From NCBI GenBank assembly GCA_026391675.1, contig JAPLDQ010000045.1:1-64000 (forward strand): a stretch of DNA of 64,000 bases. Reading direction: 5' to 3'. The position numbers and the translations under genes were made by a program. Under the pieces are notes generated by a model. That model did no database searches. It was not told the origin of the DNA and saw nothing but the letters and a program-made list of their open reading frames with translations. Positions 1 to 64,000 of the stretch are shown here, piece after piece. This DNA comes from Bacteroidota bacterium (GTDB lineage Bacteria > Bacteroidota > Bacteroidia > Bacteroidales > JACABE01). Numbering within the stretch: the first letter of the stretch is position 1; each line of letters starts with the position of its first letter.

Positions 1-1350
1 AAGCGACCATGTATATGAGGTAGCACCGCTAACAGCAGCTACACTGTATGTATTGGAAGAACCGCTGCAAATACCAGCACTGCCGCTTATAGCTGCCGGT
101 TGAGCAGGTATTGCATTTACAGTAACAGCCAGTGTTTTAACAGCAGAAGATCCACAGCTGTTGTTGGCTGTAACACTGATAGTCCCGCCTGTTGCACTGG
201 CAACAGTTGTAATGGTTGATGTAGCAGATGAACCACTCCATCCTGAAGGTAAGGTCCATGTATATGAAGTAGCACCGGAAACTGCTGCAATACTGTAAGT
301 ATTTGTTGTTGCACTGCAAATACTTACATTTCCTGTAATAGCCGCAGCTTGGGCAGGAGGTGTATTAACGGTAACAACAATAGTATTTCCTGCAGAAGAG
401 CCGCAGCTGTTATTGGCTGTTACGCTGACTGTACCACCTGTTGCGCCGGCAACAGTAGTAATGGTTGATGTGGCAGATGAACCACTCCATCCTGAAGGTA
501 AGGACCAGGTATAGGAAGTGGCACCAGATACAGCAGCTATGCTGTATGAATTGGAAGTTCCGCTGCAAATACTGGCACTTCCGCTTATTGCTCCCGGTTG
601 AGCAGGAATTGGATTTATGCTAACAGCTAATGTTTTAACTGCAGATGAACCGCAGCTGTTATTGGCAGTAACACTGACGGTGCCACCGCTTGCATTGGCA
701 ACTGCAGTAATTGTAGATGTAGCAGATGAACCACTCCATCCTGAAGGTAAGGTCCATGTATAAGAGGTAGCTCCGCTGACAGCAGCAACACTGTATATAT
801 TCGAACTTCCACTGCAAATACCGGCACTTCCTGTAACAGCTAGAGGTTGAGCAGGTATTGCATTTACAGTAACAGCAACGGTTTTAACGGCAGAAGAGCC
901 GCAGCTGTTATTGGCTGTTACGCTGACAGTCCCACCTGTTGCGCCGGCAACAGTAGTAATAGTTGATGTAGTTGATGAACCACTCCATCCTGAAGCTAAG
1001 GTCCATGTATAAGATGTAGCTCCTGAAACAGCAGCAACACTGTAAGTATTTGAAGTTCCACTGCAGATGCTTATATTACCTGTGATAGCTCCCGGTTGAG
1101 CAGGAGGTGTATTTACAGTAACAGCTAAAGTTTTAGCAGCAGATGAACCGCATGCATTATTGGCAGTAACACTTACATTTCCTGCTGTAATACTTGCTGT
1201 AGCAGTAATAGATATATTTGTGGAAGTTCCTGTCCATCCAGAAGGTAAAGTCCATGTATAGGATGTAGCACCCGAAACAGCTGTAATGCTGTAAGTATTT
1301 GATGTTCCGCTGCATATAGCAGCATTACCGCTTATTGTTAAAGGTTGAGT
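1..1350 (-). repeat. Tandem 249-bp coding repeats, six units in view
   Basis: The segment encoding SGWSGSS recurs on the plus strand at 231, 480, 729 and 978, and the matching ccatcc at 1234 lies 249 bases after its counterpart at 985. The partial unit at position 7 also lies 249 bases before its equivalent at 256. The period is therefore exactly 249 bp (83 codons) with no length drift. Units differ by scattered substitutions and the innermost one (1100-1340) is the most divergent. Confidence 0.95.
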
Positions 1351-1704
1351 AGGGGCAGTACAACTCTGTACTATGATAATTCCTTTCATTCCCATGGATG
1401 CATGTGGTTCACAAACATAATAATGTGTTCCTACGGTAAGCTGAGCAGGAAGCAATGTTCCTCCTCCATAAGCAACAGAAAATCCACCGCTAAGGGCCGT
1501 ATTTCCATCTGCATTCCAGGTTGACTGACTTACTTCCAGCACATCATGTGAAGGATCCAGGGTAAAAACTACAGTATCACCCAGATTTATGGTAATTGTA
1601 GCCGGTGTAAAAGTTGTTCCGGAATTGCTGACTGTCCAGACAGTGCTATAGCTGGATAAGTTGATAAGTAATAAGCTTAAAAAAAGTAATATTTTTGTTT
1701 TCAT
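1..1704 (-). CDS. Secreted cupredoxin protein with tandem PKD-like repeats (partial, C-terminus off the left edge)
   Basis: The frame is open from the ATG at 1704 to the window edge, so only the N-terminal 568 residues are seen. Residues 1-20 are a signal-peptide-like start. Residues about 20-113 look like a plastocyanin/cupredoxin domain: H53 in a SHDV context, then C98-x2-H101-x4-M106 inside YVCEPHASMGMKG, the ligand spacing of type 1 copper sites. From about residue 117 the protein consists of 83-residue PKD/Ig-like repeats with the core SYTWTLPSGWSGSS and a conserved NNSCGSSA segment. I infer an extracellular protein; a T9SS tail would be expected beyond the edge but is not visible. It is divergently transcribed from the CotH gene to its right. 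Redox or copper-carrier function is inferred from the ligand motif only. Confidence 0.85.
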   Translation of the reverse strand, partial: MKTKILLFLSLLLINLSSYSTVWTVSNSGTTFTPATITINLGDTVVFTLDPSHDVLEVSQSTWNADGNTALSGGFSVAYGGGTLLPAQLTVGTHYYVCEPHASMGMKGIIIVQSCTAPTQPLTISGNAAICSGTSNTYSITAVSGATSYTWTLPSGWTGTSTNISITATASITAGNVSVTANNACGSSAAKTLAVTVNTPPAQPGAITGNISICSGTSNTYSVAAVSGATSYTWTLASGWSGSSTTSTITTVAGATGGTVSVTANNSCGSSAVKTVAVTVNAIPAQPLAVTGSAGICSGSSNIYSVAAVSGATSYTWTLPSGWSGSSATSTITAVANASGGTVSVTANNSCGSSAVKTLAVSINPIPAQPGAISGSASICSGTSNSYSIAAVSGATSYTWSLPSGWSGSSATSTITTVAGATGGTVSVTANNSCGSSAGNTIVVTVNTPPAQAAAITGNVSICSATTNTYSIAAVSGATSYTWTLPSGWSGSSATSTITTVASATGGTISVTANNSCGSSAVKTLAVTVNAIPAQPAAISGSAGICSGSSNTYSVAAVSGATSYTWSL

Positions 1705-1828
1705 AATTTTTGAATTTATAAATTATCCTACTCTTGAGGCTTTTCGGGAACTCCTTTTTATTCTTTAAAAAATATCTATGATAGAAAACAATTCTAATTA
1801 TGTTTAGTTCAATAACTTTCGTACATTG

Positions 1829-1845
1829 TTTAGAAAAGTTCTAAA
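1829..1845. promoter_or_regulatory. Perfect inverted repeat in a divergent intergenic region
   Basis: TTTAGAA, a 3-base spacer, then TTCTAAA. It lies in the 239-bp spacer between the leftward repeat protein and the rightward CotH gene, where an operator for either would sit. No binding factor can be named. Confidence 0.35.
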
Positions 1846-1898
1846 TAATTGAAAATATTATTTAATTTATTAAACCTGAATTAAGATAAGTTATTGAT

Positions 1899-1906
1899 TA
1901 CCTTTG
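1899..1906 (+). promoter_or_regulatory. Putative -7 promoter element for the CotH gene
   Basis: TACCTTTG matches the Bacteroidota TAnnTTTG box. It ends 37 bases before the ATG at 1944, giving a predicted leader of about 30 nt. No clear -33 TTG is seen. Confidence 0.45.
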
Positions 1907-1943
1907 ATGAAATATAAAAATATGCATACCTAAAAGCATTGTT

Positions 1944-4292
1944 ATGAAAACAGCTTTATCCTTTTTATTCATTATCTGTTTATTAACACCCACATTTATA
2001 ACAGCTCAGGTTCAGCCAGCTGTTCCGGGAAATAAACCAGGTATTAATCATTCATACAATAAACTAAACAATACCCGTCAGGCTGATCAGATTGATAGTG
2101 TTATATTCACGTCATCCAATCTTCCTATCATTATAATAAATACCAATAATCAAACTATCCCTGATTCGCCAAAGATTCCTGCTCAAATGGGTATTATATA
2201 CAATGGAGAAGGTGTAAGAAATTATATGACCGACCCTTTTAACAACTATAATAATAAAATAGGCATTGAAGTCAGGGGTTCTACATCGCAATCGTTTCCG
2301 CAGAAATCATATAGCATTGAAACACGTGATGTATATGGCGTTGAACACGATACAGTTGTACTTGGCATGCCTGCTGAAAATTCATGGATTTTATATGCTC
2401 CTTATGATGATAAAACCTGTATGCGGAATACAATGACTTTCGATATCGTTAATAAAACAGGACGATATGCAGTCAGGACAAAATTTTGCGAATTGGTATT
2501 GAACGGACAATATATGGGCATTTATGTCTGGATGGAAAAAATAAAAAGAGACGGCAGCCGTGTCAATATTTCAAAATTGGAAGTGGCTGATACAACAGGA
2601 GATAATCTTACCGGTGGCTATATATTTAAAATAGACAAGCCAACAGGAGAAGGCGGCAATGATGGTTGGAATTCGAATTATCAACCGGCAACCGGCAAAT
2701 ATATTCATTTTCTATACGATTATCCAAAAGATTCCGATATAGTGACTCCTCAAAAAAATTACATTAAAGCCTATGTTGATTCATTTGAAGTTGCACTTAA
2801 AGCGACAAATTTTGCGGATCCAATAAACGGTTACCGAAAATACATGGATGTTAACTCTTTTATTGATTATTTAATTATCAATGAAACAAGCCGTAATGTG
2901 GACGGTTACCGCCTTAGTACGTTTTTATATAAAGACAGGAACAGTAATGGAGGTAAATTATTTATTGGTCCGGTCTGGGATTATAACATAGCCTGGTGGA
3001 ATGCCAATTACTGCAGCGGCAATTTAACCACAGGCTGGGCTTATAATTTTAATAGTGTTTGTACAGATACGTATATGGTTCCTTTCTGGTGGACAAAATT
3101 AATGCAGGATACAAATTTCAAAAACAGTTTAAAATGTCGTTGGACCGAACTCAGACAAACCGTTTTAAGTATTTCTGCGATATATAGTTATATTGATACC
3201 GTTGCCAGCCGCTTGAATGAAGCCCAGGCCCGTCATTTTGTTAAATGGCCGATATTGGGCATATATACCTGGCCCAATCCGACTCCTTACGCAACAACTT
3301 ATGCAGGCGAAATCACAGCCATGAAAACATGGATACAGAACCGTATGATTTGGTTAGATGCCAATATGCCGGGAAACCTGATTTATCCTCTTGTTAATCT
3401 TGGAAATGATACTGCTGTTTGCCCCGGCCAATTTGTTTTAAATGCCGGCAATTCAGGATGTTCATATTTATGGAACACAGGAACAACCTCACAGACACTA
3501 ACCGTTAACAGTGGGGGTAATTATTCTGTTATTGTTAATAACAACGGATGTAAAAAAAGCGATACGGTTTCTATCATACTAAAACCTTTACCCAATGCAT
3601 TTGCAGGAAACGATACCAGTATTTGTCAGGGCAACAGTTTAAGTCTGACAGCAACCGGCGGTGTTAGCTATGCATGGAACAACGGGGTATTACAGGGAAG
3701 TCCTTTTTACCCTAATTTAACACAATATTTCACCGTTACCGTGAGCGGATCCAATGGATGTAAAAGTAAAGATTCAGTACTGGTCTCAATTATTATCCTG
3801 CCACCAAAACCTTCTATTACTGTAAAATATGGAATTGTTGATACCTTAATCTCAAACGCACTCATCGGGAACCAATGGTATGAAAACGGGAATATTTTAA
3901 TGGGCGAAAATGGTGCAAAATTGCTCGTTTCTTCCCTTGTTAATGCTGATTATACTGATATTGTTACCGAAAACGGATGCAGTTCCAGCCCTTCCGATAT
4001 TATATCCATAGTAAATACTAAAGAAAATAATGACAATTTTAGTTTTGTTGTTTTCCCTAATCCATTTAAAGATTATACAACAATAACGTATACATTGAAA
4101 CTTGCAAAACATATATTTATAAGTATTTACGATGTTACAGGCCGGGAAATAAAAGTTCTTGTCAATACCAGACAAGAAAAAGGAGAACATAGCATAAATT
4201 TCAATGCAAGCATTCTTAAGTCAGGTATTTATTTTTATACTATCAAAACAGGTGAAGATATTTATACCGGCAAAGTTGTCAGGATGAATTAA
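1944..4292 (+). CDS. CotH-kinase family secreted protein with T9SS sorting domain
   Basis: A 782-residue protein with a signal peptide (about residues 1-21, ending TAQ). The CotH kinase-like domain spans roughly 60-440: VRGSTSQSFPQKSYSIE near 108, a WILYAPYDDKTCMRN segment, GGYIFKIDK, and GPVWDYNIAWW near 341. The last matches the conserved WDxN/D metal-binding region of the family. Two PKD/Ig-like domains follow (about 480-620), then a T9SS type A sorting domain from about 698 (VVFPNPF to the end). CotH proteins are atypical kinases that phosphorylate spore-coat proteins in Bacillus; exported Bacteroidota homologues are uncharacterised. It probably forms an operon with the next secreted protein 44 bp downstream. 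A second CotH gene lies at 40727. Confidence 0.88.
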   Translation: MKTALSFLFIICLLTPTFITAQVQPAVPGNKPGINHSYNKLNNTRQADQIDSVIFTSSNLPIIIINTNNQTIPDSPKIPAQMGIIYNGEGVRNYMTDPFNNYNNKIGIEVRGSTSQSFPQKSYSIETRDVYGVEHDTVVLGMPAENSWILYAPYDDKTCMRNTMTFDIVNKTGRYAVRTKFCELVLNGQYMGIYVWMEKIKRDGSRVNISKLEVADTTGDNLTGGYIFKIDKPTGEGGNDGWNSNYQPATGKYIHFLYDYPKDSDIVTPQKNYIKAYVDSFEVALKATNFADPINGYRKYMDVNSFIDYLIINETSRNVDGYRLSTFLYKDRNSNGGKLFIGPVWDYNIAWWNANYCSGNLTTGWAYNFNSVCTDTYMVPFWWTKLMQDTNFKNSLKCRWTELRQTVLSISAIYSYIDTVASRLNEAQARHFVKWPILGIYTWPNPTPYATTYAGEITAMKTWIQNRMIWLDANMPGNLIYPLVNLGNDTAVCPGQFVLNAGNSGCSYLWNTGTTSQTLTVNSGGNYSVIVNNNGCKKSDTVSIILKPLPNAFAGNDTSICQGNSLSLTATGGVSYAWNNGVLQGSPFYPNLTQYFTVTVSGSNGCKSKDSVLVSIIILPPKPSITVKYGIVDTLISNALIGNQWYENGNILMGENGAKLLVSSLVNADYTDIVTENGCSSSPSDIISIVNTKENNDNFSFVVFPNPFKDYTTITYTLKLAKHIFISIYDVTGREIKVLVNTRQEKGEHSINFNASILKSGIYFYTIKTGEDIYTGKVVRMN

Positions 4293-4336
4293 TTTAATCC
4301 ATATTATCATAAGCAAATCAATAACCCACTTACAAA

Positions 4337-6265
4337 ATGAAAAATCACTGTTTTTTTAAAATGTTCTTATTGGCAGCTTTCTTTATTCTTTCAAATGGAA
4401 TCATCGTAAAAGCTCAGTTTATCAATGGCAATTTAGTTGTGTTAAAAGTTGGTAATGGTACTGATACATTGGTCAATGCAGGTAATGCCTGTTTTTTTCA
4501 GGAATACAATTCAGCTGGAACGCTGATAAATACCATTGCATTGCCAACTACAGGAAGCAACCCGGTTTGTGTCAGTGGATCGGCTTCTTCCGAAGGTCAG
4601 ATTACCAGAAGTTCTGATGGCAGCCTGATATGTCTTGCCGGATATAAGGTAACACCACCTTCTGCTTCAAGTCTGGCAAACAGCACATCAGCAACCATCA
4701 ACAGGGTGGTGGTTAAAGTTAATTCTGCAGGAACAGTCACAACAGCAGCGACAACAGCTACTGCTTTTTCTGCCAATAATATTCGGTCTGCTGTTTCTGA
4801 CGGCAATAATAATTACTGGGCTGCCGGTGGAACAACCGGAGTTTACCATTTTGGCATTATTGATGATACTACTCTTGTTTCGGCTACATCAGTCAACATA
4901 AGGTATATCGCAATTTTTAACGCACAACTGTATTATATCACCAACAAAGGAACCTTCGGATTGTATAAAGTCGGAACCGGCCTTCCTACTGCCAGCGGAC
5001 AAACATCCACCAACATCATTGCAACAGGCTCTAGTTCTTCACCTTTTGCTTTTTCGATGAACGCCAGTTCCGACACTGTATTTATTGCGGATGACAGGGC
5101 CACAACTGCGGGAGGCGGAATACAGAAATGGATAAAAACAGCCGGAAACTGGGCATTAGCTTATACATTAGGAACAGGTACTTCTTCAACCGTTGGGTGC
5201 AGAAGTATGTGTGTTAAATGGAATGCAGTCCATCCGATAATTTATGCAACTACTGCAGAAAATTCCAATAACCGGCTGATTTGCATAGTCGACAGTAATT
5301 CCACAGCTACAGCTGTTACAATGGCTACTTCTCCTTTAAATACAATTTTCAGAGGAGTTGATTTTGCACCTGTAAATATTCCTTCACCTGTAACTATTCC
5401 AAGCTATACCATTAGTCAGGTTAAGGGTGTAAATACTCAGGGGATTGCAGATTCAGCAAATGTATACTGCAAACTTACAGGTGTTGTTCATGGTATAAAT
5501 TATACCAATTTAGGCTTATCTTTTTATATGATGGATGGAAATGCCGGAATCAACATCTACAGTCCTTTATCAACCTATGCCTATACGGTTACTGAAGGTG
5601 ATAATATTCGTGTAATCGGACGAATTCAGCAAAGCAGAGGTCTCATCGAAATATTGCCTGATTCTATTGTTAAACTATCTGCAGGCAATACTTTAAATAC
5701 TCCGCTGATAGTAAATTCGCTCAGTGAAACCAATGAATCCATGCTTATAAAAATGGATAGTCTGGTTTATGTTTCAGGATGGCCGGTAATTGCAGGTCCT
5801 ACGGCAACGGTTACCGCTTTGAAAGGGATTGATACCATAATTATTAAAATTTTTACCCAATGTTCGCTGCAAGGAACTCCCGCACCAACAATTCCGTTTA
5901 AAATTACCGGTATCGAATCGCAATATACGGCTTCGGCTACACCTCCTTTTATCAATGGCTATATGATTTTTCCTAGATATTTGTCAGATCTTTTTACAAC
6001 TGCTGTAAATGAGAATACATCTTTGCAGTCAGGGTATTCAATTTATCCCAATCCTTCAAATGGAAAGTTTGAAGTGCTTACAACCACTAAGAATACTGTT
6101 GATATCAGTATTTATACCCTGTACGGAAGTTTAATTTACCATGCTGCTCAGGTTAAAGCAAAAGCTTCTATTGATATTTCGCAGTATGCTAAAGGAGTTT
6201 ATCTGATAAAGATTGCTGATAAGGTTTCCAATTTATCTTATAGCTCTCAACTCATTATACAATAA
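4337..6265 (+). CDS. Secreted protein with propeller-like and OB-like regions and T9SS sorting domain
   Basis: A 642-residue protein with an N-terminal signal peptide ending near VKAQF. Residues about 30-350 are Gly/Thr/Ser-rich beta repeats resembling a beta-propeller, though no family is recognised with certainty. Residues about 356-470 (YTISQVKG..., GVVHGINYT, RVIGRIQQSRGLIEI) resemble the OB-fold domain placed near the C-terminus of Bacteroidota surface proteins and nucleases. A T9SS tail starts near 567 (YSIYPNPSNGKF). No catalytic motif is seen. Its position 44 bp after the CotH gene suggests co-transcription. Confidence 0.75.
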   Translation: MKNHCFFKMFLLAAFFILSNGIIVKAQFINGNLVVLKVGNGTDTLVNAGNACFFQEYNSAGTLINTIALPTTGSNPVCVSGSASSEGQITRSSDGSLICLAGYKVTPPSASSLANSTSATINRVVVKVNSAGTVTTAATTATAFSANNIRSAVSDGNNNYWAAGGTTGVYHFGIIDDTTLVSATSVNIRYIAIFNAQLYYITNKGTFGLYKVGTGLPTASGQTSTNIIATGSSSSPFAFSMNASSDTVFIADDRATTAGGGIQKWIKTAGNWALAYTLGTGTSSTVGCRSMCVKWNAVHPIIYATTAENSNNRLICIVDSNSTATAVTMATSPLNTIFRGVDFAPVNIPSPVTIPSYTISQVKGVNTQGIADSANVYCKLTGVVHGINYTNLGLSFYMMDGNAGINIYSPLSTYAYTVTEGDNIRVIGRIQQSRGLIEILPDSIVKLSAGNTLNTPLIVNSLSETNESMLIKMDSLVYVSGWPVIAGPTATVTALKGIDTIIIKIFTQCSLQGTPAPTIPFKITGIESQYTASATPPFINGYMIFPRYLSDLFTTAVNENTSLQSGYSIYPNPSNGKFEVLTTTKNTVDISIYTLYGSLIYHAAQVKAKASIDISQYAKGVYLIKIADKVSNLSYSSQLIIQ

Positions 6266-6290
6266 TAAATTAAAAGAAATTTAAAGGAGG

Positions 6291-6313
6291 ATAAAAAGCC
6301 ACTAGGTTTTTAT
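6291..6313. terminator. Hairpin between convergent genes
   Basis: ATAAAAAGCC, loop ACTA, then GGTTTTTAT, with one bulged G. The A and T tracts on opposite sides allow it to act in both directions between the gene ending at 6265 and the one ending at 6351. Confidence 0.55.
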
Positions 6314-6350
6314 TTTGCTAAGAAAGCTATTTATATTGATGGCTGATTTC

Positions 6351-7193
6351 TTATTTTTTGGTTTTGAGTTTTGAAAAATCTCCGGAGCTAAAAACGTCCG
6401 GATGTTTTTTATCAATTATATTCATATCAAAGTATAATGGTTCACCTGTTGCTGCATCAAAAAGAACTTTCCAGCATAAACTTCCTTTGATAGTATTGCC
6501 GATTTTATGTAAAAAAACAACATTAGCGGTTTTTTCAGCAATGGCAGTTGTAATTTCTTCCATGCTTACAAATTTTACATTACCTTTAAAATAAGCTTTG
6601 ATTTTGTCAATGCTGTTTACATCTGCATCCATTTCATGTTGCAACAACCATAATTCTTTGCCGGCAATATTTCCATCAAGACGTTTTATCATTTTAATAA
6701 AATCTGTATTGGGATGGCTAAGGTTATAGTTTACAAAGTATTGCATAAACCGGATTATTCCTCCTGTTTTATACAAATAATTATTTTCATCCTCCCCGGC
6801 ACAGGATAAGGGAACTGAACCCAAATCTGTCATCTCATTCAGGTTTTTTGCCTTGCCGCCCAGCACCAGATTCAGTATGTTATAGCGCATCAGAATTCCT
6901 TTTTGTTCCAGCGTGGCATCTGATAAGATAAGAAAAGAATAAGCCCTGTTATTTTTCTGTTTTTCAAATTCTTTATGCGTAATAAATTCAAAGCTTGTAA
7001 TTTTCCACAATGTTTTTACTGCAACTTGTATGCTTTCGTTGTATGAAGATAAAACCTGATTATCAAGAACAACCAGGGTTTTGCTTTGCATAAATGCTTT
7101 AAAATCGGCTTCTTTAGCATAATTAAGCTGACAGAAAAGCCGGGATGAAATCAAAATGAAAAGCAAAAAAGCAGAAATTCTTTTAACTTTCAT
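6351..7193 (-). CDS. Secreted protein of unknown function
   Basis: A 280-residue protein with a clear signal peptide (MKVKRISAFLLFILISSRLF, cleavage near CQ). The family is not recognised. The mature part is mixed alpha/beta, with two Cys near the middle (PLSCAGEDE) and late (GSLCWK) and no recognisable catalytic motif, and it lacks a T9SS tail. Its ATG directly abuts the stop codon of the upstream gene (7194-7196), so the two are almost certainly translated from one mRNA. Periplasmic location is inferred. Confidence 0.7.
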   Translation of the reverse strand: MKVKRISAFLLFILISSRLFCQLNYAKEADFKAFMQSKTLVVLDNQVLSSYNESIQVAVKTLWKITSFEFITHKEFEKQKNNRAYSFLILSDATLEQKGILMRYNILNLVLGGKAKNLNEMTDLGSVPLSCAGEDENNYLYKTGGIIRFMQYFVNYNLSHPNTDFIKMIKRLDGNIAGKELWLLQHEMDADVNSIDKIKAYFKGNVKFVSMEEITTAIAEKTANVVFLHKIGNTIKGSLCWKVLFDAATGEPLYFDMNIIDKKHPDVFSSGDFSKLKTKK

Positions 7194-8396
7194 TTAGTTA
7201 GTTTTTGATTTTATAAATTTTGATTTATAAATCTGATTTTCGAGCTGTACTTCAACAAAATACCATCCTTCGCCCAACGCATTAATATTCAGCATCATTT
7301 GATGGATTCTTTTGTTTACAGACTTTACTATATGCGTGCCTTTTAATGAAGTTATCCGTATTTCTTTTACAAATGCTTCATCGTACAATTCAATATTCAG
7401 CTCTTTATTTGCAGGGTTTGGGTAAAGGCTGAGCAAAGCAGCAGGTTTATCAACTGCAGCAATACCAATGCTTCCTTCATTATAAAAAACAGCTTTGTTC
7501 ATATAATTAGGAATAGAAGCAGAAGAACTATAGGCATCATTATTAAAATATGATATTTTCAGGTCTAAAGGTCTGTATAAGAATATGGACTGGCTGTTTT
7601 CATCAAAACTGATGGGATAAGTACTGGGATTTGATTGATTATAAATAAACGTATCTGCTGCAAAATCATAATAGCTGGGGAAGGTAGACATATATAATCT
7701 GTTGTTTGAAGAAACCGGTTCAAAAGGGGTGTCGATAAATTCTTTAAATAATTCCTGAATAATCTGGCCGCTCGTTTTATCATAGCTAAAAATTGCAAAG
7801 CGTGGTGCACCACTGGCTATTTCGACATCAATATAAATTTTATTTCCCTTATTTACAAGATATTGACTATAAGCAGGAAATGAAAACTGAGGAAAGATCA
7901 TACTGTTAGCAATAGTATCATGTAAATTTAAATCGACAACAGTAATTGAATTTTCAAATAGTAAATAGGCTTTGTCCAAATCAACTAATACATCAACCGG
8001 AACTGTTGCTACCTTATTAGTGTTTAATGAAAAAATCAGATTTTTTGTTGTAAAATCATAAACCTCAAAATAAGGAGGCTGAGTTCTGACAACAGCGAGT
8101 TTGTTGTTTTTAAAATCCATCAATGTGACATTAGTTGTATTGATTGAATCTGTTTTTCTTAATTGGGCAATATCGTAAATGTATATTTTATTGTTGCTGA
8201 GCAATAATTTATTATTAACAATAATCATATCATCCATTTCTGTAGTGTCAACAATATGGTATTGGTTTTGGGGATACTGAATATAGCCTAATTCGTTATT
8301 GGTCAAAAACCCTGAATGGATAAATAACTTACCCTGGGGTTGAGCATAAATATAAACAGGAAATAAGAATAGTATGAGTTTACAAAGGTTTTTCAC
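7194..8396 (-). CDS. Secreted beta-propeller-like protein with T9SS sorting domain
   Basis: A 400-residue protein with an N-terminal signal peptide (MKNLCKLILFLFPVYIYAQP). Residues about 25-310 are short beta-strand repeats (NKLLLSNNKIYIYDI, NKAYLLFENSITVVDL) typical of propeller-like surface proteins; the exact family is uncertain. Residues about 320-400 are a T9SS sorting domain (LLSLYPNPANKELNI and a terminal basic stretch), so the product should be exported and anchored on or released from the cell surface. First gene of a two-gene operon with the abutting downstream gene. Confidence 0.75.
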   Translation of the reverse strand: MKNLCKLILFLFPVYIYAQPQGKLFIHSGFLTNNELGYIQYPQNQYHIVDTTEMDDMIIVNNKLLLSNNKIYIYDIAQLRKTDSINTTNVTLMDFKNNKLAVVRTQPPYFEVYDFTTKNLIFSLNTNKVATVPVDVLVDLDKAYLLFENSITVVDLNLHDTIANSMIFPQFSFPAYSQYLVNKGNKIYIDVEIASGAPRFAIFSYDKTSGQIIQELFKEFIDTPFEPVSSNNRLYMSTFPSYYDFAADTFIYNQSNPSTYPISFDENSQSIFLYRPLDLKISYFNNDAYSSSASIPNYMNKAVFYNEGSIGIAAVDKPAALLSLYPNPANKELNIELYDEAFVKEIRITSLKGTHIVKSVNKRIHQMMLNINALGEGWYFVEVQLENQIYKSKFIKSKTN

Positions 8397-8673
8397 TCTG
8401 ATAATTTTAAAATCAACGTATTAAAAAAGCTATTAATTACTAACAAAGATAAAAATAAATAAATTAAAAAACAACTGCTCTGTTTATGTTAAATTTTAAA
8501 TTTAATTTTTAAATGAATTATCTTTACAATCAAATTTTTATTAAAGCATGTTTTGCTTTACTATAATTGCTTGCAATAAAAGCATTTAAGTAAATTAGAA
8601 AAAACCACAATTTCAAAAAGCTTAAGTTGACCTTAAATTTAGTGCAATAAACCGAACTATTATTAACCTTAAA

Positions 8674-9318
8674 ATGAAAAAAATGAAGACAAATTTTTTA
8701 AAAATTTCATTATTAGTTGCAATAGTAGCTATACTATTCAACACTTCCTGTAAAAAACCAGCATCTCATGGACTTCCGCAAGATTGGTTTATTGCAGGCG
8801 ACCATCCCGCCAGTTACAGAATGGGTACAGATAGCAGTATTGCCCAATCGGGTATATATTCAGCAATGATTAAATCCATTGATAAAGAAATTGATGGCTT
8901 TGGAACATTGATGCAAGCTTCATCTCCTGATAAATTTAAAGGAAAAAGAGTAAGAATGAGTGGATATATGAAATCAGAAAATGTATCCGATAGTTCAGGA
9001 TTCTGGTTCAGGGTTGATGTAGATACTGTTGTTGTTTCATTTGATAATATGCAGGTTGGTAAAGATGCAAGACCTGTTTTAGGAACGACAGATTGGAAAA
9101 AATATGAAATTGTACTTGATGTACCTGAAAATGCAACAGCAATTGCTTATGGTGCATTGCTCTGCGGAACCGGTCAGCTATGGTTTGATAATATTAGCTT
9201 TGAAGTTGTTGACCAAAATGTTAAAACAACCGGTATTAGTGATACCTGCACGAATAAAAATCCGAGAAAACCAAAAACGATTTTAGCTGAACCAATTAAT
9301 CTTGACTTTGAGAAATAG
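8674..9318 (+). CDS. Lipoprotein with carbohydrate-binding-like beta domain
   Basis: A 214-residue protein. The N-terminal hydrophobic stretch ends in FNTSCKKP, a relaxed Bacteroidota lipobox, so lipidation at the Cys is likely. The body (about residues 35-180) contains GFGTLMQ, FKGKRVRMSGYMKSE, SGFWFRVD, a DWKKYEIVLDVP segment, and GTGQLWFDNISFEVV. This pattern resembles the jelly-roll, carbohydrate-binding-like region found C-terminal in some AraC-type regulators and exported proteins. No ligand can be stated. It starts after a 277-bp AT-rich spacer with no strong promoter match; ATG 8674 is followed closely by a second Met (codon 4) that could be the true start. Confidence 0.7.
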   Translation: MKKMKTNFLKISLLVAIVAILFNTSCKKPASHGLPQDWFIAGDHPASYRMGTDSSIAQSGIYSAMIKSIDKEIDGFGTLMQASSPDKFKGKRVRMSGYMKSENVSDSSGFWFRVDVDTVVVSFDNMQVGKDARPVLGTTDWKKYEIVLDVPENATAIAYGALLCGTGQLWFDNISFEVVDQNVKTTGISDTCTNKNPRKPKTILAEPINLDFEK

Positions 9319-9360
9319 AAGTATTACAAAGGATTGAAAACCACAGTATATTAAAGATTG

Positions 9361-9420
9361 TAATAATTCACATAAATCATGCATTGTAAATAATGAACAA
9401 TGTTTGATTTATGTGTATTA
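9361..9420. terminator. Long imperfect hairpin between convergent genes
   Basis: CACATAAATCA (9369-9379) pairs with TGATTTATGTG (9405-9415). CATTG (9382-9386) pairs with CAATG (9398-9402) after a 2-base mismatch. The outer TAATA/TATTA can extend the stem. It lies between the lipoprotein end at 9318 and the ettA end at 9447, consistent with a bidirectional terminator. Confidence 0.65.
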
Positions 9421-9446
9421 CTGTTTATTTTAATACATTAAGCTGG

Positions 9447-11123
9447 TTATGCCATTAACTTTTTATACCTGATACGTTTTGGAGCATCGTCACCCAGGCG
9501 TTTTTTACGGTTTTCTTCATATTCAGTATAAGAACCTTCGAAGAAATATACCTGTGAGTTACCTTCAAACGCCAGAATATGCGTAGCAATGCGGTCTAAA
9601 AACCAGCGGTCGTGAGAAATAATTACTGCACATCCGGCAAAATTTTCAAGTCCTTCTTCCAATGCCCTTAAGGTATTGATATCAATATCATTGGTAGGTT
9701 CATCGAGCAAGAGGACATTGGCTTCTGATTTCAGCGTCAGCGCTAAATGCAGCCGGTTGCGTTCTCCTCCTGATAATACAGCTGTTTTTTTACCCTGATC
9801 GGAACCACTGAAATTAAATCTTGAAACATAAGCCCTTGAATTAATCAGTCTGCCACCCATTTGAATCTGTTCATTTCCTTCTGAAATCACTTCCCACACA
9901 TTCTTTTCAGGATCAATATCGGTATGCTGCTGGTCAACATAGCCTATTTTAACCGTTTCACCTACTTCAAACTGCCCGTTATCAGGCGTTTCGTTGCCCA
10001 TAATCAGGCGGAACAAGGTAGTTTTACCGGCTCCGTTAGGTCCGATTACTCCAACTATACCTGCAGGTGGTAATGAAAAACTTAAATCTTCAAATAATAT
10101 TTTATCGCCAAAAGCCTTGGAAACTTTATTTACTTCAATAACTTTATTGCCTAAACGGGGACCATTCGGAATAAAGATTTCCAGTTTTTCTTCTTTTTCC
10201 TTTACATCTTCACCCATCATTTTCTCATAAGCTGATAACCTTGCTTTTCCCTTGGCGTGACGTGCCTTAGGTGACATGCGCACCCATTCAAGTTCCCTGT
10301 CTAAGGTTTTCTTTCTTTTGCTTTCGGTTTTCTCTTCCATTGCCAGTCGCTTGGTCTTCTGGTCGAGCCACGATGAGTAATTACCCTGCCATGGAATTCC
10401 TTCGCCTCTGTCCAGTTCAAGTATCCAGCCGGCTACATTATCAAGGAAATAACGGTCGTGGGTTACGGCTATTACCGTTCCCTTGTATTGTTTAAGATGC
10501 TGCTCCAGCCAATCGATGGATTCAGCATCCAGATGGTTGGTAGGCTCATCCAGCAAAAGGATTTCAGGTTCCTGCAGCAGCAGGCGGCATAAAGCTACGC
10601 GGCGTCGCTCACCACCCGAAAGGGTTTTAACCACAGCATCGCCTTCGGGACAACGCAATGCATCCATGGCACGTTCCAGCTTGGCATCCAGTTCCCATGC
10701 ATCGTGATGTTCGAGCAGTTCGGTAACTTCACCCTGGCGGTCGATTAATTTCGTCATTTCATCATCGCTCATAGGTTCTGAAAACTTATTGTTGATGATT
10801 TCGTATTCCTTTAATAAATCAACAACTTCCTGAACGCCTTCCTCAATAATTTCACGGACAGTTTTATTATCATCCAGCATGGGTTCCTGTTCCAGATAAC
10901 CCACCCTATAACCCGGCGAAAATACCACTTCACCAAGAAAAGATTTTTCCAAACCTGCAATTATTTTAAGCAAAGTTGATTTCCCTGAGCCATTTAAACC
11001 GATAATACCGATTTTGGCGCCATAGTAAAAGCTAAGGTAAATGTCTTTAAGCACTTGTTTATTGGGTGGATATATTTTACCCACGCCCACCATCGAAAAT
11101 ATAATTTTTTTATCGTCAGCCAT
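9447..11123 (-). CDS. ettA: Energy-dependent translational throttle protein EttA (ABC-F ATPase)
   Basis: A 558-residue soluble ABC-F protein with two ATPase domains and no membrane segments. Domain 1 has Walker A GLNGSGKSTL and signature LSGGERRRVAL; domain 2 has GPNGAGKTTL and LSGGERNRLHL; each has a LLLDEPTNHLD or LLLDEPTNDID Walker B. The length, the start ADDKKIIFSMVGVGKIYPP, and the KRKKTLDRELEWVR linker match EttA rather than Uup or ABC-F resistance proteins. EttA binds the ribosomal E site and gates entry into elongation according to ATP/ADP level. It is transcribed alone; a TAATTTTG -7 box lies just upstream. Confidence 0.95.
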   Translation of the reverse strand: MADDKKIIFSMVGVGKIYPPNKQVLKDIYLSFYYGAKIGIIGLNGSGKSTLLKIIAGLEKSFLGEVVFSPGYRVGYLEQEPMLDDNKTVREIIEEGVQEVVDLLKEYEIINNKFSEPMSDDEMTKLIDRQGEVTELLEHHDAWELDAKLERAMDALRCPEGDAVVKTLSGGERRRVALCRLLLQEPEILLLDEPTNHLDAESIDWLEQHLKQYKGTVIAVTHDRYFLDNVAGWILELDRGEGIPWQGNYSSWLDQKTKRLAMEEKTESKRKKTLDRELEWVRMSPKARHAKGKARLSAYEKMMGEDVKEKEEKLEIFIPNGPRLGNKVIEVNKVSKAFGDKILFEDLSFSLPPAGIVGVIGPNGAGKTTLFRLIMGNETPDNGQFEVGETVKIGYVDQQHTDIDPEKNVWEVISEGNEQIQMGGRLINSRAYVSRFNFSGSDQGKKTAVLSGGERNRLHLALTLKSEANVLLLDEPTNDIDINTLRALEEGLENFAGCAVIISHDRWFLDRIATHILAFEGNSQVYFFEGSYTEYEENRKKRLGDDAPKRIRYKKLMA

Positions 11124-11534
11124 AATAATCTGTTTTTTGCAAAATTAGTGAAAAATAATATGTAAGTATGTAAGAAAAAACTTTACCAAAAATGTCAATA
11201 AAGTGCAATAATAACTATTTGAGTTTATAAATCTTTTAATTTATACGAATTATATATAACGATTTAAATCTTTAGTTATCTGTTTTTTACATTACATTAT
11301 TCTAAATTGATAAATATGTTTATACAAAATAAACACTCATTTTTTAATTATTAACTATAGATCAAAACTTATTTTATTCGTATTTAAGTATGAGATAATT
11401 TGTAGTTTTGGATTATAAAATATTTGAAACGAATTTGTAATAATAAATAAGATAATAGTTTTTAAGTATTGAGTATAAATTTTATTTAATTTTGTTTTTA
11501 ACATTAATTAATAAAATTTTTTCAATATTTTACT
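11124..11534. promoter_or_regulatory. AT-rich intergenic region with divergent promoters
   Basis: A 411-bp gene-free stretch. On the minus strand TAATTTTG (11140-11147) can drive ettA. On the plus strand TAGTTTTG (11403-11410) and TAATTTTG (11487-11494) match TAnnTTTG; the second is 40 bases before the ATG of the HD-STAND gene and is the likelier promoter. There is a short direct repeat ATGTAAGT/ATGTAAGA near 11160. Nothing else is recognised: no tRNA, integrase remnant or ORF. Confidence 0.45.
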
Positions 11535-14500
11535 ATGACCATAATCTCAGAATCTGAAAAATCACTTATAAAAAAAATAAAGAATACATCTTTAAAGGAA
11601 AGTTTAACTTCAATAAGGAAATCAACTGAAGCCATATGGGCTAATGATGCACCTAAAATCATAAAAGGGTTCACTGATCATGGTATTGATCATTGTAATA
11701 GATTAATTAAGTTCGCTTCTCAATTAATAGAAACTAAAAAAGGTAATCCATTAATAGATGAAGAAATATATTTGATAATTGCGAGTATTTATTTACATGA
11801 TATTGGAATGCAATGTGATGTATGTAAATTTCCAGATATAAAGAAAAAGGCAATTGAATACGGTGCTAATTTTAATATTGAATTTAATAGTATTGATTCA
11901 AATCAATATAGTTTAAATGAGCAAAAAGAAATAAGAAAAAATCATCAATTTCTTACTGCTGCTTGGATTAATTATGCACATCATAATAAAGGAACAGCTC
12001 TTGATTCTTCAATTAAAACAATTCCAAATGAACTTATTGAAGATTTAATTGATATTTGCATGTTTCATTCGACTCTTGATATTTTAAAATGCAAGTTAAA
12101 TTTTGAAATAATAAAACAAGGAAGGAAACAATTTATTGCCGCAATTGTAAGACTATCTGATGAGCTTGATATAGATAAGTATCGAATCTCAATTGAGACC
12201 GTTAAGAATTTTTCAATGGATTCTTCAAATGCATTCTTTTGGTGGATACACAGATCAATGAATATTGAGATTAAAGATAATAATATAAATTTTACAATAT
12301 CTCTACATCCTGATGATTATAAATCTTTTGCAGATTTAATTAAAGAAAAGCATATTAATGAGTTAATAGAAAAGAATAAAACATTAATTCAAATATTAAA
12401 TAATAATGATTTGCCAATAATTATAAATTCAAATTCAGATGTAAAAGAATATGAATTTTCAGAAAAATTTCCAGATGAAATATCAAAGTTTATTTTAGCT
12501 ATGCAAAATAAAAATGATATTTCACTTCAAAATAATATTTCTGAATCTTCTGATCAAAATAGTAATAGAATAATTGAATCAAATGAGATTATTATTAATA
12601 TTTTATTTCCAAACCCTGTTGATAAAGATTCATTTTTTAAAATAGATACAATTTTAAAATTATTTGAAAACTATAAAATTACGGTGAAACCAGATTATTT
12701 AAATATAAAATCGCTAAGAAATATTGAAACCGGTTATCTTTTTATTTTTACAAAATCTGTTAAAGGGAATATATTAATAGAAGATGAATATTTAAAGTCA
12801 AAATATATTTCAATTAATGATTTAGTTGCAAATATTTTTGAAGAAACAAAAGGAATAATAATATTTAGCAATGATTCTCCTAATATTAATAACTTAATAA
12901 CTTCTCTCCCAATTAGTTTCGTAATTGAAAAAGATAAATATAAATTTTATAATAGAATTGGAAATTTTTGTTTTTCATTTTTTAAACAATTAAAATTTGA
13001 AAATGATAATATTGTTTTAAATTCATTAAAATTTAAATTTCCCCAAAAAACAACAGGTAGTTTTTCTAGTTATAAAAGATATTCAAATGAATCATTAGTT
13101 TCACGCAATATTGATCAAAAAATCTTAACACATTTTATTGGAAGAAAAACTGATATTGAAGTAATAATTAGAAAAATCATTGATTTAGAGTTTGAAAAAG
13201 AAATTTTAACAATAAAAGGAACTGGTGGAATTGGGAAAACAACAACAATTTGCAAGGTAGCTCTGGAATTAGCTCATAGAAAGATTTTTAATGAAGTAAG
13301 CTTTATTTCCTGTCAATCTATTTTATCATATGAAAATTTTGAATATCAAATTTCAAAATGTTTTAACCTTGATTCTTCTGTTGAATTAGAATCTCAGATA
13401 TCAAGTAGTTATAATGATAAAAAGAAGTTACTAATATTAGATAATTTCGAAACTATTTTGAATATTGAAGAATGTGAAAAGGCTATAAACCTTGTTAGTT
13501 TCTTATGTGAATATTCAATGATTGTAGTTACATCTAGACAATTGTTAAATTTAGATTTCGAGACTTTTTATGAATTAAGAAATATGACTTCTGAAGAAGG
13601 GACATTATTATTTAAAGAATTTTATAAAAAGAATTTAAATGAAAAAGAAGAAGCTTTTTTACGTAAAGAAATTATTGATGAATTATTAAATAATAATCCT
13701 TTAGCAATAAAATTAATTGCAAAAGGTACATTACCATCTAAAGATTTATCAAAATTAAGGGATGAATTAAAAGACGATATTTTTAGTAATGAAGATATTG
13801 AAAAGATATTTGAAAAACCTGAAGACATTAATATAGAAAAATCAAAATCTTTATATTATTCGATAAAATACTCATATGACAAGTTAAGTGCTAAAGAAAA
13901 ATTAACTTTTGAAATATTATCACTTTTCCCAGATGGTATTCATTGTGATAATTTAAAACTATTTTCTAAAAATAAATCTACAAATACTACTATTGGTAAT
14001 ATTGAAATAAAGTCTTTACTTGACAAATCTCTATTAGAAGATTCGAATGGCTTTTTAAAATTACAACCAATAATAAATAGGTTTTCTGATGCGCAATTCA
14101 AGAAAAATAAATTGGATATTCTTGAAGAGTATTATACAGAATGTTATAATTATAATTCTTTTTTTAATGAATTGTATAATAGAAATACTGACTTTAAATC
14201 AAGTTTTACACTACGTTTACACGACAATATAACTAATAATTATCTTAAATGTCTTGAATTTATTGATTTAGTAAATGATAAAAAAGAAAATCTCATTGCA
14301 TTTATTGAAAATATTTCAAATGTATTTACAACAACTAATCAAACTAAAGATTTTATTAAAATATTAAGAGATAAGAAAGATTATTTTAATGATATAAAAG
14401 ATGGTTGTTTAGCAATAGAATTAATTATATTATCTACAATTTATTATACAAAAGAATTTGATCAAGTATTTGCTGCTATTGAAAAATTAGTTAGTTTAAA

Positions 14501-15293
14501 AGATATCTCAAAATATATAAAATTAGATTCCAAAAAAGAGTTTACCAAAATAAACTCTGTTATTTATATTAATAGTGGATCCATTTATGATTGTCAAGGG
14601 TATTCTCTTGAATTATTAAAACTTAAAATTAAACATAAATTATATAACATTAGTATGGAAGCTGAGTTATATAGAGTTGGATTTTTAAAATTAGCATATG
14701 AAGTTAGTAATTTGAATTTTAATAAAAAATTCTTTAATTATGAAATTTCTTTAGCCAATAATTTATTAAAGCTGGATGAAATAGAAAATTATATTAATCA
14801 ATTATATAAGAAAGATACATTAGAAATTATTCAAGCTAATTATACAAAATTAAAATTATCAAGAAATAATAATAAAATTGACACAAAAAAATTCATTATT
14901 ACTAATCCTTATACTAAAGGTTTAATTAATCTAATGAATGCGATTCAGGAAGAAAACGTTGAAAAGAAAACTTTCTTTTTTAACGAAGCTCTTATTTATT
15001 TAAAAAACATCAAATTTTTTTATTTAGAAGCATTACTCATGTATTCTATGTTTTTAAAAGAACATAATCCTATTAATTCAAAAAAAATGTTAGAATTAGG
15101 ATTTAAAATATCAAAAAAATATCAATTCATGTATTTACATTATAATTTTAGTAAAGAATTAGGTCTTATTAAAGATAACTTTGACGAAAATAAATTATAT
15201 GATCTTTTTGATATTAATAAAAATGAATTTAATGAATACCTGAAAGAATATAAAAAGATAAGAAAACAAGTGCCAGTAAGAGCTGCAAAGTAA
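11535..15293 (+). CDS. HD-domain/STAND (NB-ARC-like) NTPase fusion, candidate defence protein
   Basis: A 1252-residue cytosolic protein with no signal peptide. N-terminal HD phosphohydrolase-like domain (about 40-225): H49 and H53 in FTDHGIDHC, H88-D89 in YLHDIGMQ, H137, H178 (MFHST) and D209 (RLSDELDID), a complete H-HD-H-H-D set like HD-CE-type conflict-system domains. A central alpha/beta region (about 345-505) is unassigned. STAND NTPase: FIGRKTDIE near 534, Walker A GTGGIGKTT (562-570), Walker B KLLILDNFE (631-639), VTSR (665-668) and NNPLAIKL near 710. A winged-helix-like segment (SYDKLSAKEKLTFEILSLF) and a helical, repeat-like C-terminus follow. The layout of effector, switch NTPase and sensor repeats matches known STAND immune proteins. 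The gene is visibly more AT-rich than its neighbours, stands alone, and is probably horizontally acquired. Target and trigger are unknown. Confidence 0.85.
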   Translation: MTIISESEKSLIKKIKNTSLKESLTSIRKSTEAIWANDAPKIIKGFTDHGIDHCNRLIKFASQLIETKKGNPLIDEEIYLIIASIYLHDIGMQCDVCKFPDIKKKAIEYGANFNIEFNSIDSNQYSLNEQKEIRKNHQFLTAAWINYAHHNKGTALDSSIKTIPNELIEDLIDICMFHSTLDILKCKLNFEIIKQGRKQFIAAIVRLSDELDIDKYRISIETVKNFSMDSSNAFFWWIHRSMNIEIKDNNINFTISLHPDDYKSFADLIKEKHINELIEKNKTLIQILNNNDLPIIINSNSDVKEYEFSEKFPDEISKFILAMQNKNDISLQNNISESSDQNSNRIIESNEIIINILFPNPVDKDSFFKIDTILKLFENYKITVKPDYLNIKSLRNIETGYLFIFTKSVKGNILIEDEYLKSKYISINDLVANIFEETKGIIIFSNDSPNINNLITSLPISFVIEKDKYKFYNRIGNFCFSFFKQLKFENDNIVLNSLKFKFPQKTTGSFSSYKRYSNESLVSRNIDQKILTHFIGRKTDIEVIIRKIIDLEFEKEILTIKGTGGIGKTTTICKVALELAHRKIFNEVSFISCQSILSYENFEYQISKCFNLDSSVELESQISSSYNDKKKLLILDNFETILNIEECEKAINLVSFLCEYSMIVVTSRQLLNLDFETFYELRNMTSEEGTLLFKEFYKKNLNEKEEAFLRKEIIDELLNNNPLAIKLIAKGTLPSKDLSKLRDELKDDIFSNEDIEKIFEKPEDINIEKSKSLYYSIKYSYDKLSAKEKLTFEILSLFPDGIHCDNLKLFSKNKSTNTTIGNIEIKSLLDKSLLEDSNGFLKLQPIINRFSDAQFKKNKLDILEEYYTECYNYNSFFNELYNRNTDFKSSFTLRLHDNITNNYLKCLEFIDLVNDKKENLIAFIENISNVFTTTNQTKDFIKILRDKKDYFNDIKDGCLAIELIILSTIYYTKEFDQVFAAIEKLVSLKDISKYIKLDSKKEFTKINSVIYINSGSIYDCQGYSLELLKLKIKHKLYNISMEAELYRVGFLKLAYEVSNLNFNKKFFNYEISLANNLLKLDEIENYINQLYKKDTLEIIQANYTKLKLSRNNNKIDTKKFIITNPYTKGLINLMNAIQEENVEKKTFFFNEALIYLKNIKFFYLEALLMYSMFLKEHNPINSKKMLELGFKISKKYQFMYLHYNFSKELGLIKDNFDENKLYDLFDINKNEFNEYLKEYKKIRKQVPVRAAK

Positions 15294-15399
15294 TCTTTTT
15301 TATTTTCATTTCCGCTATATTATAATAAAATTTGTAATTTAACTCAGAAAACTTTGGTGAAAATATTGAAACGAAGGATGTTTTCAAAGCAGATACAAA

Positions 15400-16641
15400 A
15401 TGAGTAAAGAATCCAAAATTTCATTGAATTTTAATCCTGTTCAATACAAAGAAAGAACTGTAATTGTTGATATATTGCGTGGATTTGCACTTTTCGGTGT
15501 GTTGTTCACCAATCTTTATGCCCTCACAACAACAATACCTGCATTAAACCTATCCACAGTTACTGATACCGGTTTGGATAAACTTACAAATGCTTTGGTT
15601 CAGCTCTTCTTTATCCATAAATTCCTCACTTTATTTTCTTTACTTTTTGGATATGGTTTCGGTATTTTTATTGAAAGATTAACATCCAAAGGCATAACTC
15701 CCAATCAATTTATCATCCGTAGAATGGCTATACTTTTTCTGCTGGGTTTACTGCATACCTGCTTCTGGTGGGGCGAAATATTAAGCACTTATGCCCTCTG
15801 CGGTATATTCCTTTTGTTTCTCAGAAAATTGCAGCCGAAACATTTGCTGACTTTTGGATTAATCTTAATTTTTATAGCCGCACCATTTTTTCAATACATT
15901 GATATTGTATGGTTTACCGATGAAAATACAGTAAAGCAATCTGTTTTTTTAAATTATCTTCAAACGATATCAAATGCTTCCTTACATGGGATTATAAAAA
16001 TTAACTATGTAATGTCGAATACGCTTTACATGCATTACTCATGTATTTTGCGTGATGGTTTTCAGATACTGGGTAAGTTTTTGATCGGGTTTTATATACT
16101 AAAACAGGGCTATCTGAAGAATCCTGAATCACACCTGGATAAAATTAAATTGTGCTGGAAAATATCATTGATAGCAGGGCTTTTATATGTTATAGTTAAA
16201 TCTCTTTACCTGTTTCATTTTTATACCATTAATGACAACATCATACAATCAATCGTTTATTTATTAAATAACATTGGAATACTGTCACTTTCCTTGTTTT
16301 ATGCGACTTCTCTTATGCTGTTATTTTTAAAAAACCCAAAGCTGATTATTTTCATTTGGCTAAGAAATGTCGGAATATTGTCGCTTACGAATTATTTAAG
16401 CCAGACTGTCTTTTACTTTTTTATTTTTACCGGCATTGGCTTCGGCCTTTTGGGTAAAATGCATCTTTATATGATAATTCCGCTTACATTAGCAATATTT
16501 TCACTTGAAATAATAATCAGTAAATACTGGTTAAAATATTATATTTACGGACCAATGGAATGGATTTGGAGGCAGCTGACTTACCGGAAACACTTAAAAA
16601 TAAGAAAGCAGAAAGCTGAAGATATTGTTACAAGAAATTGA
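15400..16641 (+). CDS. DUF418 family multi-pass membrane protein
   Basis: A 413-residue hydrophobic protein with roughly ten membrane segments. The N-terminal RTVIVDILRGFALFGVLFTNL is the hallmark of the DUF418/YeiB group, related to membrane acyltransferase-like proteins. The C-terminal region (GPMEWIWRQLTY) matches the DUF418 end. Function is unknown for the family; transport or acyl transfer has been suggested. It is the first gene of an apparent three-gene operon (41-bp and 7-bp gaps) whose other members are a lipocalin-like protein and a membrane fusion protein, pointing to envelope lipid or carotenoid-type chemistry. Confidence 0.85.
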   Translation: MSKESKISLNFNPVQYKERTVIVDILRGFALFGVLFTNLYALTTTIPALNLSTVTDTGLDKLTNALVQLFFIHKFLTLFSLLFGYGFGIFIERLTSKGITPNQFIIRRMAILFLLGLLHTCFWWGEILSTYALCGIFLLFLRKLQPKHLLTFGLILIFIAAPFFQYIDIVWFTDENTVKQSVFLNYLQTISNASLHGIIKINYVMSNTLYMHYSCILRDGFQILGKFLIGFYILKQGYLKNPESHLDKIKLCWKISLIAGLLYVIVKSLYLFHFYTINDNIIQSIVYLLNNIGILSLSLFYATSLMLLFLKNPKLIIFIWLRNVGILSLTNYLSQTVFYFFIFTGIGFGLLGKMHLYMIIPLTLAIFSLEIIISKYWLKYYIYGPMEWIWRQLTYRKHLKIRKQKAEDIVTRN

Positions 16642-16682
16642 TATTTAATTTAGTATGATTTAAAATTTTAACATATTTACCT

Positions 16683-17474
16683 ATGAAGCTGACAAACTTT
16701 AAATTGGATAAGTTATATTTAGATTGTATCGATAAAGACGGAAATTGTTTTATTGTTTATTGGGCTAATTTGAAGTTCTCTTTCCTTAAAATCAGCTATT
16801 CCGGACTGATTTTTTCTGATGTAAATTGCGTAAGTGTCGAAAAATCGTCTTTAAGGAAAATCCCCGAACCACTTATAAATGATAAGTTGCAGTTTAACAA
16901 TCCAAAACTGCAATTAAAAGGAAACTGGGAAAAGATTGATACTCCCGTTTCATTGTTGTTATATACAGATCCATCCGGAAAGGAATTGTACTGGAATTGT
17001 CATCATCCTAAAACCTTAACCAATATTATTTATAAAGATAAACAGTATGAAGGGCTGGGTTATGCTGAAACACTTTCGCTCCATTTTAAACCCTGGCAAT
17101 TGCCTATTGACGAACTTCGCTGGGGCCGTTATTTATCTGAGAAAAATACAATAATCTGGATAAACTGGAAGGGTAAATATCCTTTAAATAAGATAATTTG
17201 TAATGGTGTAATATATGAAGACGCCGTTTTTGAACAACAAAAAATTTGTTTTGATAAAGCTCAATCAATATTGTTTTTTGAAGAATTATGCCTGCTCAGA
17301 AAAGGGAAACTATCAAATATTCTGGCTAAAATGCCCTGGCTGAAGCTGATTTTTAAAAGCAGAATGCTGAATACCATTGAAATTAAATATAAAGCAAGAA
17401 CTTCATTGATTATAGATTTAAATCCGGTTGATAAGGGATGGTCATTATTTGAAATAGTAAGTTTGAATAAATAA
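16683..17474 (+). CDS. Lipocalin-like (CrtC/AttH-type) protein, tentative
   Basis: A 263-residue protein without signal peptide or membrane segment. I do not firmly recognise the family. GLGYAETLSLHFKPWQLPI, followed by LRWGRYLSE and IIWINWKGKYPLN, resembles the GxGY...W-WGR pattern of CrtC (carotenoid hydratase) and AttH-like lipocalin proteins. The protein is rich in Trp and beta strands. It sits between DUF418 and the ICMT/PAP2/Lgt-like fusion, 7 bp from the latter, so a role in processing a hydrophobic molecule in the same pathway is a reasonable inference only. Confidence 0.5.
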   Translation: MKLTNFKLDKLYLDCIDKDGNCFIVYWANLKFSFLKISYSGLIFSDVNCVSVEKSSLRKIPEPLINDKLQFNNPKLQLKGNWEKIDTPVSLLLYTDPSGKELYWNCHHPKTLTNIIYKDKQYEGLGYAETLSLHFKPWQLPIDELRWGRYLSEKNTIIWINWKGKYPLNKIICNGVIYEDAVFEQQKICFDKAQSILFFEELCLLRKGKLSNILAKMPWLKLIFKSRMLNTIEIKYKARTSLIIDLNPVDKGWSLFEIVSLNK

Positions 17475-17481
17475 AATTATT

Positions 17482-19416
17482 ATGCAGACAAAAATTATCA
17501 TTGGAAAAATAGGCTATGGAATTACTTTTATTATCGTAATTCCTGCATTACTGATTCTTTGGGCAAAATATACTGAAATTAGTATTCAACTGCCTGTGCC
17601 CGGAAATCAGTTCTTGAATTATTCAGTAATGCTGACAGGATTATTTTTTATAATCTCCGGAATGTTGCATTTATTGATTTTTGGTAAAGGTCTCCCGATG
17701 AATGCATTTCCGCCAAAATATTTTGTAACTAACGGAATTTATGCCATTACCAAACATCCTATTTATTTTGGCAGTGTAATATTCAGCTTTGGGCTGTCAG
17801 CTGTAATGCAATCTGCATCAGGATTCTGGTTTGTCAGTCCTTTATTTACGCTGATGATTATTGCCTACACCATTGGATTTGAAAATGAGCGGACACAGAG
17901 TGTTTTTGGTAAGCAAACCTACAGGCCTTTATTTTCAATTTCTGAAAATTCTATTGAAAAGCCTGCTGTTAATGATAAAATTGCAGCCTATATCCTCACT
18001 TATTTGCCATGGTTGCTCATATATGAGGCCTTCATCTTCCTGGGAGCACCTAAGGATGCCATTTACACCAACATTGCCCTGGATAATCAGATACCATTTC
18101 TTGAATTCTCTGCTGTTTTTTATGTTTCAATATATCTGTTGGCCTTATTGATTCCTTTAATGCTGAAAACCAAAAATGAATTGCGTAATTTTGAAATTGA
18201 TGTATGGTTAGCAACAGGAATAGCCGGATTTCTTTATTTTACACTTCCGTTTTTGGTCAAACAGCAGGATTTTACTCCTCATTCTTTTTGGGGCGACATA
18301 CTTTGGTATGACCGCTCTTCGGATGGAGAAAGTGCATCATTTCCTGCTTTTCATGTAATATGGGCTTTTTTGTTTGCCCGTTACTTTTCAATCCGCTTTA
18401 ATAAACTAAAATTCTTATGGTTTACGCTGGCAATATTGATTTCAATAAGTTGTTTGACTACCGGAAGCCATAGCATTCTTGATGTAATAGCCGGTGTTTT
18501 TGTTTTTATTATTGTTAGATTCAGGATTGAAATCTGGGATTTTATTCGTTTCCTGACTGAACGGCTGGCCAACAGCTGGAAGGAATGGCGATTTGGCAAA
18601 GTCAGAATCATAAACCATGGATTTTATGCAGGTGCAGCAAATTTTGTTGGAACAATATTGATAGGTTCATTTTTAGGAGGAAAATATGCCATCTCAGGGT
18701 TTCTGATTGGGGTTTTTGGAATTACAGGAGCTGCCTTATGGGCTCAATTTGTTGAAGGTTCCCCAAAATTACAACGGCCATACGGCTATTATGGAGGTGT
18801 AATCGGAGTTTTTTTTGCATGTGTTCTTATAATTATATTGTTTCCGGTAAATTTTTACATTATTGTGGCCGCATCTGCATTTGCCGCACCATGGATACAA
18901 TTATTAGGCCGGCTGCGTTGTCTGGTTCAGGGTTGTTGTCATGGCAAACCTGTAAACGATAAGCTGGGTATCCGTTTTACTCATCCCTATTCAAGGGTAA
19001 ACAAAATATCAGGACTACAGGGAGCATTTCTGCATCCGACCCAGCTCTATTCAATTGGAACAAATATTATTACAGGTCTGGTTTTAATCAGATTATTCAA
19101 TTTGAATAGGTCTGCTGGCTTTATTATTGGCATGTATTTAATACTCAATGGAATTGGCAGGTTTGTAGAGGAATATTTCAGGGGTGAAGCACAAACACCT
19201 TACTGGGCCGGAATGAGGATATATCAATGGCTGGCCGTTTTAAGTATAATGATGGGTGCTGTTTTCACCTGTCTTCCTTCTGTTGATATGATTGGATTTC
19301 AATTAACACCCGCATTGTTTTACTGGGCAACAGCATTGGGAATACTTACCACTATAGCCTATGGTGTGGATTTCCCGCAATCGAACCGTCGTTTTGCACG
19401 ATTAACGAGTGCTTAA
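17482..19416 (+). CDS. Triple-domain membrane protein: ICMT/PEMT-like, PAP2-like and Lgt-like
   Basis: A 644-residue polytopic protein that appears to fuse three membrane enzymes. N-terminal part (about 30-150): FVTNGIYAITKHPIYFGSV and a later FENERTQSVFG fit isoprenylcysteine/phospholipid methyltransferases. Middle (about 165-355): FPAFHVIWAFLFARYF near 286 and TTGSHSILDVIAG near 330 match the PAP2 C2 and C3 motifs with both catalytic His. C-terminal part (about 375-625): GRLRCLVQGCCHGKP near 475, HPTQLYS near 517 and GRFVEEYFRGE match prolipoprotein diacylglyceryl transferase (Lgt). No frameshift or internal stop separates the modules. A true Lgt is probably encoded elsewhere, since this copy lacks standard flanking sequence. 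The substrate is unknown; lipid head-group remodelling is inferred. Confidence 0.8.
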   Translation: MQTKIIIGKIGYGITFIIVIPALLILWAKYTEISIQLPVPGNQFLNYSVMLTGLFFIISGMLHLLIFGKGLPMNAFPPKYFVTNGIYAITKHPIYFGSVIFSFGLSAVMQSASGFWFVSPLFTLMIIAYTIGFENERTQSVFGKQTYRPLFSISENSIEKPAVNDKIAAYILTYLPWLLIYEAFIFLGAPKDAIYTNIALDNQIPFLEFSAVFYVSIYLLALLIPLMLKTKNELRNFEIDVWLATGIAGFLYFTLPFLVKQQDFTPHSFWGDILWYDRSSDGESASFPAFHVIWAFLFARYFSIRFNKLKFLWFTLAILISISCLTTGSHSILDVIAGVFVFIIVRFRIEIWDFIRFLTERLANSWKEWRFGKVRIINHGFYAGAANFVGTILIGSFLGGKYAISGFLIGVFGITGAALWAQFVEGSPKLQRPYGYYGGVIGVFFACVLIIILFPVNFYIIVAASAFAAPWIQLLGRLRCLVQGCCHGKPVNDKLGIRFTHPYSRVNKISGLQGAFLHPTQLYSIGTNIITGLVLIRLFNLNRSAGFIIGMYLILNGIGRFVEEYFRGEAQTPYWAGMRIYQWLAVLSIMMGAVFTCLPSVDMIGFQLTPALFYWATALGILTTIAYGVDFPQSNRRFARLTSA

Positions 19417-19493
19417 ATCTAAAATAACATTTCTAAATATAGAAGAATATATATTGTTGTTGTGATTTTCCACATCCATTTTCAAAAATTATG

Positions 19494-19501
19494 TAAGTTT
19501 G
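19494..19501 (+). promoter_or_regulatory. Putative -7 promoter element for prfB
   Basis: TAAGTTTG fits TAnnTTTG and ends 19 bases before the ATG at 19521, predicting a leader of about 12 nt. Confidence 0.45.
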
Positions 19502-19520
19502 CACAATAATTCCAAGCCAT

Positions 19521-20613
19521 ATGATACTGTCAGAAGCATTAAAAGATTTAGATAAAAGAGTCAGCGTGCTAAGGAGGTTCCTTTGACATTGACAATAAGC
19601 TCGTCCTCATAGCCGAAGAAGAAATAATTACCCACGACCCCGATTTCTGGAACGATTCCAAAAAAGCCGAAACTGTTTTAAAATCCATCCGCGACAAGAA
19701 GTTGTGGACAGATGCCTATACCAATGTTCATCAAAGTTTTGAAGATTTTAAGGTAATGGCTGAGTTTTTTGAAGCTGGTGAAGCCAGTGAACAGGAATTG
19801 GAAACTCAATATGCATCCAGTCTGAAATTAATTGAAAACCTTGAATTCAAAAATATGCTCAGTGGTGAAGAAGACCGTCTGGGTGCAATTGTTACCATAA
19901 ATTCCGGTGCCGGTGGTACTGAGAGTCAGGATTGGGCAGAAATGCTGATGCGGATGTATATCCGCTGGGGCGAACGTAACAATTGCAAAGTATCTACATT
20001 GGATATGCAGGAAGGGGATATTGCCGGTTTTAAATCTGTCACACTTGAGTTTGATGGTGAATTTGCCTATGGTAATTTAAAGGGTGAAAACGGGGTTCAT
20101 AGGCTGGTACGCCTTTCTCCTTTTGATTCTGCCAATAAGCGTCATACTTCATTTGCTTCTGTATATGCTTATCCGATTATTGATGATAATATCAATATCG
20201 AAATCAATCCCGCAGATATTTCATGGGATACTTTTCGTTCCGGTGGTCCGGGCGGACAAAATGTAAATAAGGTTGAAACCGCAGTACGGCTGAAACACGA
20301 ACCTTCGGGTATCATAATAGAATGTCAGCAAACCCGTTCACAGGGACAAAACCGCGAAAAAGCAATACAAATGCTTAAATCGCAATTGTACGAAATTGAA
20401 CTGCGCAAAAAACGTGAGAAAATTGATGCCATTGAAAATACAAAAAAGCGCATTGAATGGGGTTCGCAAATTCGCAGTTATGTGATGCATCCTTACAAAA
20501 TGGTAAAAGATTTACGTACCGGCGTTGAAACTTCAAATGTTCAGGCCGTTATGGACGGTGATCTTGAAGAATTTATCAAGGCTTTTTTAATGGAATTCGG
20601 AACAAAAAGATAA
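19521..20613 (+). CDS. prfB: Peptide chain release factor 2, with programmed +1 frameshift
   Basis: RF2 reads UGA and UAA stop codons and triggers peptide release. The ATG at 19521 opens a short frame ending at an in-frame TGA (19584-19586). After a +1 shift at CTT-TGA-C, reading continues from GAC 19585 to 20613, giving about 363 residues, the normal RF2 length. The GGQ catalytic motif is present in [14 protein letters not shown] and the stop-recognition domain is intact. If the shift is ignored, the frame seems to start at a TTG at 19702, losing the N-terminal domain start. Low RF2 lets ribosomes pause at TGA and shift, so the gene autoregulates. It is followed by a 90-bp spacer with short repeats. 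Confidence 0.96.
19572..19587 (+). promoter_or_regulatory. prfB frameshift site
   Basis: AGGAGG (19572-19577), a 3-base spacer TTC, slippery CTT (19581-19583), then TGA and C. This is the same arrangement as the E. coli site: an internal Shine-Dalgarno-like sequence 3 bases from CTT, followed by the poor stop context UGAC. Confidence 0.95.
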
Positions 20614-20633
20614 AAAAAGTACTTAAAGCTTGG

Positions 20634-20670
20634 AGTTATTGGTTAATAAGTTATTAGGTTATTAGTTAAA
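20634..20670. repeat. Degenerate GTTATTAG-type short tandem repeat
   Basis: The spacer after prfB reads as repeated variants of GTTATT(A/G)G and GGTTATTAG. Such low-complexity spacers occur in Bacteroidota intergenic DNA; no function is visible. Confidence 0.4.
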
Positions 20671-20703
20671 AATAATAGTAGTAAATAGAAATTTAAAGCA
20701 TTG

Positions 20704-22854
20704 ATGTTAAGAAAATTAATTATCGTTATTTTATATTTATTACCTTTATATGCTTTTGCACAAAAAAGCAAACCCGATACACTTTCAGCATATTATACTG
20801 AAGAAAAAATAAGCATTGACGGGTTTTTTACAGAATCAGCCTGGCAAAAGGCTACAAGAATAAGCAACTTTACCCAGCGCGATCCTGAGGAGGGCAAGCC
20901 TGTTAGTGAATCCACTTATGCAGCCATTCTTTACAATAAAAATACGCTCTATATCGGATTGTGGGGCTACGATACACATCCTGAAAAAATACTTGCCAAA
21001 GACATGGCCCGTGACGGAAGATGGGGCACTTCCGATAATTTTATCATCAATATCAGTACATTTAATGATATGCGCAATTCTTTCCTGTTTGTTGTAACAC
21101 CCAGCGGATTAAGAGGTGATGCACTGATTACAGATGAAGGCACTGGTTTCAACGAAGACTGGAACGGAGTTTGGGATGTTGAGGTGCAACGCAACGACAG
21201 TGGATGGTTTGCTGAAATTGTTATTCCGTTTTCGACACTGAAATTTCCTGATTTACCAGTTCAGGTCTGGGGTTTTAATATTGAAAGAAACATAAAATAC
21301 AAAAAGGAAGAAGCTTCCTGGCAAGGCTGGTCAAGGGATTACTCTGCCTTTAAGATATCTCAGGGAGGCACTTTAAGCGGATTGCAGCATATAAAGGGGA
21401 ATCAGATAGCAGAAATTAAACCTTTCTTAACTGCAGGTTTTCAGGAACAAGGCAATTCTGGTTTCGATAAAACTTTAAAAGTCGGAGGCGATGTAAATAT
21501 CAGTTTTACTCCCACTACTAAGCTTAACTTAACTGTTAATACCGACTTTTCGCAGGTTGAATCCGACAGAATACCCATTAATCTTACACGATTTTCAGTT
21601 TTTATGCCTGAAAAACGGGCTTTTTTTATAGAAAACAAGGGCTTATTTGAATTTAACATGAACAGTGGGTCCATCAGCACTTTTTACAGCCGCAGGATAG
21701 GTATCGACAATGGTTTTCAAATTCCTATTATTGGCGGTCTGAAATTGACGGGCAAAGAGAAAAATACCAATTTTGGTATACTTTCAATGCAGACTGCTGA
21801 AAAATCCGGTTTTCCATCTGTAAATTATACAGTAATCAGAGTAAAACAGGAAATTTCGAAGCAGACAAGTGTGGGATTTATTACAACAGCAAGAAACGAA
21901 AAAGGACATTATAATTATGTTTATGGTGTTGATTTGAATTATACCACGTCAAGATTATTTACGAATAAAAATTTCATAATTGGTGGTTCTCTCGCTCAAT
22001 CGCAAACCGAAGATGCAAGTAAGACGAAAAATCTGGCCTACGAACTTTATTTAAAATATCCCAATGACTTTATTACCTATCAGTTCCTGACCAATACTGT
22101 ACAGTCAGCATTTAATCCTGAAATTGGTTTCATGCAGCGTGGGAATTATAATTTATACAATACTTTACTTGAAATTAAACCCCGTCCGGCCTTTATTCCA
22201 TGGATCAGGCAGTTGTTTATCAAACCTGTTGACATTACCTATTATGTGTCAGATGACTATAAATCGCTGGAAACAGCCCAGTATGTTGTAAAACCATTAG
22301 GAATAACTACCAAAAGCGGTGAAACAATGGCTGTCAGTTATATTAAAACATTTGAAAATCTTGGTAATAATTTTAGAATCTTTGATACCATTACAATTCC
22401 AAAAGCAGAATACTGGTTTAATCATTATCAGCTGGATTATTCAAGCTATCAAAGCCGAAAGTTCTACATTTCAGGCTATCTGGGCTGGGGCGATTTTTTC
22501 TCCGGTACGAAAAAAGTTTCCTACCTCAGTGTTTGCTGGTATCCCAGTCATCATTTTAATATTACAGCTGATTGGACTTATAATGATATTCAGCTTAAGG
22601 AAGGTAGCTTTAAAACCCATGAAGTGGGAAGCAGGGTCGAATATGCATTCACACCCAAGCTAAACAGCAGCATTTACGGGCAATGGAACAATGCTTCCAA
22701 AGAAGTATTGTTGAATTACCGCATCAACTGGATACCTAAAGTTGGAAGTGATTTTTATTTTGTTTTAAACCAGCGCATTAACACCCGCAATAACAAAATT
22801 GAATTTGGTGACTTTACCGTTCTTGCCAAATTTATATGGTATATTGTTGTCTGA
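20704..22854 (+). CDS. DUF5916 outer-membrane protein with CBM9-like N-terminal domain
   Basis: A 716-residue protein starting at ATG 20704; the TTG just before it is unlikely. The signal peptide ends near YAFAQ. Residues about 30-230 are a carbohydrate-binding family 9-like domain (EKISIDGFFTESAWQKATRI, LYIGLWGYD, WFAEIVIPFSTLKF). The remainder is beta-rich with alternating aromatic strands ending in IWYIVV, as expected for a DUF5916 outer-membrane barrel. Function is unknown; DUF5916 proteins are abundant in Bacteroidota and are sometimes linked to polysaccharide or peptide use. It stands alone after prfB and is convergent with the gene to its right. Confidence 0.85.
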   Translation: MLRKLIIVILYLLPLYAFAQKSKPDTLSAYYTEEKISIDGFFTESAWQKATRISNFTQRDPEEGKPVSESTYAAILYNKNTLYIGLWGYDTHPEKILAKDMARDGRWGTSDNFIINISTFNDMRNSFLFVVTPSGLRGDALITDEGTGFNEDWNGVWDVEVQRNDSGWFAEIVIPFSTLKFPDLPVQVWGFNIERNIKYKKEEASWQGWSRDYSAFKISQGGTLSGLQHIKGNQIAEIKPFLTAGFQEQGNSGFDKTLKVGGDVNISFTPTTKLNLTVNTDFSQVESDRIPINLTRFSVFMPEKRAFFIENKGLFEFNMNSGSISTFYSRRIGIDNGFQIPIIGGLKLTGKEKNTNFGILSMQTAEKSGFPSVNYTVIRVKQEISKQTSVGFITTARNEKGHYNYVYGVDLNYTTSRLFTNKNFIIGGSLAQSQTEDASKTKNLAYELYLKYPNDFITYQFLTNTVQSAFNPEIGFMQRGNYNLYNTLLEIKPRPAFIPWIRQLFIKPVDITYYVSDDYKSLETAQYVVKPLGITTKSGETMAVSYIKTFENLGNNFRIFDTITIPKAEYWFNHYQLDYSSYQSRKFYISGYLGWGDFFSGTKKVSYLSVCWYPSHHFNITADWTYNDIQLKEGSFKTHEVGSRVEYAFTPKLNSSIYGQWNNASKEVLLNYRINWIPKVGSDFYFVLNQRINTRNNKIEFGDFTVLAKFIWYIVV

Positions 22855-22887
22855 TGCTAAAATTAGTTTTACCGGGAAAAAAGATAT

Positions 22888-23421
22888 CTAATTCTTTCTT
22901 GTTAAAAACATATTTCCGAATACCACCCACATATTTTTATCGTTTTTAGTAGTTGTATGAAACAACCAACTGTCGGTTTTAGAGGTATAAATGAATTCGT
23001 TTATAAATCGTCCGTCAGGATAATCAAAGCGAAATGCTATACTGTTTTCTTTTTTTTCACCATAACCTAAGGTTTCTGAATATCTTCCTCCAAAATTATC
23101 CAGCCAGTGAGCTATATAGCGATTAATCTTACAATCATAACCGATATAAACTTTTGCTGTATATTTAGGAATTTTGGCAGTATCCGCAAAACTTAATTCA
23201 ACAAACTGATGGTTTAATTCCCAGCGTGCCTGAAAATGATAGTTAATGTATTCATCCAGGACATTGCCTGTAACATTCCAGTTTCCTATTAGTTTTTCCA
23301 GAAATTTATCATTGAAAATAGTATCATTACATCTGATTTCATCCTGACCGTAAACACTATGGAAAGAGAGTAAGACGAATATTATTAAATAACCTTTTAT
23401 TAATTGATTCAATTTTTTCAT
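22888..23421 (-). CDS. Secreted DUF1579/lipocalin-like protein of unknown function
   Basis: About 177 residues, taking ATG 23421 as start because it places MKKLNQLIKGYLIIFVLLSF directly at the signal peptide; an ATG at 23436 would add five residues. The mature protein opens with KFLEKLIGNWNVTGNV and has beta-rich segments (YHFQARWELNHQFVELSF, IGYDCKINRYIAHWLDNFGG), the pattern of small calycin-like DUF1579-type proteins that follow a GxW motif. Periplasmic or extracellular location is inferred. Ligand and partners are unknown. Confidence 0.65.
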   Translation of the reverse strand: MKKLNQLIKGYLIIFVLLSFHSVYGQDEIRCNDTIFNDKFLEKLIGNWNVTGNVLDEYINYHFQARWELNHQFVELSFADTAKIPKYTAKVYIGYDCKINRYIAHWLDNFGGRYSETLGYGEKKENSIAFRFDYPDGRFINEFIYTSKTDSWLFHTTTKNDKNMWVVFGNMFLTRKN

Positions 23422-23500
23422 TATATCTAAAACCATAAATATTTTTTCAAATTTTATGCTGATTCTTTTAAAATCACATTAATTGCTTTGATTTGCAAAA

Positions 23501-24742
23501 TTATTGATTATCAATAGTATCTCCTTTTAATCTTTGTGAAATTTGTCCAACTGTATATAAGGTGGCAAAAAATCCGATAACAAATACAATGCCGATAACT
23601 TTAATAAAATCAATGAATTGTAGTTGTACCGGATAATATTTTACAATAAAAGCGCCGCTGCCTTCGAGCTTTATGATACCAATATATTGCTGTATCAATA
23701 CTATGATTCCGCCCAGGAATAAGCCCAGTATTGCACCTGATAAGGAAATCATCAGGCCTTCAGTCATAAATATTCTTTTTATCAGTCTATTGCTGGCCCC
23801 CAAACTGCGCAAAATGGCAATATCTTTCTTCTTTTCTATAATCAGCATGGATAATGAACCCACAATATTGAATGCTGCAATGAGCAATATAAATGAAAGA
23901 ATTAAAATACCTGCCAGTTTTTCGGATTTAATAATTTTATAAAAAAGTTCTTCCTGTTCAAGTTTGTTTTTAACGCTATATGTATTTCCTGATAGCTGCC
24001 TGATTTCGCTTTGCACTTTTGCAACATCAGTTCCGGCTTTCAGGCTGATTTCCAATGCTGTAACTTCATTGGTATAATCCATCATTTTCCGGGCAAAGCG
24101 CAAAGGTACAATTACAAAACGGGTATCAAAATCCTGTTGTATCGAGAAAGCACCGGATGGCATAATGGCTTCGTTGTTAAAAGCCTCTGTCGGGTCAATG
24201 GACATGATTTTGCTGCGTTTGGGGATGTATACCGAAACAGGAGTGCTAAAATCTGTTAGTTCTATGCCCAGCATATCGTAAATACCATAACCAAATACCA
24301 TAAAATTGACATCTCCCTTTTGCAGTAAGAATTTACCTTCAACCATGCAGGAATCAACCCTGCTTACATTGGTAAAAGTATTGGAAACACCTTTTATCAG
24401 TACAATCTGTTGTTTGTTTTTATAGCGCAACAGGGCATTTTCTTCCACAACCTCGCAATAATGGGCAATCCCATTGATTTGTGTTAATTTTTGTAAAGGA
24501 AATGTTGTTATATCAAAGGTCTTTCCAATCTTTGCCTCAATTTTAATATCAGGATTAAAGGAATTATACATGGAAGAAATTAAATCTTCCAGTCCGTTAA
24601 AAACAGAAAGTACAATAATAAGTGCCATAGTGCCAATGCCCACACCTGCAACAGAAATGCCCGATAAAATATTGATTAAATTATGGGATTTCTTTGAGAA
24701 TATATAGCGTTTTGCAATGTATACGGGTAATTTCAAGTGCAA
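23501..24742 (-). CDS. LolC/LolE-like ABC transporter permease (FtsX family)
   Basis: A 413-residue inner-membrane protein with one N-terminal membrane segment, a large periplasmic MacB-like domain (about 50-260), and three C-terminal segments (from about 275), the topology of LolC/LolE. The signature NILSGISVAGVGIGTMALIIVLSVFNG and the cytoplasmic loop KKKDIAILRSLGASNRLIKRIF are typical. The family extracts lipoproteins from the inner membrane for transfer to LolA, using the ATPase LolD, which is not encoded here. It sits 53 bp downstream of rbfA on the same strand, so the two may be co-transcribed. Confidence 0.88.
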   Translation of the reverse strand: MHLKLPVYIAKRYIFSKKSHNLINILSGISVAGVGIGTMALIIVLSVFNGLEDLISSMYNSFNPDIKIEAKIGKTFDITTFPLQKLTQINGIAHYCEVVEENALLRYKNKQQIVLIKGVSNTFTNVSRVDSCMVEGKFLLQKGDVNFMVFGYGIYDMLGIELTDFSTPVSVYIPKRSKIMSIDPTEAFNNEAIMPSGAFSIQQDFDTRFVIVPLRFARKMMDYTNEVTALEISLKAGTDVAKVQSEIRQLSGNTYSVKNKLEQEELFYKIIKSEKLAGILILSFILLIAAFNIVGSLSMLIIEKKKDIAILRSLGASNRLIKRIFMTEGLMISLSGAILGLFLGGIIVLIQQYIGIIKLEGSGAFIVKYYPVQLQFIDFIKVIGIVFVIGFFATLYTVGQISQRLKGDTIDNQ

Positions 24743-24795
24743 ATAATATGTTTTTGATAATTATTTTTAAAGCTTGTAGCCTGATAACCTACAGC

Positions 24796-25134
24796 CTATT
24801 TTTTCAGCAATTCATCAATTTTCTCCTGAAAATCTAAAGAATCATCAAGATAAAACTCCAGTGAAGGTACAACCCTTAGTTGTTTCCCTACTTTATGCGC
24901 CAAATCAAAACGGATTTCGTTCTTTTTTGCTTTAATCTGTTTCATAATTTCGTCTTTCTCTTTATTGGCGAAAATACTTACTGCTACTTTTGCTATCGAT
25001 AAATCCGGACTAACCTTTACTCCGGTAACTGTTATCATTGCATTTCTGAAATGTTCCCTTGTAAATTGTTGGAAAATTTCGCTTAAATCTTTTTGAATCA
25101 AGCGTGATATTTTATTTTGACGTGTTGTTTCCAT
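24796..25134 (-). CDS. rbfA: Ribosome-binding factor A
   Basis: A 112-residue small KH-like protein. The N-terminal RQNKISRLIQKDLSEIFQQF, central VTGVKVSPDLSIAKVAVSIF and C-terminal KQLRVVPSLEFYLDDSLD with a basic/acidic tail match RbfA throughout. RbfA binds the 30S neck and assists 16S rRNA 5'-end maturation, especially in the cold. A TAATTTTG -7 box (25141-25148, minus strand) ends 6 bases before the ATG, implying an extremely short or absent leader. Confidence 0.93.
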   Translation of the reverse strand: METTRQNKISRLIQKDLSEIFQQFTREHFRNAMITVTGVKVSPDLSIAKVAVSIFANKEKDEIMKQIKAKKNEIRFDLAHKVGKQLRVVPSLEFYLDDSLDFQEKIDELLKK

Positions 25135-25252
25135 AGTTTACAAAATTAAAATAAATTTGTATAATGAGTTTATAATTTAAAAACATATTACGTTTTAAAG
25201 CTAAAATATTGATTTTTAATGGATAAAATAATTGTAAACTTTTCACAACTTA

Positions 25253-25281
25253 TTGAATATCTGCAATTTTTTTTATCTTTG
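25253..25281 (+). promoter_or_regulatory. Strong Bacteroidota-type promoter for the ABC exporter
   Basis: TTG (25253-25255), an 18-base spacer, then TATCTTTG (25274-25281). The ATG follows only 5 bases later, so the predicted transcription start falls at or next to the start codon. Confidence 0.65.
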
Positions 25282-25286
25282 CATAC

Positions 25287-27116
25287 ATGAAGGATTTATT
25301 AAGGGTTTTTAAATACATTAAACCATATAAAAGTTATGCATTACTCAACATAATGTTTAATATTTTATTTATACTCTTTTCATTTTTAAATATAAGTCTT
25401 TTATTACCTACACTTAATGTACTTTTTGGCCTCTCAAAGCCTGTTTCTCACCAGAGTAAATTATCACTGAATAGTCAGTCAATACTTGATAATTTTAATT
25501 ATTATATAGGAAAGTTAACGCATGACTATGGTGCTTTTTATGTATTGATAGTTGTTGCATTGCTTTTTATTCTCTTTTCCTTTTTAAATAATTTATTTAA
25601 ATATCTGGGTATGTATTTTCTGGCACCTATACGTAATGGTATGGTAAAAGACCTGCGTAACGATATGTATAATAAATTGCTGATACTACCCATTTCATTT
25701 TATGCTGATCAGAAAAAAGGTGATCTGATGTCACGCACAACTTCTGATATCAACGAAATTGAATGGTCCGTTGTGAGTACCTTACAAATGGTAATCAAAG
25801 ACCCCCTGAATGTAATTTTTTTCCTTATAGTCCTCTTGTCAATCAGTCCTAAATTAGTTGTGCTTTCATTGATTACACTATTACCTGCCGGCTTTTTAAT
25901 TGGTAAAATCGGGAAAAGTCTGAAACGAAATTCAGAAAAAGGACAACGACAGTTAGGCGTTGTTATCGCAACTACAGAAGAATCAATCACAGGTTTACGT
26001 ATTATCAAAGCCTTTAATGCCATTGATTATGCGCTGGATAAATTTAAAAAAATAAACCGCATTTACACCAAGCTGATGACAAAGGTTTACTGGCGTAAAG
26101 AACTGGCAGCTCCCTTAACAGAAACAATGGCTATAATTGGATTGCTTATTGTAATTTGGTTTGGAGGAAATATGGTGTTAAAAAATTCATTAAGTGCTGA
26201 ATTATTGATTTTCTTTGTTGTCATTTTTGGCAGAATGATACCACCTGCACAATCTTTTATTACTTCTTTTTACAACTTGCAAAGAGGTGCCGCAGCAGCC
26301 CAAAGAATTTTTGAAATAATTGATGCCGAAGAAAAAATTGAAGAAAAGGAAAATGCAATTGAAAAGAAATCCTTTACTCAAAATATTGAATATCGCAATG
26401 TCAGTTTCCAGTACAATGAAGAACAAACAAATGTAAAAGTATTGGATACGATAAATTTAACGATAGCGAAAGGTAAAATGATTGCTCTGGTTGGTCCTTC
26501 AGGTGGAGGAAAATCAACCTTGGTAGATTTATTGCCAAGGTTTTATGATTGTACTGAGGGTGAAATCCTTATAGATGGTATTCCGATTAAAGATTTAGTA
26601 ATCTCCGATATTCGTGATTTAATTGGTATCGTTTCGCAGGAAACCATATTGTTTAATGATACTATAATGAATAATATAGCTTTCGGGATGAAAAATATTT
26701 CTGAAGCTGATGTAATTGCAGCTGCAAAAGTAGCCAATGCCCATGATTTTATAACGGCACTTGAAAATGGATATCATACTAATATTGGTGACAGGGGTGC
26801 AAATTTATCCGGTGGACAGCGGCAAAGAATCAGTATAGCCCGTGCCGTACTCAAAAATCCGCCTATTATGATTCTGGATGAAGCTACATCTGCCTTAGAT
26901 ACCGAATCAGAAAGATATGTACAGGAAGCCTTAACCAACCTTATGAAAAACAGGACATCTGTTGTTATAGCACACCGGCTTTCAACGATTAATAATGCAG
27001 ATGAAATTGTTGTAATTGAAAACGGAAAAATTATTGAAAGGGGTACACACCTTTCTCTTATCGAAAATGATGGTCTTTATAATCGGTTAATCAAGTTACA
27101 ATCTTTTACAGAATAG
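25287..27116 (+). CDS. MsbA-like ABC exporter (fused membrane and ATPase domains)
   Basis: A 609-residue half-transporter. Six membrane segments span about 15-300. The ATPase domain follows with Walker A GPSGGGKST, Q-loop VSQE, signature LSGGQRQRISIARA, Walker B PIMILDEATSALD and the switch His in IAHRLST. The length and lack of accessory domains fit lipid A/phospholipid flippases (MsbA) or general multidrug exporters; the substrate cannot be settled from sequence. It probably forms an operon with the M20 amidohydrolase 8 bp downstream. Confidence 0.9.
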   Translation: MKDLLRVFKYIKPYKSYALLNIMFNILFILFSFLNISLLLPTLNVLFGLSKPVSHQSKLSLNSQSILDNFNYYIGKLTHDYGAFYVLIVVALLFILFSFLNNLFKYLGMYFLAPIRNGMVKDLRNDMYNKLLILPISFYADQKKGDLMSRTTSDINEIEWSVVSTLQMVIKDPLNVIFFLIVLLSISPKLVVLSLITLLPAGFLIGKIGKSLKRNSEKGQRQLGVVIATTEESITGLRIIKAFNAIDYALDKFKKINRIYTKLMTKVYWRKELAAPLTETMAIIGLLIVIWFGGNMVLKNSLSAELLIFFVVIFGRMIPPAQSFITSFYNLQRGAAAAQRIFEIIDAEEKIEEKENAIEKKSFTQNIEYRNVSFQYNEEQTNVKVLDTINLTIAKGKMIALVGPSGGGKSTLVDLLPRFYDCTEGEILIDGIPIKDLVISDIRDLIGIVSQETILFNDTIMNNIAFGMKNISEADVIAAAKVANAHDFITALENGYHTNIGDRGANLSGGQRQRISIARAVLKNPPIMILDEATSALDTESERYVQEALTNLMKNRTSVVIAHRLSTINNADEIVVIENGKIIERGTHLSLIENDGLYNRLIKLQSFTE

Positions 27117-27124
27117 GAATTAAA

Positions 27125-28306
27125 ATGGAAAGTATTCAAAAAATAAAATCTCTGGCTCATCAGTTCAGCAGTGAATTTATCGAAGTTCGCAGAAAAATAC
27201 ATGCCCATCCTGAACTAGGATTTGAAGAATATAAAACGGCTGAACTCATTGCAGCCAAATTATCAGAAATCGGAATTTCTTATCAGACAGGCATTGCTAA
27301 AACCGGCATAGTTGCAATGATTGAAGGAAGAAATCCTGCTAAAAAAACTATAGCTTTACGTGCTGATATGGATGCTTTACCGATTGATGAAAAAAATAAT
27401 TGCGAATATCAGTCTGTTAATAAAGGTGTTATGCATGCCTGCGGACATGATGCACATATGGCCTGCCTCCTGGGCGCAGCAAAGATTTTATTTACATTAA
27501 AAGATGAATTTGAAGGCAGTATTAAACTTATTTTTCAGCCTTCAGAAGAAAAGTTCCCCGGTGGCGCTCAGGCTATGATTAAGGAGGGTGTCCTGCAGAA
27601 TCCAGTTCCTCAGTTTATATTGGGTGAACATGTTTTGCCAACACTGGAAAGTGGTAAAATAGGTTTACGCGGTGGTAAATATATGGCTTCAACCGATGAA
27701 ATCTATTTAACGGTTAAAGGAAAAGGTGGCCATGCTGCTACTCCTGAGCTGAATATTAATCCCTTATTAATTGCATCTCACATTCTTATTGCCTTACAGG
27801 AAATTGCTGTAAATAATCCACATGCTGATTTGCCTACCGTCCTTTCCTTTGGTAAAATCGCAGGCAACGGGAGAACAAATATTATACCTGATGTTGTAAC
27901 GATTGATGGTACTTTACGTACATTTAATGAAGACTGGCGTGCCGAAGCTCACCATAAAATTACTGAAATAGCCCAATCTATAGCCCAAAATATGGGTGGT
28001 AGCTGCGAAGTATTTATCGATAAAGGATATCCATTTTTGGTAAACGATATAAAGCTTACTGAAAATATTAAATCACTTGCTATTGAATATTTAGGCAGGG
28101 AAAACGTAGTTGATCTTGAAATGCGCCTTACAGCTGAGGATTTTGCTTATTATTCCCAAGAAATTCCTGCTTGTTTTTATCGGTTGGGTGTAAGGAATGA
28201 AGCCAAAGGTATAACGTCAAATCTGCATACCAATACCTTTGATATTGATGAAAATGCAATTGAAACAGGAATGGGTTTAATGGCTTGGCTGGCCTGTAAA
28301 CAATAA
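27125..28306 (+). CDS. M20-family amidohydrolase (N-acyl amino acid/hippurate hydrolase type)
   Basis: A 393-residue cytosolic metalloenzyme. LRADMDALPIDE, MHACGHDAHMACLLGAA and FQPSEEKFPGGAQAMI are the binuclear-metal and catalytic motifs of the M20D group (HipO, IAA-amino acid hydrolase, N-acetyl-L,L-diaminopimelate deacetylase). The inserted dimerisation domain occupies about 185-300 (GKGGHAATPELNINPL) and the last metal-ligand His lies in NLHTNTF. The exact substrate is unknown. It follows the ABC exporter by 8 bp and converges on rng with a 6-bp gap and no evident terminator. Confidence 0.9.
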   Translation: MESIQKIKSLAHQFSSEFIEVRRKIHAHPELGFEEYKTAELIAAKLSEIGISYQTGIAKTGIVAMIEGRNPAKKTIALRADMDALPIDEKNNCEYQSVNKGVMHACGHDAHMACLLGAAKILFTLKDEFEGSIKLIFQPSEEKFPGGAQAMIKEGVLQNPVPQFILGEHVLPTLESGKIGLRGGKYMASTDEIYLTVKGKGGHAATPELNINPLLIASHILIALQEIAVNNPHADLPTVLSFGKIAGNGRTNIIPDVVTIDGTLRTFNEDWRAEAHHKITEIAQSIAQNMGGSCEVFIDKGYPFLVNDIKLTENIKSLAIEYLGRENVVDLEMRLTAEDFAYYSQEIPACFYRLGVRNEAKGITSNLHTNTFDIDENAIETGMGLMAWLACKQ

Positions 28307-28312
28307 GGAATA

Positions 28313-29860
28313 TCAGATTTTAATCTCGTCCTTGTTTTTATTAAAAAAATGATACTCTAAAAAATGGTAAGCAGTTAATGGTGTGATTTTTATCCATTTT
28401 TTATATTTTAAAAACCATTTTACCTGAAAAGACATCAATCCACGCGTAAGATATGCGTAAATATAAGGATTGGTAGCAATGCTGAAGTGGCTTTCGTTTT
28501 GTTCATTAATCAGATACTTAACATTGTTTTCAATCTCGTCAATAAAAAGCATACTTGGTTTTATTTTACCACTTCCATCGCAGGCAGGACATTTCTCCAA
28601 TACATCCACATTCATTTCAGGGCGAACACGCTGACGGGTAATTTGAACCAGACCAAACTTGCTGGGAGGTAATATGGTATGTTTGGTGCTGTCTTTAGCC
28701 ATTTCTTCAGAAAGTCTCTGATAAAGCTTGCGACGATTAACAGCTTCATGTAAATCAATAAAATCGACAACAATAATGCCACCCATATCTCTAAGCCTTA
28801 ACTGGCGTGCAATTTCTGTAGCAGCCTCAAGGTTTACTTCAAGTGCATTGGATTCCTGATTTTTATCTGTATTTAAACGATGACCACTGTTAACATCTAT
28901 CACATGCATTGCTTCGGTATGCTCTACAATAAGATAAACGCCGCTTTTAATACTGACAATTTTTCCGAAAGAAGCCTTAATTTGTTTATCAACACCGTAA
29001 TGTTCAAAAATTGGAACTTTACTCTTATGAAGTTTGATAATATCAGCTTTTTCAGGAGCTATGGTAAGGATATAATTTTTTATTTCTTCAGCTAAATCAG
29101 CATCATTTACTACAACAGTATTGAAATCTTTATTTAATAAATCTCTTAATATTGCTGAGGTTCTGTCTAATTCACTTAATAATTTTGATGGAGGTTTGGC
29201 ATCGCTGATTTTCTCCATAATAGAATCCCATTTACTGACTAAATTTCTTAAATCGGAATCTAATTCAGCTACATTTTTATTTTCGGCAACAGTACGGATA
29301 ATTACACCGAAATTTTTGGGTTTTATGCTCTGTATAAGTCTTTTAAGCCTGTTACGCTCTTCCTGACTTTTAATCTTTTGTGAAATTGAAATTCTGTTCG
29401 AAAATGGAACCAATACCAAAAATCTGCCGGCAAAAGAAATTTCTGATGAAATTCTGGGTCCTTTTGTGGAAATAGGTTCTTTTGCAATCTGAACCAATAT
29501 CGGTTGATTGGATTTAAGAACATTGGTAATTTTTCCTGTTTTCTCAATATCAGCCTCAATTTCAAAGTTATCCATTGTAACTTTTTCATTGGCTGACTGG
29601 GCAATTTTAATAAATTTAACCAGAGAATTGAGCTGTGGTCCTAAATCGAGGTAATGTAAAAAAGCGTCTTTTTCATAGCCAACATCAACAAAGGCAGCAT
29701 TTAATCCGGGCATTATTTTCTTTACCCTGCCCAAATAAATATCTCCAACAGTATGATTGTTGTTCTTCTTTTCCTTATTTAATTCAATTAGTTGCTTATC
29801 TTCGAGTAAGGCTATTTCAACTTCATTGGTCCTCGAATCTATGATTAATTCCTTATTCAC
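28313..29860 (-). CDS. rng: Ribonuclease G
   Basis: A 515-residue RNase E/G family endoribonuclease that processes 16S rRNA 5' ends and decays mRNA. It has the N-terminal S1-like region (GDIYLGRVKKIMPGLNAAFVDVG), the RNase H-like DNase-I-like fold with metal-binding IDVNSG and VVDFIDLH, and the zinc-link CPACDGSGK. It lacks the long RNase E scaffold tail, so RNase G is preferred. Its promoter-side neighbour on the same strand is the small basic protein/HU pair, separated from rng by a strong hairpin; a further 7-bp hairpin (29919-29940) lies in the rng leader. Confidence 0.94.
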   Translation of the reverse strand: MNKELIIDSRTNEVEIALLEDKQLIELNKEKKNNNHTVGDIYLGRVKKIMPGLNAAFVDVGYEKDAFLHYLDLGPQLNSLVKFIKIAQSANEKVTMDNFEIEADIEKTGKITNVLKSNQPILVQIAKEPISTKGPRISSEISFAGRFLVLVPFSNRISISQKIKSQEERNRLKRLIQSIKPKNFGVIIRTVAENKNVAELDSDLRNLVSKWDSIMEKISDAKPPSKLLSELDRTSAILRDLLNKDFNTVVVNDADLAEEIKNYILTIAPEKADIIKLHKSKVPIFEHYGVDKQIKASFGKIVSIKSGVYLIVEHTEAMHVIDVNSGHRLNTDKNQESNALEVNLEAATEIARQLRLRDMGGIIVVDFIDLHEAVNRRKLYQRLSEEMAKDSTKHTILPPSKFGLVQITRQRVRPEMNVDVLEKCPACDGSGKIKPSMLFIDEIENNVKYLINEQNESHFSIATNPYIYAYLTRGLMSFQVKWFLKYKKWIKITPLTAYHFLEYHFFNKNKDEIKI

Positions 29861-29918
29861 GCTTTTAGTGTATTTAGCTTGCTTAGTTAATATAAAAATT
29901 AAATATTAACCGAATGGT

Positions 29919-29940
29919 AATCACAATAAGTTGTGTGATT
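29919..29940 (-). promoter_or_regulatory. Hairpin in the rng leader
   Basis: AATCACA (29919-29925) pairs with TGTGATT (29934-29940) across an 8-base loop, 59 bases upstream of the rng start. RNase E/G genes are often autoregulated through their leaders; that role here is speculative. Confidence 0.3.
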
Positions 29941-29950
29941 ATAAATAACT

Positions 29951-29987
29951 AATTACATAGTGGCAATATGTTTGCCACTATGTAATT
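29951..29987 (-). terminator. Perfect 16-bp hairpin after the small basic protein gene
   Basis: AATTACATAGTGGCAA (29951-29966), 5-base loop, TTGCCACTATGTAATT (29972-29987). On the minus strand it is followed by an AT-rich AGTTATTTAT rather than a pure U tract. It separates the HU/basic-protein transcript from rng. Confidence 0.65.
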
Positions 29988-30012
29988 TAAAAAACAATAT
30001 TAAAAAAAAATG

Positions 30013-30102
30013 TTATTTCTTTTTATGCCTGTTTTTTCTCAAACGTTTTTTACGTTTGTGGGTTGACATTTTATGTCTTTTCCTTTTTTTTCCGCTTGGC
30101 AT
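30013..30102 (-). CDS. 29-residue Lys/Arg-rich protein, ribosomal-protein-like
   Basis: The codons read MPSGKKRKRHKMSTHKRKK then RLRKNRHKKK and stop. Of 29 residues 19 are Lys or Arg. It lies 21 bases beyond the HU stop codon on the same strand and is followed by a strong hairpin, so it has its own place in a transcript. Very similar tiny basic proteins sit next to rng/HU in other Bacteroidota from memory of the group, usually unannotated. The composition is that of a small rRNA-binding ribosomal protein (compare bacterial Thx, or the Bacteroidota-specific ribosomal protein reported as bL38), but I cannot verify identity with either. Confidence 0.75.
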   Translation of the reverse strand: MPSGKKRKRHKMSTHKRKKRLRKNRHKKK

Positions 30103-30123
30103 ATGATGAGTCCTCTTTTAGAA

Positions 30124-30408
30124 TTATTTTACTTTATTTTTAACTTCAGTAACAAAAGTTTTTGCTGGTTTAAAAGAAGGAATATTGTGTGCAGGGATAA
30201 TAATAGTTGTGTTTTTTGAAATATTTCTTCCAGTTTTTTTAGCTCTTTTTTTAATGATGAAGCTGCCAAATCCTCTTAAATAAACATTATCACCTTTTCC
30301 TAATGATGCTTTGATAGCATCCATAAATGCTTCTACAGTTGCTTGAATAGATACTTTTTCAATTCCTGTTTTGTTAGCAATTTCTGCTACGATTTCTGCT
30401 TTTGTCAT
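30124..30408 (-). CDS. hup: HU/IHF-family DNA-binding protein
   Basis: A 94-residue histone-like protein: MTKAEIVAEIANKTGI, then the dimer core (VEAFMDAIKASLGKGDNVYLRGFG), and the beta-arm region with NIPSFKPAKTFV including the Pro tip. It binds and bends DNA as a dimer and organises the nucleoid. It has the signature RGFGSFIIKKRAKKTGRN. On the minus strand a TACTTTTG box (30453-30460) upstream fits a Bacteroidota promoter. The adjacent gene downstream encodes the 29-residue basic protein. Confidence 0.95.
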   Translation of the reverse strand: MTKAEIVAEIANKTGIEKVSIQATVEAFMDAIKASLGKGDNVYLRGFGSFIIKKRAKKTGRNISKNTTIIIPAHNIPSFKPAKTFVTEVKNKVK

Positions 30409-30452
30409 ATTGCTTTAATTTTTATATGTTTTGTTTATTTTTTTTAAGACTG

Positions 30453-30460
30453 CAAAAGTA
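30453..30460 (-). promoter_or_regulatory. Putative -7 promoter element for hup
   Basis: TACTTTTG on the minus strand, 44 bases before the HU ATG, matching TAnnTTTG. The rest of the 261-bp spacer to mutY is AT-rich with nothing else recognised. Confidence 0.45.
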
Positions 30461-30669
30461 ATACTTTTTTAGATATCTCTTTCATTTTTTTCATTTTTTT
30501 TCTTCTAATTCATTCAATATAAATTCATTTTAATTTTGGTATGAATATTTTTAGCTTTTGCTTTTTGTTTTTTTATATTTTTATACATCGAAAATACCAA
30601 TGTTTTCAAATATTTCCACTTATCATTATTATGCTGTGTAGTAATGAATTACATAAATTTTGCAATTAA

Positions 30670-31725
30670 ATGAATTTTAGCGAACTCCTTATACAATGGT
30701 ATAAAAAAAATCAACGTAAATTACCCTGGAGAAATACCCGGAATCCCTATTTGATATGGATTTCAGAAATAATCTTACAGCAAACAAGAGTAAATCAAGG
30801 CTTTGAATACTATTTGCGTTTTACAGAGCGCTTTCCGGATGTGATATCCCTGGCAAATGCTAAAGAAGAAGAAGTGCTCAGGTTATGGCAGGGGCTGGGT
30901 TACTATACCCGTGCACGTAATATATACCATGCTGCTCAGCAGATAATACATGATTTTAACGGTGTATTCCCGGCAGATTATAATGATATTATTAAATTAA
31001 AAGGTATTGGAAGTTATTCTGCCAGTGCAATAGCATCAATTGCGTTTAAACAATGCTATCCGGTAATTGATGGCAATGTACTTCGTGTAATATCAAGAAT
31101 ATACGGCATTTCAATACCGGTTGACAGCGCTAAAGGAAAGAATGAAATAAAAGCAATTCTGTACGAACTTATTGATAAGCAAAATCCTGATATTTTTAAT
31201 CAGGCTATTATGGAAATAGGTGCATTAGTATGCAGTCCTAAAAGTCCGCAATGTGAGATATGTCCCTTGCAGGCTTTATGTTTTGCTTATGCTGAGAAAA
31301 AAACAGCTGATTTTCCTATAAAAGGGAAAAAGATAAGTCAGCGCTCGCGCTATTTTTATTATTTGCTTATTATACAAAAACAAGGGGAAGAGAAATATAT
31401 TTATTTACATAAGAGAACAAAAAATGATATCTGGAAAAATATGTACGATTTCCCCCTAATTGAAACAGAATCTGAAATAAATATAAACGAATATTTATTA
31501 AGTGAAATTGATGCATTACTCAAATCTTACGATTTTGTCATACAATCTGTTAGTCCAACGTTTAAGCATCAGTTAACCCATCAAACTATCTATGCCAGAT
31601 TTATCAAAATTGAAATATCATTGCCCAATCTTATCTTGAAAGATTGTAGCTTAACAATACCCGGAAATATTAATAATTATCCGATTCCAAAACTAATTGA
31701 TAACTATTTAAAAACGGATAAATAA
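30670..31725 (+). CDS. mutY: A/G-specific adenine glycosylase
   Basis: A 351-residue base-excision repair enzyme that removes adenine opposite 8-oxoguanine. The HhH-GPD domain is seen in LKGIGSYSASAIASIAF followed by VIDGNVLRVISRI with the catalytic Asp. The 4Fe-4S cluster ligands are C-x6-C-x2-C-x5-C in CSPKSPQCEICPLQALC. The C-terminal NUDIX-like domain (about 225-345) checks 8-oxoG. It is the first of a same-direction block mutY-ssb-gldE-gldD, a gene order familiar from gliding Bacteroidota. Confidence 0.95.
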   Translation: MNFSELLIQWYKKNQRKLPWRNTRNPYLIWISEIILQQTRVNQGFEYYLRFTERFPDVISLANAKEEEVLRLWQGLGYYTRARNIYHAAQQIIHDFNGVFPADYNDIIKLKGIGSYSASAIASIAFKQCYPVIDGNVLRVISRIYGISIPVDSAKGKNEIKAILYELIDKQNPDIFNQAIMEIGALVCSPKSPQCEICPLQALCFAYAEKKTADFPIKGKKISQRSRYFYYLLIIQKQGEEKYIYLHKRTKNDIWKNMYDFPLIETESEININEYLLSEIDALLKSYDFVIQSVSPTFKHQLTHQTIYARFIKIEISLPNLILKDCSLTIPGNINNYPIPKLIDNYLKTDK

Positions 31726-31868
31726 AAGTTTATCTTAATTTTTTAAAATATTTTTTAAAAAACGGAGCTAAATTAAAATATAAGAACCAGTATTTCAGCC
31801 ATATATTTCATAATAATTATTTTTTAAAAAATATTTTTGAAATTTTTTAAAATTGAAAATTTATTATG

Positions 31869-31876
31869 TAAGTTTG
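31869..31876 (+). promoter_or_regulatory. Putative -7 promoter element for ssb
   Basis: TAAGTTTG (TAnnTTTG) 45 bases before the ssb ATG, in an otherwise nearly pure A/T spacer of 196 bp. Confidence 0.4.
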
Positions 31877-31921
31877 TAAAACTAATTTTAACTATATTTA
31901 TTAATTTAAAAAACTAAAAAA

Positions 31922-32332
31922 ATGGCTGGAGTAAACAAGGTTATTTTAATTGGAAATTTAGGAAAAGATCCTGAAATTACTAACATTGGAAATGATGTAA
32001 AAAAAGCAGCTTTTTCGCTTGCAACTTCCGAATCCTACAAAAACAAAGACGGAAACAAAGTTGAACAAACCGAATGGCATAATATTGTCGTTTGGAGAGG
32101 CCTGGCTGATGTAGCAGAAAGATTTCTTCACAAAGGAAGTAAAATCTATCTTGAAGGCAAACTGAAATACCGTACTTATGATGACAAAGAAGGTAATAAA
32201 CGATATATTACTGAAATAGTAGGAGATACTTTTACTATGCTTGACGGCAGAACTACTGAAGGTAACGGCAACAATCCACCACCACCACCGGTTGATTTAC
32301 CAAGTGGACCTGATGACGATTTACCATTTTAA
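31922..32332 (+). CDS. ssb: Single-stranded DNA-binding protein
   Basis: A 136-residue SSB with an OB-fold (residues about 1-107: NKVILIGNLGKDPEI, EWHNIVVWRGLADVAERFL, KIYLEGKLKYRTY). A short, Pro-rich linker follows and then the acidic tip DDDLPF that docks DNA-repair partners. It protects ssDNA in replication and repair. Its position between mutY and gldE is conserved in the phylum. Confidence 0.96.
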   Translation: MAGVNKVILIGNLGKDPEITNIGNDVKKAAFSLATSESYKNKDGNKVEQTEWHNIVVWRGLADVAERFLHKGSKIYLEGKLKYRTYDDKEGNKRYITEIVGDTFTMLDGRTTEGNGNNPPPPPVDLPSGPDDDLPF

Positions 32333-32421
32333 TTGAATTCCCATTAATTTTTCCGTAATTTGCATTTTTAATTTCTGAAATAAATTTAATTGCATTGGAA
32401 ATAATTCATAACACTGTTTTA

Positions 32422-33738
32422 ATGATAGCAATAGCACTAACTCTTGCTATCATTAAAACTTTTACTTTAAATGTATTTATAGGAATAATAATTATTTTAT
32501 TTCTCTTAATCTTTTCTGCCCTGGTCTCTGGTTCTGAAAATGCTTTTTTTTCTCTTACGCCCACAGATATCGAGGAATACAGAAACTCACCCCATCCTCA
32601 TCATAAACTGATTATTCATCTGATTGAAAAACCTAAAAAGTTGATTGCTACGGTTTTAATTGCAATTAATTTTTTAAATACCTCAGTAGTAATCATTTCA
32701 ACCTTTGTTGTTGCTAATTTATTCGATTTTTCGGCATTTCCATTGTTGGGTATGTTAATTCAGGTTGTAGTTATTACCTCCCTCATTTTATTTATTGCTG
32801 AAATCTTACCCAAGGTATATGCCACACAAAATGCCAGGAAAATAGTTGAATTTATGGCATCACCCCTCCATTTTCTAAGCCGTGCCTTTTTCCCCTTGGT
32901 CTATCTATTGGAAAAATCAAGCTCTTTAATAGATAAAAGAATCAGCAAGAAGGGACATAATATTTCAATTTCTGAATTATCAGATGTAATAGATATTACC
33001 TCAGGTATATCAACGCCTAAGCAGGAAACCCAAATATTGCGTGGAATTGTAAACTTTGGTGATATTGATGTAAAAGAAATTATGAAATCGCGTATTGATG
33101 TCATCGCCGTTGACAGCCATACTCACTATAGTGATTTACTTGCATTGGTATTGGATACCGGCTATTCGCGAATGCCTGTTTATACTGAAAATTTTGATAA
33201 GGTTGACGGAATCTTATATATCAAGGATTTATTGCCTCATTTGGATAAAACAAATGATTTCAATTGGTTAACATTAATTCGTCCTGCTTTTTTTGTTCCT
33301 GAAAACAAAAAAATAAACGATTTACTTAAAGAATTTCAGGAAAAGAAAATACACCTTGCCATTGTTGTGGATGAATATGGCGGAACTTCAGGTATTGTGA
33401 CACTTGAAGATATTCTGGAGGAAATTGTCGGAGAAATTAATGATGAATTCGATATTGCTGCAGAAGAAGTTGATTATTCAAAAATTGACGATAATAACTA
33501 TTTATTTGAAGGTAAAACCACATTGAATGATTTTTATAAAATCCTCGGACTGGATGAAAAAGTTTTTGAAGATATCAAAGGGGAATCGGATACTTTAGCC
33601 GGATTATTACTCGAAAACCAGGGAAAAATCCCTGAAAAAAACACTGTAATTCAATTGTATAATTTTACATTTAAAGTCGAAGCTGTTGACAACAGAAGAA
33701 TTAAACGTATAAAAATAACGATAAATAATAGCCAGTAA
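32422..33738 (+). CDS. gldE: Gliding-motility protein GldE (CNNM/CorC-type membrane protein)
   Basis: About 438 residues from ATG 32422; a TTG at 32395 would add nine. An N-terminal DUF21 membrane domain (about 10-190; FSALVSGSENAFFSLTP, LILFIAEILPKVYA) is followed by a CBS pair (about 215-335; MKSRIDVIAVDS, GYSRMPVYTENFDKVDGILYI, IVVDEYGGTSGIVTLEDILE) and a CorC_HlyC domain at the C-terminus. GldE partners GldD in Bacteroidota gliding and type IX secretion, and here gldD follows directly, which supports GldE over a generic hemolysin. Confidence 0.9.
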   Translation: MIAIALTLAIIKTFTLNVFIGIIIILFLLIFSALVSGSENAFFSLTPTDIEEYRNSPHPHHKLIIHLIEKPKKLIATVLIAINFLNTSVVIISTFVVANLFDFSAFPLLGMLIQVVVITSLILFIAEILPKVYATQNARKIVEFMASPLHFLSRAFFPLVYLLEKSSSLIDKRISKKGHNISISELSDVIDITSGISTPKQETQILRGIVNFGDIDVKEIMKSRIDVIAVDSHTHYSDLLALVLDTGYSRMPVYTENFDKVDGILYIKDLLPHLDKTNDFNWLTLIRPAFFVPENKKINDLLKEFQEKKIHLAIVVDEYGGTSGIVTLEDILEEIVGEINDEFDIAAEEVDYSKIDDNNYLFEGKTTLNDFYKILGLDEKVFEDIKGESDTLAGLLLENQGKIPEKNTVIQLYNFTFKVEAVDNRRIKRIKITINNSQ

Positions 33739-33784
33739 AACCCAAAGATATTATCTAAATTAATACCATTGTAAAAAAATAAAA

Positions 33785-34366
33785 ATGAAAAGAATAGCAT
33801 TTTATATCGTATTAATATTTAGCCTTACAGGTTTGATTTCCTGTGGAGGTGAAGATTATACACCTAAACCAAAGGCTTTTTTTCGAATTGATTTACCTCA
33901 AAAATCCTATCAGACTTTTGATAGCTGTTTCCCTTATAGTTTTGAATATCCAACTTATGCCACTATTCAATTCAGTAATATGACCAATGATGCAAAATAC
34001 TGGATAAATCTTAATTTTCCTGCTTTTAATGCCACAATTCATTTTACATACAAACCCGTAAAAAACGATCTGGACAGTTTGATTGACAATACCCGTCGGT
34101 TTGTTGATAAGCATATTCCAAAGGCAACTTCTATCAAGGAAAAAACCTATGAAAACCCTGAAAATAATGTATATGCAGTAGTATATGATATTAAAGGAAA
34201 TGCAGTTGCGTCTCCCTATCAGTTTTTTGCTACCGATAAAAAGAAACATTATCTGCGCGGTGCTTTATATTTTAATATGCAGCCCAGTAACGATTCTTTG
34301 GCTCCGGTAATCAATTTTATTGAAAAAGATATCGATTACCTGATCAGTAAATTGAAGTGGAAATAG
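33785..34366 (+). CDS. gldD: Gliding-motility lipoprotein GldD
   Basis: A 193-residue lipoprotein with lipobox LISC followed by GGEDYTPKPKAFFRIDLP, the characteristic GldD start. The mature domain (FPYSFEYPTYA, WINLNFPAFNATIHFTYKP, SPYQFFATDKKKHYLRGALYF, FIEKDIDYLISKLKW) fits GldD throughout. GldD is required for gliding and T9SS-dependent export in Flavobacterium. It lies 46 bp after gldE. With six or more T9SS cargo proteins in this window, an active T9SS is expected. Confidence 0.93.
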   Translation: MKRIAFYIVLIFSLTGLISCGGEDYTPKPKAFFRIDLPQKSYQTFDSCFPYSFEYPTYATIQFSNMTNDAKYWINLNFPAFNATIHFTYKPVKNDLDSLIDNTRRFVDKHIPKATSIKEKTYENPENNVYAVVYDIKGNAVASPYQFFATDKKKHYLRGALYFNMQPSNDSLAPVINFIEKDIDYLISKLKWK

Positions 34367-34416
34367 GGCCAATGAATACAGTGATTTCAGAAATCGTAAT
34401 TCGTAATTTTTAATTG

Positions 34417-34447
34417 AATTGAGATGCTTCACTGCGTTCAGCATGAC
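34417..34447. repeat. Dispersed GTCATGCTGAAC-type intergenic repeat
   Basis: On the minus strand the spacer contains TGTCATGCTGAACGCAGTGA, continuing AGCATCTC. ATGCT and AGCAT can pair across it. Variants of this sequence recur between genes in many environmental Bacteroidota contigs. It lies between convergent gldD and lpxH. Confidence 0.5.
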
Positions 34448-34482
34448 ATAGGGAGAATACTACAGTCTAAATCCCTAATCTC

Positions 34483-35229
34483 CTAAAAATACTTTAGTTC
34501 CAGTTTATCTCCATCATAAACAATATAGGAAAAGCTTTTTACCCAATCGCCAATATTCAGATAGCGGGAATTATCTCCAATATTCATATCTAAAGGCAGG
34601 TGGCGGTGGCCGAAAATAAAAAAATCGAAATGTTCTTTCTGCAGTATTTCTTTGGCATATACCAATAAACGTTCTTTTTCCTCACCCAAAAATACTTCAT
34701 CAGTATTACCATTGGCAATGCGGCTTTTGCGTGAAAAATACAAAGCAAGACCTATGCCGAAATTGGGATGCAAACGCGCAAATAACCATTGATTAAATCG
34801 ATTCGAAAATACTTTTTTAATAAATTTATAACCATGATCATCGGGGCCTAAACCATCACCATGACCAATGTAAAAATGATGTTTACCGTAAGTAATCTTT
34901 ATAGGTGCTTTATAAATAGTAGCATTCAGTTCTTTTTCAAAATAATCATAAATCCACATATCATGATTACCGGTAAAATAATGCAGTTTAATACCTAAAT
35001 CGGAAACTTCGGCAAGTTTACCCAATAATCTGACAAATCCTTTAGGTACAACAGTTTTGTATTCAAACCAGAAATCGAAGATATCGCCCAGCAGATAAAT
35101 TTCAGCAGCATCATTTTTAACCTCATCCAGCCATTTTACCATTAATTTTTCGCGTTTCAGGCTCGAATTATAATCAGGAACACCTAAATGACTGTCGGAG
35201 ATAAAATATATTTTATGTCTGTTTTCCAA
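34483..35229 (-). CDS. lpxH: UDP-2,3-diacylglucosamine diphosphatase (LpxH-like)
   Basis: A 248-residue calcineurin-like metallophosphatase. Metal-ligand motifs are ISDSHLG, LLGDIFDFWFEY, FTGNHDMW, IGHGDGLGP and FGHRHLP, the LpxH set. The enzyme makes lipid X in lipid A synthesis. It is followed upstream on the same strand (12-bp gap) by a DUF4369 lipoprotein and then tilS, a plausible three-gene operon. LpxH rather than LpxI is supported by the phosphatase motifs. Confidence 0.88.
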   Translation of the reverse strand: MENRHKIYFISDSHLGVPDYNSSLKREKLMVKWLDEVKNDAAEIYLLGDIFDFWFEYKTVVPKGFVRLLGKLAEVSDLGIKLHYFTGNHDMWIYDYFEKELNATIYKAPIKITYGKHHFYIGHGDGLGPDDHGYKFIKKVFSNRFNQWLFARLHPNFGIGLALYFSRKSRIANGNTDEVFLGEEKERLLVYAKEILQKEHFDFFIFGHRHLPLDMNIGDNSRYLNIGDWVKSFSYIVYDGDKLELKYF

Positions 35230-35241
35230 TATGTTGTGATT

Positions 35242-36009
35242 TTAATGTTTGTTTTTGGCATTTGCTTCATCTAATAATTTCTTTTCCAGAAACATCATTT
35301 TATGTTGTTTTATTCGTTTGGCAAAATCTATGGCATGCGTATTCATAGGCAAAACTTTTAATAAATCGATGCTTACCTTTTCAAATAATGGGAAATCGCT
35401 TTCTTCTTTAATAACTGCATCGCGGTTTAGCGGTTGATATAATGCAATGATTGCAGCCAATGAACTGCTGTTGTTTTTAACGAAATTAAGCTGAAATTCG
35501 CGTTGATTATCAAGAATTTTATAATAACAACTATCCAGATCTCGTTTAATTTCAACCCTGTTAGCCATATTAACAGCTGTTTCCCATATTTTTCCGATAG
35601 AATCGAGTTTATGTAAATTGGGTTGTAAATGATTATTTAAATCAGATAATAATTCACTATCGCGGTTTCCTTTTATACTGTATGTTTTTTCGTATTTTTC
35701 GTAATCTGTTTCAAGGAAAATATGTTCACCTTTATCTGCTATGAATGATATAAAATGATTAGCATCTTTTGTTAACATATAAATTCCTTTTTCTTCAGAC
35801 TTAATGATAAATGAAAATTTGCCTTCCTTGTCAAGTGACACAGAATCAACAGGAATAACTGCATGTATCGTTATTTTTTGCAGAAGGAATTTATGTTTAT
35901 CTGCATTGGTAATTTTACCTTCAATACAAAAACTATCAGCCGGAATTTTGTTTTTATTGTTACATGATAACAATAAAAGTGTGAGTAAAAAGAGAATAAT
36001 TTTCTGCAT
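35242..36009 (-). CDS. DUF4369 lipoprotein without a thioredoxin domain
   Basis: A 255-residue lipoprotein (lipobox LLLSC followed by NNKNK). Residues about 25-130 are a DUF4369 domain (FCIEGKITNADKHKFLLQKI, SVSLDKEGKFSFIIKSEEKG). The family is usually N-terminal to a TlpA/ResA-type thioredoxin domain; here the rest is helical, with no CxxC, so the redox part is absent. Envelope anchoring is likely; function is unknown. Promoter-like TAACTTTG (36024-36031, minus strand) lies 14 bases before the ATG. Confidence 0.8.
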   Translation of the reverse strand: MQKIILFLLTLLLLSCNNKNKIPADSFCIEGKITNADKHKFLLQKITIHAVIPVDSVSLDKEGKFSFIIKSEEKGIYMLTKDANHFISFIADKGEHIFLETDYEKYEKTYSIKGNRDSELLSDLNNHLQPNLHKLDSIGKIWETAVNMANRVEIKRDLDSCYYKILDNQREFQLNFVKNNSSSLAAIIALYQPLNRDAVIKEESDFPLFEKVSIDLLKVLPMNTHAIDFAKRIKQHKMMFLEKKLLDEANAKNKH

Positions 36010-36023
36010 TTTCTGATTTTTTG

Positions 36024-36031
36024 CAAAGTTA
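36024..36031 (-). promoter_or_regulatory. Putative -7 promoter element for the DUF4369-lpxH pair
   Basis: TAACTTTG on the minus strand matches TAnnTTTG, 14 bases upstream of ATG 36009; a leader of only about 8 nt is implied. Confidence 0.45.
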
Positions 36032-36060
36032 GTATTTGATAAATATTTCTGCTTAAAAAT

Positions 36061-37386
36061 TTACATTTCTATTAAATATCCTCTGATTGATTTGTTTGTT
36101 AATTTAAAACGTTCGTCAATACGCCAGCCTACAACCCATACAATATCTTCACCCGAGCATAACAACCATGTATTTTCTTTTTCAATAATTGACAATTTTT
36201 GATCTGTAAAAAAGTCGCTTATTTTCTTTTTGCCTTTCATTCCAAATGGATAAAAGTAATCGCCCTGCTTCCATTTTCGCAATTGCAAAGGGAATTTTAA
36301 TTTATCAAAATCAAGATAGGCATGGTTTTTATCCGGATTTATTTTTATCATCTCAGATTCTGTTGTTATCCGAAGGTCGAGAGCTATAGGAATACTTATT
36401 TGATTATCATTTTCATTAATATTAAAAACTTCATATTTTAATGCAGTTTTGCTGATTTCGGTAATTATTATATGTTCACGGTCTTTAAGCAAACGATGGG
36501 TTGATGAAAAAAATTGTTTGCCCGATATATCATCAAGTGTTGCAATCAGCTTATCAATGGCTTCGATATTGAAATTATAAGGCAATAAAAAATGGAAAAG
36601 ATAAATTCTTAAAGGATACAGCATTTTTAACCGCACAATACTCAGTTGAACAGATGATTTATGTATTTCAACAATCTCTTTTCTTTTTATTTCAAGCATT
36701 TCATTAAATACAACCTCTGTATCCTTAATTTTATTAATATTTTCGAACATTATTTTTTCGAAATCTGAAGTCAAATGCTTAAATTCAGGAATAATCTTAT
36801 GGCGTATGGCATTGCGTAAATATTTGTCAGAGTTGTTGGAACTGTCTTCGCGGTATATCAATTTATTTTCTTTAGCGAACTTTTCAATTTTATTACGGGT
36901 AGTGAACAGCAAAGGCCGGATTAAATGATTTTGCTTGGGTAAAATACCATGTAAACCTGCTATGCCTGTTCCTCTGAGTAAATTGATAAAAAAGGTTTCA
37001 ATTTCATCGTTCTGGTGATGTGCTGAGGCGTAATATTGATAATGCTCAGAAATTACAAGGCTTTCAAACCAATCATATCTTAACCTGCGGGCTGCCATTT
37101 GTACTGAAACTCCCATTTCTGCTACTGTTTCCATGGTATTAAACTGTTTTACATGAAACGGAGCATTGTATTTTTCAGCAAGGGTTTTCACAAAAGTCTC
37201 ATCAGCAAAAGCCTCATCTCCTCTCAGTTGAAAATTGCAATGTGCAATGCCAAAATCTAATCCGGCCTGATGGAAAAGTTCACACATTACTACAGAATCT
37301 ATACCACCGCTAACTGTAAGTAATATCTTATCTTTTCTGGTAAAAAGATTTTGAGATGATACGTATTTTTTAAACTGATTAAGCAT
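36061..37386 (-). CDS. tilS: tRNA(Ile)-lysidine synthase
   Basis: A 441-residue enzyme that modifies C34 of tRNA-Ile(CAU) to lysidine, changing AUG to AUA decoding. The PP-loop LLTVSGGIDSVVMCELF, DFGIAHCNFQLRGDEA and ASAHHQNDEIETFFINLLRGTG are the ATP-binding and catalytic segments. A C-terminal TilS domain (about 355-435; LRKWKQGDYFYPFGMKGKKKISDFF) is present. The length fits the long TilS form. It is 51 bp upstream of the DUF4369 gene, which has its own promoter-like box. Confidence 0.95.
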   Translation of the reverse strand: MLNQFKKYVSSQNLFTRKDKILLTVSGGIDSVVMCELFHQAGLDFGIAHCNFQLRGDEAFADETFVKTLAEKYNAPFHVKQFNTMETVAEMGVSVQMAARRLRYDWFESLVISEHYQYYASAHHQNDEIETFFINLLRGTGIAGLHGILPKQNHLIRPLLFTTRNKIEKFAKENKLIYREDSSNNSDKYLRNAIRHKIIPEFKHLTSDFEKIMFENINKIKDTEVVFNEMLEIKRKEIVEIHKSSVQLSIVRLKMLYPLRIYLFHFLLPYNFNIEAIDKLIATLDDISGKQFFSSTHRLLKDREHIIITEISKTALKYEVFNINENDNQISIPIALDLRITTESEMIKINPDKNHAYLDFDKLKFPLQLRKWKQGDYFYPFGMKGKKKISDFFTDQKLSIIEKENTWLLCSGEDIVWVVGWRIDERFKLTNKSIRGYLIEM

Positions 37387-37712
37387 AAAAATAGCTATAT
37401 TTTAAATTAAAAATAGCATCAAAGATAGTAAAAAATCCAAATTAATTTAAAATTGATAAATAAGCCATACAATTCAATTTTATAACAATTTTTCAAAATT
37501 TTATAACACTCTGTTAAAAAACATTGGATAATATTGTACTCTTAAAATTAAGATTATGAAATAATTATAGTATCTTATTTTTTATTATTTCTCTTAAAAA
37601 TATTAACGATATAATAAAACAGTTCGTCGATGAAATATGGCTGTTATTCTATTTAAGTTTTAAAAGCAAACACAATTTTATATAATTGCATATTAATTCA
37701 AAATTAAAAAAT
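37387..37712. promoter_or_regulatory. AT-rich divergent spacer between tilS and the surface-protein cluster
   Basis: A 326-bp gene-free region. A near-palindrome GCTATATTTTAA/TTAAAAATAGC (37394-37417) sits 8 bases from the tilS ATG and could form a hairpin in its leader. No clear TAnnTTTG box is seen in either direction. Nothing else is recognised. Confidence 0.35.
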
Positions 37713-39434
37713 ATGAAAAAACAAAAAATCAATTCTGTTCTGGTAATATTAATTTTATTAATGTGTGGATCAAAATTAACAGCTCAGCAATGGGGGTTGT
37801 ATACTTTTTATGCTACACAAAACACAACTCAGGCTAAATTAGTGGATACCAACGGAACGGTCTACAAAACATGGTCTTTAGCATCTTCAACAGCTTATTC
37901 AGCTTATCTTTTACCAAAAGATACCATTTTACAAACCGTAAAGGTTAACGGGAGCATCGGAGGCGGTGGTTCAACAGGTAAAGTCAGAAAAGTTAACTGG
38001 GCCGGAACAACGGTATGGGAATATACCGTATCTGATGCCTCTACCCAAATGCATCATGATGTATGTCCAATGCCAAACGGTAATGTACTTTTAATTTGTT
38101 ACGAAACAAAAAGCGCTTCCCCAACTACTGTTGGTTGTTCATCAACCATAACTGTCTGGTCTGAAAAAATCATTGAAGTTCATCCTACTGGTGCAACAAC
38201 CGGTACTATTGTATGGGAATGGCATTTGTGGGACCATCTTTGCCAAAGTGTTTACCCAAGTGTTACATCAACTTATGTTACTAATGTTTCACAACATCCT
38301 GAACTAATGAATGTAAATTACAGCATCAAACAGGATTGGTTTCATATGAATGGGATCGATTATAATGCTCAACTTGATCAGATTTTGGTAAGTTCACACG
38401 CAAATAGTGAAATTTATGTTATTGATCACAGCACAACAACAGCTCAGGCTGCTTCTCATTCAGGAGGAAATTCCGGAAAAGGCGGAGATTTTTTATATCG
38501 ATGGGGAAATCCGGCAACTTATGGACTTTCTTCTACCGGGAACAATAGTGGTTTTAATGTAATTCATGATGCACACTGGATTCCATCTAATAATCCTTTA
38601 TATCCGAATTATATGTGTGCATACAATAATAATAGTGGTGGTAATGTAAAAATAGCTATCTGGAATCCTCCATATAATGGATACAATTATACTTATACTG
38701 CTGGTTCTATCATTGGACCTACTACAGTTATTAATCCTACAATACCAGCATTTACTGCAAGTGATATGGGGAATTCACAGCAATTGGGAAATGGGAATGA
38801 ACTGGTATGTAATCCACAAGGAAGTATTTATGAAGTCAGTTCAACAGGAACTACATTGCAAACTATTGCCAGTGCCAAATCTGTTCATGCATACAGGTAT
38901 GAAGTTTGTTATGTGAGAGGTCTTACCGCTTCGGCAAGTGCATCAGCAATTCAGGTTACTTCCGGAACAGCGGTTACATTGGGTGCTTCTGCAACATCCA
39001 TTACTGAAACAGCGCCAAACTATTCCTATGCCTGGTCATCAAATACCGGATTTTCATCTGCTCAGCAAAATCCAGCCATTAACCCAACAACCACAGCCAC
39101 TTACAAAGTTATAATTACCAATATCGATTTAGGATGTGTCGACTCTGCCAGTGTAACAGTAACTGTTGAAACAGTAGGTATTTCTGAAACTGAAAAAGAA
39201 TTACAAAATATCAGGATTTATCCGAATCCTACAACTGGAATAATCAATATTGGAAATATTGATTATTGTAAGAATTTTACCATAAAAGTTTATGATACTT
39301 ATGGGAAATTACTTTATAATGAAGCAAATCAATCTGCTTTAAATTTATCTGATTTAAGCAATGGTTTATATTTTATTGATATTGCTATTAATAATAAATC
39401 AGCAAAAAGAAATAAAATCATTATTAATAAATAA
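37713..39434 (+). CDS. Arylsulfotransferase-like (ASST) secreted protein with T9SS sorting domain
   Basis: About 573 residues from ATG 37713. The signal peptide ends at LTAQ. The propeller domain (about 25-400) carries ASST landmarks: MHHDVCPMPNGNVLLICYE with a candidate catalytic His, WFHMNGIDYNAQLDQILVS, RWGNP and HDAHWIP. The family transfers sulfate between phenols, but homologues on the surface of Bacteroidota are mostly untested, so enzymatic activity is an inference. An Ig-like domain and a T9SS tail (IRIYPNPTTGIINI from about 499) follow. First gene of a ten-gene co-directional cluster. Confidence 0.85.
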   Translation: MKKQKINSVLVILILLMCGSKLTAQQWGLYTFYATQNTTQAKLVDTNGTVYKTWSLASSTAYSAYLLPKDTILQTVKVNGSIGGGGSTGKVRKVNWAGTTVWEYTVSDASTQMHHDVCPMPNGNVLLICYETKSASPTTVGCSSTITVWSEKIIEVHPTGATTGTIVWEWHLWDHLCQSVYPSVTSTYVTNVSQHPELMNVNYSIKQDWFHMNGIDYNAQLDQILVSSHANSEIYVIDHSTTTAQAASHSGGNSGKGGDFLYRWGNPATYGLSSTGNNSGFNVIHDAHWIPSNNPLYPNYMCAYNNNSGGNVKIAIWNPPYNGYNYTYTAGSIIGPTTVINPTIPAFTASDMGNSQQLGNGNELVCNPQGSIYEVSSTGTTLQTIASAKSVHAYRYEVCYVRGLTASASASAIQVTSGTAVTLGASATSITETAPNYSYAWSSNTGFSSAQQNPAINPTTTATYKVIITNIDLGCVDSASVTVTVETVGISETEKELQNIRIYPNPTTGIINIGNIDYCKNFTIKVYDTYGKLLYNEANQSALNLSDLSNGLYFIDIAINNKSAKRNKIIINK

Positions 39435-39449
39435 TTAAAAAAAGAGACT

Positions 39450-40703
39450 ATGAAAAGTATAATTTTAGCATTTACTAAAAATAGTAAATCATTATTGACA
39501 TTATTTTTTGTTTTTATATGCCTGATTTCATCAATTTCACAAATATATGCACAGACATTTATCAATTTTACCACTACAAGCGGATTGCCTGATAATTTTG
39601 TAACAGGAATAGCTGTTGATACGAATAATAAAAAATGGGTTTCTACTGCAAATGGAATCGCAAAATATAATGATACATCCTGGGTTGCCTATACTACCAC
39701 AAATGGATTAATAGATAATTATGTTTTATGTATAGCTATTGATAAAAGCAATAATGTTTGGGCAGGGACAAACTATGGTGTAAGTAAATTTAATGGTTCA
39801 ACATGGACTAACTATACCACTGCACAGGGTTTGATTGACAATAGTGTTAATTATATTTATGGTGCGGCTGATGGAAGTGTATGGTTTGGTACACAAAGTG
39901 GTATTTCAAAATATTATCAGGGTACATTTACCAATTATACAACAACTAACGGGATATTATCCAACGCTATATCATGTATAGCTGCAGATGCAAACGGTGA
40001 TGTATGGTTTGGTACACAAATGGGTGGAGTATCTAAACTGCATTCAGGAAGTTTTATTAATTATACCAAAACTTCAGTTGACAGTTTGCTTGATGTTAAT
40101 GTTTTTGCTATTACTTTTGATTTGAGCAACAATGTTTACATTGGTACTTTCTATGGTATTACCAAGCTAAATAGTAATGGAAGCTGGGTTAAAAATTACA
40201 GAAATACCGATGGCTTGTATAATAATTATGTCAGAGATTTAAAAACTGATATTAATGGGAATATCTGGGTAGGAATGTTTGCTGATTATAATTTTGACGG
40301 CGGTATCAGTCGTTTAAATGGAAGTAACTGGATATCTTTTTCTACTGCTGATGGATTAGTAAATACCCAGGTTATAAGTATTGCAATTGATAAAAATCAG
40401 AAACCCTGGATAGCCACAGGAAGCGGCGTATCCTATTTATCCGGTACAGTTGGAATTCAAACATTTTCTGATAATACAAAACTGGATATTTATCCTAATC
40501 CGGCCAATAATCAATTGATTTTAAATTGCTTAGAAAAGGAGTATGATATGAAAATTTTTGACTGTCAGGGTAAAGTTATTCTTAATCAAAAATTGCAGAA
40601 AAACGTTAATGAAATAAATATAAGTAAATTAATATCAGGAATTTACATTGTTCAACTTAGCGATAAAACATCAATTATTAATAAAAAACTTATAGTTAAA
40701 TAA
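39450..40703 (+). CDS. Secreted two-component-regulator-type propeller protein with T9SS sorting domain
   Basis: A 417-residue protein with a signal peptide ending near IYAQT. Seven or so repeats of the form TTTNGLIDNYVLCIAIDKSN, NVWAGTNYGVSKFNG belong to the Reg_prop group, normally the periplasmic sensor of hybrid two-component systems. Here no kinase is attached, and the chain ends in a T9SS sorting domain (LDIYPNPANNQLIL from about 344), so it is exported as a free propeller. It begins 15 bp after the ASST-like gene and is 23 bp upstream of the CotH gene. Confidence 0.85.
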   Translation: MKSIILAFTKNSKSLLTLFFVFICLISSISQIYAQTFINFTTTSGLPDNFVTGIAVDTNNKKWVSTANGIAKYNDTSWVAYTTTNGLIDNYVLCIAIDKSNNVWAGTNYGVSKFNGSTWTNYTTAQGLIDNSVNYIYGAADGSVWFGTQSGISKYYQGTFTNYTTTNGILSNAISCIAADANGDVWFGTQMGGVSKLHSGSFINYTKTSVDSLLDVNVFAITFDLSNNVYIGTFYGITKLNSNGSWVKNYRNTDGLYNNYVRDLKTDINGNIWVGMFADYNFDGGISRLNGSNWISFSTADGLVNTQVISIAIDKNQKPWIATGSGVSYLSGTVGIQTFSDNTKLDIYPNPANNQLILNCLEKEYDMKIFDCQGKVILNQKLQKNVNEINISKLISGIYIVQLSDKTSIINKKLIVK

Positions 40704-40726
40704 AATTCATTAACTTTATTCGCTGT

Positions 40727-43021
40727 ATGAGTAATAAAAATCATATCCATATTATTTTTATTTCATTAATTTTTGCTTTTCTAAGTAATAGTCAAAAAAT
40801 TAATGCTCAAAGCGAATTATACGATATTACCAAAATTCAGGAAATTCGTATCCATTTTTATGAATCCAACTGGAGCGAAATATTAGACAGTCTTTTCATG
40901 AATTTTGGAGAAGACAAACGCCTTGTTTGTGATATCTATATCAATGGAAAATCTTTCCCAAAGGCAGGTATACGATATAAGGGTTATAGCTCTTTTGATT
41001 CCACTCAAATGAAAAATCCATTTAATATCGATTTAAATTACACTTATAAACATCTGAATTATCAGGGAAATAATAAAATCAGACTTGCTAATGTAATTTA
41101 TGACCCATCTTTTGTTCGTGAAGTAGTAGCATATAATATAGCACAAAAATACATGCCGGCTTCTCAGGCAAACTTTGCAAAAGTATATGTAGATGATTAT
41201 TATCTCGGGCTTTATACAAATGTTGAAACTGTAAGTGACGATTTTACTGAGAAATATTTTAAGTCAAAAGGAAATAGTTTCTTTAAAGGAAGTCCTGCTG
41301 TTTTACAATATCCATTTGGCCAAAATTCTAATCTTGCCTATACACACGGATCTGATTATTCAGGATATCTGCCTTATTATAAACTCGAATCAGATTATTA
41401 TGGATGGAATGATTTATTTAATCTGATATATATTTTAAATAATGATACTTCCAATATTCCTAAAGTTTTAAATATTGACAGAACGCTATGGATGCATGCT
41501 TTCAATTATGCTATCCTTAATTTAGATAGTTATATTGGCTATTCACAGAACTATTATCTTTATAAGGATAATTATGGAATATTTAATACTATTCCCTGGG
41601 ATTTGAATATGTCATTTGGTAGTTTCAGGAATACCGATGATATATCATTAAGCCTTAGCATTGATAAAATCGGCAAACTGGATCCATTACAGCACCTTTA
41701 TAGTAATGCGTATACACCACGGCCTTTGATGAAGAACTTGTTTAGAACACCACTTTATCGGAAAATGTATATTGCTCATTTAAGGACAATTATTAAAGAG
41801 AATATTGAAAATAGTGACTACTTTAATCTGGCTTCGCAACTTCAAAATTTAATTGATTCTGCCGTTTATGCTGATACGAATAAATTTTACACTTATTCTG
41901 ATTTTAAAAACAACCTGACTGTTGATGCCGGAACAACCTCTAATAAAATACCCGGAATAAAAAGTTTAATGGATGCACGTTTGGCATATTTATTATCTTA
42001 TCCGGGCTTTTCAACAGTGCCTGTTATTTCTGATATGAAATATGAACCGACGATTGTTGAGCAAAACAAAGAGGTATGGATAAAAGCTAAAATAACTAAC
42101 TTAACATCTGCTTTTCTTTATTCCCGCAACAATAGCAAAGCCCCGTTTAATTTAACCGTAATGTATGATGACGGATTACATCATGATGAAATTGCAGGCG
42201 ATGGTATTTATGGTGCGCAATTGACTGTAAACGGAAAAACGCTGCAATATTATATCTGGGCCGAAAATGACAGTTGCGGAAGTTTTTCTCCCGAACGGGC
42301 AGCTAATGAATTTTACGAAATCCAACCCCAGTTGGTAAAAGGTGATGTAGTAATCAATGAAATTAAATTAAATGCAGGGACTGGATATGCCTCTGAAAAT
42401 GCAGGTAGCTGGATAGAACTATTTAACAATACCAACGAAGATTTTCGCTTAAAAAATATATACTTCAGTAATGATAGTTTAAATCGCTTTGTTTGGAAAC
42501 TTAAGGATACTATAATTCCTTCAAAAAACTACCTGATTCTTGGTATAAATAATTCACTCGCAAACGACAGTTTAAATATTAATTTTTCTTTGCCTGAAGC
42601 TGATGGAAAATTATATATAACATATGAGAATGGTAAAGAAATAGATGCTGTTTCTTATAAACAGCTTGCTGTAAATTTATCTTTAGGCCGTTATCCTAAT
42701 GGAAATGGTAATTTTAATCTGATGTATCCTTCATTTGCAGCTTATAATTTATATCCTAAATCTGAAAATGTAAGCTTTTATATTTATCCGAATCCTACAA
42801 CAGGCCTGCTTAATTACGAGCTTAATGCACATTTTCCATCCGTTAAAATTGAAATTTTTAATACTTTATCCCAATCCATTTTCAATAAAGAATATACTTA
42901 TGATGCTGCAGCAATTTCAACTTATAATACTATAGATATCAGCTCATTTCCAAAAGGTGTTTATGTTGTCAAAGCCAGTTGGGCCGATAACAGCGAGATT
43001 AAAAAAATTATTAAACAATAA
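40727..43021 (+). CDS. CotH-kinase protein with lamin-tail-like domain and T9SS sorting domain
   Basis: A 764-residue secreted protein with an N-terminal signal peptide ending near NAQS. The CotH kinase-like domain covers about 35-440: EIRIHFYESNWSEILDSLF, KAGIRYKGYSS, GLYTNVETVSDDFTEKYF and the metal-binding IPWDLNMSFGSF. An immunoglobulin-like segment (about 440-530) and a lamin-tail-like domain (about 538-660; DVVINEIKLN, SWIELFNNTNEDF) follow, then a T9SS tail (FYIYPNPTTGLLNY from about 683). CotH genes often sit beside VTC and DUF4956 genes in bacteria, as here, which suggests a shared pathway using polyphosphate or phosphorylation. Confidence 0.88.
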   Translation: MSNKNHIHIIFISLIFAFLSNSQKINAQSELYDITKIQEIRIHFYESNWSEILDSLFMNFGEDKRLVCDIYINGKSFPKAGIRYKGYSSFDSTQMKNPFNIDLNYTYKHLNYQGNNKIRLANVIYDPSFVREVVAYNIAQKYMPASQANFAKVYVDDYYLGLYTNVETVSDDFTEKYFKSKGNSFFKGSPAVLQYPFGQNSNLAYTHGSDYSGYLPYYKLESDYYGWNDLFNLIYILNNDTSNIPKVLNIDRTLWMHAFNYAILNLDSYIGYSQNYYLYKDNYGIFNTIPWDLNMSFGSFRNTDDISLSLSIDKIGKLDPLQHLYSNAYTPRPLMKNLFRTPLYRKMYIAHLRTIIKENIENSDYFNLASQLQNLIDSAVYADTNKFYTYSDFKNNLTVDAGTTSNKIPGIKSLMDARLAYLLSYPGFSTVPVISDMKYEPTIVEQNKEVWIKAKITNLTSAFLYSRNNSKAPFNLTVMYDDGLHHDEIAGDGIYGAQLTVNGKTLQYYIWAENDSCGSFSPERAANEFYEIQPQLVKGDVVINEIKLNAGTGYASENAGSWIELFNNTNEDFRLKNIYFSNDSLNRFVWKLKDTIIPSKNYLILGINNSLANDSLNINFSLPEADGKLYITYENGKEIDAVSYKQLAVNLSLGRYPNGNGNFNLMYPSFAAYNLYPKSENVSFYIYPNPTTGLLNYELNAHFPSVKIEIFNTLSQSIFNKEYTYDAAAISTYNTIDISSFPKGVYVVKASWADNSEIKKIIKQ

Positions 43022-43032
43022 AACAATAACAC

Positions 43033-43452
43033 ATGAAATTTATTAAGAATCCGATAACAATTATTGCAATTTTATTATTGTTATTCATTGCATCTTGTTC
43101 CAAAGAAGCAGGAGAGGGAGGTACTTCAGCAATTCAGGGGAAAGTATATGCGAGGTATTATAATAAAACATTTACCAGTTTTTTGGGTGAAAGTTATGCT
43201 CCCAATAAATACGTTTATATTTGTTATGGTGATAATATAGCTTACGGAGATAAGCAAAGAACCGATGGTGGCGGTTCATTTGAGTTTAAATATTTACGTA
43301 AAGGAAAATATAAAGTCTATACATTTTCACTGGATACTACATTAACCAATCCTGCCGGGCAATTTGAAGTATTGGAAAATGTAACCATAACTGATAATGA
43401 TCAAACTGTTACTACAAAAGATTTGCTCATTGCTGATACACCCCAGAATTAA
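43033..43452 (+). CDS. Small lipoprotein with carboxypeptidase-regulatory-like fold
   Basis: A 139-residue lipoprotein, lipobox IASC followed by SKEAGEGG. The mature part (SAIQGKVYARYYNKT, GGGSFEFKYLRKGKYKVYTFS) resembles the small beta-sandwich CarboxypepD_reg-like domains. It starts 11 bp after the CotH gene, so translational coupling is likely. Membrane partner of the exported CotH protein is a guess from position alone. Confidence 0.75.
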   Translation: MKFIKNPITIIAILLLLFIASCSKEAGEGGTSAIQGKVYARYYNKTFTSFLGESYAPNKYVYICYGDNIAYGDKQRTDGGGSFEFKYLRKGKYKVYTFSLDTTLTNPAGQFEVLENVTITDNDQTVTTKDLLIADTPQN

Positions 43453-43535
43453 GAATATCATATTTTAAATCAATAAATATCTTTTATCTGTCAAACTGTT
43501 TGTTAGAGAAGAAGATAAAATCAAAAATTAATACA

Positions 43536-44033
43536 ATGAAAAAAACCAGAATGACATTTTTAAGCTCAATGCTTATTTTGTTTTGTATGCAGATTAATGT
43601 ATTTGCTCAAAGCAAAAAGGAAATAAGAGAAAACAAAATAAATACCGAAACAGTATATAATACTAAAACCGCTGATGGTAAAGAAGTTAAAGATAGTTAT
43701 ACTGTTTTTGATAAAAACGGCAATCAAATTGAAAAAGTAGACTATAACAAAGATGGACTTGTAAAGACCACAGAAAAGCATACTTATGATGCCAATAAAA
43801 ATAAAACCGAAGAAACTGTATATGATGCCAACGGGAAACTCTTATCTAAATCATCATACTTTTACAACTCAAACGATGAAAAAATCGGAGAAATTGAATA
43901 TGATGGGAAAGGGAATATTTTGAAGCAGAGCTATACAACTTATGATGCAAAAGGGTTTAAGATTGAGAAAAAAACCTACGATGCCAACAAGAAACTTATT
44001 TCTGTAAAAAGATATGTTTATACTAAAAGATAA
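43536..44033 (+). CDS. Secreted YD/MORN-like repeat protein
   Basis: About 165 residues from ATG 43536; an upstream in-frame ATG-less extension to 43500 lacks support. The signal peptide ends VFAQ. The rest is imperfect repeats of about 20 residues, such as YDANKNKTEETVYDANGKLL and EIEYDGKGNILKQSYTTYD, typical of RHS/YD or MORN-type beta repeats. There is no catalytic motif. It ends 10 bp before the VTC gene. Confidence 0.75.
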   Translation: MKKTRMTFLSSMLILFCMQINVFAQSKKEIRENKINTETVYNTKTADGKEVKDSYTVFDKNGNQIEKVDYNKDGLVKTTEKHTYDANKNKTEETVYDANGKLLSKSSYFYNSNDEKIGEIEYDGKGNILKQSYTTYDAKGFKIEKKTYDANKKLISVKRYVYTKR

Positions 44034-44043
44034 TATCTCTGAA

Positions 44044-44799
44044 ATGAATGAATTTTCAGCCCTTCTGTCAAAGTTTGATCAAATAACATTACCAGAGATG
44101 GAAAATGTACAGTTGATGAATCGTACAGATACAAAATATGTTTTCAATATTCAATTTTTAGATAAAATATTACAAAAACTTCAACCTTATTATAGTGTAT
44201 TGAATGTTAGTGGGAGTAATATAACTGACTATCATACACTCTATTATGATACTGATGATTTATTGTTTTATAAACATCATCATGCCGGTAAAGGTAATCG
44301 AAGCAAAGTCCGTTACAGAACCTATGTCCAATCTCAAATTCATTTTTTTGAAGTAAAAAATAAAAATAATAAAGAAATTACGATAAAAAAAAGGATAAAA
44401 ATTTGTGACGATGTCTCAACTATCAACACTGAAAAAGTAGATTTTTATCACAAAAATGCCCTGGTAAATGATGCTGATTTAAAACCTAAAATATGGGTAG
44501 ATTATTCCCGTATTACATTGGTAAACAAGTCTCATCCTGAACGCCTTACTATCGATATTAACCTTAATTTTAAAAACGAAACTACAACAAAATACCTGAA
44601 TAACATTGTAATTGCAGAACTTAAGCAGGAAAAAAGAAAAAAATCAATTTTTAATGAGGTTTTAAAAACCTTTTCTATCAGAGAACTTTCAATCAGCAAA
44701 TACTGCCTGGGAGTAATAAACTTATATCAAGATGTGAAACAAAATAATTTTAAATCCAAGCTTTTAACCCTTAAAAAAATCAGTCATGAATCTAACTAA
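44044..44799 (+). CDS. VTC-domain protein, polyphosphate polymerase-like
   Basis: About 251 residues from ATG 44044. It has the tunnel-fold basic residues of the VTC domain: NRTDTKYVF with K31, RSKVRYRTY with R86/K88/R90/R92, FFEVKNKNN with E103/K105, PKIWVDYSRITL, an ERLTIDINLNF segment and SISKYCLGV. VTC4-type proteins make polyphosphate from ATP in a TTM-fold tunnel. No signal peptide is seen, so it is cytosolic, probably membrane-associated through its DUF4956 partner. The next gene overlaps it by 14 bp, implying translational coupling. Activity is inferred from the motif pattern. Confidence 0.85.
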   Translation: MNEFSALLSKFDQITLPEMENVQLMNRTDTKYVFNIQFLDKILQKLQPYYSVLNVSGSNITDYHTLYYDTDDLLFYKHHHAGKGNRSKVRYRTYVQSQIHFFEVKNKNNKEITIKKRIKICDDVSTINTEKVDFYHKNALVNDADLKPKIWVDYSRITLVNKSHPERLTIDINLNFKNETTTKYLNNIVIAELKQEKRKKSIFNEVLKTFSIRELSISKYCLGVINLYQDVKQNNFKSKLLTLKKISHESN

Positions 44800-45577
44800 A
44801 TATTGTATTTTTATTTTTATTATTTTTCTTAGTTTGATGCCTTTTACCACAGTAAAAGCTCAAACAACAGATTTATCTCAGGATAAACCTACAGAAATTA
44901 TACAACAACAGAATGAAAACAATGATAATACTGACAACTCCGATATAAAGGAAAAGAAAAAGAAAAAGAAGAATAAAGAACTACAAATTACTGAAGCTTT
45001 TTACATAGATTTATTGATAGATATATTAACAGTATTGATAGTTATTGTATTTATATATTTTAGAAATTACAGGAATAAAGAACTTTTCTTTACTTATTTT
45101 ATTTTCAATATAGCAATTTTCTTACTTACCTTTTTGTTGAATCAGGTTAAAATGTCTATGGGGGCGGCCTTTGGCCTTTTTGCTGTATTTTCAATGCTTC
45201 GTTATCGAACAGAAGGTATTTCGGTAAAGGATATGACTTATCTTTTTATTGTAATTGCTATAGGATTAATCAGTGCTATTCAACTTGATTATTATGAATT
45301 ATCCATTATAAATGGTATAATTATTATTACAACATTGATTCTAGACGGTAATATTTTATTTAAGCATGAATCAATGCGGCATGTTCTGTATGAGAAAATC
45401 GATCTCATCAAATCTGAAAATTATGATGAATTGATTAATGATCTTAAAAACCGTACAGGACTTAATATTCATAGAGTCTCAGTTAACAAGATGGACTTTT
45501 TGAAAGATACAGCTTCCATTAATGCATATTATTATGCTGAAAAGCAAAATAATCTAATTACTGAAACAGAGAGATAA
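44786..45577 (+). CDS. DUF4956 membrane protein
   Basis: A 263-residue inner-membrane protein. An N-terminal signal-like segment is followed by a Lys-rich stretch (EKKKKKKNKE), then about four membrane helices. GAAFGLFAVFSMLRYRTE and ISVKDMTYLFIVIAIGLISAI are the DUF4956 core. A C-terminal soluble domain follows. DUF4956 genes are recurrent neighbours of VTC and CotH genes across phyla; the product is thought to be a membrane partner of polyphosphate synthesis but is uncharacterised. It overlaps the VTC gene and precedes DUF2490 by 20 bp. Confidence 0.85.
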   Translation: MNLTKYCIFIFIIFLSLMPFTTVKAQTTDLSQDKPTEIIQQQNENNDNTDNSDIKEKKKKKKNKELQITEAFYIDLLIDILTVLIVIVFIYFRNYRNKELFFTYFIFNIAIFLLTFLLNQVKMSMGAAFGLFAVFSMLRYRTEGISVKDMTYLFIVIAIGLISAIQLDYYELSIINGIIIITTLILDGNILFKHESMRHVLYEKIDLIKSENYDELINDLKNRTGLNIHRVSVNKMDFLKDTASINAYYYAEKQNNLITETER

Positions 45578-45597
45578 ATCTAATTAAGCAGTACATT

Positions 45598-46281
45598 ATG
45601 AGCAATATAAAAATTTTAATATTATCATTTGGTCTGATGTTAATTTCATTGGATGTTCTTGCTCAAATGAATGATGCTCAATTGTGGACAGCTGTTAACG
45701 TGGAACATAAATTTACTTCTCATATCAATTCTTATATTGAAGGTGGTTTACGTTTTAGTGAAAATATTACCGAATTTGGAATTACCTATTCAGAAATAGG
45801 GATGGATTATAAAATTAATAAAACGTTTGAATTATCAGGAGGATATCGTTATTTTTCGAAAAGGAAAAATGAAGATTTCTATTCAATACGTCATAGATTT
45901 AATCTGGATTTATCCTTAAAAAAATCGTATTATCTTTTTAATTTTCAATTGCGTACACGAATTGAAATGGAATATAAAGATATGTATACATCTGTTGATG
46001 GATTGATACCGGAATACAAATGGCTTAATAAAGTTCAGCTTAAATATAATTTTACAAAAAAAATAAAACCTTATTTTTATTTAGAATCTTATAATTCACT
46101 TACAACATCAAAACATACCCGGAATTTTGATATAATTAAAATGAGATATTGTATTGGTGCCGAGTATAAAATAAATAAACATAATATAATAGAACTTTAT
46201 TATCTTATTGAAAATGAGTACCATCAAAAAAATCCTTATAATTATTTTGTTACCGGAATAAGCTTTAACCATAGTTTTTAG
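45598..46281 (+). CDS. DUF2490 outer-membrane beta-barrel-like protein
   Basis: A 227-residue protein with a signal peptide ending at VLAQ. Alternating strands (LWTAVNVEHKFTSHINSYIEGGLRFSEN, YRYFSKRKNEDFYSIRHRF, PYFYLESYNS) and a terminal Phe (FNHSF) match DUF2490, a family of outer-membrane barrels. Its cargo is unknown. It is packed between DUF4956 and the sensor kinase, suggesting it is the outer-membrane part of the cluster. Confidence 0.82.
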   Translation: MSNIKILILSFGLMLISLDVLAQMNDAQLWTAVNVEHKFTSHINSYIEGGLRFSENITEFGITYSEIGMDYKINKTFELSGGYRYFSKRKNEDFYSIRHRFNLDLSLKKSYYLFNFQLRTRIEMEYKDMYTSVDGLIPEYKWLNKVQLKYNFTKKIKPYFYLESYNSLTTSKHTRNFDIIKMRYCIGAEYKINKHNIIELYYLIENEYHQKNPYNYFVTGISFNHSF

Positions 46282-46308
46282 TATGATATACAGTTTAAAT
46301 ATAAGAAA

Positions 46309-47388
46309 ATGAAACGTCAGGTTGATATACCATTAAAAATATTTCTGAATATACTGGTTTGGGCTTCTATTATTTTATTCCCATATTTGTTTTCAGAATC
46401 AGATCATCACAGACCACCTTTGTCAGACAATCTGTTTGAATTATCACTTGTAATTATATTTTTCTACCTGAATTTTTTCTTTTTAATTAAACGCTATCTT
46501 TTTGGTCATAAATATATTACATTCATTACTATCAACATTGTTGCGATATTGCTTTTTCTGGTAATCAGGCTATATTATGATGATTTTCACATTTTCAATC
46601 TACCCAAACCTGAAGTTGAAAAATTCAGACCTGAAGATGGTCATGAATTTTTTATCAAAAAAAAACCACCCATTAATTTCCAAATTACTCAAATAATATT
46701 TCCATTTTTAATGTCGCTTGGTGCTGCTGTTGCAATCAGATCTACTGTAAAATCTAATGTTGAAGAGGATCAACGAAAAAAACTGGAAAATGAACATTTA
46801 AAATCAGAAATTACCTATTTAAAATATCAGATTCAACCCCATTTCTTTTTTAATACGCTTAATAATATTTATTCACTTATTGATCTGAATCCCGAAAATG
46901 CAAAAGAATCCTTACACCGGCTAAGCAAATTAATGCGTTTTATTTTATATCATGCTAATAATCAAGAAGTTCTGTTAAAAGAAGAATTGATATTTATTGA
47001 GAATTATGTTGAATTAATGAAAATCAGAACACAGGATAATGTTGCAATTTCATTAGAAATACCTCATTATATTCCAAGTATCAATTTACCGCCCTTACTA
47101 TACATCACCCTTGTTGAAAATGCTTTCAAACATGGAATTGACCCGGTAAAGAAAAGTATAATTAATATTTGGTTTTTAGTTACTGATAATCAGTTACATT
47201 TTGAAATTACCAATACGAATTATCCCAAAATGTACGAAGATAAGAGCGGATCCGGTATAGGGATTGTAAATTTAAAGAAAAGAATTGAACTTATTTTTGC
47301 CGAACAGGATTATGTTTTTGAACAAAAATTAATTGCTGAGTTTTTTGTTACAAAATTAATTATACCGATAAAAAATGGAAAAACTTAA
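46309..47388 (+). CDS. LytS-type sensor histidine kinase
   Basis: A 359-residue membrane kinase. About four membrane segments fill residues 10-145. The His_kinase domain has the phospho-accepting His near residue 175 in QIQPHFFFNTLNN, the family hallmark, then an HATPase domain (LVENAFKHGI N-box, GSGIGIVNLKKRI G-box). It overlaps the response regulator gene by 14 bp, so the two form a two-component pair. It probably senses a membrane or cell-surface signal and may regulate this cluster. Confidence 0.92.
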   Translation: MKRQVDIPLKIFLNILVWASIILFPYLFSESDHHRPPLSDNLFELSLVIIFFYLNFFFLIKRYLFGHKYITFITINIVAILLFLVIRLYYDDFHIFNLPKPEVEKFRPEDGHEFFIKKKPPINFQITQIIFPFLMSLGAAVAIRSTVKSNVEEDQRKKLENEHLKSEITYLKYQIQPHFFFNTLNNIYSLIDLNPENAKESLHRLSKLMRFILYHANNQEVLLKEELIFIENYVELMKIRTQDNVAISLEIPHYIPSINLPPLLYITLVENAFKHGIDPVKKSIINIWFLVTDNQLHFEITNTNYPKMYEDKSGSGIGIVNLKKRIELIFAEQDYVFEQKLIAEFFVTKLIIPIKNGKT

Positions 47389-48091
47389 TTGTATTATTGC
47401 TGATGATGAACCATTGGCTTTAGATCTTATCAGATTTTATATCGAAAGGGTTCCTTTTTTGAATTTGGTAAAGTCATGTTCAAATGCTTATGAGGTGCTG
47501 GAAGTTTGCAATTCTACCTCTATTGATCTGGCATTTCTGGATATTCAAATGCCAGATATTAACGGAATGCAATTAGCCCATAAGATTGACAGCAAAATCA
47601 TGATAGTTTTTACAACTGCTTTTGAAAATTATGCTATTGAAGGCTATAAGGTAAATACAATTGATTATCTCTTAAAACCATTTAATTTTGAAGAATTTTA
47701 CGATGCAGTCATTAAAGCTAAAAACATGTTTATTGCAAAAAATGAAGCTTCAATAAGTTCAAATAAACAATACATTTTTATTAAAACGGAATATAGGATT
47801 GAAAAGATTGAATTTGAAGATATTTTATACATAGAAGGCTTGAAAGACTATGTAAAAATATATTTACAAAATCAAATAAATCCTGTATTATGCCTGATTA
47901 GTATGAAAAGCATAAGCGAGACCCTCCCTCATCAGCAATTTATGCGTGTCCATCGTTCATTTATTGTAAACTTATCTAAAATAAAAACCATTGAACGAAG
48001 CCGGATTATTTTTGGTAACACTTTTATACCTGTTTCTGATAATTATAAAGAGCAATTCCGCGATTTTGTCAGAAATCAATTGTTAGAATAG
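47375..48091 (+). CDS. LytTR-family response regulator
   Basis: A 238-residue two-domain regulator. The receiver domain has DDEP near the N-terminus, the phospho-Asp in LAFLDIQMPDING near residue 55 and the LKPF motif with conserved Lys. The LytTR DNA-binding domain (about 130-235) includes YIEGLKDYVKIYL and FMRVHRSFIVNLSKI. It pairs with the upstream kinase. Targets are likely direct repeats in promoters, which are not identified here. Confidence 0.93.
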   Translation: MEKLNCIIADDEPLALDLIRFYIERVPFLNLVKSCSNAYEVLEVCNSTSIDLAFLDIQMPDINGMQLAHKIDSKIMIVFTTAFENYAIEGYKVNTIDYLLKPFNFEEFYDAVIKAKNMFIAKNEASISSNKQYIFIKTEYRIEKIEFEDILYIEGLKDYVKIYLQNQINPVLCLISMKSISETLPHQQFMRVHRSFIVNLSKIKTIERSRIIFGNTFIPVSDNYKEQFRDFVRNQLLE

Positions 48092-48152
48092 ACTTGTATT
48101 TTTTTTACAATAAACTATATATTATTCAGCATAAGAGTTTCTTAAAATTCTT

Positions 48153-48160
48153 TACTTTTG
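48153..48160 (+). promoter_or_regulatory. Putative -7 promoter element for the coiled-coil protein
   Basis: TACTTTTG matches TAnnTTTG, 37 bases before ATG 48198. Confidence 0.45.
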
Positions 48161-48197
48161 TAGATGTAATTATATTTACATTAAATCAAAAAAGTTT

Positions 48198-49655
48198 ATG
48201 GATAGCGATAGAATAAGAGACGACGAAAGTTTGAGAAATTATAAGGAACTGAAGAATAAACTTGAACAAACGATTAGTAAAGTCAGTAAATTAAGCGATT
48301 TACGTGAAGCAAAAGGCTTGTTGATAGAAGTTCAGCAAAGTTTTAAAGGATTAAAATTACAACGCGAAGACCGAGAAGAGTTATATAATAAACTTCAGGA
48401 TAATTTTGCAATCATCAACCAAAAAATAAATGACGAGCGTCTGAATTTTGAGAACGAAGCTGCGTTGAATTACTTTAATATCAAGAATAAAGTGGATGAA
48501 GCCACTTATATGGTCCATCATTCAAGGGATTCAAAAGAAACCTGGAATTTTTTAATTGAAGTGCAGTCATTGTTTAAAGGTGCAAAATTACAGCGTGAAC
48601 ACCGCGAAACGCTGTATGCCAGGCTGCAGGAGGCTTTTATTGCTTTGAAAGAAATTAAAGACTATGAAAATAAGAGCTTTGTTGCAGAAGCAGTTCAAAA
48701 TTACTCGCAATTAAAACAAGGTGTAGATGAAGGTATTGAATTTTGCAATAATACTGATGATATCAGAGGTGCAAAAGACAGACTGATCAATTTACAAAGT
48801 GCTCTACGCGAAGCAGTTTTAACGAAAGAGCAGCGGGACGAATTACATACTAAAATTCAGACTGCATTTGATTTCATTAACTTACGTAAAGAAGAAGAAA
48901 CAGAAAAGAACACTGCTTTGTCCGAAACACAGTATGAAGATTTGAGCCCTAAAGTAAAGAATCTTTTAGCACTTGCTCAACAATCCAATGATTTCAAGAC
49001 GATTCGTGAAGAACTGAAATTACTTCAAACCGGGATAAAAGACTCAGGTTTGTTATGGGAGCAACGTCATGAGCTACAAACAATATTGCAACAAACTTTT
49101 GAAATATTGAACGAACGACAGGATGCTGACAGAAATAATTATACAAAAGAAGCTTCAGAAAATTATAAATGGTTGAAGTCATTGGTTGAAAAAGGCTTGT
49201 TACAGGCTGAAGAAACACATGAATACAAAGACACACGCGAATTTCTGAAAAAGATACAATCGGAATTCAAAGGTATTAAAATGATAAAAGAAGAACGGGA
49301 AGAACTCTATTCCCGTTTGCAATCTGCATTCGAAATACTGAATACACGCGTTGATGAGTATTTTCATACCAAGAAAAAGAACTGGGAAGTAAGAATGCAG
49401 TATAAACTTGCCGAAACCAATACAGAAATACATGAACTTAAAGCCAGTATTGAGAGAGACAAAGAGAACCTGTCAGAATTGGAAGACCATCTGGATATTC
49501 TGAAATCTTCGGGTAAGGACAATACTGCCAGAGCAGGCATTGAAGCCCGTATTATATCTGCTAAAGCCGGAATTGAAAAGAAATTGCAGGAGATTAACCG
49601 TCTTGAAAAAGAAATGCAGGATTTAAAAGACAGGATTGATCCATCTGAAGAATAA
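48198..49655 (+). CDS. Cytosolic coiled-coil repeat protein (DUF349-like)
   Basis: A 485-residue helical protein with no signal peptide. Five imperfect repeats of about 70-75 residues each contain the pattern LxxxLxxxFKGxKLxREDREELYxKLQxAF (for example LLIEVQQSFKGLKLQREDRE and FLIEVQSLFKGAKLQREHRE). A long C-terminal coiled coil (ELKASIERDKENLSELEDHLD) follows. The repeat resembles DUF349 (LQxxWKxxGxxxRExxExLWxxF). Function is unknown; a structural or RNA/ribosome-related role has been suggested for DUF349. It stands alone between two oppositely oriented blocks. Confidence 0.75.
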   Translation: MDSDRIRDDESLRNYKELKNKLEQTISKVSKLSDLREAKGLLIEVQQSFKGLKLQREDREELYNKLQDNFAIINQKINDERLNFENEAALNYFNIKNKVDEATYMVHHSRDSKETWNFLIEVQSLFKGAKLQREHRETLYARLQEAFIALKEIKDYENKSFVAEAVQNYSQLKQGVDEGIEFCNNTDDIRGAKDRLINLQSALREAVLTKEQRDELHTKIQTAFDFINLRKEEETEKNTALSETQYEDLSPKVKNLLALAQQSNDFKTIREELKLLQTGIKDSGLLWEQRHELQTILQQTFEILNERQDADRNNYTKEASENYKWLKSLVEKGLLQAEETHEYKDTREFLKKIQSEFKGIKMIKEEREELYSRLQSAFEILNTRVDEYFHTKKKNWEVRMQYKLAETNTEIHELKASIERDKENLSELEDHLDILKSSGKDNTARAGIEARIISAKAGIEKKLQEINRLEKEMQDLKDRIDPSEE

Positions 49656-49683
49656 AATTATTTCAAACAACTTAGTGTATAGA

Positions 49684-51069
49684 TTATTTTAAATCATACA
49701 CTGCTATATTTTCATTGTTTATAATGCATTTATAGGGTATACTATCCTTAAAACTATTTTTATTTACAACAATAAATTTACAACCTTTAGCTTTAATATC
49801 ATTCAGGAATAAACTGTCGCTTAATTGATTATCTTTACAATTCCAGCCTTTTCTGTGTGTAAAATATAAAAGCTGTGGATTTCCGTTTCCGTTGATTACG
49901 ATTAAATCCTTTTTTTCTGAAAAAGAATCAGCAATGCTCTCTAGTTCAGGTTTATATTTTTCTGAAGGCTTGATAAAAAAATCATGCTGTTGATTTGCAA
50001 GGCTTTCCAATGAAATTAACAGTAAAGGGATATATAAATATTTTAGTGGAAATTTTGAAAGTCCATAGCCTGCTACTAATGCCATTACAGGTGTAAACGG
50101 GATAATATAATAGCTGTGTAAGGGAAATACAGCGCCGGTTTTCAGGATAAAAAGCAGAAATGTAATTGTAATGATGGTAATGCCTGATTTGAGATATAAG
50201 TTTTTATCTTTAAAAATTATAAATATACCAATCAGGAAAAATATAAAAGCAAGATAAGAGGCCAATGAACTGAAATAAAATTTTTCGAAAAACTCAGGAA
50301 TTAAAGGTAATATTTCCCTGAAACCTTCAGTTAATCCTTTCGGAAAATACAACTGATAATGATAATTATTCAGCAGATAGGGCACCCAGTAAAAATACCA
50401 TAAACACACAATAGCAAAGCTTACAGCAGTTGTTAGAAATAAAAACATTTTTCGTTTTAACGGAATTTCTTTTATTAAAATGATAATTGAAACAACTGAA
50501 ATTAAACTCAATGCAGGTATTTTACATAAGCTTCCTAAACTTATAAATAAGAAGAAAAGTAATAATTTAAGATTAGAACCCTTGGTAAGATATAAATATC
50601 CATAATAAAGCCCGATAATTACCAGTGCAACACTGAAGGTGTCGGGCATAATTTTTCTGGAAAAGCCAAACCAGATGGATGACAGCAAAATAATAGCAGC
50701 ACTGAAGGCAATTTTTTTATCCGTAATTTTCTCTATCAGCAAATAGAAATAATATATACCTATACTGGAAACTATAAGATTTATTAATCTTCCATACCAG
50801 TGAGCATAATCAAAAACCAGTGAAACAATGTATATCAGATAGTTGAAAAACGGAAATTCGGAACCGATAATACCAGACTGATTTCCGCCCATATCTATTT
50901 GCGGATACAATATATTATGATTTCCTTCGTAGAAATTGCGGGCAATCATACATGTTAATGCCTGACGCCAGTTATGTCCGATCTCAAGCGGTGGATTAGT
51001 AATCCCAATGAGTCGTAATAAAAAGAAAATAATAATCCAGAATTCAATCCGGTAAAGTAATTTTCTCAA
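49684..51069 (-). CDS. GT-C-type membrane glycosyltransferase (family 39-like)
   Basis: A 461-residue polytopic protein with about ten membrane helices. The N-terminal loop EIGHNWRQALTCMIARNFYEG contains the acidic and His residues typical of polyprenyl-phosphate sugar transferases of the ArnT/PMT group (dolichyl-phosphate-mannose-mannosyltransferase-like). IMPDTFSVALVIIGLYYG and later PVMALVAGYGLSKF support the family. It acts in the inner membrane, adding a sugar from a lipid carrier to an envelope target. It is 19 bp downstream of the Tudor-like gene on the same strand. Confidence 0.78.
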   Translation of the reverse strand: MRKLLYRIEFWIIIFFLLRLIGITNPPLEIGHNWRQALTCMIARNFYEGNHNILYPQIDMGGNQSGIIGSEFPFFNYLIYIVSLVFDYAHWYGRLINLIVSSIGIYYFYLLIEKITDKKIAFSAAIILLSSIWFGFSRKIMPDTFSVALVIIGLYYGYLYLTKGSNLKLLLFFLFISLGSLCKIPALSLISVVSIIILIKEIPLKRKMFLFLTTAVSFAIVCLWYFYWVPYLLNNYHYQLYFPKGLTEGFREILPLIPEFFEKFYFSSLASYLAFIFFLIGIFIIFKDKNLYLKSGITIITITFLLFILKTGAVFPLHSYYIIPFTPVMALVAGYGLSKFPLKYLYIPLLLISLESLANQQHDFFIKPSEKYKPELESIADSFSEKKDLIVINGNGNPQLLYFTHRKGWNCKDNQLSDSLFLNDIKAKGCKFIVVNKNSFKDSIPYKCIINNENIAVYDLK

Positions 51070-51088
51070 AATATATAAGGATAAATGA

Positions 51089-51622
51089 TTAAACGCCTTT
51101 TTCGCCTACAAAATAATCTTCTTTGTTCTTGAACAACACATTAAATGTGGTTAAACTACCATAAATACGGGTAATATATTGCTGCATTTCCACTTTTTCT
51201 TCATCGGTGAGTTTGCTTGAATTTATTTTTTGTTCCATAACCCTTACACGGTCGCGAACCATTACAATTTTATGGAAAAATGCATCTATAGGAATTTCTT
51301 TTTCTTTAAGACTGCTGTCTCCTGGCAACATAATCAATTTACCGTTTGTCCATTTTGAACCCAACAAAACGGTTTCCTGTATATCGCTGAATCGACGCAG
51401 TACGCGTATCAGACTTTTCTCCATTTTCTCATAAGTTACCATTTCCGAAGGTGTTTCAACAGCTTCTATAACTTCCAGCCCTTCGTAATCGCGCATAATC
51501 TGACGGATGCCTGTTTCTATAAAACTTATTTCATAAGCATCGGAACGCATTTGAATAATTACGCCCTTTCCAAACTGAGGGTGTTTAACCCGTGAACCAA
51601 TTCCTAATTCTATATCTGTCAT
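51089..51622 (-). CDS. Tudor-like conserved Bacteroidota protein
   Basis: A 177-residue cytosolic protein. Residues about 1-55 (LGIGSRVKHPQFGKGVIIQM, DAYEISFIETGIRQI) match the Tudor-like fold found at the C-terminus of UvrD/PcrA helicases. The rest is helical. The function is unknown. It precedes a glycosyltransferase and follows a methyltransferase on the same strand, with gaps of about 20 bp. Confidence 0.75.
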   Translation of the reverse strand: MTDIELGIGSRVKHPQFGKGVIIQMRSDAYEISFIETGIRQIMRDYEGLEVIEAVETPSEMVTYEKMEKSLIRVLRRFSDIQETVLLGSKWTNGKLIMLPGDSSLKEKEIPIDAFFHKIVMVRDRVRVMEQKINSSKLTDEEKVEMQQYITRIYGSLTTFNVLFKNKEDYFVGEKGV

Positions 51623-51641
51623 TTTTATTGTCTCTTTTAAA

Positions 51642-52832
51642 TTATATTATATTAACACAGTTTTCTTCCAACAGTTTTTCCAGATAATGGAAACCTATAC
51701 CATGAATTTTCTTTATTTTGTTTATTCTCTCCAGTATAACCGGATCAGGCAGCTCTGCTGTTTTATGTTTTACACCTGCAATCAATACATTTTTAGGCGT
51801 ATGTTCGGTTGAAATAAACTCAAAAACCCTGGTTTTATAACCGTAGGCTTCCATCAGCAATGCACGGATGCCATCGGTTAATAACTCCGCCTGACGTTCT
51901 TTTAGTATGCCAAACTGACTGATAAACTGCAAATCGTCTTCCGGATTTAATTGCTTGCGTAATTGCTTATGGCAGCAGGGAGCACAGATGATGATTTTTG
52001 CATTGGCTTTAATTCCTCTGTAAATGGCATCATCAGTGGCTGTATCGCAGGCATGCAAAGCAATAAGCATATCTGTAGCAGGTATATCTGCATCTTTTAT
52101 AGTGCCGGTTTTAAACTCCAGATTTGTAAATGAAGATAACCGGGCAATACGCATACATTCTTCAACCAGTTCTTTTCTTATTTCCACACCAATAACATGA
52201 GGTGTCTTTTTAAGGACATGGTACAAATAATCATATAAGGCAAAAGTAAGATAACCTTTACCGGAACCCATATCCACAACATTAAAAGCGTTTTGGAGTT
52301 TTACAGTTTTTAATACACCATCAATAATTTCGATGTATTTATTAATCTGACGGTATTTATCCTGCATACTTGTCTTTACCTTCCAGTCTGCAGCAGTAAT
52401 ACCCAGTTCCCTGAGATAAATATTGTTAAAACCGGTAATCATTCTGCCTTTTTCGTGATCATGCGAAAGCTGAGGTATTTCTTTTTGTATTGAAGCTTTT
52501 TGCTTAATACTAACTATATTGTTTTTATTTATACTGAGAAAAAAATCAGTGTCCAGTGTATATAGTTCAGCCTGAAAAAAATCTGTTAAAAACAGATTTT
52601 CTATAATAGTACCTGCTTCTTCAATGGTATAATTTTTTGTAATATCTTTAGTTGGATATCTGTATACGAATGAAAGCCTGATACCTTCTTTAATCAGAAT
52701 AAGTTTTACGGAGACCGTATTCAAATCGTTGGTTTTTATGCGTTTGTTCATAAAAGCCAGGCGGACAAAGCTTTTATTTGTCAGACTTTCATTTAAAAAC
52801 TGAATAAATTGCTCAATATTATTTGTGTTCAA
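51642..52832 (-). CDS. SAM-dependent methyltransferase (METTL25/Methyltransf_32-like)
   Basis: A 396-residue class I methyltransferase. VVDMGSGKGYLTFALYDYL is motif I, with VIGVEIRKELVEE and LIALHACDTATDDAIYRG as later motifs. ICAPCCHKQLRKQL is the CPCCH feature shared by METTL25/GSTCD-like proteins that act on RNA or ribosomal substrates. The N-terminal region (about 1-150) is a separate alpha/beta domain. The substrate is unknown. First of the three-gene leftward block 51089-52832 that ends in the glycosyltransferase. Confidence 0.8.
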   Translation of the reverse strand: MNTNNIEQFIQFLNESLTNKSFVRLAFMNKRIKTNDLNTVSVKLILIKEGIRLSFVYRYPTKDITKNYTIEEAGTIIENLFLTDFFQAELYTLDTDFFLSINKNNIVSIKQKASIQKEIPQLSHDHEKGRMITGFNNIYLRELGITAADWKVKTSMQDKYRQINKYIEIIDGVLKTVKLQNAFNVVDMGSGKGYLTFALYDYLYHVLKKTPHVIGVEIRKELVEECMRIARLSSFTNLEFKTGTIKDADIPATDMLIALHACDTATDDAIYRGIKANAKIIICAPCCHKQLRKQLNPEDDLQFISQFGILKERQAELLTDGIRALLMEAYGYKTRVFEFISTEHTPKNVLIAGVKHKTAELPDPVILERINKIKKIHGIGFHYLEKLLEENCVNII

Positions 52833-52972
52833 AATGGATTATTTAATAAATAGAAAGCAAATTTCGCTATTTTTTTCTAATATTCAATGCAAAATAATAA
52901 TCTTTACTATTCAAAATTCAGATGATTTGCATGAAAATTTAAAAAATATATACATAATCCAAAGATTTTTAC

Positions 52973-52980
52973 TATCTTTG
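52973..52980 (+). promoter_or_regulatory. Putative promoter of the rimP-nusA-infB operon
   Basis: TATCTTTG matches TAnnTTTG. It predicts a start near 52987, giving a leader of about 90 nt to ATG 53079. Confidence 0.55.
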
Positions 52981-52992
52981 CACCCGATTTGA

Positions 52993-53061
52993 GGTATTCA
53001 AATTTCATTTTTGAGCGAATACCAGCAGAGAAAAGATATTGAGGGGACTAAATGTCCCCTC
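52993..53061 (+). promoter_or_regulatory. Structured leader of rimP with a terminator-like hairpin
   Basis: A first stem pairs GGTATTC (52993-52999) with GAATACC (53017-53023). A second, perfect stem pairs GAGGGGAC (53041-53048) with GTCCCCTC (53054-53061) over a 5-base loop and is followed by TTTTATT. The second stem lies 17 bases before ATG 53079. A hairpin in front of rimP is known as the rimP leader motif in some Proteobacteria; equivalence here is unproven. Confidence 0.6.
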
Positions 53062-53078
53062 TTTTATTACAAAAAAAT

Positions 53079-53540
53079 ATGATTAGTAAACAGAAAATAG
53101 CTGATTTAATCGAAGCGCAATTACATGGAACAGACCAATTTCTGGTTGAATTGAATGTGAGTGCCACCAATCATATCACGGTTTATATTGATGGTGATCA
53201 TGGTGTTACTATTGCTGATTGTGTTGCAGTGAGCCGTAAAATTGAATTTAACCTCGATCGCGAAGAAGAAGATTTTGAACTGGATGTTTCTTCTGCCGGT
53301 CTGGATTTGGGTATACGTCATAATCGTCAATATATCAAAAATATAGGCAGAAGTGTTGATGTAAAATTAAATGATGGCACAAAAATTACAGGTATTTTAA
53401 AATCAGTGGATGAAAATTCAATAAGTCTTGAAATGCCAGCAGTAAAAAAGAAAAAGAAAACCGATGAAGTTGTTGATTTGATGAAAGTCATTGATTTCAA
53501 AGATATTAAAGAAACAAAAGTTGTAATAACATTTAAATAA
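53079..53540 (+). CDS. rimP: Ribosome maturation factor RimP
   Basis: About 153 residues from ATG 53079. The in-frame ATG at 53052 lies inside the leader hairpin and would add an odd MSPLLLQKN, so the later start is preferred. RimP features: an N-terminal half with ISKQKIADLIEAQL and VYIDGDHGVTIADCVAVSRKI, the SSAGLD motif, and a C-terminal SH3-like domain (RSVDVKLNDGTKITGILK). It assists 30S assembly. First gene of the conserved rimP-nusA-infB operon. Confidence 0.94.
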   Translation: MISKQKIADLIEAQLHGTDQFLVELNVSATNHITVYIDGDHGVTIADCVAVSRKIEFNLDREEEDFELDVSSAGLDLGIRHNRQYIKNIGRSVDVKLNDGTKITGILKSVDENSISLEMPAVKKKKKTDEVVDLMKVIDFKDIKETKVVITFK

Positions 53541-53572
53541 ACTGAAGTTACATTTTAAAAAAATGAATTAAA

Positions 53573-54808
53573 ATGGAGAATATTAATTTAGTAGAATCAT
53601 TTTCGGAATTTAAAGAATTTAAAAATATTGATCGTGAAACCATGATGCGTATTTTGGAAGACGTGTTCAGAAGCATGCTCATAAAAAAATACGGACAGGA
53701 TGACAACTACGACATTATTGTAAACATTGATAAAGGCGATTTGGAAATCTGGCGTAACAGGGTTATCGTTGAAGATGGAATGTCAGAAGACGACAATCTG
53801 GAAATTGAATATTCTGAAGCAATAAAAATTGAACCTGATTTTGAAATTGGCGAAGAAGTTACCGAAGAAATTAAGATGAAAGACTTCGGCAGACGCGAAA
53901 TTCTGGCTATTCGTCAAAACCTGGTTTCAAAAATTCAGGAATACGAAAAAAACAATGTTTATAAAAAGTATATCGATAAAATTGGCGAAATTGTTACCGG
54001 TGAAGTATATCAGGTTTGGAAAAAAGAAGTTATGGTGCTGGACGATGAAGGTATTGAACTTTTATTGCCAAAATCAGAACAAATTCCTTCTGATTTTTAC
54101 AGAAAAGGTGATTCTATCCGTGCAGTAGTATTAGAAGTAGAATTACGCAACAATACACCTCATATTATTTTATCAAGAACATCACCTGTTTTTCTCGAAA
54201 GATTGTTTGAATCAGAAGTTCCTGAAGTTTATGACGGATTGATTACTATTAAAAATATAGTCAGAGTACCCGGTGAAAAAGCTAAAATTGCAGTTGAATC
54301 TTACGATGATCGCATTGATCCTGTTGGAGCCTGTGTTGGTATGAAAGGTAGTCGTATTCATGGTATTGTAAGAGAATTGCGTAACGAAAACATTGATGTT
54401 ATCAACTATACCAATAATCCTGAGTTATATATTACAAGAGCTTTAAGTCCAGCAAAAATTTCTTCAATAAAAATTGACGATGATAGCAAGCGTGCCGATG
54501 TATATATGAAACCTGACCAGGTTTCGCTGGCAATTGGTAAAGGTGGATATAATATTAAATTAGCAGGGAAGCTTACAGGTTACGAAATAGATGTATATCG
54601 CGATACAGATTCTTATATAGAAGATGTAGATTTACAGGAATTTGCTGATGAAATCGATCAGTGGATAATTGATGAACTCAAAAATATTGGTTGCGATACA
54701 GCTCGCAGCGTGTTGGATATTAGCGTTAAAGAATTAGTAAAACGTACTGATTTAGAGGAAGAAACAATTAATGAAGTTGTAAGAATTTTAAAATCAGAAT
54801 TTGAATAA
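53573..54808 (+). CDS. nusA: Transcription termination/antitermination factor NusA
   Basis: A 411-residue RNA-polymerase-binding factor. The N-terminal domain (about 1-125) is followed by an S1 domain (about 135-200; GEIVTGEVYQVWKKEVMVLDD) and two KH domains (about 205-345), with DPVGACVGMKGSRIHGIVRELRNENIDVI and the second KH SLAIGKGGYNIKLAGKLTGYEIDV. A short acidic C-terminus replaces the long tandem repeats of proteobacterial NusA. It binds RNA hairpins, pauses polymerase, and can act on the rimP leader. It lies 32 bp after rimP. Confidence 0.96.
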   Translation: MENINLVESFSEFKEFKNIDRETMMRILEDVFRSMLIKKYGQDDNYDIIVNIDKGDLEIWRNRVIVEDGMSEDDNLEIEYSEAIKIEPDFEIGEEVTEEIKMKDFGRREILAIRQNLVSKIQEYEKNNVYKKYIDKIGEIVTGEVYQVWKKEVMVLDDEGIELLLPKSEQIPSDFYRKGDSIRAVVLEVELRNNTPHIILSRTSPVFLERLFESEVPEVYDGLITIKNIVRVPGEKAKIAVESYDDRIDPVGACVGMKGSRIHGIVRELRNENIDVINYTNNPELYITRALSPAKISSIKIDDDSKRADVYMKPDQVSLAIGKGGYNIKLAGKLTGYEIDVYRDTDSYIEDVDLQEFADEIDQWIIDELKNIGCDTARSVLDISVKELVKRTDLEEETINEVVRILKSEFE

Positions 54809-54889
54809 AAATGAAAGTTAAATTCATTTCAACAAACTAATTTACAACATTATAAAACTGCATAATCCAAGGATTAAAATAAAAAAAAG

Positions 54890-57883
54890 ATGGCAGAAGA
54901 ATTAAAAAACGTCAGATTGAGTAAAGCCGCAAAAGAATTTAACATTGGTATTTCAACCATTGTTGATTTTCTTTCAAAAAAAGGTCATGCTGTAGAAAAT
55001 AATCCGAATACAAAAATTTCGGATGCTATGTATGAGCTTTTAGTTAAAGAGTTTCAATCAGAAAAGCATGTAAAAGAAGAAGCCAAAAAAATTGGTTTGG
55101 AATTTACTAATCGTCAGTCATTGTCCATCGAAACCCTTGAAAAAGAGAAACATAAACACGACGAAGAAGATTATAAGGAAATTACAATAAAAAATATTCC
55201 TCCGGTAGTTGAAGTTAAAAAACCCGAAGTTGTAGCTCCTAAAATTGAGGAAGTAAAACCGATAATCGTTGAAAAACCAAAACAGGAAGTTCCGGTAATA
55301 ATTGTTGAAAAAGAAGAAGTTCAAATACCAAAACCAGAGATTGAAGTAAAAGTTGAAGATATACCAAAAACGATTCCTGTTGTAATTGAAGAAATACCGG
55401 TAGTTGAAGAAAAACCAGTTGAAGAAGAGGTTGAAGAAGAAGCTGTTGAAACAGAAAATAAAATAAAGGTAGTTGGCAGCATTGATTTGTCAAAAATAAA
55501 TTTTAAAACTAAACCGGACAAAAAATCAAAAGCGGAAAAAGAAAAAGAAAAAGAAGATAAAAAAGCACAATATAAACCTAAACAAACTGAAACTCCTGCA
55601 GAAGAAATTATTGAAGAAGAAGTTATTGATGAATTTTCTGAAGAAATTATAGATGAAATTCCTGAAGAAATTATACCAGAAGTTGAAGAAAAACAGGATA
55701 ACTTCATCCAGACTAAATATACTAAGCTGGAAGGACCTAGAATTATTAATAAAATCGACTTATCTGAGTTTAATAAACCGCAAGTTAAAAAACAACCGGT
55801 TGCTTCTTCATCAGATAAACATACCGATAAAAAACGTCCTCGCATCAAGGAAAAAGGCAAAGTTGGAGAAGTTGTTATTGATCCAAACAAAAAGACTGAA
55901 AATACAGTCAGACATAAAGTAAAAGAAGAAACCAAAGGGAAAAGGAAAAGCGAATTTAAAGTTATTAAGCCGGTTGTTGACGAAAATGCTATCGAAAAGC
56001 AAATCAAGGAAACATTGGCTCGCTTGAATCCACTTGGTAAATCAAAATCTTCCAAATACCGTCGTGAAAAAAGAAGTCAGATCAGTCAGCAATTTCAGGA
56101 CGACCAGCAGAAACAACTCGAAGATAAGAAAATCATTAAAGTTACTGAGTTTGTAACTGCAAATGAACTGGCAAGCATGATGGATGTTCCTGTTACCAGT
56201 GTCATTTCAACCTGTATGTCATTGGGAATGTTCGTTTCTATCAACCAGCGTCTTGATGCTGAAGCATTAAATATTGTTGCGGATGAATTTGGCTATCAGG
56301 TTGAATTTGTCAGTGTTGAAGTATTAGATGCTATAAGTATTGATGAAGAAACGGATAAAGAAGAAGATTTAATCCCAAGAGCACCTATCGTTGCTGTTAT
56401 GGGGCACGTTGACCACGGCAAAACCTCATTGCTCGACTATATCCGTAAAGCCAATGTAATTGCAGGAGAAGCCGGAGGTATTACACAGCATATCGGTTCT
56501 TATGAAGTTGAATTACCCAATGGTAAGAAAATCACATTCCTGGATACTCCCGGTCACGAAGCATTTACTGCCATGCGTGCCCGTGGTGCCAAAGTAACCG
56601 ATGTAGCTATCATTGTAATAGCTGCTGATGATAAAATTATGCCTCAAACCATTGAAGCTATTAACCATGCACAGGCTGGAAACGTTCCTATCGTATTTGC
56701 TATTAATAAAATAGATAAAGATAATGCCAGCCCCGAAAAAATAAAAGAAGGTTTAGCTGGTATGAATATTCTGGTGGAAGACTGGGGTGGAAAATACCAG
56801 AGTCAGGAAATATCTGCTAAAAAAGGTATTAATGTTGAATTATTGCTCGAAAAAGTATTACTTGAAGCCGAATTGCTCGATTTAAAAGGAAATCCTAATA
56901 AAAAAGCTGTTGGAACGGTTATTGAATCATCACTCGATAAAGGCCGTGGTTATGTTGCCAAGATTCTGGTTCAGGATGGAACAATAAAAGTTGGTGATGT
57001 GGTATTAGCCGGTACTACTCATGGTAAAGTTAAAGCCATGTATAACGAACGTAATGTTGCTGTTAAATCTGCCGGTCCTTCTAATCCTGTTTTATTACTG
57101 GGTTTGAATGGTGCACCTCAGGCCGGTGATAAATTTAACGTAATGTCCGATGAACGCGAAGTAAAGGAAATTGCAACCAAGCGTTTACAGTTACAGCGCG
57201 AACAGGGCATCAGAACCCAGAAACACATTACCTTGGACGAAATTGGCCGCCGTATTGCTATTGGAGATTTCAAACAACTGAATATTATTGTTAAGGGTGA
57301 TGTGGATGGTTCTGTTGAAGCATTATCAGATTCACTATTAAAATTGTCAAATGCAGAAGTTCAGGTTCAGGTTATTCACAAATCAGTAGGTCAGATTACT
57401 GAATCAGATGTATTGCTGGCTTCTGCTTCAGAGGCTATTATTGTTGGCTTCCAGGTACGTCCATCAATGAGTGCACGTAAACTTGCTGAACAGGAACAAA
57501 TTGACATTCGCTTATATTCAATTATCTATACTGCTATTAATGAAATTAAAGCAGCTATTGAAGGTATGCTTTCACCTGATATTGTTGAAAAAATTGTTTC
57601 AAATATCGAAATCCGCGAAGTATTTAAAATTACCAAAGTTGGTACTATTGCAGGATGTATGGTACTTGATGGTAAAATTACCAGAAATACCAAAATCCGT
57701 ATTATTCGTGATGGTATTGTAGTTTACACAGGCAAACTGGGCTCATTGAAACGTTTTAAAGATGATGTAAAAGAAGTAAGTGCCGGATTTGAATGCGGAT
57801 TAAATATTGATAATTTCAATGATATAAAAGTTGGCGATATTGTTGAAGGATACGAAGAAACTGAAGTAAAACGTAAACTCTAA
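54890..57883 (+). CDS. infB: Translation initiation factor IF-2
   Basis: A 997-residue GTPase that places initiator tRNA on the ribosome. An IF2-N domain opens the protein ([22 protein letters not shown]). A long Pro/Val/Glu/Lys-rich linker (about 70-370), often over 250 residues in Bacteroidota, follows, then a second IF2-N-like domain (about 415-460). The G domain starts near 500 (G1 GHVDHGKT, G3 DTPGHEAF, G4 NKID), then domains II-IV. It lies 81 bp after nusA and ends 24 bp before a terminator. Confidence 0.96.
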
Positions 57884-57907
57884 TAGTTGAACGTTAAATA
57901 AATATAG

Positions 57908-57935
57908 AAAAGCCGGTTATATAAATCGGCTTTTT
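57908..57935 (+). terminator. Intrinsic terminator of the rimP-nusA-infB operon
   Basis: AAAAGCCG (57908-57915) pairs with CGGCTTTT (57927-57934), followed by T residues; typical rho-independent structure. Confidence 0.8.
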
Positions 57936-57953
57936 ATTTAAATTTAAAACTGT

Positions 57954-58898
57954 ATGACTGCAGATAACAGCAAATTATTTCAAAAAGCCATTGAAACTTC
58001 TGATTTAAGCTTGCTTGCAACAATTCCCAAAAGCGATCTGCATAATCATGCTCCTTTGGGTAGCCGTTTACAGGATTTTGAAAAAGCCATTGCTCAAAAA
58101 TTACCTTTACCTCCCTTAAAAATGGAAAGTATAGCCGAAATGGACAGCTATATCTTTGGCAATTTACGTCAGCATATTGTAAGTTTGAATGGGTTAGAAA
58201 CCTCTCTAAGACTGGCTTTCAGGCAAGCTAAAACTGATGGCATTCAGACACTGGAAATGAGTATCGATTGTTTTTTCGTTGCCTTATTTGCAGATAAAGA
58301 AAAAGGATTAATTCAATTATTACAGCAAATTCATAAGGAAGAAGCGCCCGAAATACAATATAATCCTGAAATTGGTCTGAGCCGTGATGCTGATGTTAAA
58401 GATATTGAGCCATTGATATTCCCCTGTATTGAGAGTGGCTATTTTAAATCCATTGATTTATACGGAAATGAACTCATAAAGGATGCCCGACATTATATCC
58501 CTATTTATAAACTGGCCCGGGATAAGGGACTCAAACTCAAATCACATGCTGGGGAATTTGGAGATGCGGAATCTGTGAGATATACAGTTGATACACTGGA
58601 GCTGGATGAGGTACAGCATGGAATAGCCGCTGCTCAATCGGCTGATGTTATGAAATGGCTGAGGAATAACAATATACGCCTGAATATTTGTCCTAGCAGC
58701 AATGTGGCTTTGAGCAGGGTTGAAACTATGGCATTGCATCCTGCAAGGACATTGGCTGATAATGGAATTATCATTACCATTAATACGGATGATATTTTAT
58801 TGTTCAATCAATCGGTGTCAGAAGAGTTTTTGAATCTTTACCATGCCGGATTGTTTTCAGCTGCCGATTTAAATATTATCCGCGAAAAGGGATTATAA
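57954..58898 (+). CDS. Adenosine deaminase-like amidohydrolase
   Basis: A 314-residue zinc hydrolase of the ADA family. Motifs seen: the metal-binding HNHAPLG near the N-terminus, KSHAGEFGDAESVRY, an EVQHGIAAA His, CPSSNVALSRV and ITINTDDIL with the catalytic Asp pair. All catalytic positions are present. Substrate could be adenosine, deoxyadenosine or a modified base such as an adenine derivative; it cannot be fixed here. Transcribed alone after the infB terminator, and followed by a perfect 15-bp palindrome. Confidence 0.85.
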   Translation: MTADNSKLFQKAIETSDLSLLATIPKSDLHNHAPLGSRLQDFEKAIAQKLPLPPLKMESIAEMDSYIFGNLRQHIVSLNGLETSLRLAFRQAKTDGIQTLEMSIDCFFVALFADKEKGLIQLLQQIHKEEAPEIQYNPEIGLSRDADVKDIEPLIFPCIESGYFKSIDLYGNELIKDARHYIPIYKLARDKGLKLKSHAGEFGDAESVRYTVDTLELDEVQHGIAAAQSADVMKWLRNNNIRLNICPSSNVALSRVETMALHPARTLADNGIIITINTDDILLFNQSVSEEFLNLYHAGLFSAADLNIIREKGL

Positions 58899-58916
58899 AT
58901 CATGAGTGATATCAAT

Positions 58917-58949
58917 AGTGACGGGGTGACTCAAAGTCACCCCGTCACT
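58917..58949. repeat. GC-rich perfect 15-bp inverted repeat with degenerate downstream copy
   Basis: AGTGACGGGGTGACT (58917-58931), loop CAA, AGTCACCCCGTCACT (58935-58949). About 20 bases on, AGTTACCCCGTCGCTTGA (58969-58986) repeats the right arm with a few changes. It has no U tract, so a terminator role is possible but not typical; a REP-like mobile palindrome is an alternative. Confidence 0.6.
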
Positions 58950-59050
58950 TCAGTGGTCAATCTCTCGAAGTTACCCCGTCGCTTGATTAAATTCTGTCAG
59001 AATTTTAAGAATATTTCTTACTTTTACCTTCAAATTTTAATGCTTTTATT

Positions 59051-61660
59051 GTGAAAAAAACAATTTTTATACTGTTGTTTTTCTGTTCTTTATATTCAAA
59101 AGGGCAGGAAAAACATTTTCTTACTGATGAATCTTACCGCAAACATACTTTCGAAATGTTTGAAAAGCAAAAACTACTGGCCGAAAAAAGGAATGAAGTT
59201 TTGTTTGATGTTTTTAATCAGCAACTGACACTGGAAGAAAAAGAAGCCCTTGTATTTTTGTATGCCTATATGCCATTGAGCGATTTGGCTGATTATCAGG
59301 GAAGTTTTTATTTACAGGAGGTAAGAGCATCATTGCTGGCACGTCAGACATTTTCATGGGGAAAAACTATACCTGAAATTATTTTCAGACATTTTGTGCT
59401 GCCTTATCGCGTAAATAATGAAAATCTGGATACAGCAAGAATAGTATTTTTCAATGAGCTGAAAGACAGGATTAAGAATATGAGCATGAAAGATGCTGCA
59501 TTAGAGGTCAACCACTGGTGCCACGAAAAGGTTGCTTATAAAGGCTGCGATTCACGTACCAGTGCGCCATTGGCTACCGTTAAAAATGCGTTGGGCCGCT
59601 GTGGCGAAGAGTCTACCTTTACAGTAACCGCAATGCGGGCAGTGGGAATACCGGCCCGCCAGTGCTATACTCCAAGATGGGCGCATAGCGACGATAATCA
59701 TGCCTGGGTTGAAGTATGGATAGACGGGAAATGGCATTTTCTGGGTGCCTGCGAACCTGAACCGGATCTGGATTTAGGCTGGTTTGCCGCACCTTCCAAA
59801 CGTTGTATGATGGTAAACACTACTGTTTTTGGCTATTATTTGGGTGATGAAGAAGTATTGCAGAAAGATGAACGCTTTACAAAAATTAATTTATTAGCCA
59901 ATTACGCACCAGTTAAACCAATTTATGTAAAAGTAAAAAACACGGCAAATCAATTAGTTGATAGCGCAAAAGTTGAATTTCAGTTGTATAATTATGCTGA
60001 ATTTTATCCTTTAGCTGTAAAAACTACTGCCAAAGACGGTATGGCTTCCTTAAGGACTGGTTATGGCGATTTACTAATCTGGGCCAGTAAAGATAATAGT
60101 TTTGGTTTCGAAAAACTTACCGTTGAAAACAAAGATACAATAACAGTCATTTTAAATAAAAAATCCGGCAAAGCATATACCCTGGCAATAGACCTTACTC
60201 CACCTGTTCCACGCGAAGTTGAGGTAAAAGTAAGTGAAGAAGCCCGGAATATCAATAATATTAGGCTAAAATACGAAGATAGCTTACGGAAAGCTTATGA
60301 GAACACATTTATCGACAGTATGTCTGCAATTAAATTTGCAAAATCATACAATTTAGCTATTGATAAAACCTTGTCTGTTTTGCTGAAAAGCAGAGGAAAC
60401 TGGCGTGAAATACAACAATTTATATCACGAACGGGTGCGGATTTTATAAAGATTTGCCTGCCGCTATTGGAAGCAATTTCTGAAAAAGATTTGCATGATG
60501 TTAGCAAAGAAGTGCTGTTTGATCATTTGTACTATGCTAAAATAACTGATTTATATGATTTTTCGATGATGGTAAATTATCTTATCAATCCAAGGATTGG
60601 AGATGAAATGATAAAACCATACAAAAAGTTTATTAAATCGGTTTTTCCGGATGATAATGGATGGGGTCCTATACAAATAGCTGACTGGATAAAATCAAAT
60701 ATAAAAATTGATAATACAGCCAATTATTATCGTTTGCCGCTTACTCCAAAAGCAGCCATTGAACTGGGTGTATGCGATGCCACCTCCAGAGATATATTAT
60801 TTGTTGCTATTTGCAGAAGTCTTGGAATAGCATCAAGACTGGAACCAGCCACTAAAATCCCGCAGTATTACGACTGGCAGGGATGGAATAATATGTTATT
60901 TGAAAAGGCTGAAAAAACAGCAATTACAAAAGCTACAATAATATTACAGAATGACTCATCCAATGCATTGGTAATTCCTGAATATTCAACACATTATACG
61001 ATACAGAAATTCAATAACGGGAAATATAATACCCTTGATTATGAAATGGATGAACAGCTGAAAAAATTTCCGGCATCTATAAATGTTGAAGCCGGTGATT
61101 ATTTAATGGTAACAGGAAACCGTAAACAGGATGGTTCAGTTTTGGCTTCGTTGCAGTTTTTTAGCATCAAACCCAATCAAACGTTGGAAATGCCCGTTAA
61201 ACTCAGGAAATCAAAACAAGGACAGAAAGTATTGGGCAAATTAAAACAGAATATTGAATTTGAGAATGATAAAACAAAAAAGACAGTCAAATACAAGGCT
61301 GCTAAAGGTAAATATTCAATATTTTTCTGGCTGGAACCCGGAAAAGAACCTACAAAACATGCCATTGTAGATATCAGCAAGCTAAAATCAAATTTCGAAA
61401 AATGGGGAGGTGATATTTACCTGATTTTGCCCAAATCTTTTGATAAAGCATTCGACTATCAGTTGGTAAACGAAATGCCTTTACAATCAATCGTTATGCG
61501 TGATAAGAGCAATTTGCTGAAAGAGATTGAAATCATGACAAAACAAAAATTGACTGATAACTTACCGGTAATCCTCGTAGTAAATGATAAAAACGAAATA
61601 ATTTATATATCCAAAGCATATAAAATAGGCAGCGGAGAGCAGTTGCTGAAACTTTTTTAA
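59051..61660 (+). CDS. Secreted double transglutaminase-like protein
   Basis: An 869-residue exported protein starting at GTG 59051, since the preceding ATG frame stops at once. The signal peptide ends near YSKGQ. A first transglutaminase-like domain (about 130-260) keeps Cys in RCGEES near 184, His in NHAWVEVW and an acidic residue in GACEPEPD, so it could be active. A second TGc-like region (about 545-610; ELGVCDATSRDILFVAICRSLG) retains Cys but no clear His-Asp pair. Beta-sandwich regions fill the rest. No T9SS tail is seen. Periplasmic peptide crosslinking or proteolysis is a possible role, not shown. Confidence 0.78.
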   Translation: MKKTIFILLFFCSLYSKGQEKHFLTDESYRKHTFEMFEKQKLLAEKRNEVLFDVFNQQLTLEEKEALVFLYAYMPLSDLADYQGSFYLQEVRASLLARQTFSWGKTIPEIIFRHFVLPYRVNNENLDTARIVFFNELKDRIKNMSMKDAALEVNHWCHEKVAYKGCDSRTSAPLATVKNALGRCGEESTFTVTAMRAVGIPARQCYTPRWAHSDDNHAWVEVWIDGKWHFLGACEPEPDLDLGWFAAPSKRCMMVNTTVFGYYLGDEEVLQKDERFTKINLLANYAPVKPIYVKVKNTANQLVDSAKVEFQLYNYAEFYPLAVKTTAKDGMASLRTGYGDLLIWASKDNSFGFEKLTVENKDTITVILNKKSGKAYTLAIDLTPPVPREVEVKVSEEARNINNIRLKYEDSLRKAYENTFIDSMSAIKFAKSYNLAIDKTLSVLLKSRGNWREIQQFISRTGADFIKICLPLLEAISEKDLHDVSKEVLFDHLYYAKITDLYDFSMMVNYLINPRIGDEMIKPYKKFIKSVFPDDNGWGPIQIADWIKSNIKIDNTANYYRLPLTPKAAIELGVCDATSRDILFVAICRSLGIASRLEPATKIPQYYDWQGWNNMLFEKAEKTAITKATIILQNDSSNALVIPEYSTHYTIQKFNNGKYNTLDYEMDEQLKKFPASINVEAGDYLMVTGNRKQDGSVLASLQFFSIKPNQTLEMPVKLRKSKQGQKVLGKLKQNIEFENDKTKKTVKYKAAKGKYSIFFWLEPGKEPTKHAIVDISKLKSNFEKWGGDIYLILPKSFDKAFDYQLVNEMPLQSIVMRDKSNLLKEIEIMTKQKLTDNLPVILVVNDKNEIIYISKAYKIGSGEQLLKLF

Positions 61661-61674
61661 ATAGAATTTTTATT

Positions 61675-61682
61675 TTTACCTT
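61675..61682 (+). promoter_or_regulatory. Putative -7 promoter element for the MORN lipoprotein
   Basis: TACCTTTG matches TAnnTTTG and is 20 bases before ATG 61703, giving a leader of about 14 nt. Confidence 0.5.
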
Positions 61683-61702
61683 TGCAGTCAAAATTTAACA
61701 TT

Positions 61703-62425
61703 ATGCGAAAATTAGCTTATATATTGTCTGTTATTATTCTGTTTACAGCCTGTTCAGGTGAAATTAAGGAAGTTGTGGAAAAATATCCTGATGGCACAGC
61801 CAAAGTAGTCGTTTTTTTTAAAAAGAAAGATGAAGCAAAGATAAAAATCAGAGAAATAGGCTATTATCAAAACAAGAAAGAAATGTACAAAGGTGGATTT
61901 GAAAATGGAATAAGAGCCGGAAAATGGACCTATTGGTATGAAGACGGAAAGAAATTTGCCGAAACTGAAATTTCAACTTCCATAGCCACTCAGCAATGGG
62001 AAATTTCCAAACCTGACGGCACTCCTTATAAGGAAACATCCTATAAAACAGTGGTAACTGAAATTTATCCCAATGGCTCGCCCTATCATGTTATGTATAC
62101 GAAACCAACGGATGCTATGGTATCAGAATTGTTTTTTTATCCAGGTTATAAACTCCAGATGATTGGCACATCAATAAACAATAAAAGGGAAGGTAAGTGG
62201 AATTATTGGTACGAAAACGGAAATATGTGGAGCGAAGGCTATTATAAAAACGGCGAAAACGACAGCATCCGTAATGTATGGTACGAAAATGGTCAAAAAC
62301 GTTACGAAGGCCTTTACCGCAATGCTAAAGAAGCCGGTTTATGGAAATTTTATGAAGCTAACGGGAAATTAGCTAAAGAAGTTAATTACGATACAGTTGG
62401 GCTGATTAAAAAACTTAAGAAATAA
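61703..62425 (+). CDS. MORN/YwqK-type repeat lipoprotein
   Basis: About 240 residues from ATG 61703; an earlier in-frame TTG at 61682 would remove the promoter spacing. Lipobox FTAC precedes SGEIKEV. Several YxNGxxxxGxW motifs (GIRAGKWTYWYEDGKKF, REGKWNYWYENGNMWSEG, NVWYENGQKRYEGLY, EAGLWKFYEANGKL) are MORN-variant repeats as in YwqK-family proteins. Envelope location is likely; function is unknown. It ends at a bidirectional terminator that closes this gene block. Confidence 0.8.
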   Translation: MRKLAYILSVIILFTACSGEIKEVVEKYPDGTAKVVVFFKKKDEAKIKIREIGYYQNKKEMYKGGFENGIRAGKWTYWYEDGKKFAETEISTSIATQQWEISKPDGTPYKETSYKTVVTEIYPNGSPYHVMYTKPTDAMVSELFFYPGYKLQMIGTSINNKREGKWNYWYENGNMWSEGYYKNGENDSIRNVWYENGQKRYEGLYRNAKEAGLWKFYEANGKLAKEVNYDTVGLIKKLKK

Positions 62426-62444
62426 ATATAAAAAAGGATAAATT

Positions 62445-62475
62445 AAAAAAGACGCTTTTGAGGAGCGTCTTTTTT
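62445..62475. terminator. Bidirectional terminator at the edge of the mobile-element-like region
   Basis: A-tract then GACGCT (62451-62456) pairs with AGCGTC (62464-62469), followed by T residues. It closes the MORN lipoprotein gene. Confidence 0.8.
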
Positions 62476-62555
62476 AATTCTGTGGTCCCACCTGAACCTC
62501 GGTAAATTTTGCAGTAAGCTTATATTCAATTATTTATATTTGTCATTTTTTAAAG

Positions 62556-62577
62556 TGTGCCTTTTATGTGCCTTTTA
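62556..62577. repeat. Tandem 11-bp repeat at the element boundary
   Basis: TGTGCCTTTTA occurs twice in direct succession, at 62556-62566 and 62567-62577, the second covering the stop codon of the HTH gene. Role unknown; it lies where the end of an inserted element would be expected. Confidence 0.55.
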
Positions 62578-62958
62578 GTGTTGCTGTTTTTCTTCTTCCA
62601 GTAGTTTTTTTAAGAACTCTACCTGCCCCTGCAGATTATTTATATATTGCTCATACTTTGCATTCGATTCTTTATATATCGAAAATGGTACAGCATTTTC
62701 GTAGTTTAAGGTGTATTTATTTTCCTTTTTAGTGTAGTTTGGTAACGATTCACCTACATTATTACTTTCATCTTCATATCCCAATTCATCTAAGCTAAAG
62801 CCATATTTATGGCTTAATAGAAGCATGTTCTTAAATGAAAATGTTTCTTTTTTCATTGCTAACTTAAATCCACGATCTCCCATCCCGATGCTTTCGGCGG
62901 CCTCTAAATAAGTTACGCCTAATCCTCTGAGTTTCAATTTTAAACGGTCAGTATACAT
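62575..62958 (-). CDS. HTH repressor-like protein with coiled-coil tail
   Basis: About 127 residues from ATG 62958; an ATG at 63033 would add 25 residues that run through operator-like repeats. The N-terminal part (LKLRGLGVTYLEAAESIGMG, ALKKETFSFKNML-like helices with a LSHKYGFSLDELGYE segment) has an XRE/Cro-type HTH shape, and the C-terminus is a coiled coil (YEQYINNLQGQVEFLKKLLEEEKQ). Leftward orientation facing a rightward small gene across operator repeats is the layout of temperate-phage immunity regions. Exact family is unrecognised. Confidence 0.65.
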   Translation of the reverse strand: MYTDRLKLKLRGLGVTYLEAAESIGMGDRGFKLAMKKETFSFKNMLLLSHKYGFSLDELGYEDESNNVGESLPNYTKKENKYTLNYENAVPFSIYKESNAKYEQYINNLQGQVEFLKKLLEEEKQQH

Positions 62959-62986
62959 TGCTTTGTTATTTAGAATGAGTATAAAT

Positions 62987-63033
62987 TTCACCTTTTTAAC
63001 AAAATAATTCACTTTAGGTGAACTATTCTTCAC
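62987..63033. promoter_or_regulatory. Operator-like TTCAC sites at 21-bp spacing
   Basis: TTCACCTTT (62987), TTCACTTTA (63008) and TTCACTTTC (63029) are 21 bases apart, two helical turns. An opposing GTGAA at 63018-63022 forms the palindrome TTCAC-TTTAG-GTGAA with the middle site. They lie between the repressor-like gene and the rightward promoter. Confidence 0.55.
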
Positions 63034-63042
63034 TTTCTGATG

Positions 63043-63050
63043 TATATTTG
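63043..63050 (+). promoter_or_regulatory. Putative -7 element of the rightward promoter
   Basis: TATATTTG matches TAnnTTTG; a start near 63057 puts the 11-bp repeats in the leader. Confidence 0.5.
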
Positions 63051-63105
63051 CAACAGAATTTCAACACAAAGTTAACATATTTTCAACATATTTTCAACAT
63101 ACAAT
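63051..63105. repeat. Five direct 11-bp repeats (iteron-like)
   Basis: (C/T)AACA begins at 63051, 63062, 63073, 63084 and 63095, exactly 11 bases apart; the last three share AACATATTTT or AACATACAAT. The array starts directly after the -7 box and ends 3 bases before the next ATG. Confidence 0.8.
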
Positions 63106-63108
63106 ACT

Positions 63109-63339
63109 ATGAATTTAATAAAAGATCAACTGAGCATACTCAACGAAGCTGAATTCAGGCCCAAGAAATGGGTACAATTAGTTCAATCCTTATTAGTGAA
63201 TAAAGGAATGGATTATTCTGAAAATTCAATCCGCTCAGTTTTAAGAGGTGAATTTTATAATGAAGTAATTGCACTCGAAATTATTTCTGTTTTTAAAAAA
63301 GAACAGAAACGCCAGGCTAAACTTTTAAAATCGATATAA
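63109..63339 (+). CDS. Small rightward protein, possible Ner/Cro-like
   Basis: A 76-residue basic protein (WVQLVQSLLVNKGMDYSENS, IRSVLRGEF, KKEQKRQAKLLKSI). I do not recognise the family, but YSENSIRSVLRGEFYNEVIAL has a possible HTH shape. It is the first rightward gene after the operator repeats and is followed by a LuxR-type regulator after only 1 bp. In phage immunity regions this position is held by Cro/Ner proteins. Confidence 0.6.
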   Translation: MNLIKDQLSILNEAEFRPKKWVQLVQSLLVNKGMDYSENSIRSVLRGEFYNEVIALEIISVFKKEQKRQAKLLKSI

Positions 63340-63340
63340 G

Positions 63341-63892
63341 ATGAAATACAATGGTTTTGATTTAGGTAATTGTGAAACTTTTGTAAAGGATGCAAAACTC
63401 ATCCATATTTACGAAGGTAAAGTGTATTACGGAATGGATATCCCTAACAAATTGCTGGAGAAATACCGCAGTTTATTTTATTCGGATATCAAAGCCATGG
63501 AATGTATTATTAAAATGGGGTTTAAAGATAAAGCTGACGGACTGGCGCAGTTTATAAAATGCCGTTTTGGTGGTGCCGATTTATTGCAGGCTGATGTGGA
63601 TGGAAAAAAGTTTAACCCGGATTGGTTTAACTGTGGGAAACATGGAAGTTGCCCCTATGAATTTACAATTTGCAAACCGGTTATAACTACCCTGGGCGAA
63701 AAACTTAGCCGCTGCGAAGTTGCTGTTATGAAGCTGATAGCAGAAGATATGACCGATAAACAAATTGGAGATAAGCTTTTTGTTTCGGAAAACACCGTGC
63801 ATTCGCACAGGGTTAGCCTTACACAAAAAATAGGCTGCCACAGCAAGAGCGGGATAGTAAGATTTGCCATAGAAAAAGGAATAACACTATAA
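63341..63892 (+). CDS. LuxR/GerE-type regulator with Cys-containing central region
   Basis: A 183-residue protein. The C-terminal GerE-like HTH (about 123-183; LSRCEVAVMKLIAEDMTDKQIGDKLFVSENTVHSH) is clear. A central segment FNCGKHGSCPYEFTIC has three Cys and could bind metal. The N-terminal region is unassigned. Regulators of this kind, with similar CGxxGxCP segments, are found in Bacteroidota prophage regions. Its 1-bp gap from the previous gene shows coupling. Confidence 0.8.
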   Translation: MKYNGFDLGNCETFVKDAKLIHIYEGKVYYGMDIPNKLLEKYRSLFYSDIKAMECIIKMGFKDKADGLAQFIKCRFGGADLLQADVDGKKFNPDWFNCGKHGSCPYEFTICKPVITTLGEKLSRCEVAVMKLIAEDMTDKQIGDKLFVSENTVHSHRVSLTQKIGCHSKSGIVRFAIEKGITL

Positions 63893-63909
63893 CAATTAAA
63901 ATAAAACTT

Positions 63910-64000
63910 ATGAAAAAAATTGACATTAAAAAAAGTTTAAAGCTTTGTAAAACGCTTTGGAAAATTGGACTTTACTTTTTATTTAGCGAAACTGTATTTT
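63910..64000 (+). CDS. Unidentified CDS, truncated by the window edge
   Basis: An ATG at 63910 opens a frame with no stop to the right edge. The visible N-terminus, MKKIDIKKSLKLCKTLWKIG, then LYFLFSETVF, is not recognised. It follows the LuxR-type gene by 17 bp on the same strand and probably belongs to the same element. Confidence 0.5.
   Translation, partial: MKKIDIKKSLKLCKTLWKIGLYFLFSETVF

Follow-up and report, generated by a model that had tools for sequence, protein, structure and literature searches.

What does a bacterial gene cluster do when it places a yeast-like polyphosphate polymerase-like protein beside a membrane protein of unknown function, an exported CotH-family kinase and a presumed outer-membrane barrel? 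This question was raised by ten genes at positions 37713-48091 of a 64,000-nucleotide stretch of Bacteroidota DNA (contig JAPLDQ010000045.1, positions 1 to 64,000), here called the window. An earlier note described them as a same-strand cluster with gaps under about 85 bp and two 14-bp overlaps, and this description was confirmed. All ten open reading frames lie on the + strand, and the junctions are 39434/39450 (15 bp), 40703/40727 (23), 43021/43033 (11), 43452/43536 (83), 44033/44044 (10), 44799/44786 (14-bp overlap), 45577/45598 (20), 46281/46309 (27) and 47388/47375 (14-bp overlap). No + strand terminator-like site falls in a junction, although transcription as one unit was not shown. The next + strand gene starts 106 bp on, at 48198, and has no Pfam match at 0.001, and the gene before the cluster is tilS on the other strand.

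The ten proteins were first assigned with Pfam and NCBIfam profiles. The first gene (37713..39434) encodes an exported ASST-like (arylsulfotransferase-family) protein (PF05935, 1.1e-21; Por_Secre_tail, 3.7e-14), and the second (39450..40703) an exported Reg_prop propeller protein (PF07494, 1.3e-22; tail, 1.6e-14; TIGR04183, 52.7 bits). The third (40727..43021) encodes a CotH-family kinase with a lamin-tail-like domain (PF08757, 8e-40; 137.7 bits against a cut-off of 23.8; TIGR04183, 38 bits over a cut-off of 23). The T9SS type A sorting domain (TIGR04183) exceeds its curated cut-off on all three of these proteins, whereas the note had named only CotH as T9SS-exported. The secretion system is also represented in the genome, with SprA at 2697.7 bits and GldD at 33785. 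The gene at 43033..43452 has no family over cut-off and encodes a small lipoprotein, with an LFIASC lipobox read from the sequence, that recurs just upstream of VTC. The gene at 43536..44033 encodes an exported protein with weak YD/MORN-like repeats (TIGR01643, 4.9e-4). These are followed by the VTC-type protein (44044..44799; PF09359, 8.4e-28; 97.9 bits against 23), the DUF4956 membrane protein (44786..45577; PF16316, 6.8e-50), the DUF2490 protein (45598..46281; PF10677, 3.3e-23), a LytS-type sensor histidine kinase (46309..47388; PF06580, 1.8e-23) and a LytTR response regulator (47375..48091; PF04397, 6e-20; PF00072, 6.6e-19). The DUF2490 protein is a presumed outer-membrane beta-barrel and is the only match in its own genome.

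Next, we asked whether the CotH domain and the VTC domain retain their catalytic residues. Asp267 and Asp292 of the window CotH align with Asp residues 23 apart in the solved Bacillus CotH 5jd9. In B. subtilis CotH, changes at D228 and D251 are inactivating (PMC7821199), and that these are the aligned pair was inferred from the spacing. The two positions are conserved in 38 of 42 and 44 of 45 rows with letters there (63 rows in all; single domain pieces were used, hence many gaps). Kinase activity was not assayed. Compared with the Bacillus secretory kinase (5jd9/5jda), the window CotH has the same domain and the aligned Asp pair but carries the T9SS tail and a lamin-tail-like domain, and it is not a spore protein here. 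For VTC, an alignment to 8i6v_E matched R90, R92 and E192 to yeast Vtc4 R264, R266 and E426, whose joint substitution gave a catalytically impaired complex (PMC9911596). These residues are kept in 188, 187 and 187 of 188 VTC copies. The predicted AF2 model (pLDDT 93.4) has the tunnel fold, with Vtc4 3g3r as the best PDB match (Z 18.1, rmsd 3.1, 212 aligned). The eight best rows of the fold comparison are yeast VTC chains (Z 15.3-18.1), and the best other tunnel enzyme has 14.9. Yeast Vtc2, which is non-catalytic, matches the fold as well as Vtc4 does, so the fold alone does not show polymerase activity, and polyP synthesis from ATP was not measured.

The DUF4956 protein carries an invariant RxR (Arg139 and Arg141 in the window) in 183 of 183 copies. 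Its AF2 model has a pLDDT of 76.9. A relation to a known channel or to MgtC was sought, but the PDB comparison gave no informative match (best Z 5.5, 86 aligned; middling Z is common) and no solved relative was found by sequence; such a relation is not excluded, only not found. In the yeast VTC complex, Vtc4/Vtc3/Vtc1 (PMC9911596), the polymerase has a membrane partner with conserved basic residues. The RxR is suggestive of a similar part, but with no fold link the data do not decide whether DUF4956 is such a partner with basic residues in the path, and its channel role rests on neighbourhood and invariant arginines. The window protein further differs from yeast VTC in having no SPX domain, since only the VTC domain was found in the 251-261 aa protein, and in the extra envelope parts.

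The note had put forward a lack of conservation of these gene neighbourhoods as one of the results that would refute its proposal, and we compared the VTC/DUF4956 neighbourhoods in Bacteroidota. VTC and DUF4956 lie within 6 kb of each other in 82 of 82 Bacteroidota-phylum loci and often overlap. These loci come in two forms. Clade A, the form of the window, has DUF2490 in 28 of 41 loci and a HlyD/EmrA-type adaptor in 0 of 41, with the lipoprotein profile near 16 of 41 and the YD profile near 12 of 41. Clade B has the adaptor in 36 of 41 and DUF2490 in 0 of 41. In 26 presumed single-membrane loci (6 from a plasmid collection, 20 Chloroflexota), neither part was found. Envelope types were not tested, and 3 of the 20 Chloroflexota loci end within 1 kb upstream of VTC, where an adaptor gene would lie. 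Ten Chloroflexota copies nest inside clade A (51-row clade, 100/100) and lack DUF2490, but they form one group in the tree (90/81) and so count as about one event. Thirteen of 41 clade A loci lack DUF2490 and 5 of 41 clade B loci lack the adaptor; only two of these 18 are cut within 1.2 kb of VTC, so the envelope part is not strictly linked. One Caldisericaceae locus has no adaptor in view, but its contig ends 203 bp upstream of VTC and it was not counted as support.

The counts are of loci, and some genomes give two or three. They were made on six-frame translations, because an apparent VTC fusion in one locus (a 787-aa frame) and the apparent lack of VTC in three others were artefacts of ORF picking in overlapping open frames. 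Two partial VTC rows of one genome (of 55 rows; 52 fetched plus the window) and one weak partial row of another (of 21; 20 fetched) were dropped before counting. A further set of named loci comprises the best 80 of more and overlaps the phylum sample, and it is therefore reported apart. Two of the numbered loci (L135 and L245) are the same contig.

The identity of the adaptor was examined further because it rested at first on Pfam matches in 3 of 4 proteins tried, with no match for a short 233-aa copy. Of 32 adaptor proteins, only 11 match Pfam HlyD_3 on their own and 10 match HlyD_D23. However, 30 of 32 match the NCBIfam HlyD model and 29 of 32 an RND adaptor model at E 0.001, and the profile of the 32 proteins finds solved EmrA (4.7e-18) and MacA. 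The label holds at the level of the adaptor superfamily. Adaptor domain hits number 59.8 per Mb within 6 kb of VTC and 3.6 beyond it. The usual pump partners of EmrA/MacA/HlyD periplasmic adaptors (MFS, ABC, RND) are replaced in clade B by VTC-DUF4956 next door.

The note's interpretation, that a cytoplasmic polyphosphate or phosphate signal is linked to protein phosphorylation at the cell surface, with a sensor pair in the combination, was supported only in part. The recurrence of the CotH/VTC/DUF4956 triad across bacteria, the T9SS tail of CotH and the DUF2490 barrel as a recurring partner are supported. The LytS/LytTR pair is not supported as a general feature and is a local addition. LytR profile domain hits are no denser within 6 kb of VTC than beyond it in the 188 loci (16.6 vs 16.7 per Mb; LytS 4.0 vs 3.6), although other two-component genes recur at single-membrane loci (Response_reg in 13 and HisKA in 10 of 113 neighbours). 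CotH lies within 6 kb of VTC in only 32 of 82 phylum loci, so the kinase looks like an optional client and not the core. The swap between a periplasmic adaptor and an outer-membrane barrel, and the lack of both in presumed single-membrane cells, fit better with the polymer itself crossing the envelope than with a signal kept in the cytoplasm.

We consider it about as likely as not that the core is a bacterial counterpart of the yeast VTC machine. In this view, the VTC protein would make polyphosphate from ATP on the cytoplasmic side, and DUF4956 would dock it and pass the growing chain through the inner membrane, with its arginine pair at the mouth of the path. In two-membrane bacteria an extra part would serve the rest of the envelope: the DUF2490 barrel here, and an inner-membrane-anchored adaptor in the sister form. 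Outside, the ASST-like, propeller and CotH proteins and the lipoprotein would use or anchor the polymer or phosphate, and LytS/LytTR would set expression in this sub-type. Our data establish the gene content, the conservation and residues, the predicted VTC fold and the distribution of the envelope parts; catalysis, transport, its direction and the client role are inferences, as no activity, transport or localization was measured. PPK1 is present elsewhere, so a plain cytoplasmic polyP store does not need this enzyme. Bacterial polyphosphate is usually ascribed to PPK1/PPK2 in the cytoplasm. A widespread VTC-DUF4956 pair that makes and exports the polymer would add a second route with a different destination, could explain polyphosphate outside the cytoplasm, would give DUF4956 and DUF2490 a testable job and would offer a phosphate source for secreted kinases. 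A bolder extension, which we think unlikely but which is not excluded, is that the outer parts of this synthase-translocase are fitted to the envelope and that the exported polyphosphate is the phosphate donor for secreted CotH kinases. This would answer how a kinase works outside the cell, where ATP is scarce.

Another possible explanation, though a doubtful one, is that VTC, DUF4956 and CotH assist or regulate an exported polysaccharide by phosphorylating glycan or matrix protein, with polyphosphate as a local phosphate or energy source. The triad is already in print as an accessory group of Gram-positive Pel loci, contiguous with pelDEADAFG in streptococci and clostridia, with a variant set in bifidobacteria (PMC7112168), where a role for CotH is only suggested. 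Two plasmid loci lie beside glycosyltransferase genes, and the carbohydrate-binding Cthe_2159 family occurs near 11 of 188 VTC loci (found with Pfam in two of the loci). The window shares the three families but lies in a presumed two-membrane bacterium, with DUF2490, the lipoprotein, the repeat protein and a T9SS-exported CotH. No pel gene or glycan synthase was found among the ten genes and the seven flanking genes scanned (33785-51622; farther genes were not scanned); one mannosyltransferase-like gene lies on the other strand at 49684. This reading also does not explain why an adaptor or a DUF2490 gene rides with VTC-DUF4956 in 64 of 82 phylum loci.

The remaining explanations seem unlikely. 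The note's model, in which the cytoplasmic signal would be sensed by LytS/LytTR, draws on the T9SS tail and presumed catalytic Asp pair of CotH, on the LytS/LytTR pair ending the cluster in the window and two other loci, and on the two-component genes near single-membrane loci, but it gives no role to the adaptor and does not predict its swap with DUF2490. VTC-DUF4956 could instead make an internal polyP store or act as a triphosphatase at the membrane, with envelope genes only co-regulated, since tunnel enzymes with other reactions share the fold; however, PPK1 is already present and a mere store would not need an adaptor gene near VTC in 36 of 41 clade B loci. The cluster could also be a loose one, with the upstream surface proteins and downstream sensor unrelated to VTC-DUF4956-DUF2490. 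Many clade A loci have only VTC-DUF4956(-DUF2490), and ASST beside CotH occurs away from VTC (for example, on contig G052:C35). Against this, the order ASST-PROP-CotH-LIPO-YD-VTC-DUF4956-DUF2490 recurs in 4 of 29 other order-level loci (L033, L044, L052 and L059), in the same genus and three other families, and two of them (L044 and L052) have LytS-LytTR behind. CotH lies within 10 kb of 11 of 30 order-level VTC loci against about 0.34 expected (from 118 CotH rows in about 207 Mb). ASST likewise lies within 10 kb of 7 of 30, one of these weak, against about 0.1. The near/far ASST density (8.5 vs 13.2 per Mb) is misleading because ASST lies about 5-6 kb from VTC, at the cut.

Among the papers found in an open-licence library, none was, by its title or the text examined, about a link of VTC or DUF4956 to HlyD or DUF2490. 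One table row prints DUF4956 and DUF2490 side by side, as B. thetaiotaomicron BT3498-BT3499 (PMC10434189; transcriptome value -7.6, p 0.175), and the HlyD rows of that paper are at other loci. The same adjacent pair makes this a likely clade A locus in a model organism, although its VTC gene was not looked at. Lastly, a direct repeat, TTATAACA-N13-TTATAACA, lies upstream of the first gene at 37480..37508 (+). LytTR sites are direct repeats with a 21-bp period, and this repeat is a weak candidate regulator site. In the genome, 11 places with up to 1 mismatch face 10 for the reversed pattern, so the count is not above the control and the site is a lead only, but the repeat is near-copied in the same-genus locus L033.

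Ten + strand genes were found at positions 37713-48091, as described in the earlier note, and its observation held. They encode an ASST-like protein, a Reg_prop propeller and a CotH kinase, all three of which carry T9SS type A tails, followed by a small lipoprotein, an exported YD/MORN-like repeat protein, VTC, DUF4956, DUF2490, a LytS-type kinase and a LytTR regulator. The gaps between the genes are 10-83 bp and there are two 14-bp overlaps. No + strand terminator-like site lies in a junction. The flanking genes look like they serve other functions, with tilS and a calcineurin-like phosphoesterase on the other strand before the cluster and an unassigned gene 106 bp after it. SprA is present in the genome, so the T9SS tails have a machine, and a GldD gliding-motility lipoprotein gene was found at 33785-34366 (+), a few kb before the cluster. 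From T9SS and kinship we infer that the genome belongs to Bacteroidota. A second, stronger CotH domain (5.3e-63) lies at 2265-3356 (+) in the same window, away from VTC. Upstream of the operon, at 37480-37508, there is a direct repeat, TTATAACA-N13-TTATAACA, which is near-copied in L033, a VTC locus from the same genus. Similar sites precede other genes on contigs C5, C7 and C27, but their number was not above that of a reversed control.

We next examined 59 genomes, the window's own genome and its relatives, most of them from the same order. VTC was found in 30 of these genomes, DUF4956 in 33 and CotH in 37. DUF4956 is the neighbor of VTC in all 30 VTC loci, with 27 in the order VTC-DUF4956 and 3 reversed. 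The eight-gene order ASST-PROP-CotH-LIPO-YD-VTC-DUF4956-DUF2490 occurs in the window and in 4 of 29 other loci, which come from the same genus and three other families; LytS-LytTR follow in the window and in two of these. By our arithmetic, CotH lies within 10 kb of 11 of 30 VTC loci, against about 0.34 expected from 118 CotH rows in about 207 Mb. An ASST-like gene also sits a few kb from CotH on contig C35 of genome G052 and contig C28 of genome G002, neither of which is the VTC contig. This could be a surface module of its own, although in the fragmented G002 assembly it may be a split of one locus. In L113-L116, four DUF4956 loci, no VTC was found next to DUF4956 and the neighbors differ, for example CotH in L113, Ank/metallophosphoesterase in L114 and DUF5723 in L116.

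Next, 296 genomes of the phylum were taken, of which 48, including the window's own, have VTC. A further 52 loci were fetched and all loci were searched in six frames with profiles built from them. VTC falls into two forms by profile score. In clade A, the form of the window (41 loci), DUF4956 was found in 41, DUF2490 in 28, the lipoprotein in 16, the repeat protein in 12, CotH in 14 and an adaptor in 0. In clade B (41 loci), DUF4956 was found in 41, the adaptor in 36, CotH in 18 and DUF2490 in 0. A third small VTC group in Bacteroidota (loci L039, L055, L057, L095 and L098) has DUF4956 upstream of VTC, CotH near 4 of 5, and neither adaptor nor DUF2490. Cthe_2159-type carbohydrate-binding proteins lie beside VTC-DUF4956 in loci L047, L072 and L103 (PF14262 by Pfam in L047 and L103, and by our profile in L072); by profile they occur at 11 of 188 loci, 5 of them Chloroflexota.

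The adaptor is of the HlyD/EmrA/MacA kind, as the profile of 32 of these proteins finds solved EmrA (4.7e-18) and MacA. Taken singly, 30 of 32 match the NCBIfam HlyD model, but only 11 of 32 match Pfam HlyD_3. The eight adaptor sequences inspected by eye begin with a hydrophobic stretch like a single membrane helix. In the best 80 named loci, which are mostly from Bacteroidota and relatives and overlap the phylum sample, the adaptor is near VTC in 76, mostly directly upstream. Over all 188 loci, adaptor domain hits are 59.8 per Mb within 6 kb of VTC and 3.6 per Mb beyond. A Pfam scan of 103 unlabeled neighbors at clade A loci showed no HlyD among 25 of the 194 families.

If the adaptor and DUF2490 serve the periplasm and outer membrane, single-membrane bacteria should have the core without them, and this prediction was put to the test. 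All six VTC hits in a plasmid collection are from Actinomycetota or Bacillota; DUF4956 was found in 6 of 6, CotH in 4 of 6, the adaptor in 0 and DUF2490 in 0. In Chloroflexota, the phylum of the Anaerolineae genome G354, 19 of 201 genomes have VTC, and of the 20 loci fetched, DUF4956 was found in 16, CotH in 8, the adaptor in 0 and DUF2490 in 0. Three of these 20 loci end within 1 kb upstream of VTC and one within 1 kb downstream, so they test less. Of the four named loci without an adaptor, two are Anaerolineae and Chloroflexi (L135, L138), one is a Bacteroidetes MAG (L118), and one, L121, is cut 203 bp upstream and is uninformative. A tree of 108 VTC rows was also built. The bootstrap was not fully settled, and the envelope types were not tested here. 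The tree places ten Chloroflexota rows inside the 51-row clade A (100/100) and one, L245, inside a 99/95 branch of adaptor-bearing rows. On this tree the adaptor label needs 3 changes, against 30.4 when shuffled. These are few independent events.

Next, the residues and predicted folds were compared with known structures. The VTC model (pLDDT 93.4) matches yeast Vtc4, Vtc2 and Vtc3 chains best (eight rows, Z 15.3-18.1), followed by other tunnel enzymes from 14.9 down, with one further Vtc4 row at 14.1. Vtc4 R264, R266 and E426 (PMC9911596) correspond to R90, R92 and E192, which are kept in 188, 187 and 187 of 188 loci. DUF4956 has R139 and R141 in 183 of 183 sequences. By reading charges with the positive-inside rule, we infer that these arginines lie at the cytoplasmic end of the third of five helices. 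In yeast, basic residues in the VTC channel are needed for vacuolar polyP (PMC9911596), but this is an analogy and not homology. No fold relative of DUF4956 was found in the sequence and structure comparisons. CotH Asp267 and Asp292 align with the presumed catalytic pair in 5jd9 (PMC7821199).

The best reading of these data, which we hold with moderate confidence only, is that VTC would carry out ATP-driven polyP synthesis, the polymer would pass through DUF4956, an envelope part fitted to the cell type would follow, and the exported proteins would act on the surface. PPK1 is present elsewhere in the genome, which makes a second purely cytoplasmic maker less likely. However, 13 of 41 clade A loci and 5 of 41 clade B loci have no recognized envelope part nearby, which counts against this reading. 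The regulator pair is a local feature: LytR and LytS types are not enriched near VTC, although two-component genes with OmpR-type output (Trans_reg_C in 10 of 113 neighbors) recur at single-membrane loci.

Parts of this arrangement are already in print. The CotH, VTC and DUF4956 triad has been described with Pel loci, together with the suggestion that CotH may regulate Pel (PMC7112168). We found no paper on the link to the adaptor or to DUF2490 in the open-licence literature searched and, thus, its novelty is likely but not proven. VTC, CotH and a 222-226 aa membrane protein annotated as tubulin/FtsZ are listed in a C. perfringens locus (PMC2879425); our guess is that the membrane protein is DUF4956. 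DUF4956 and DUF2490 stand side by side in one B. thetaiotaomicron table row (PMC10434189).

Elsewhere in the window, G+C falls to 0.230 at 12001-16000, against 0.274-0.395 in the rest, over a 1252-aa ORF at 11535-15293.
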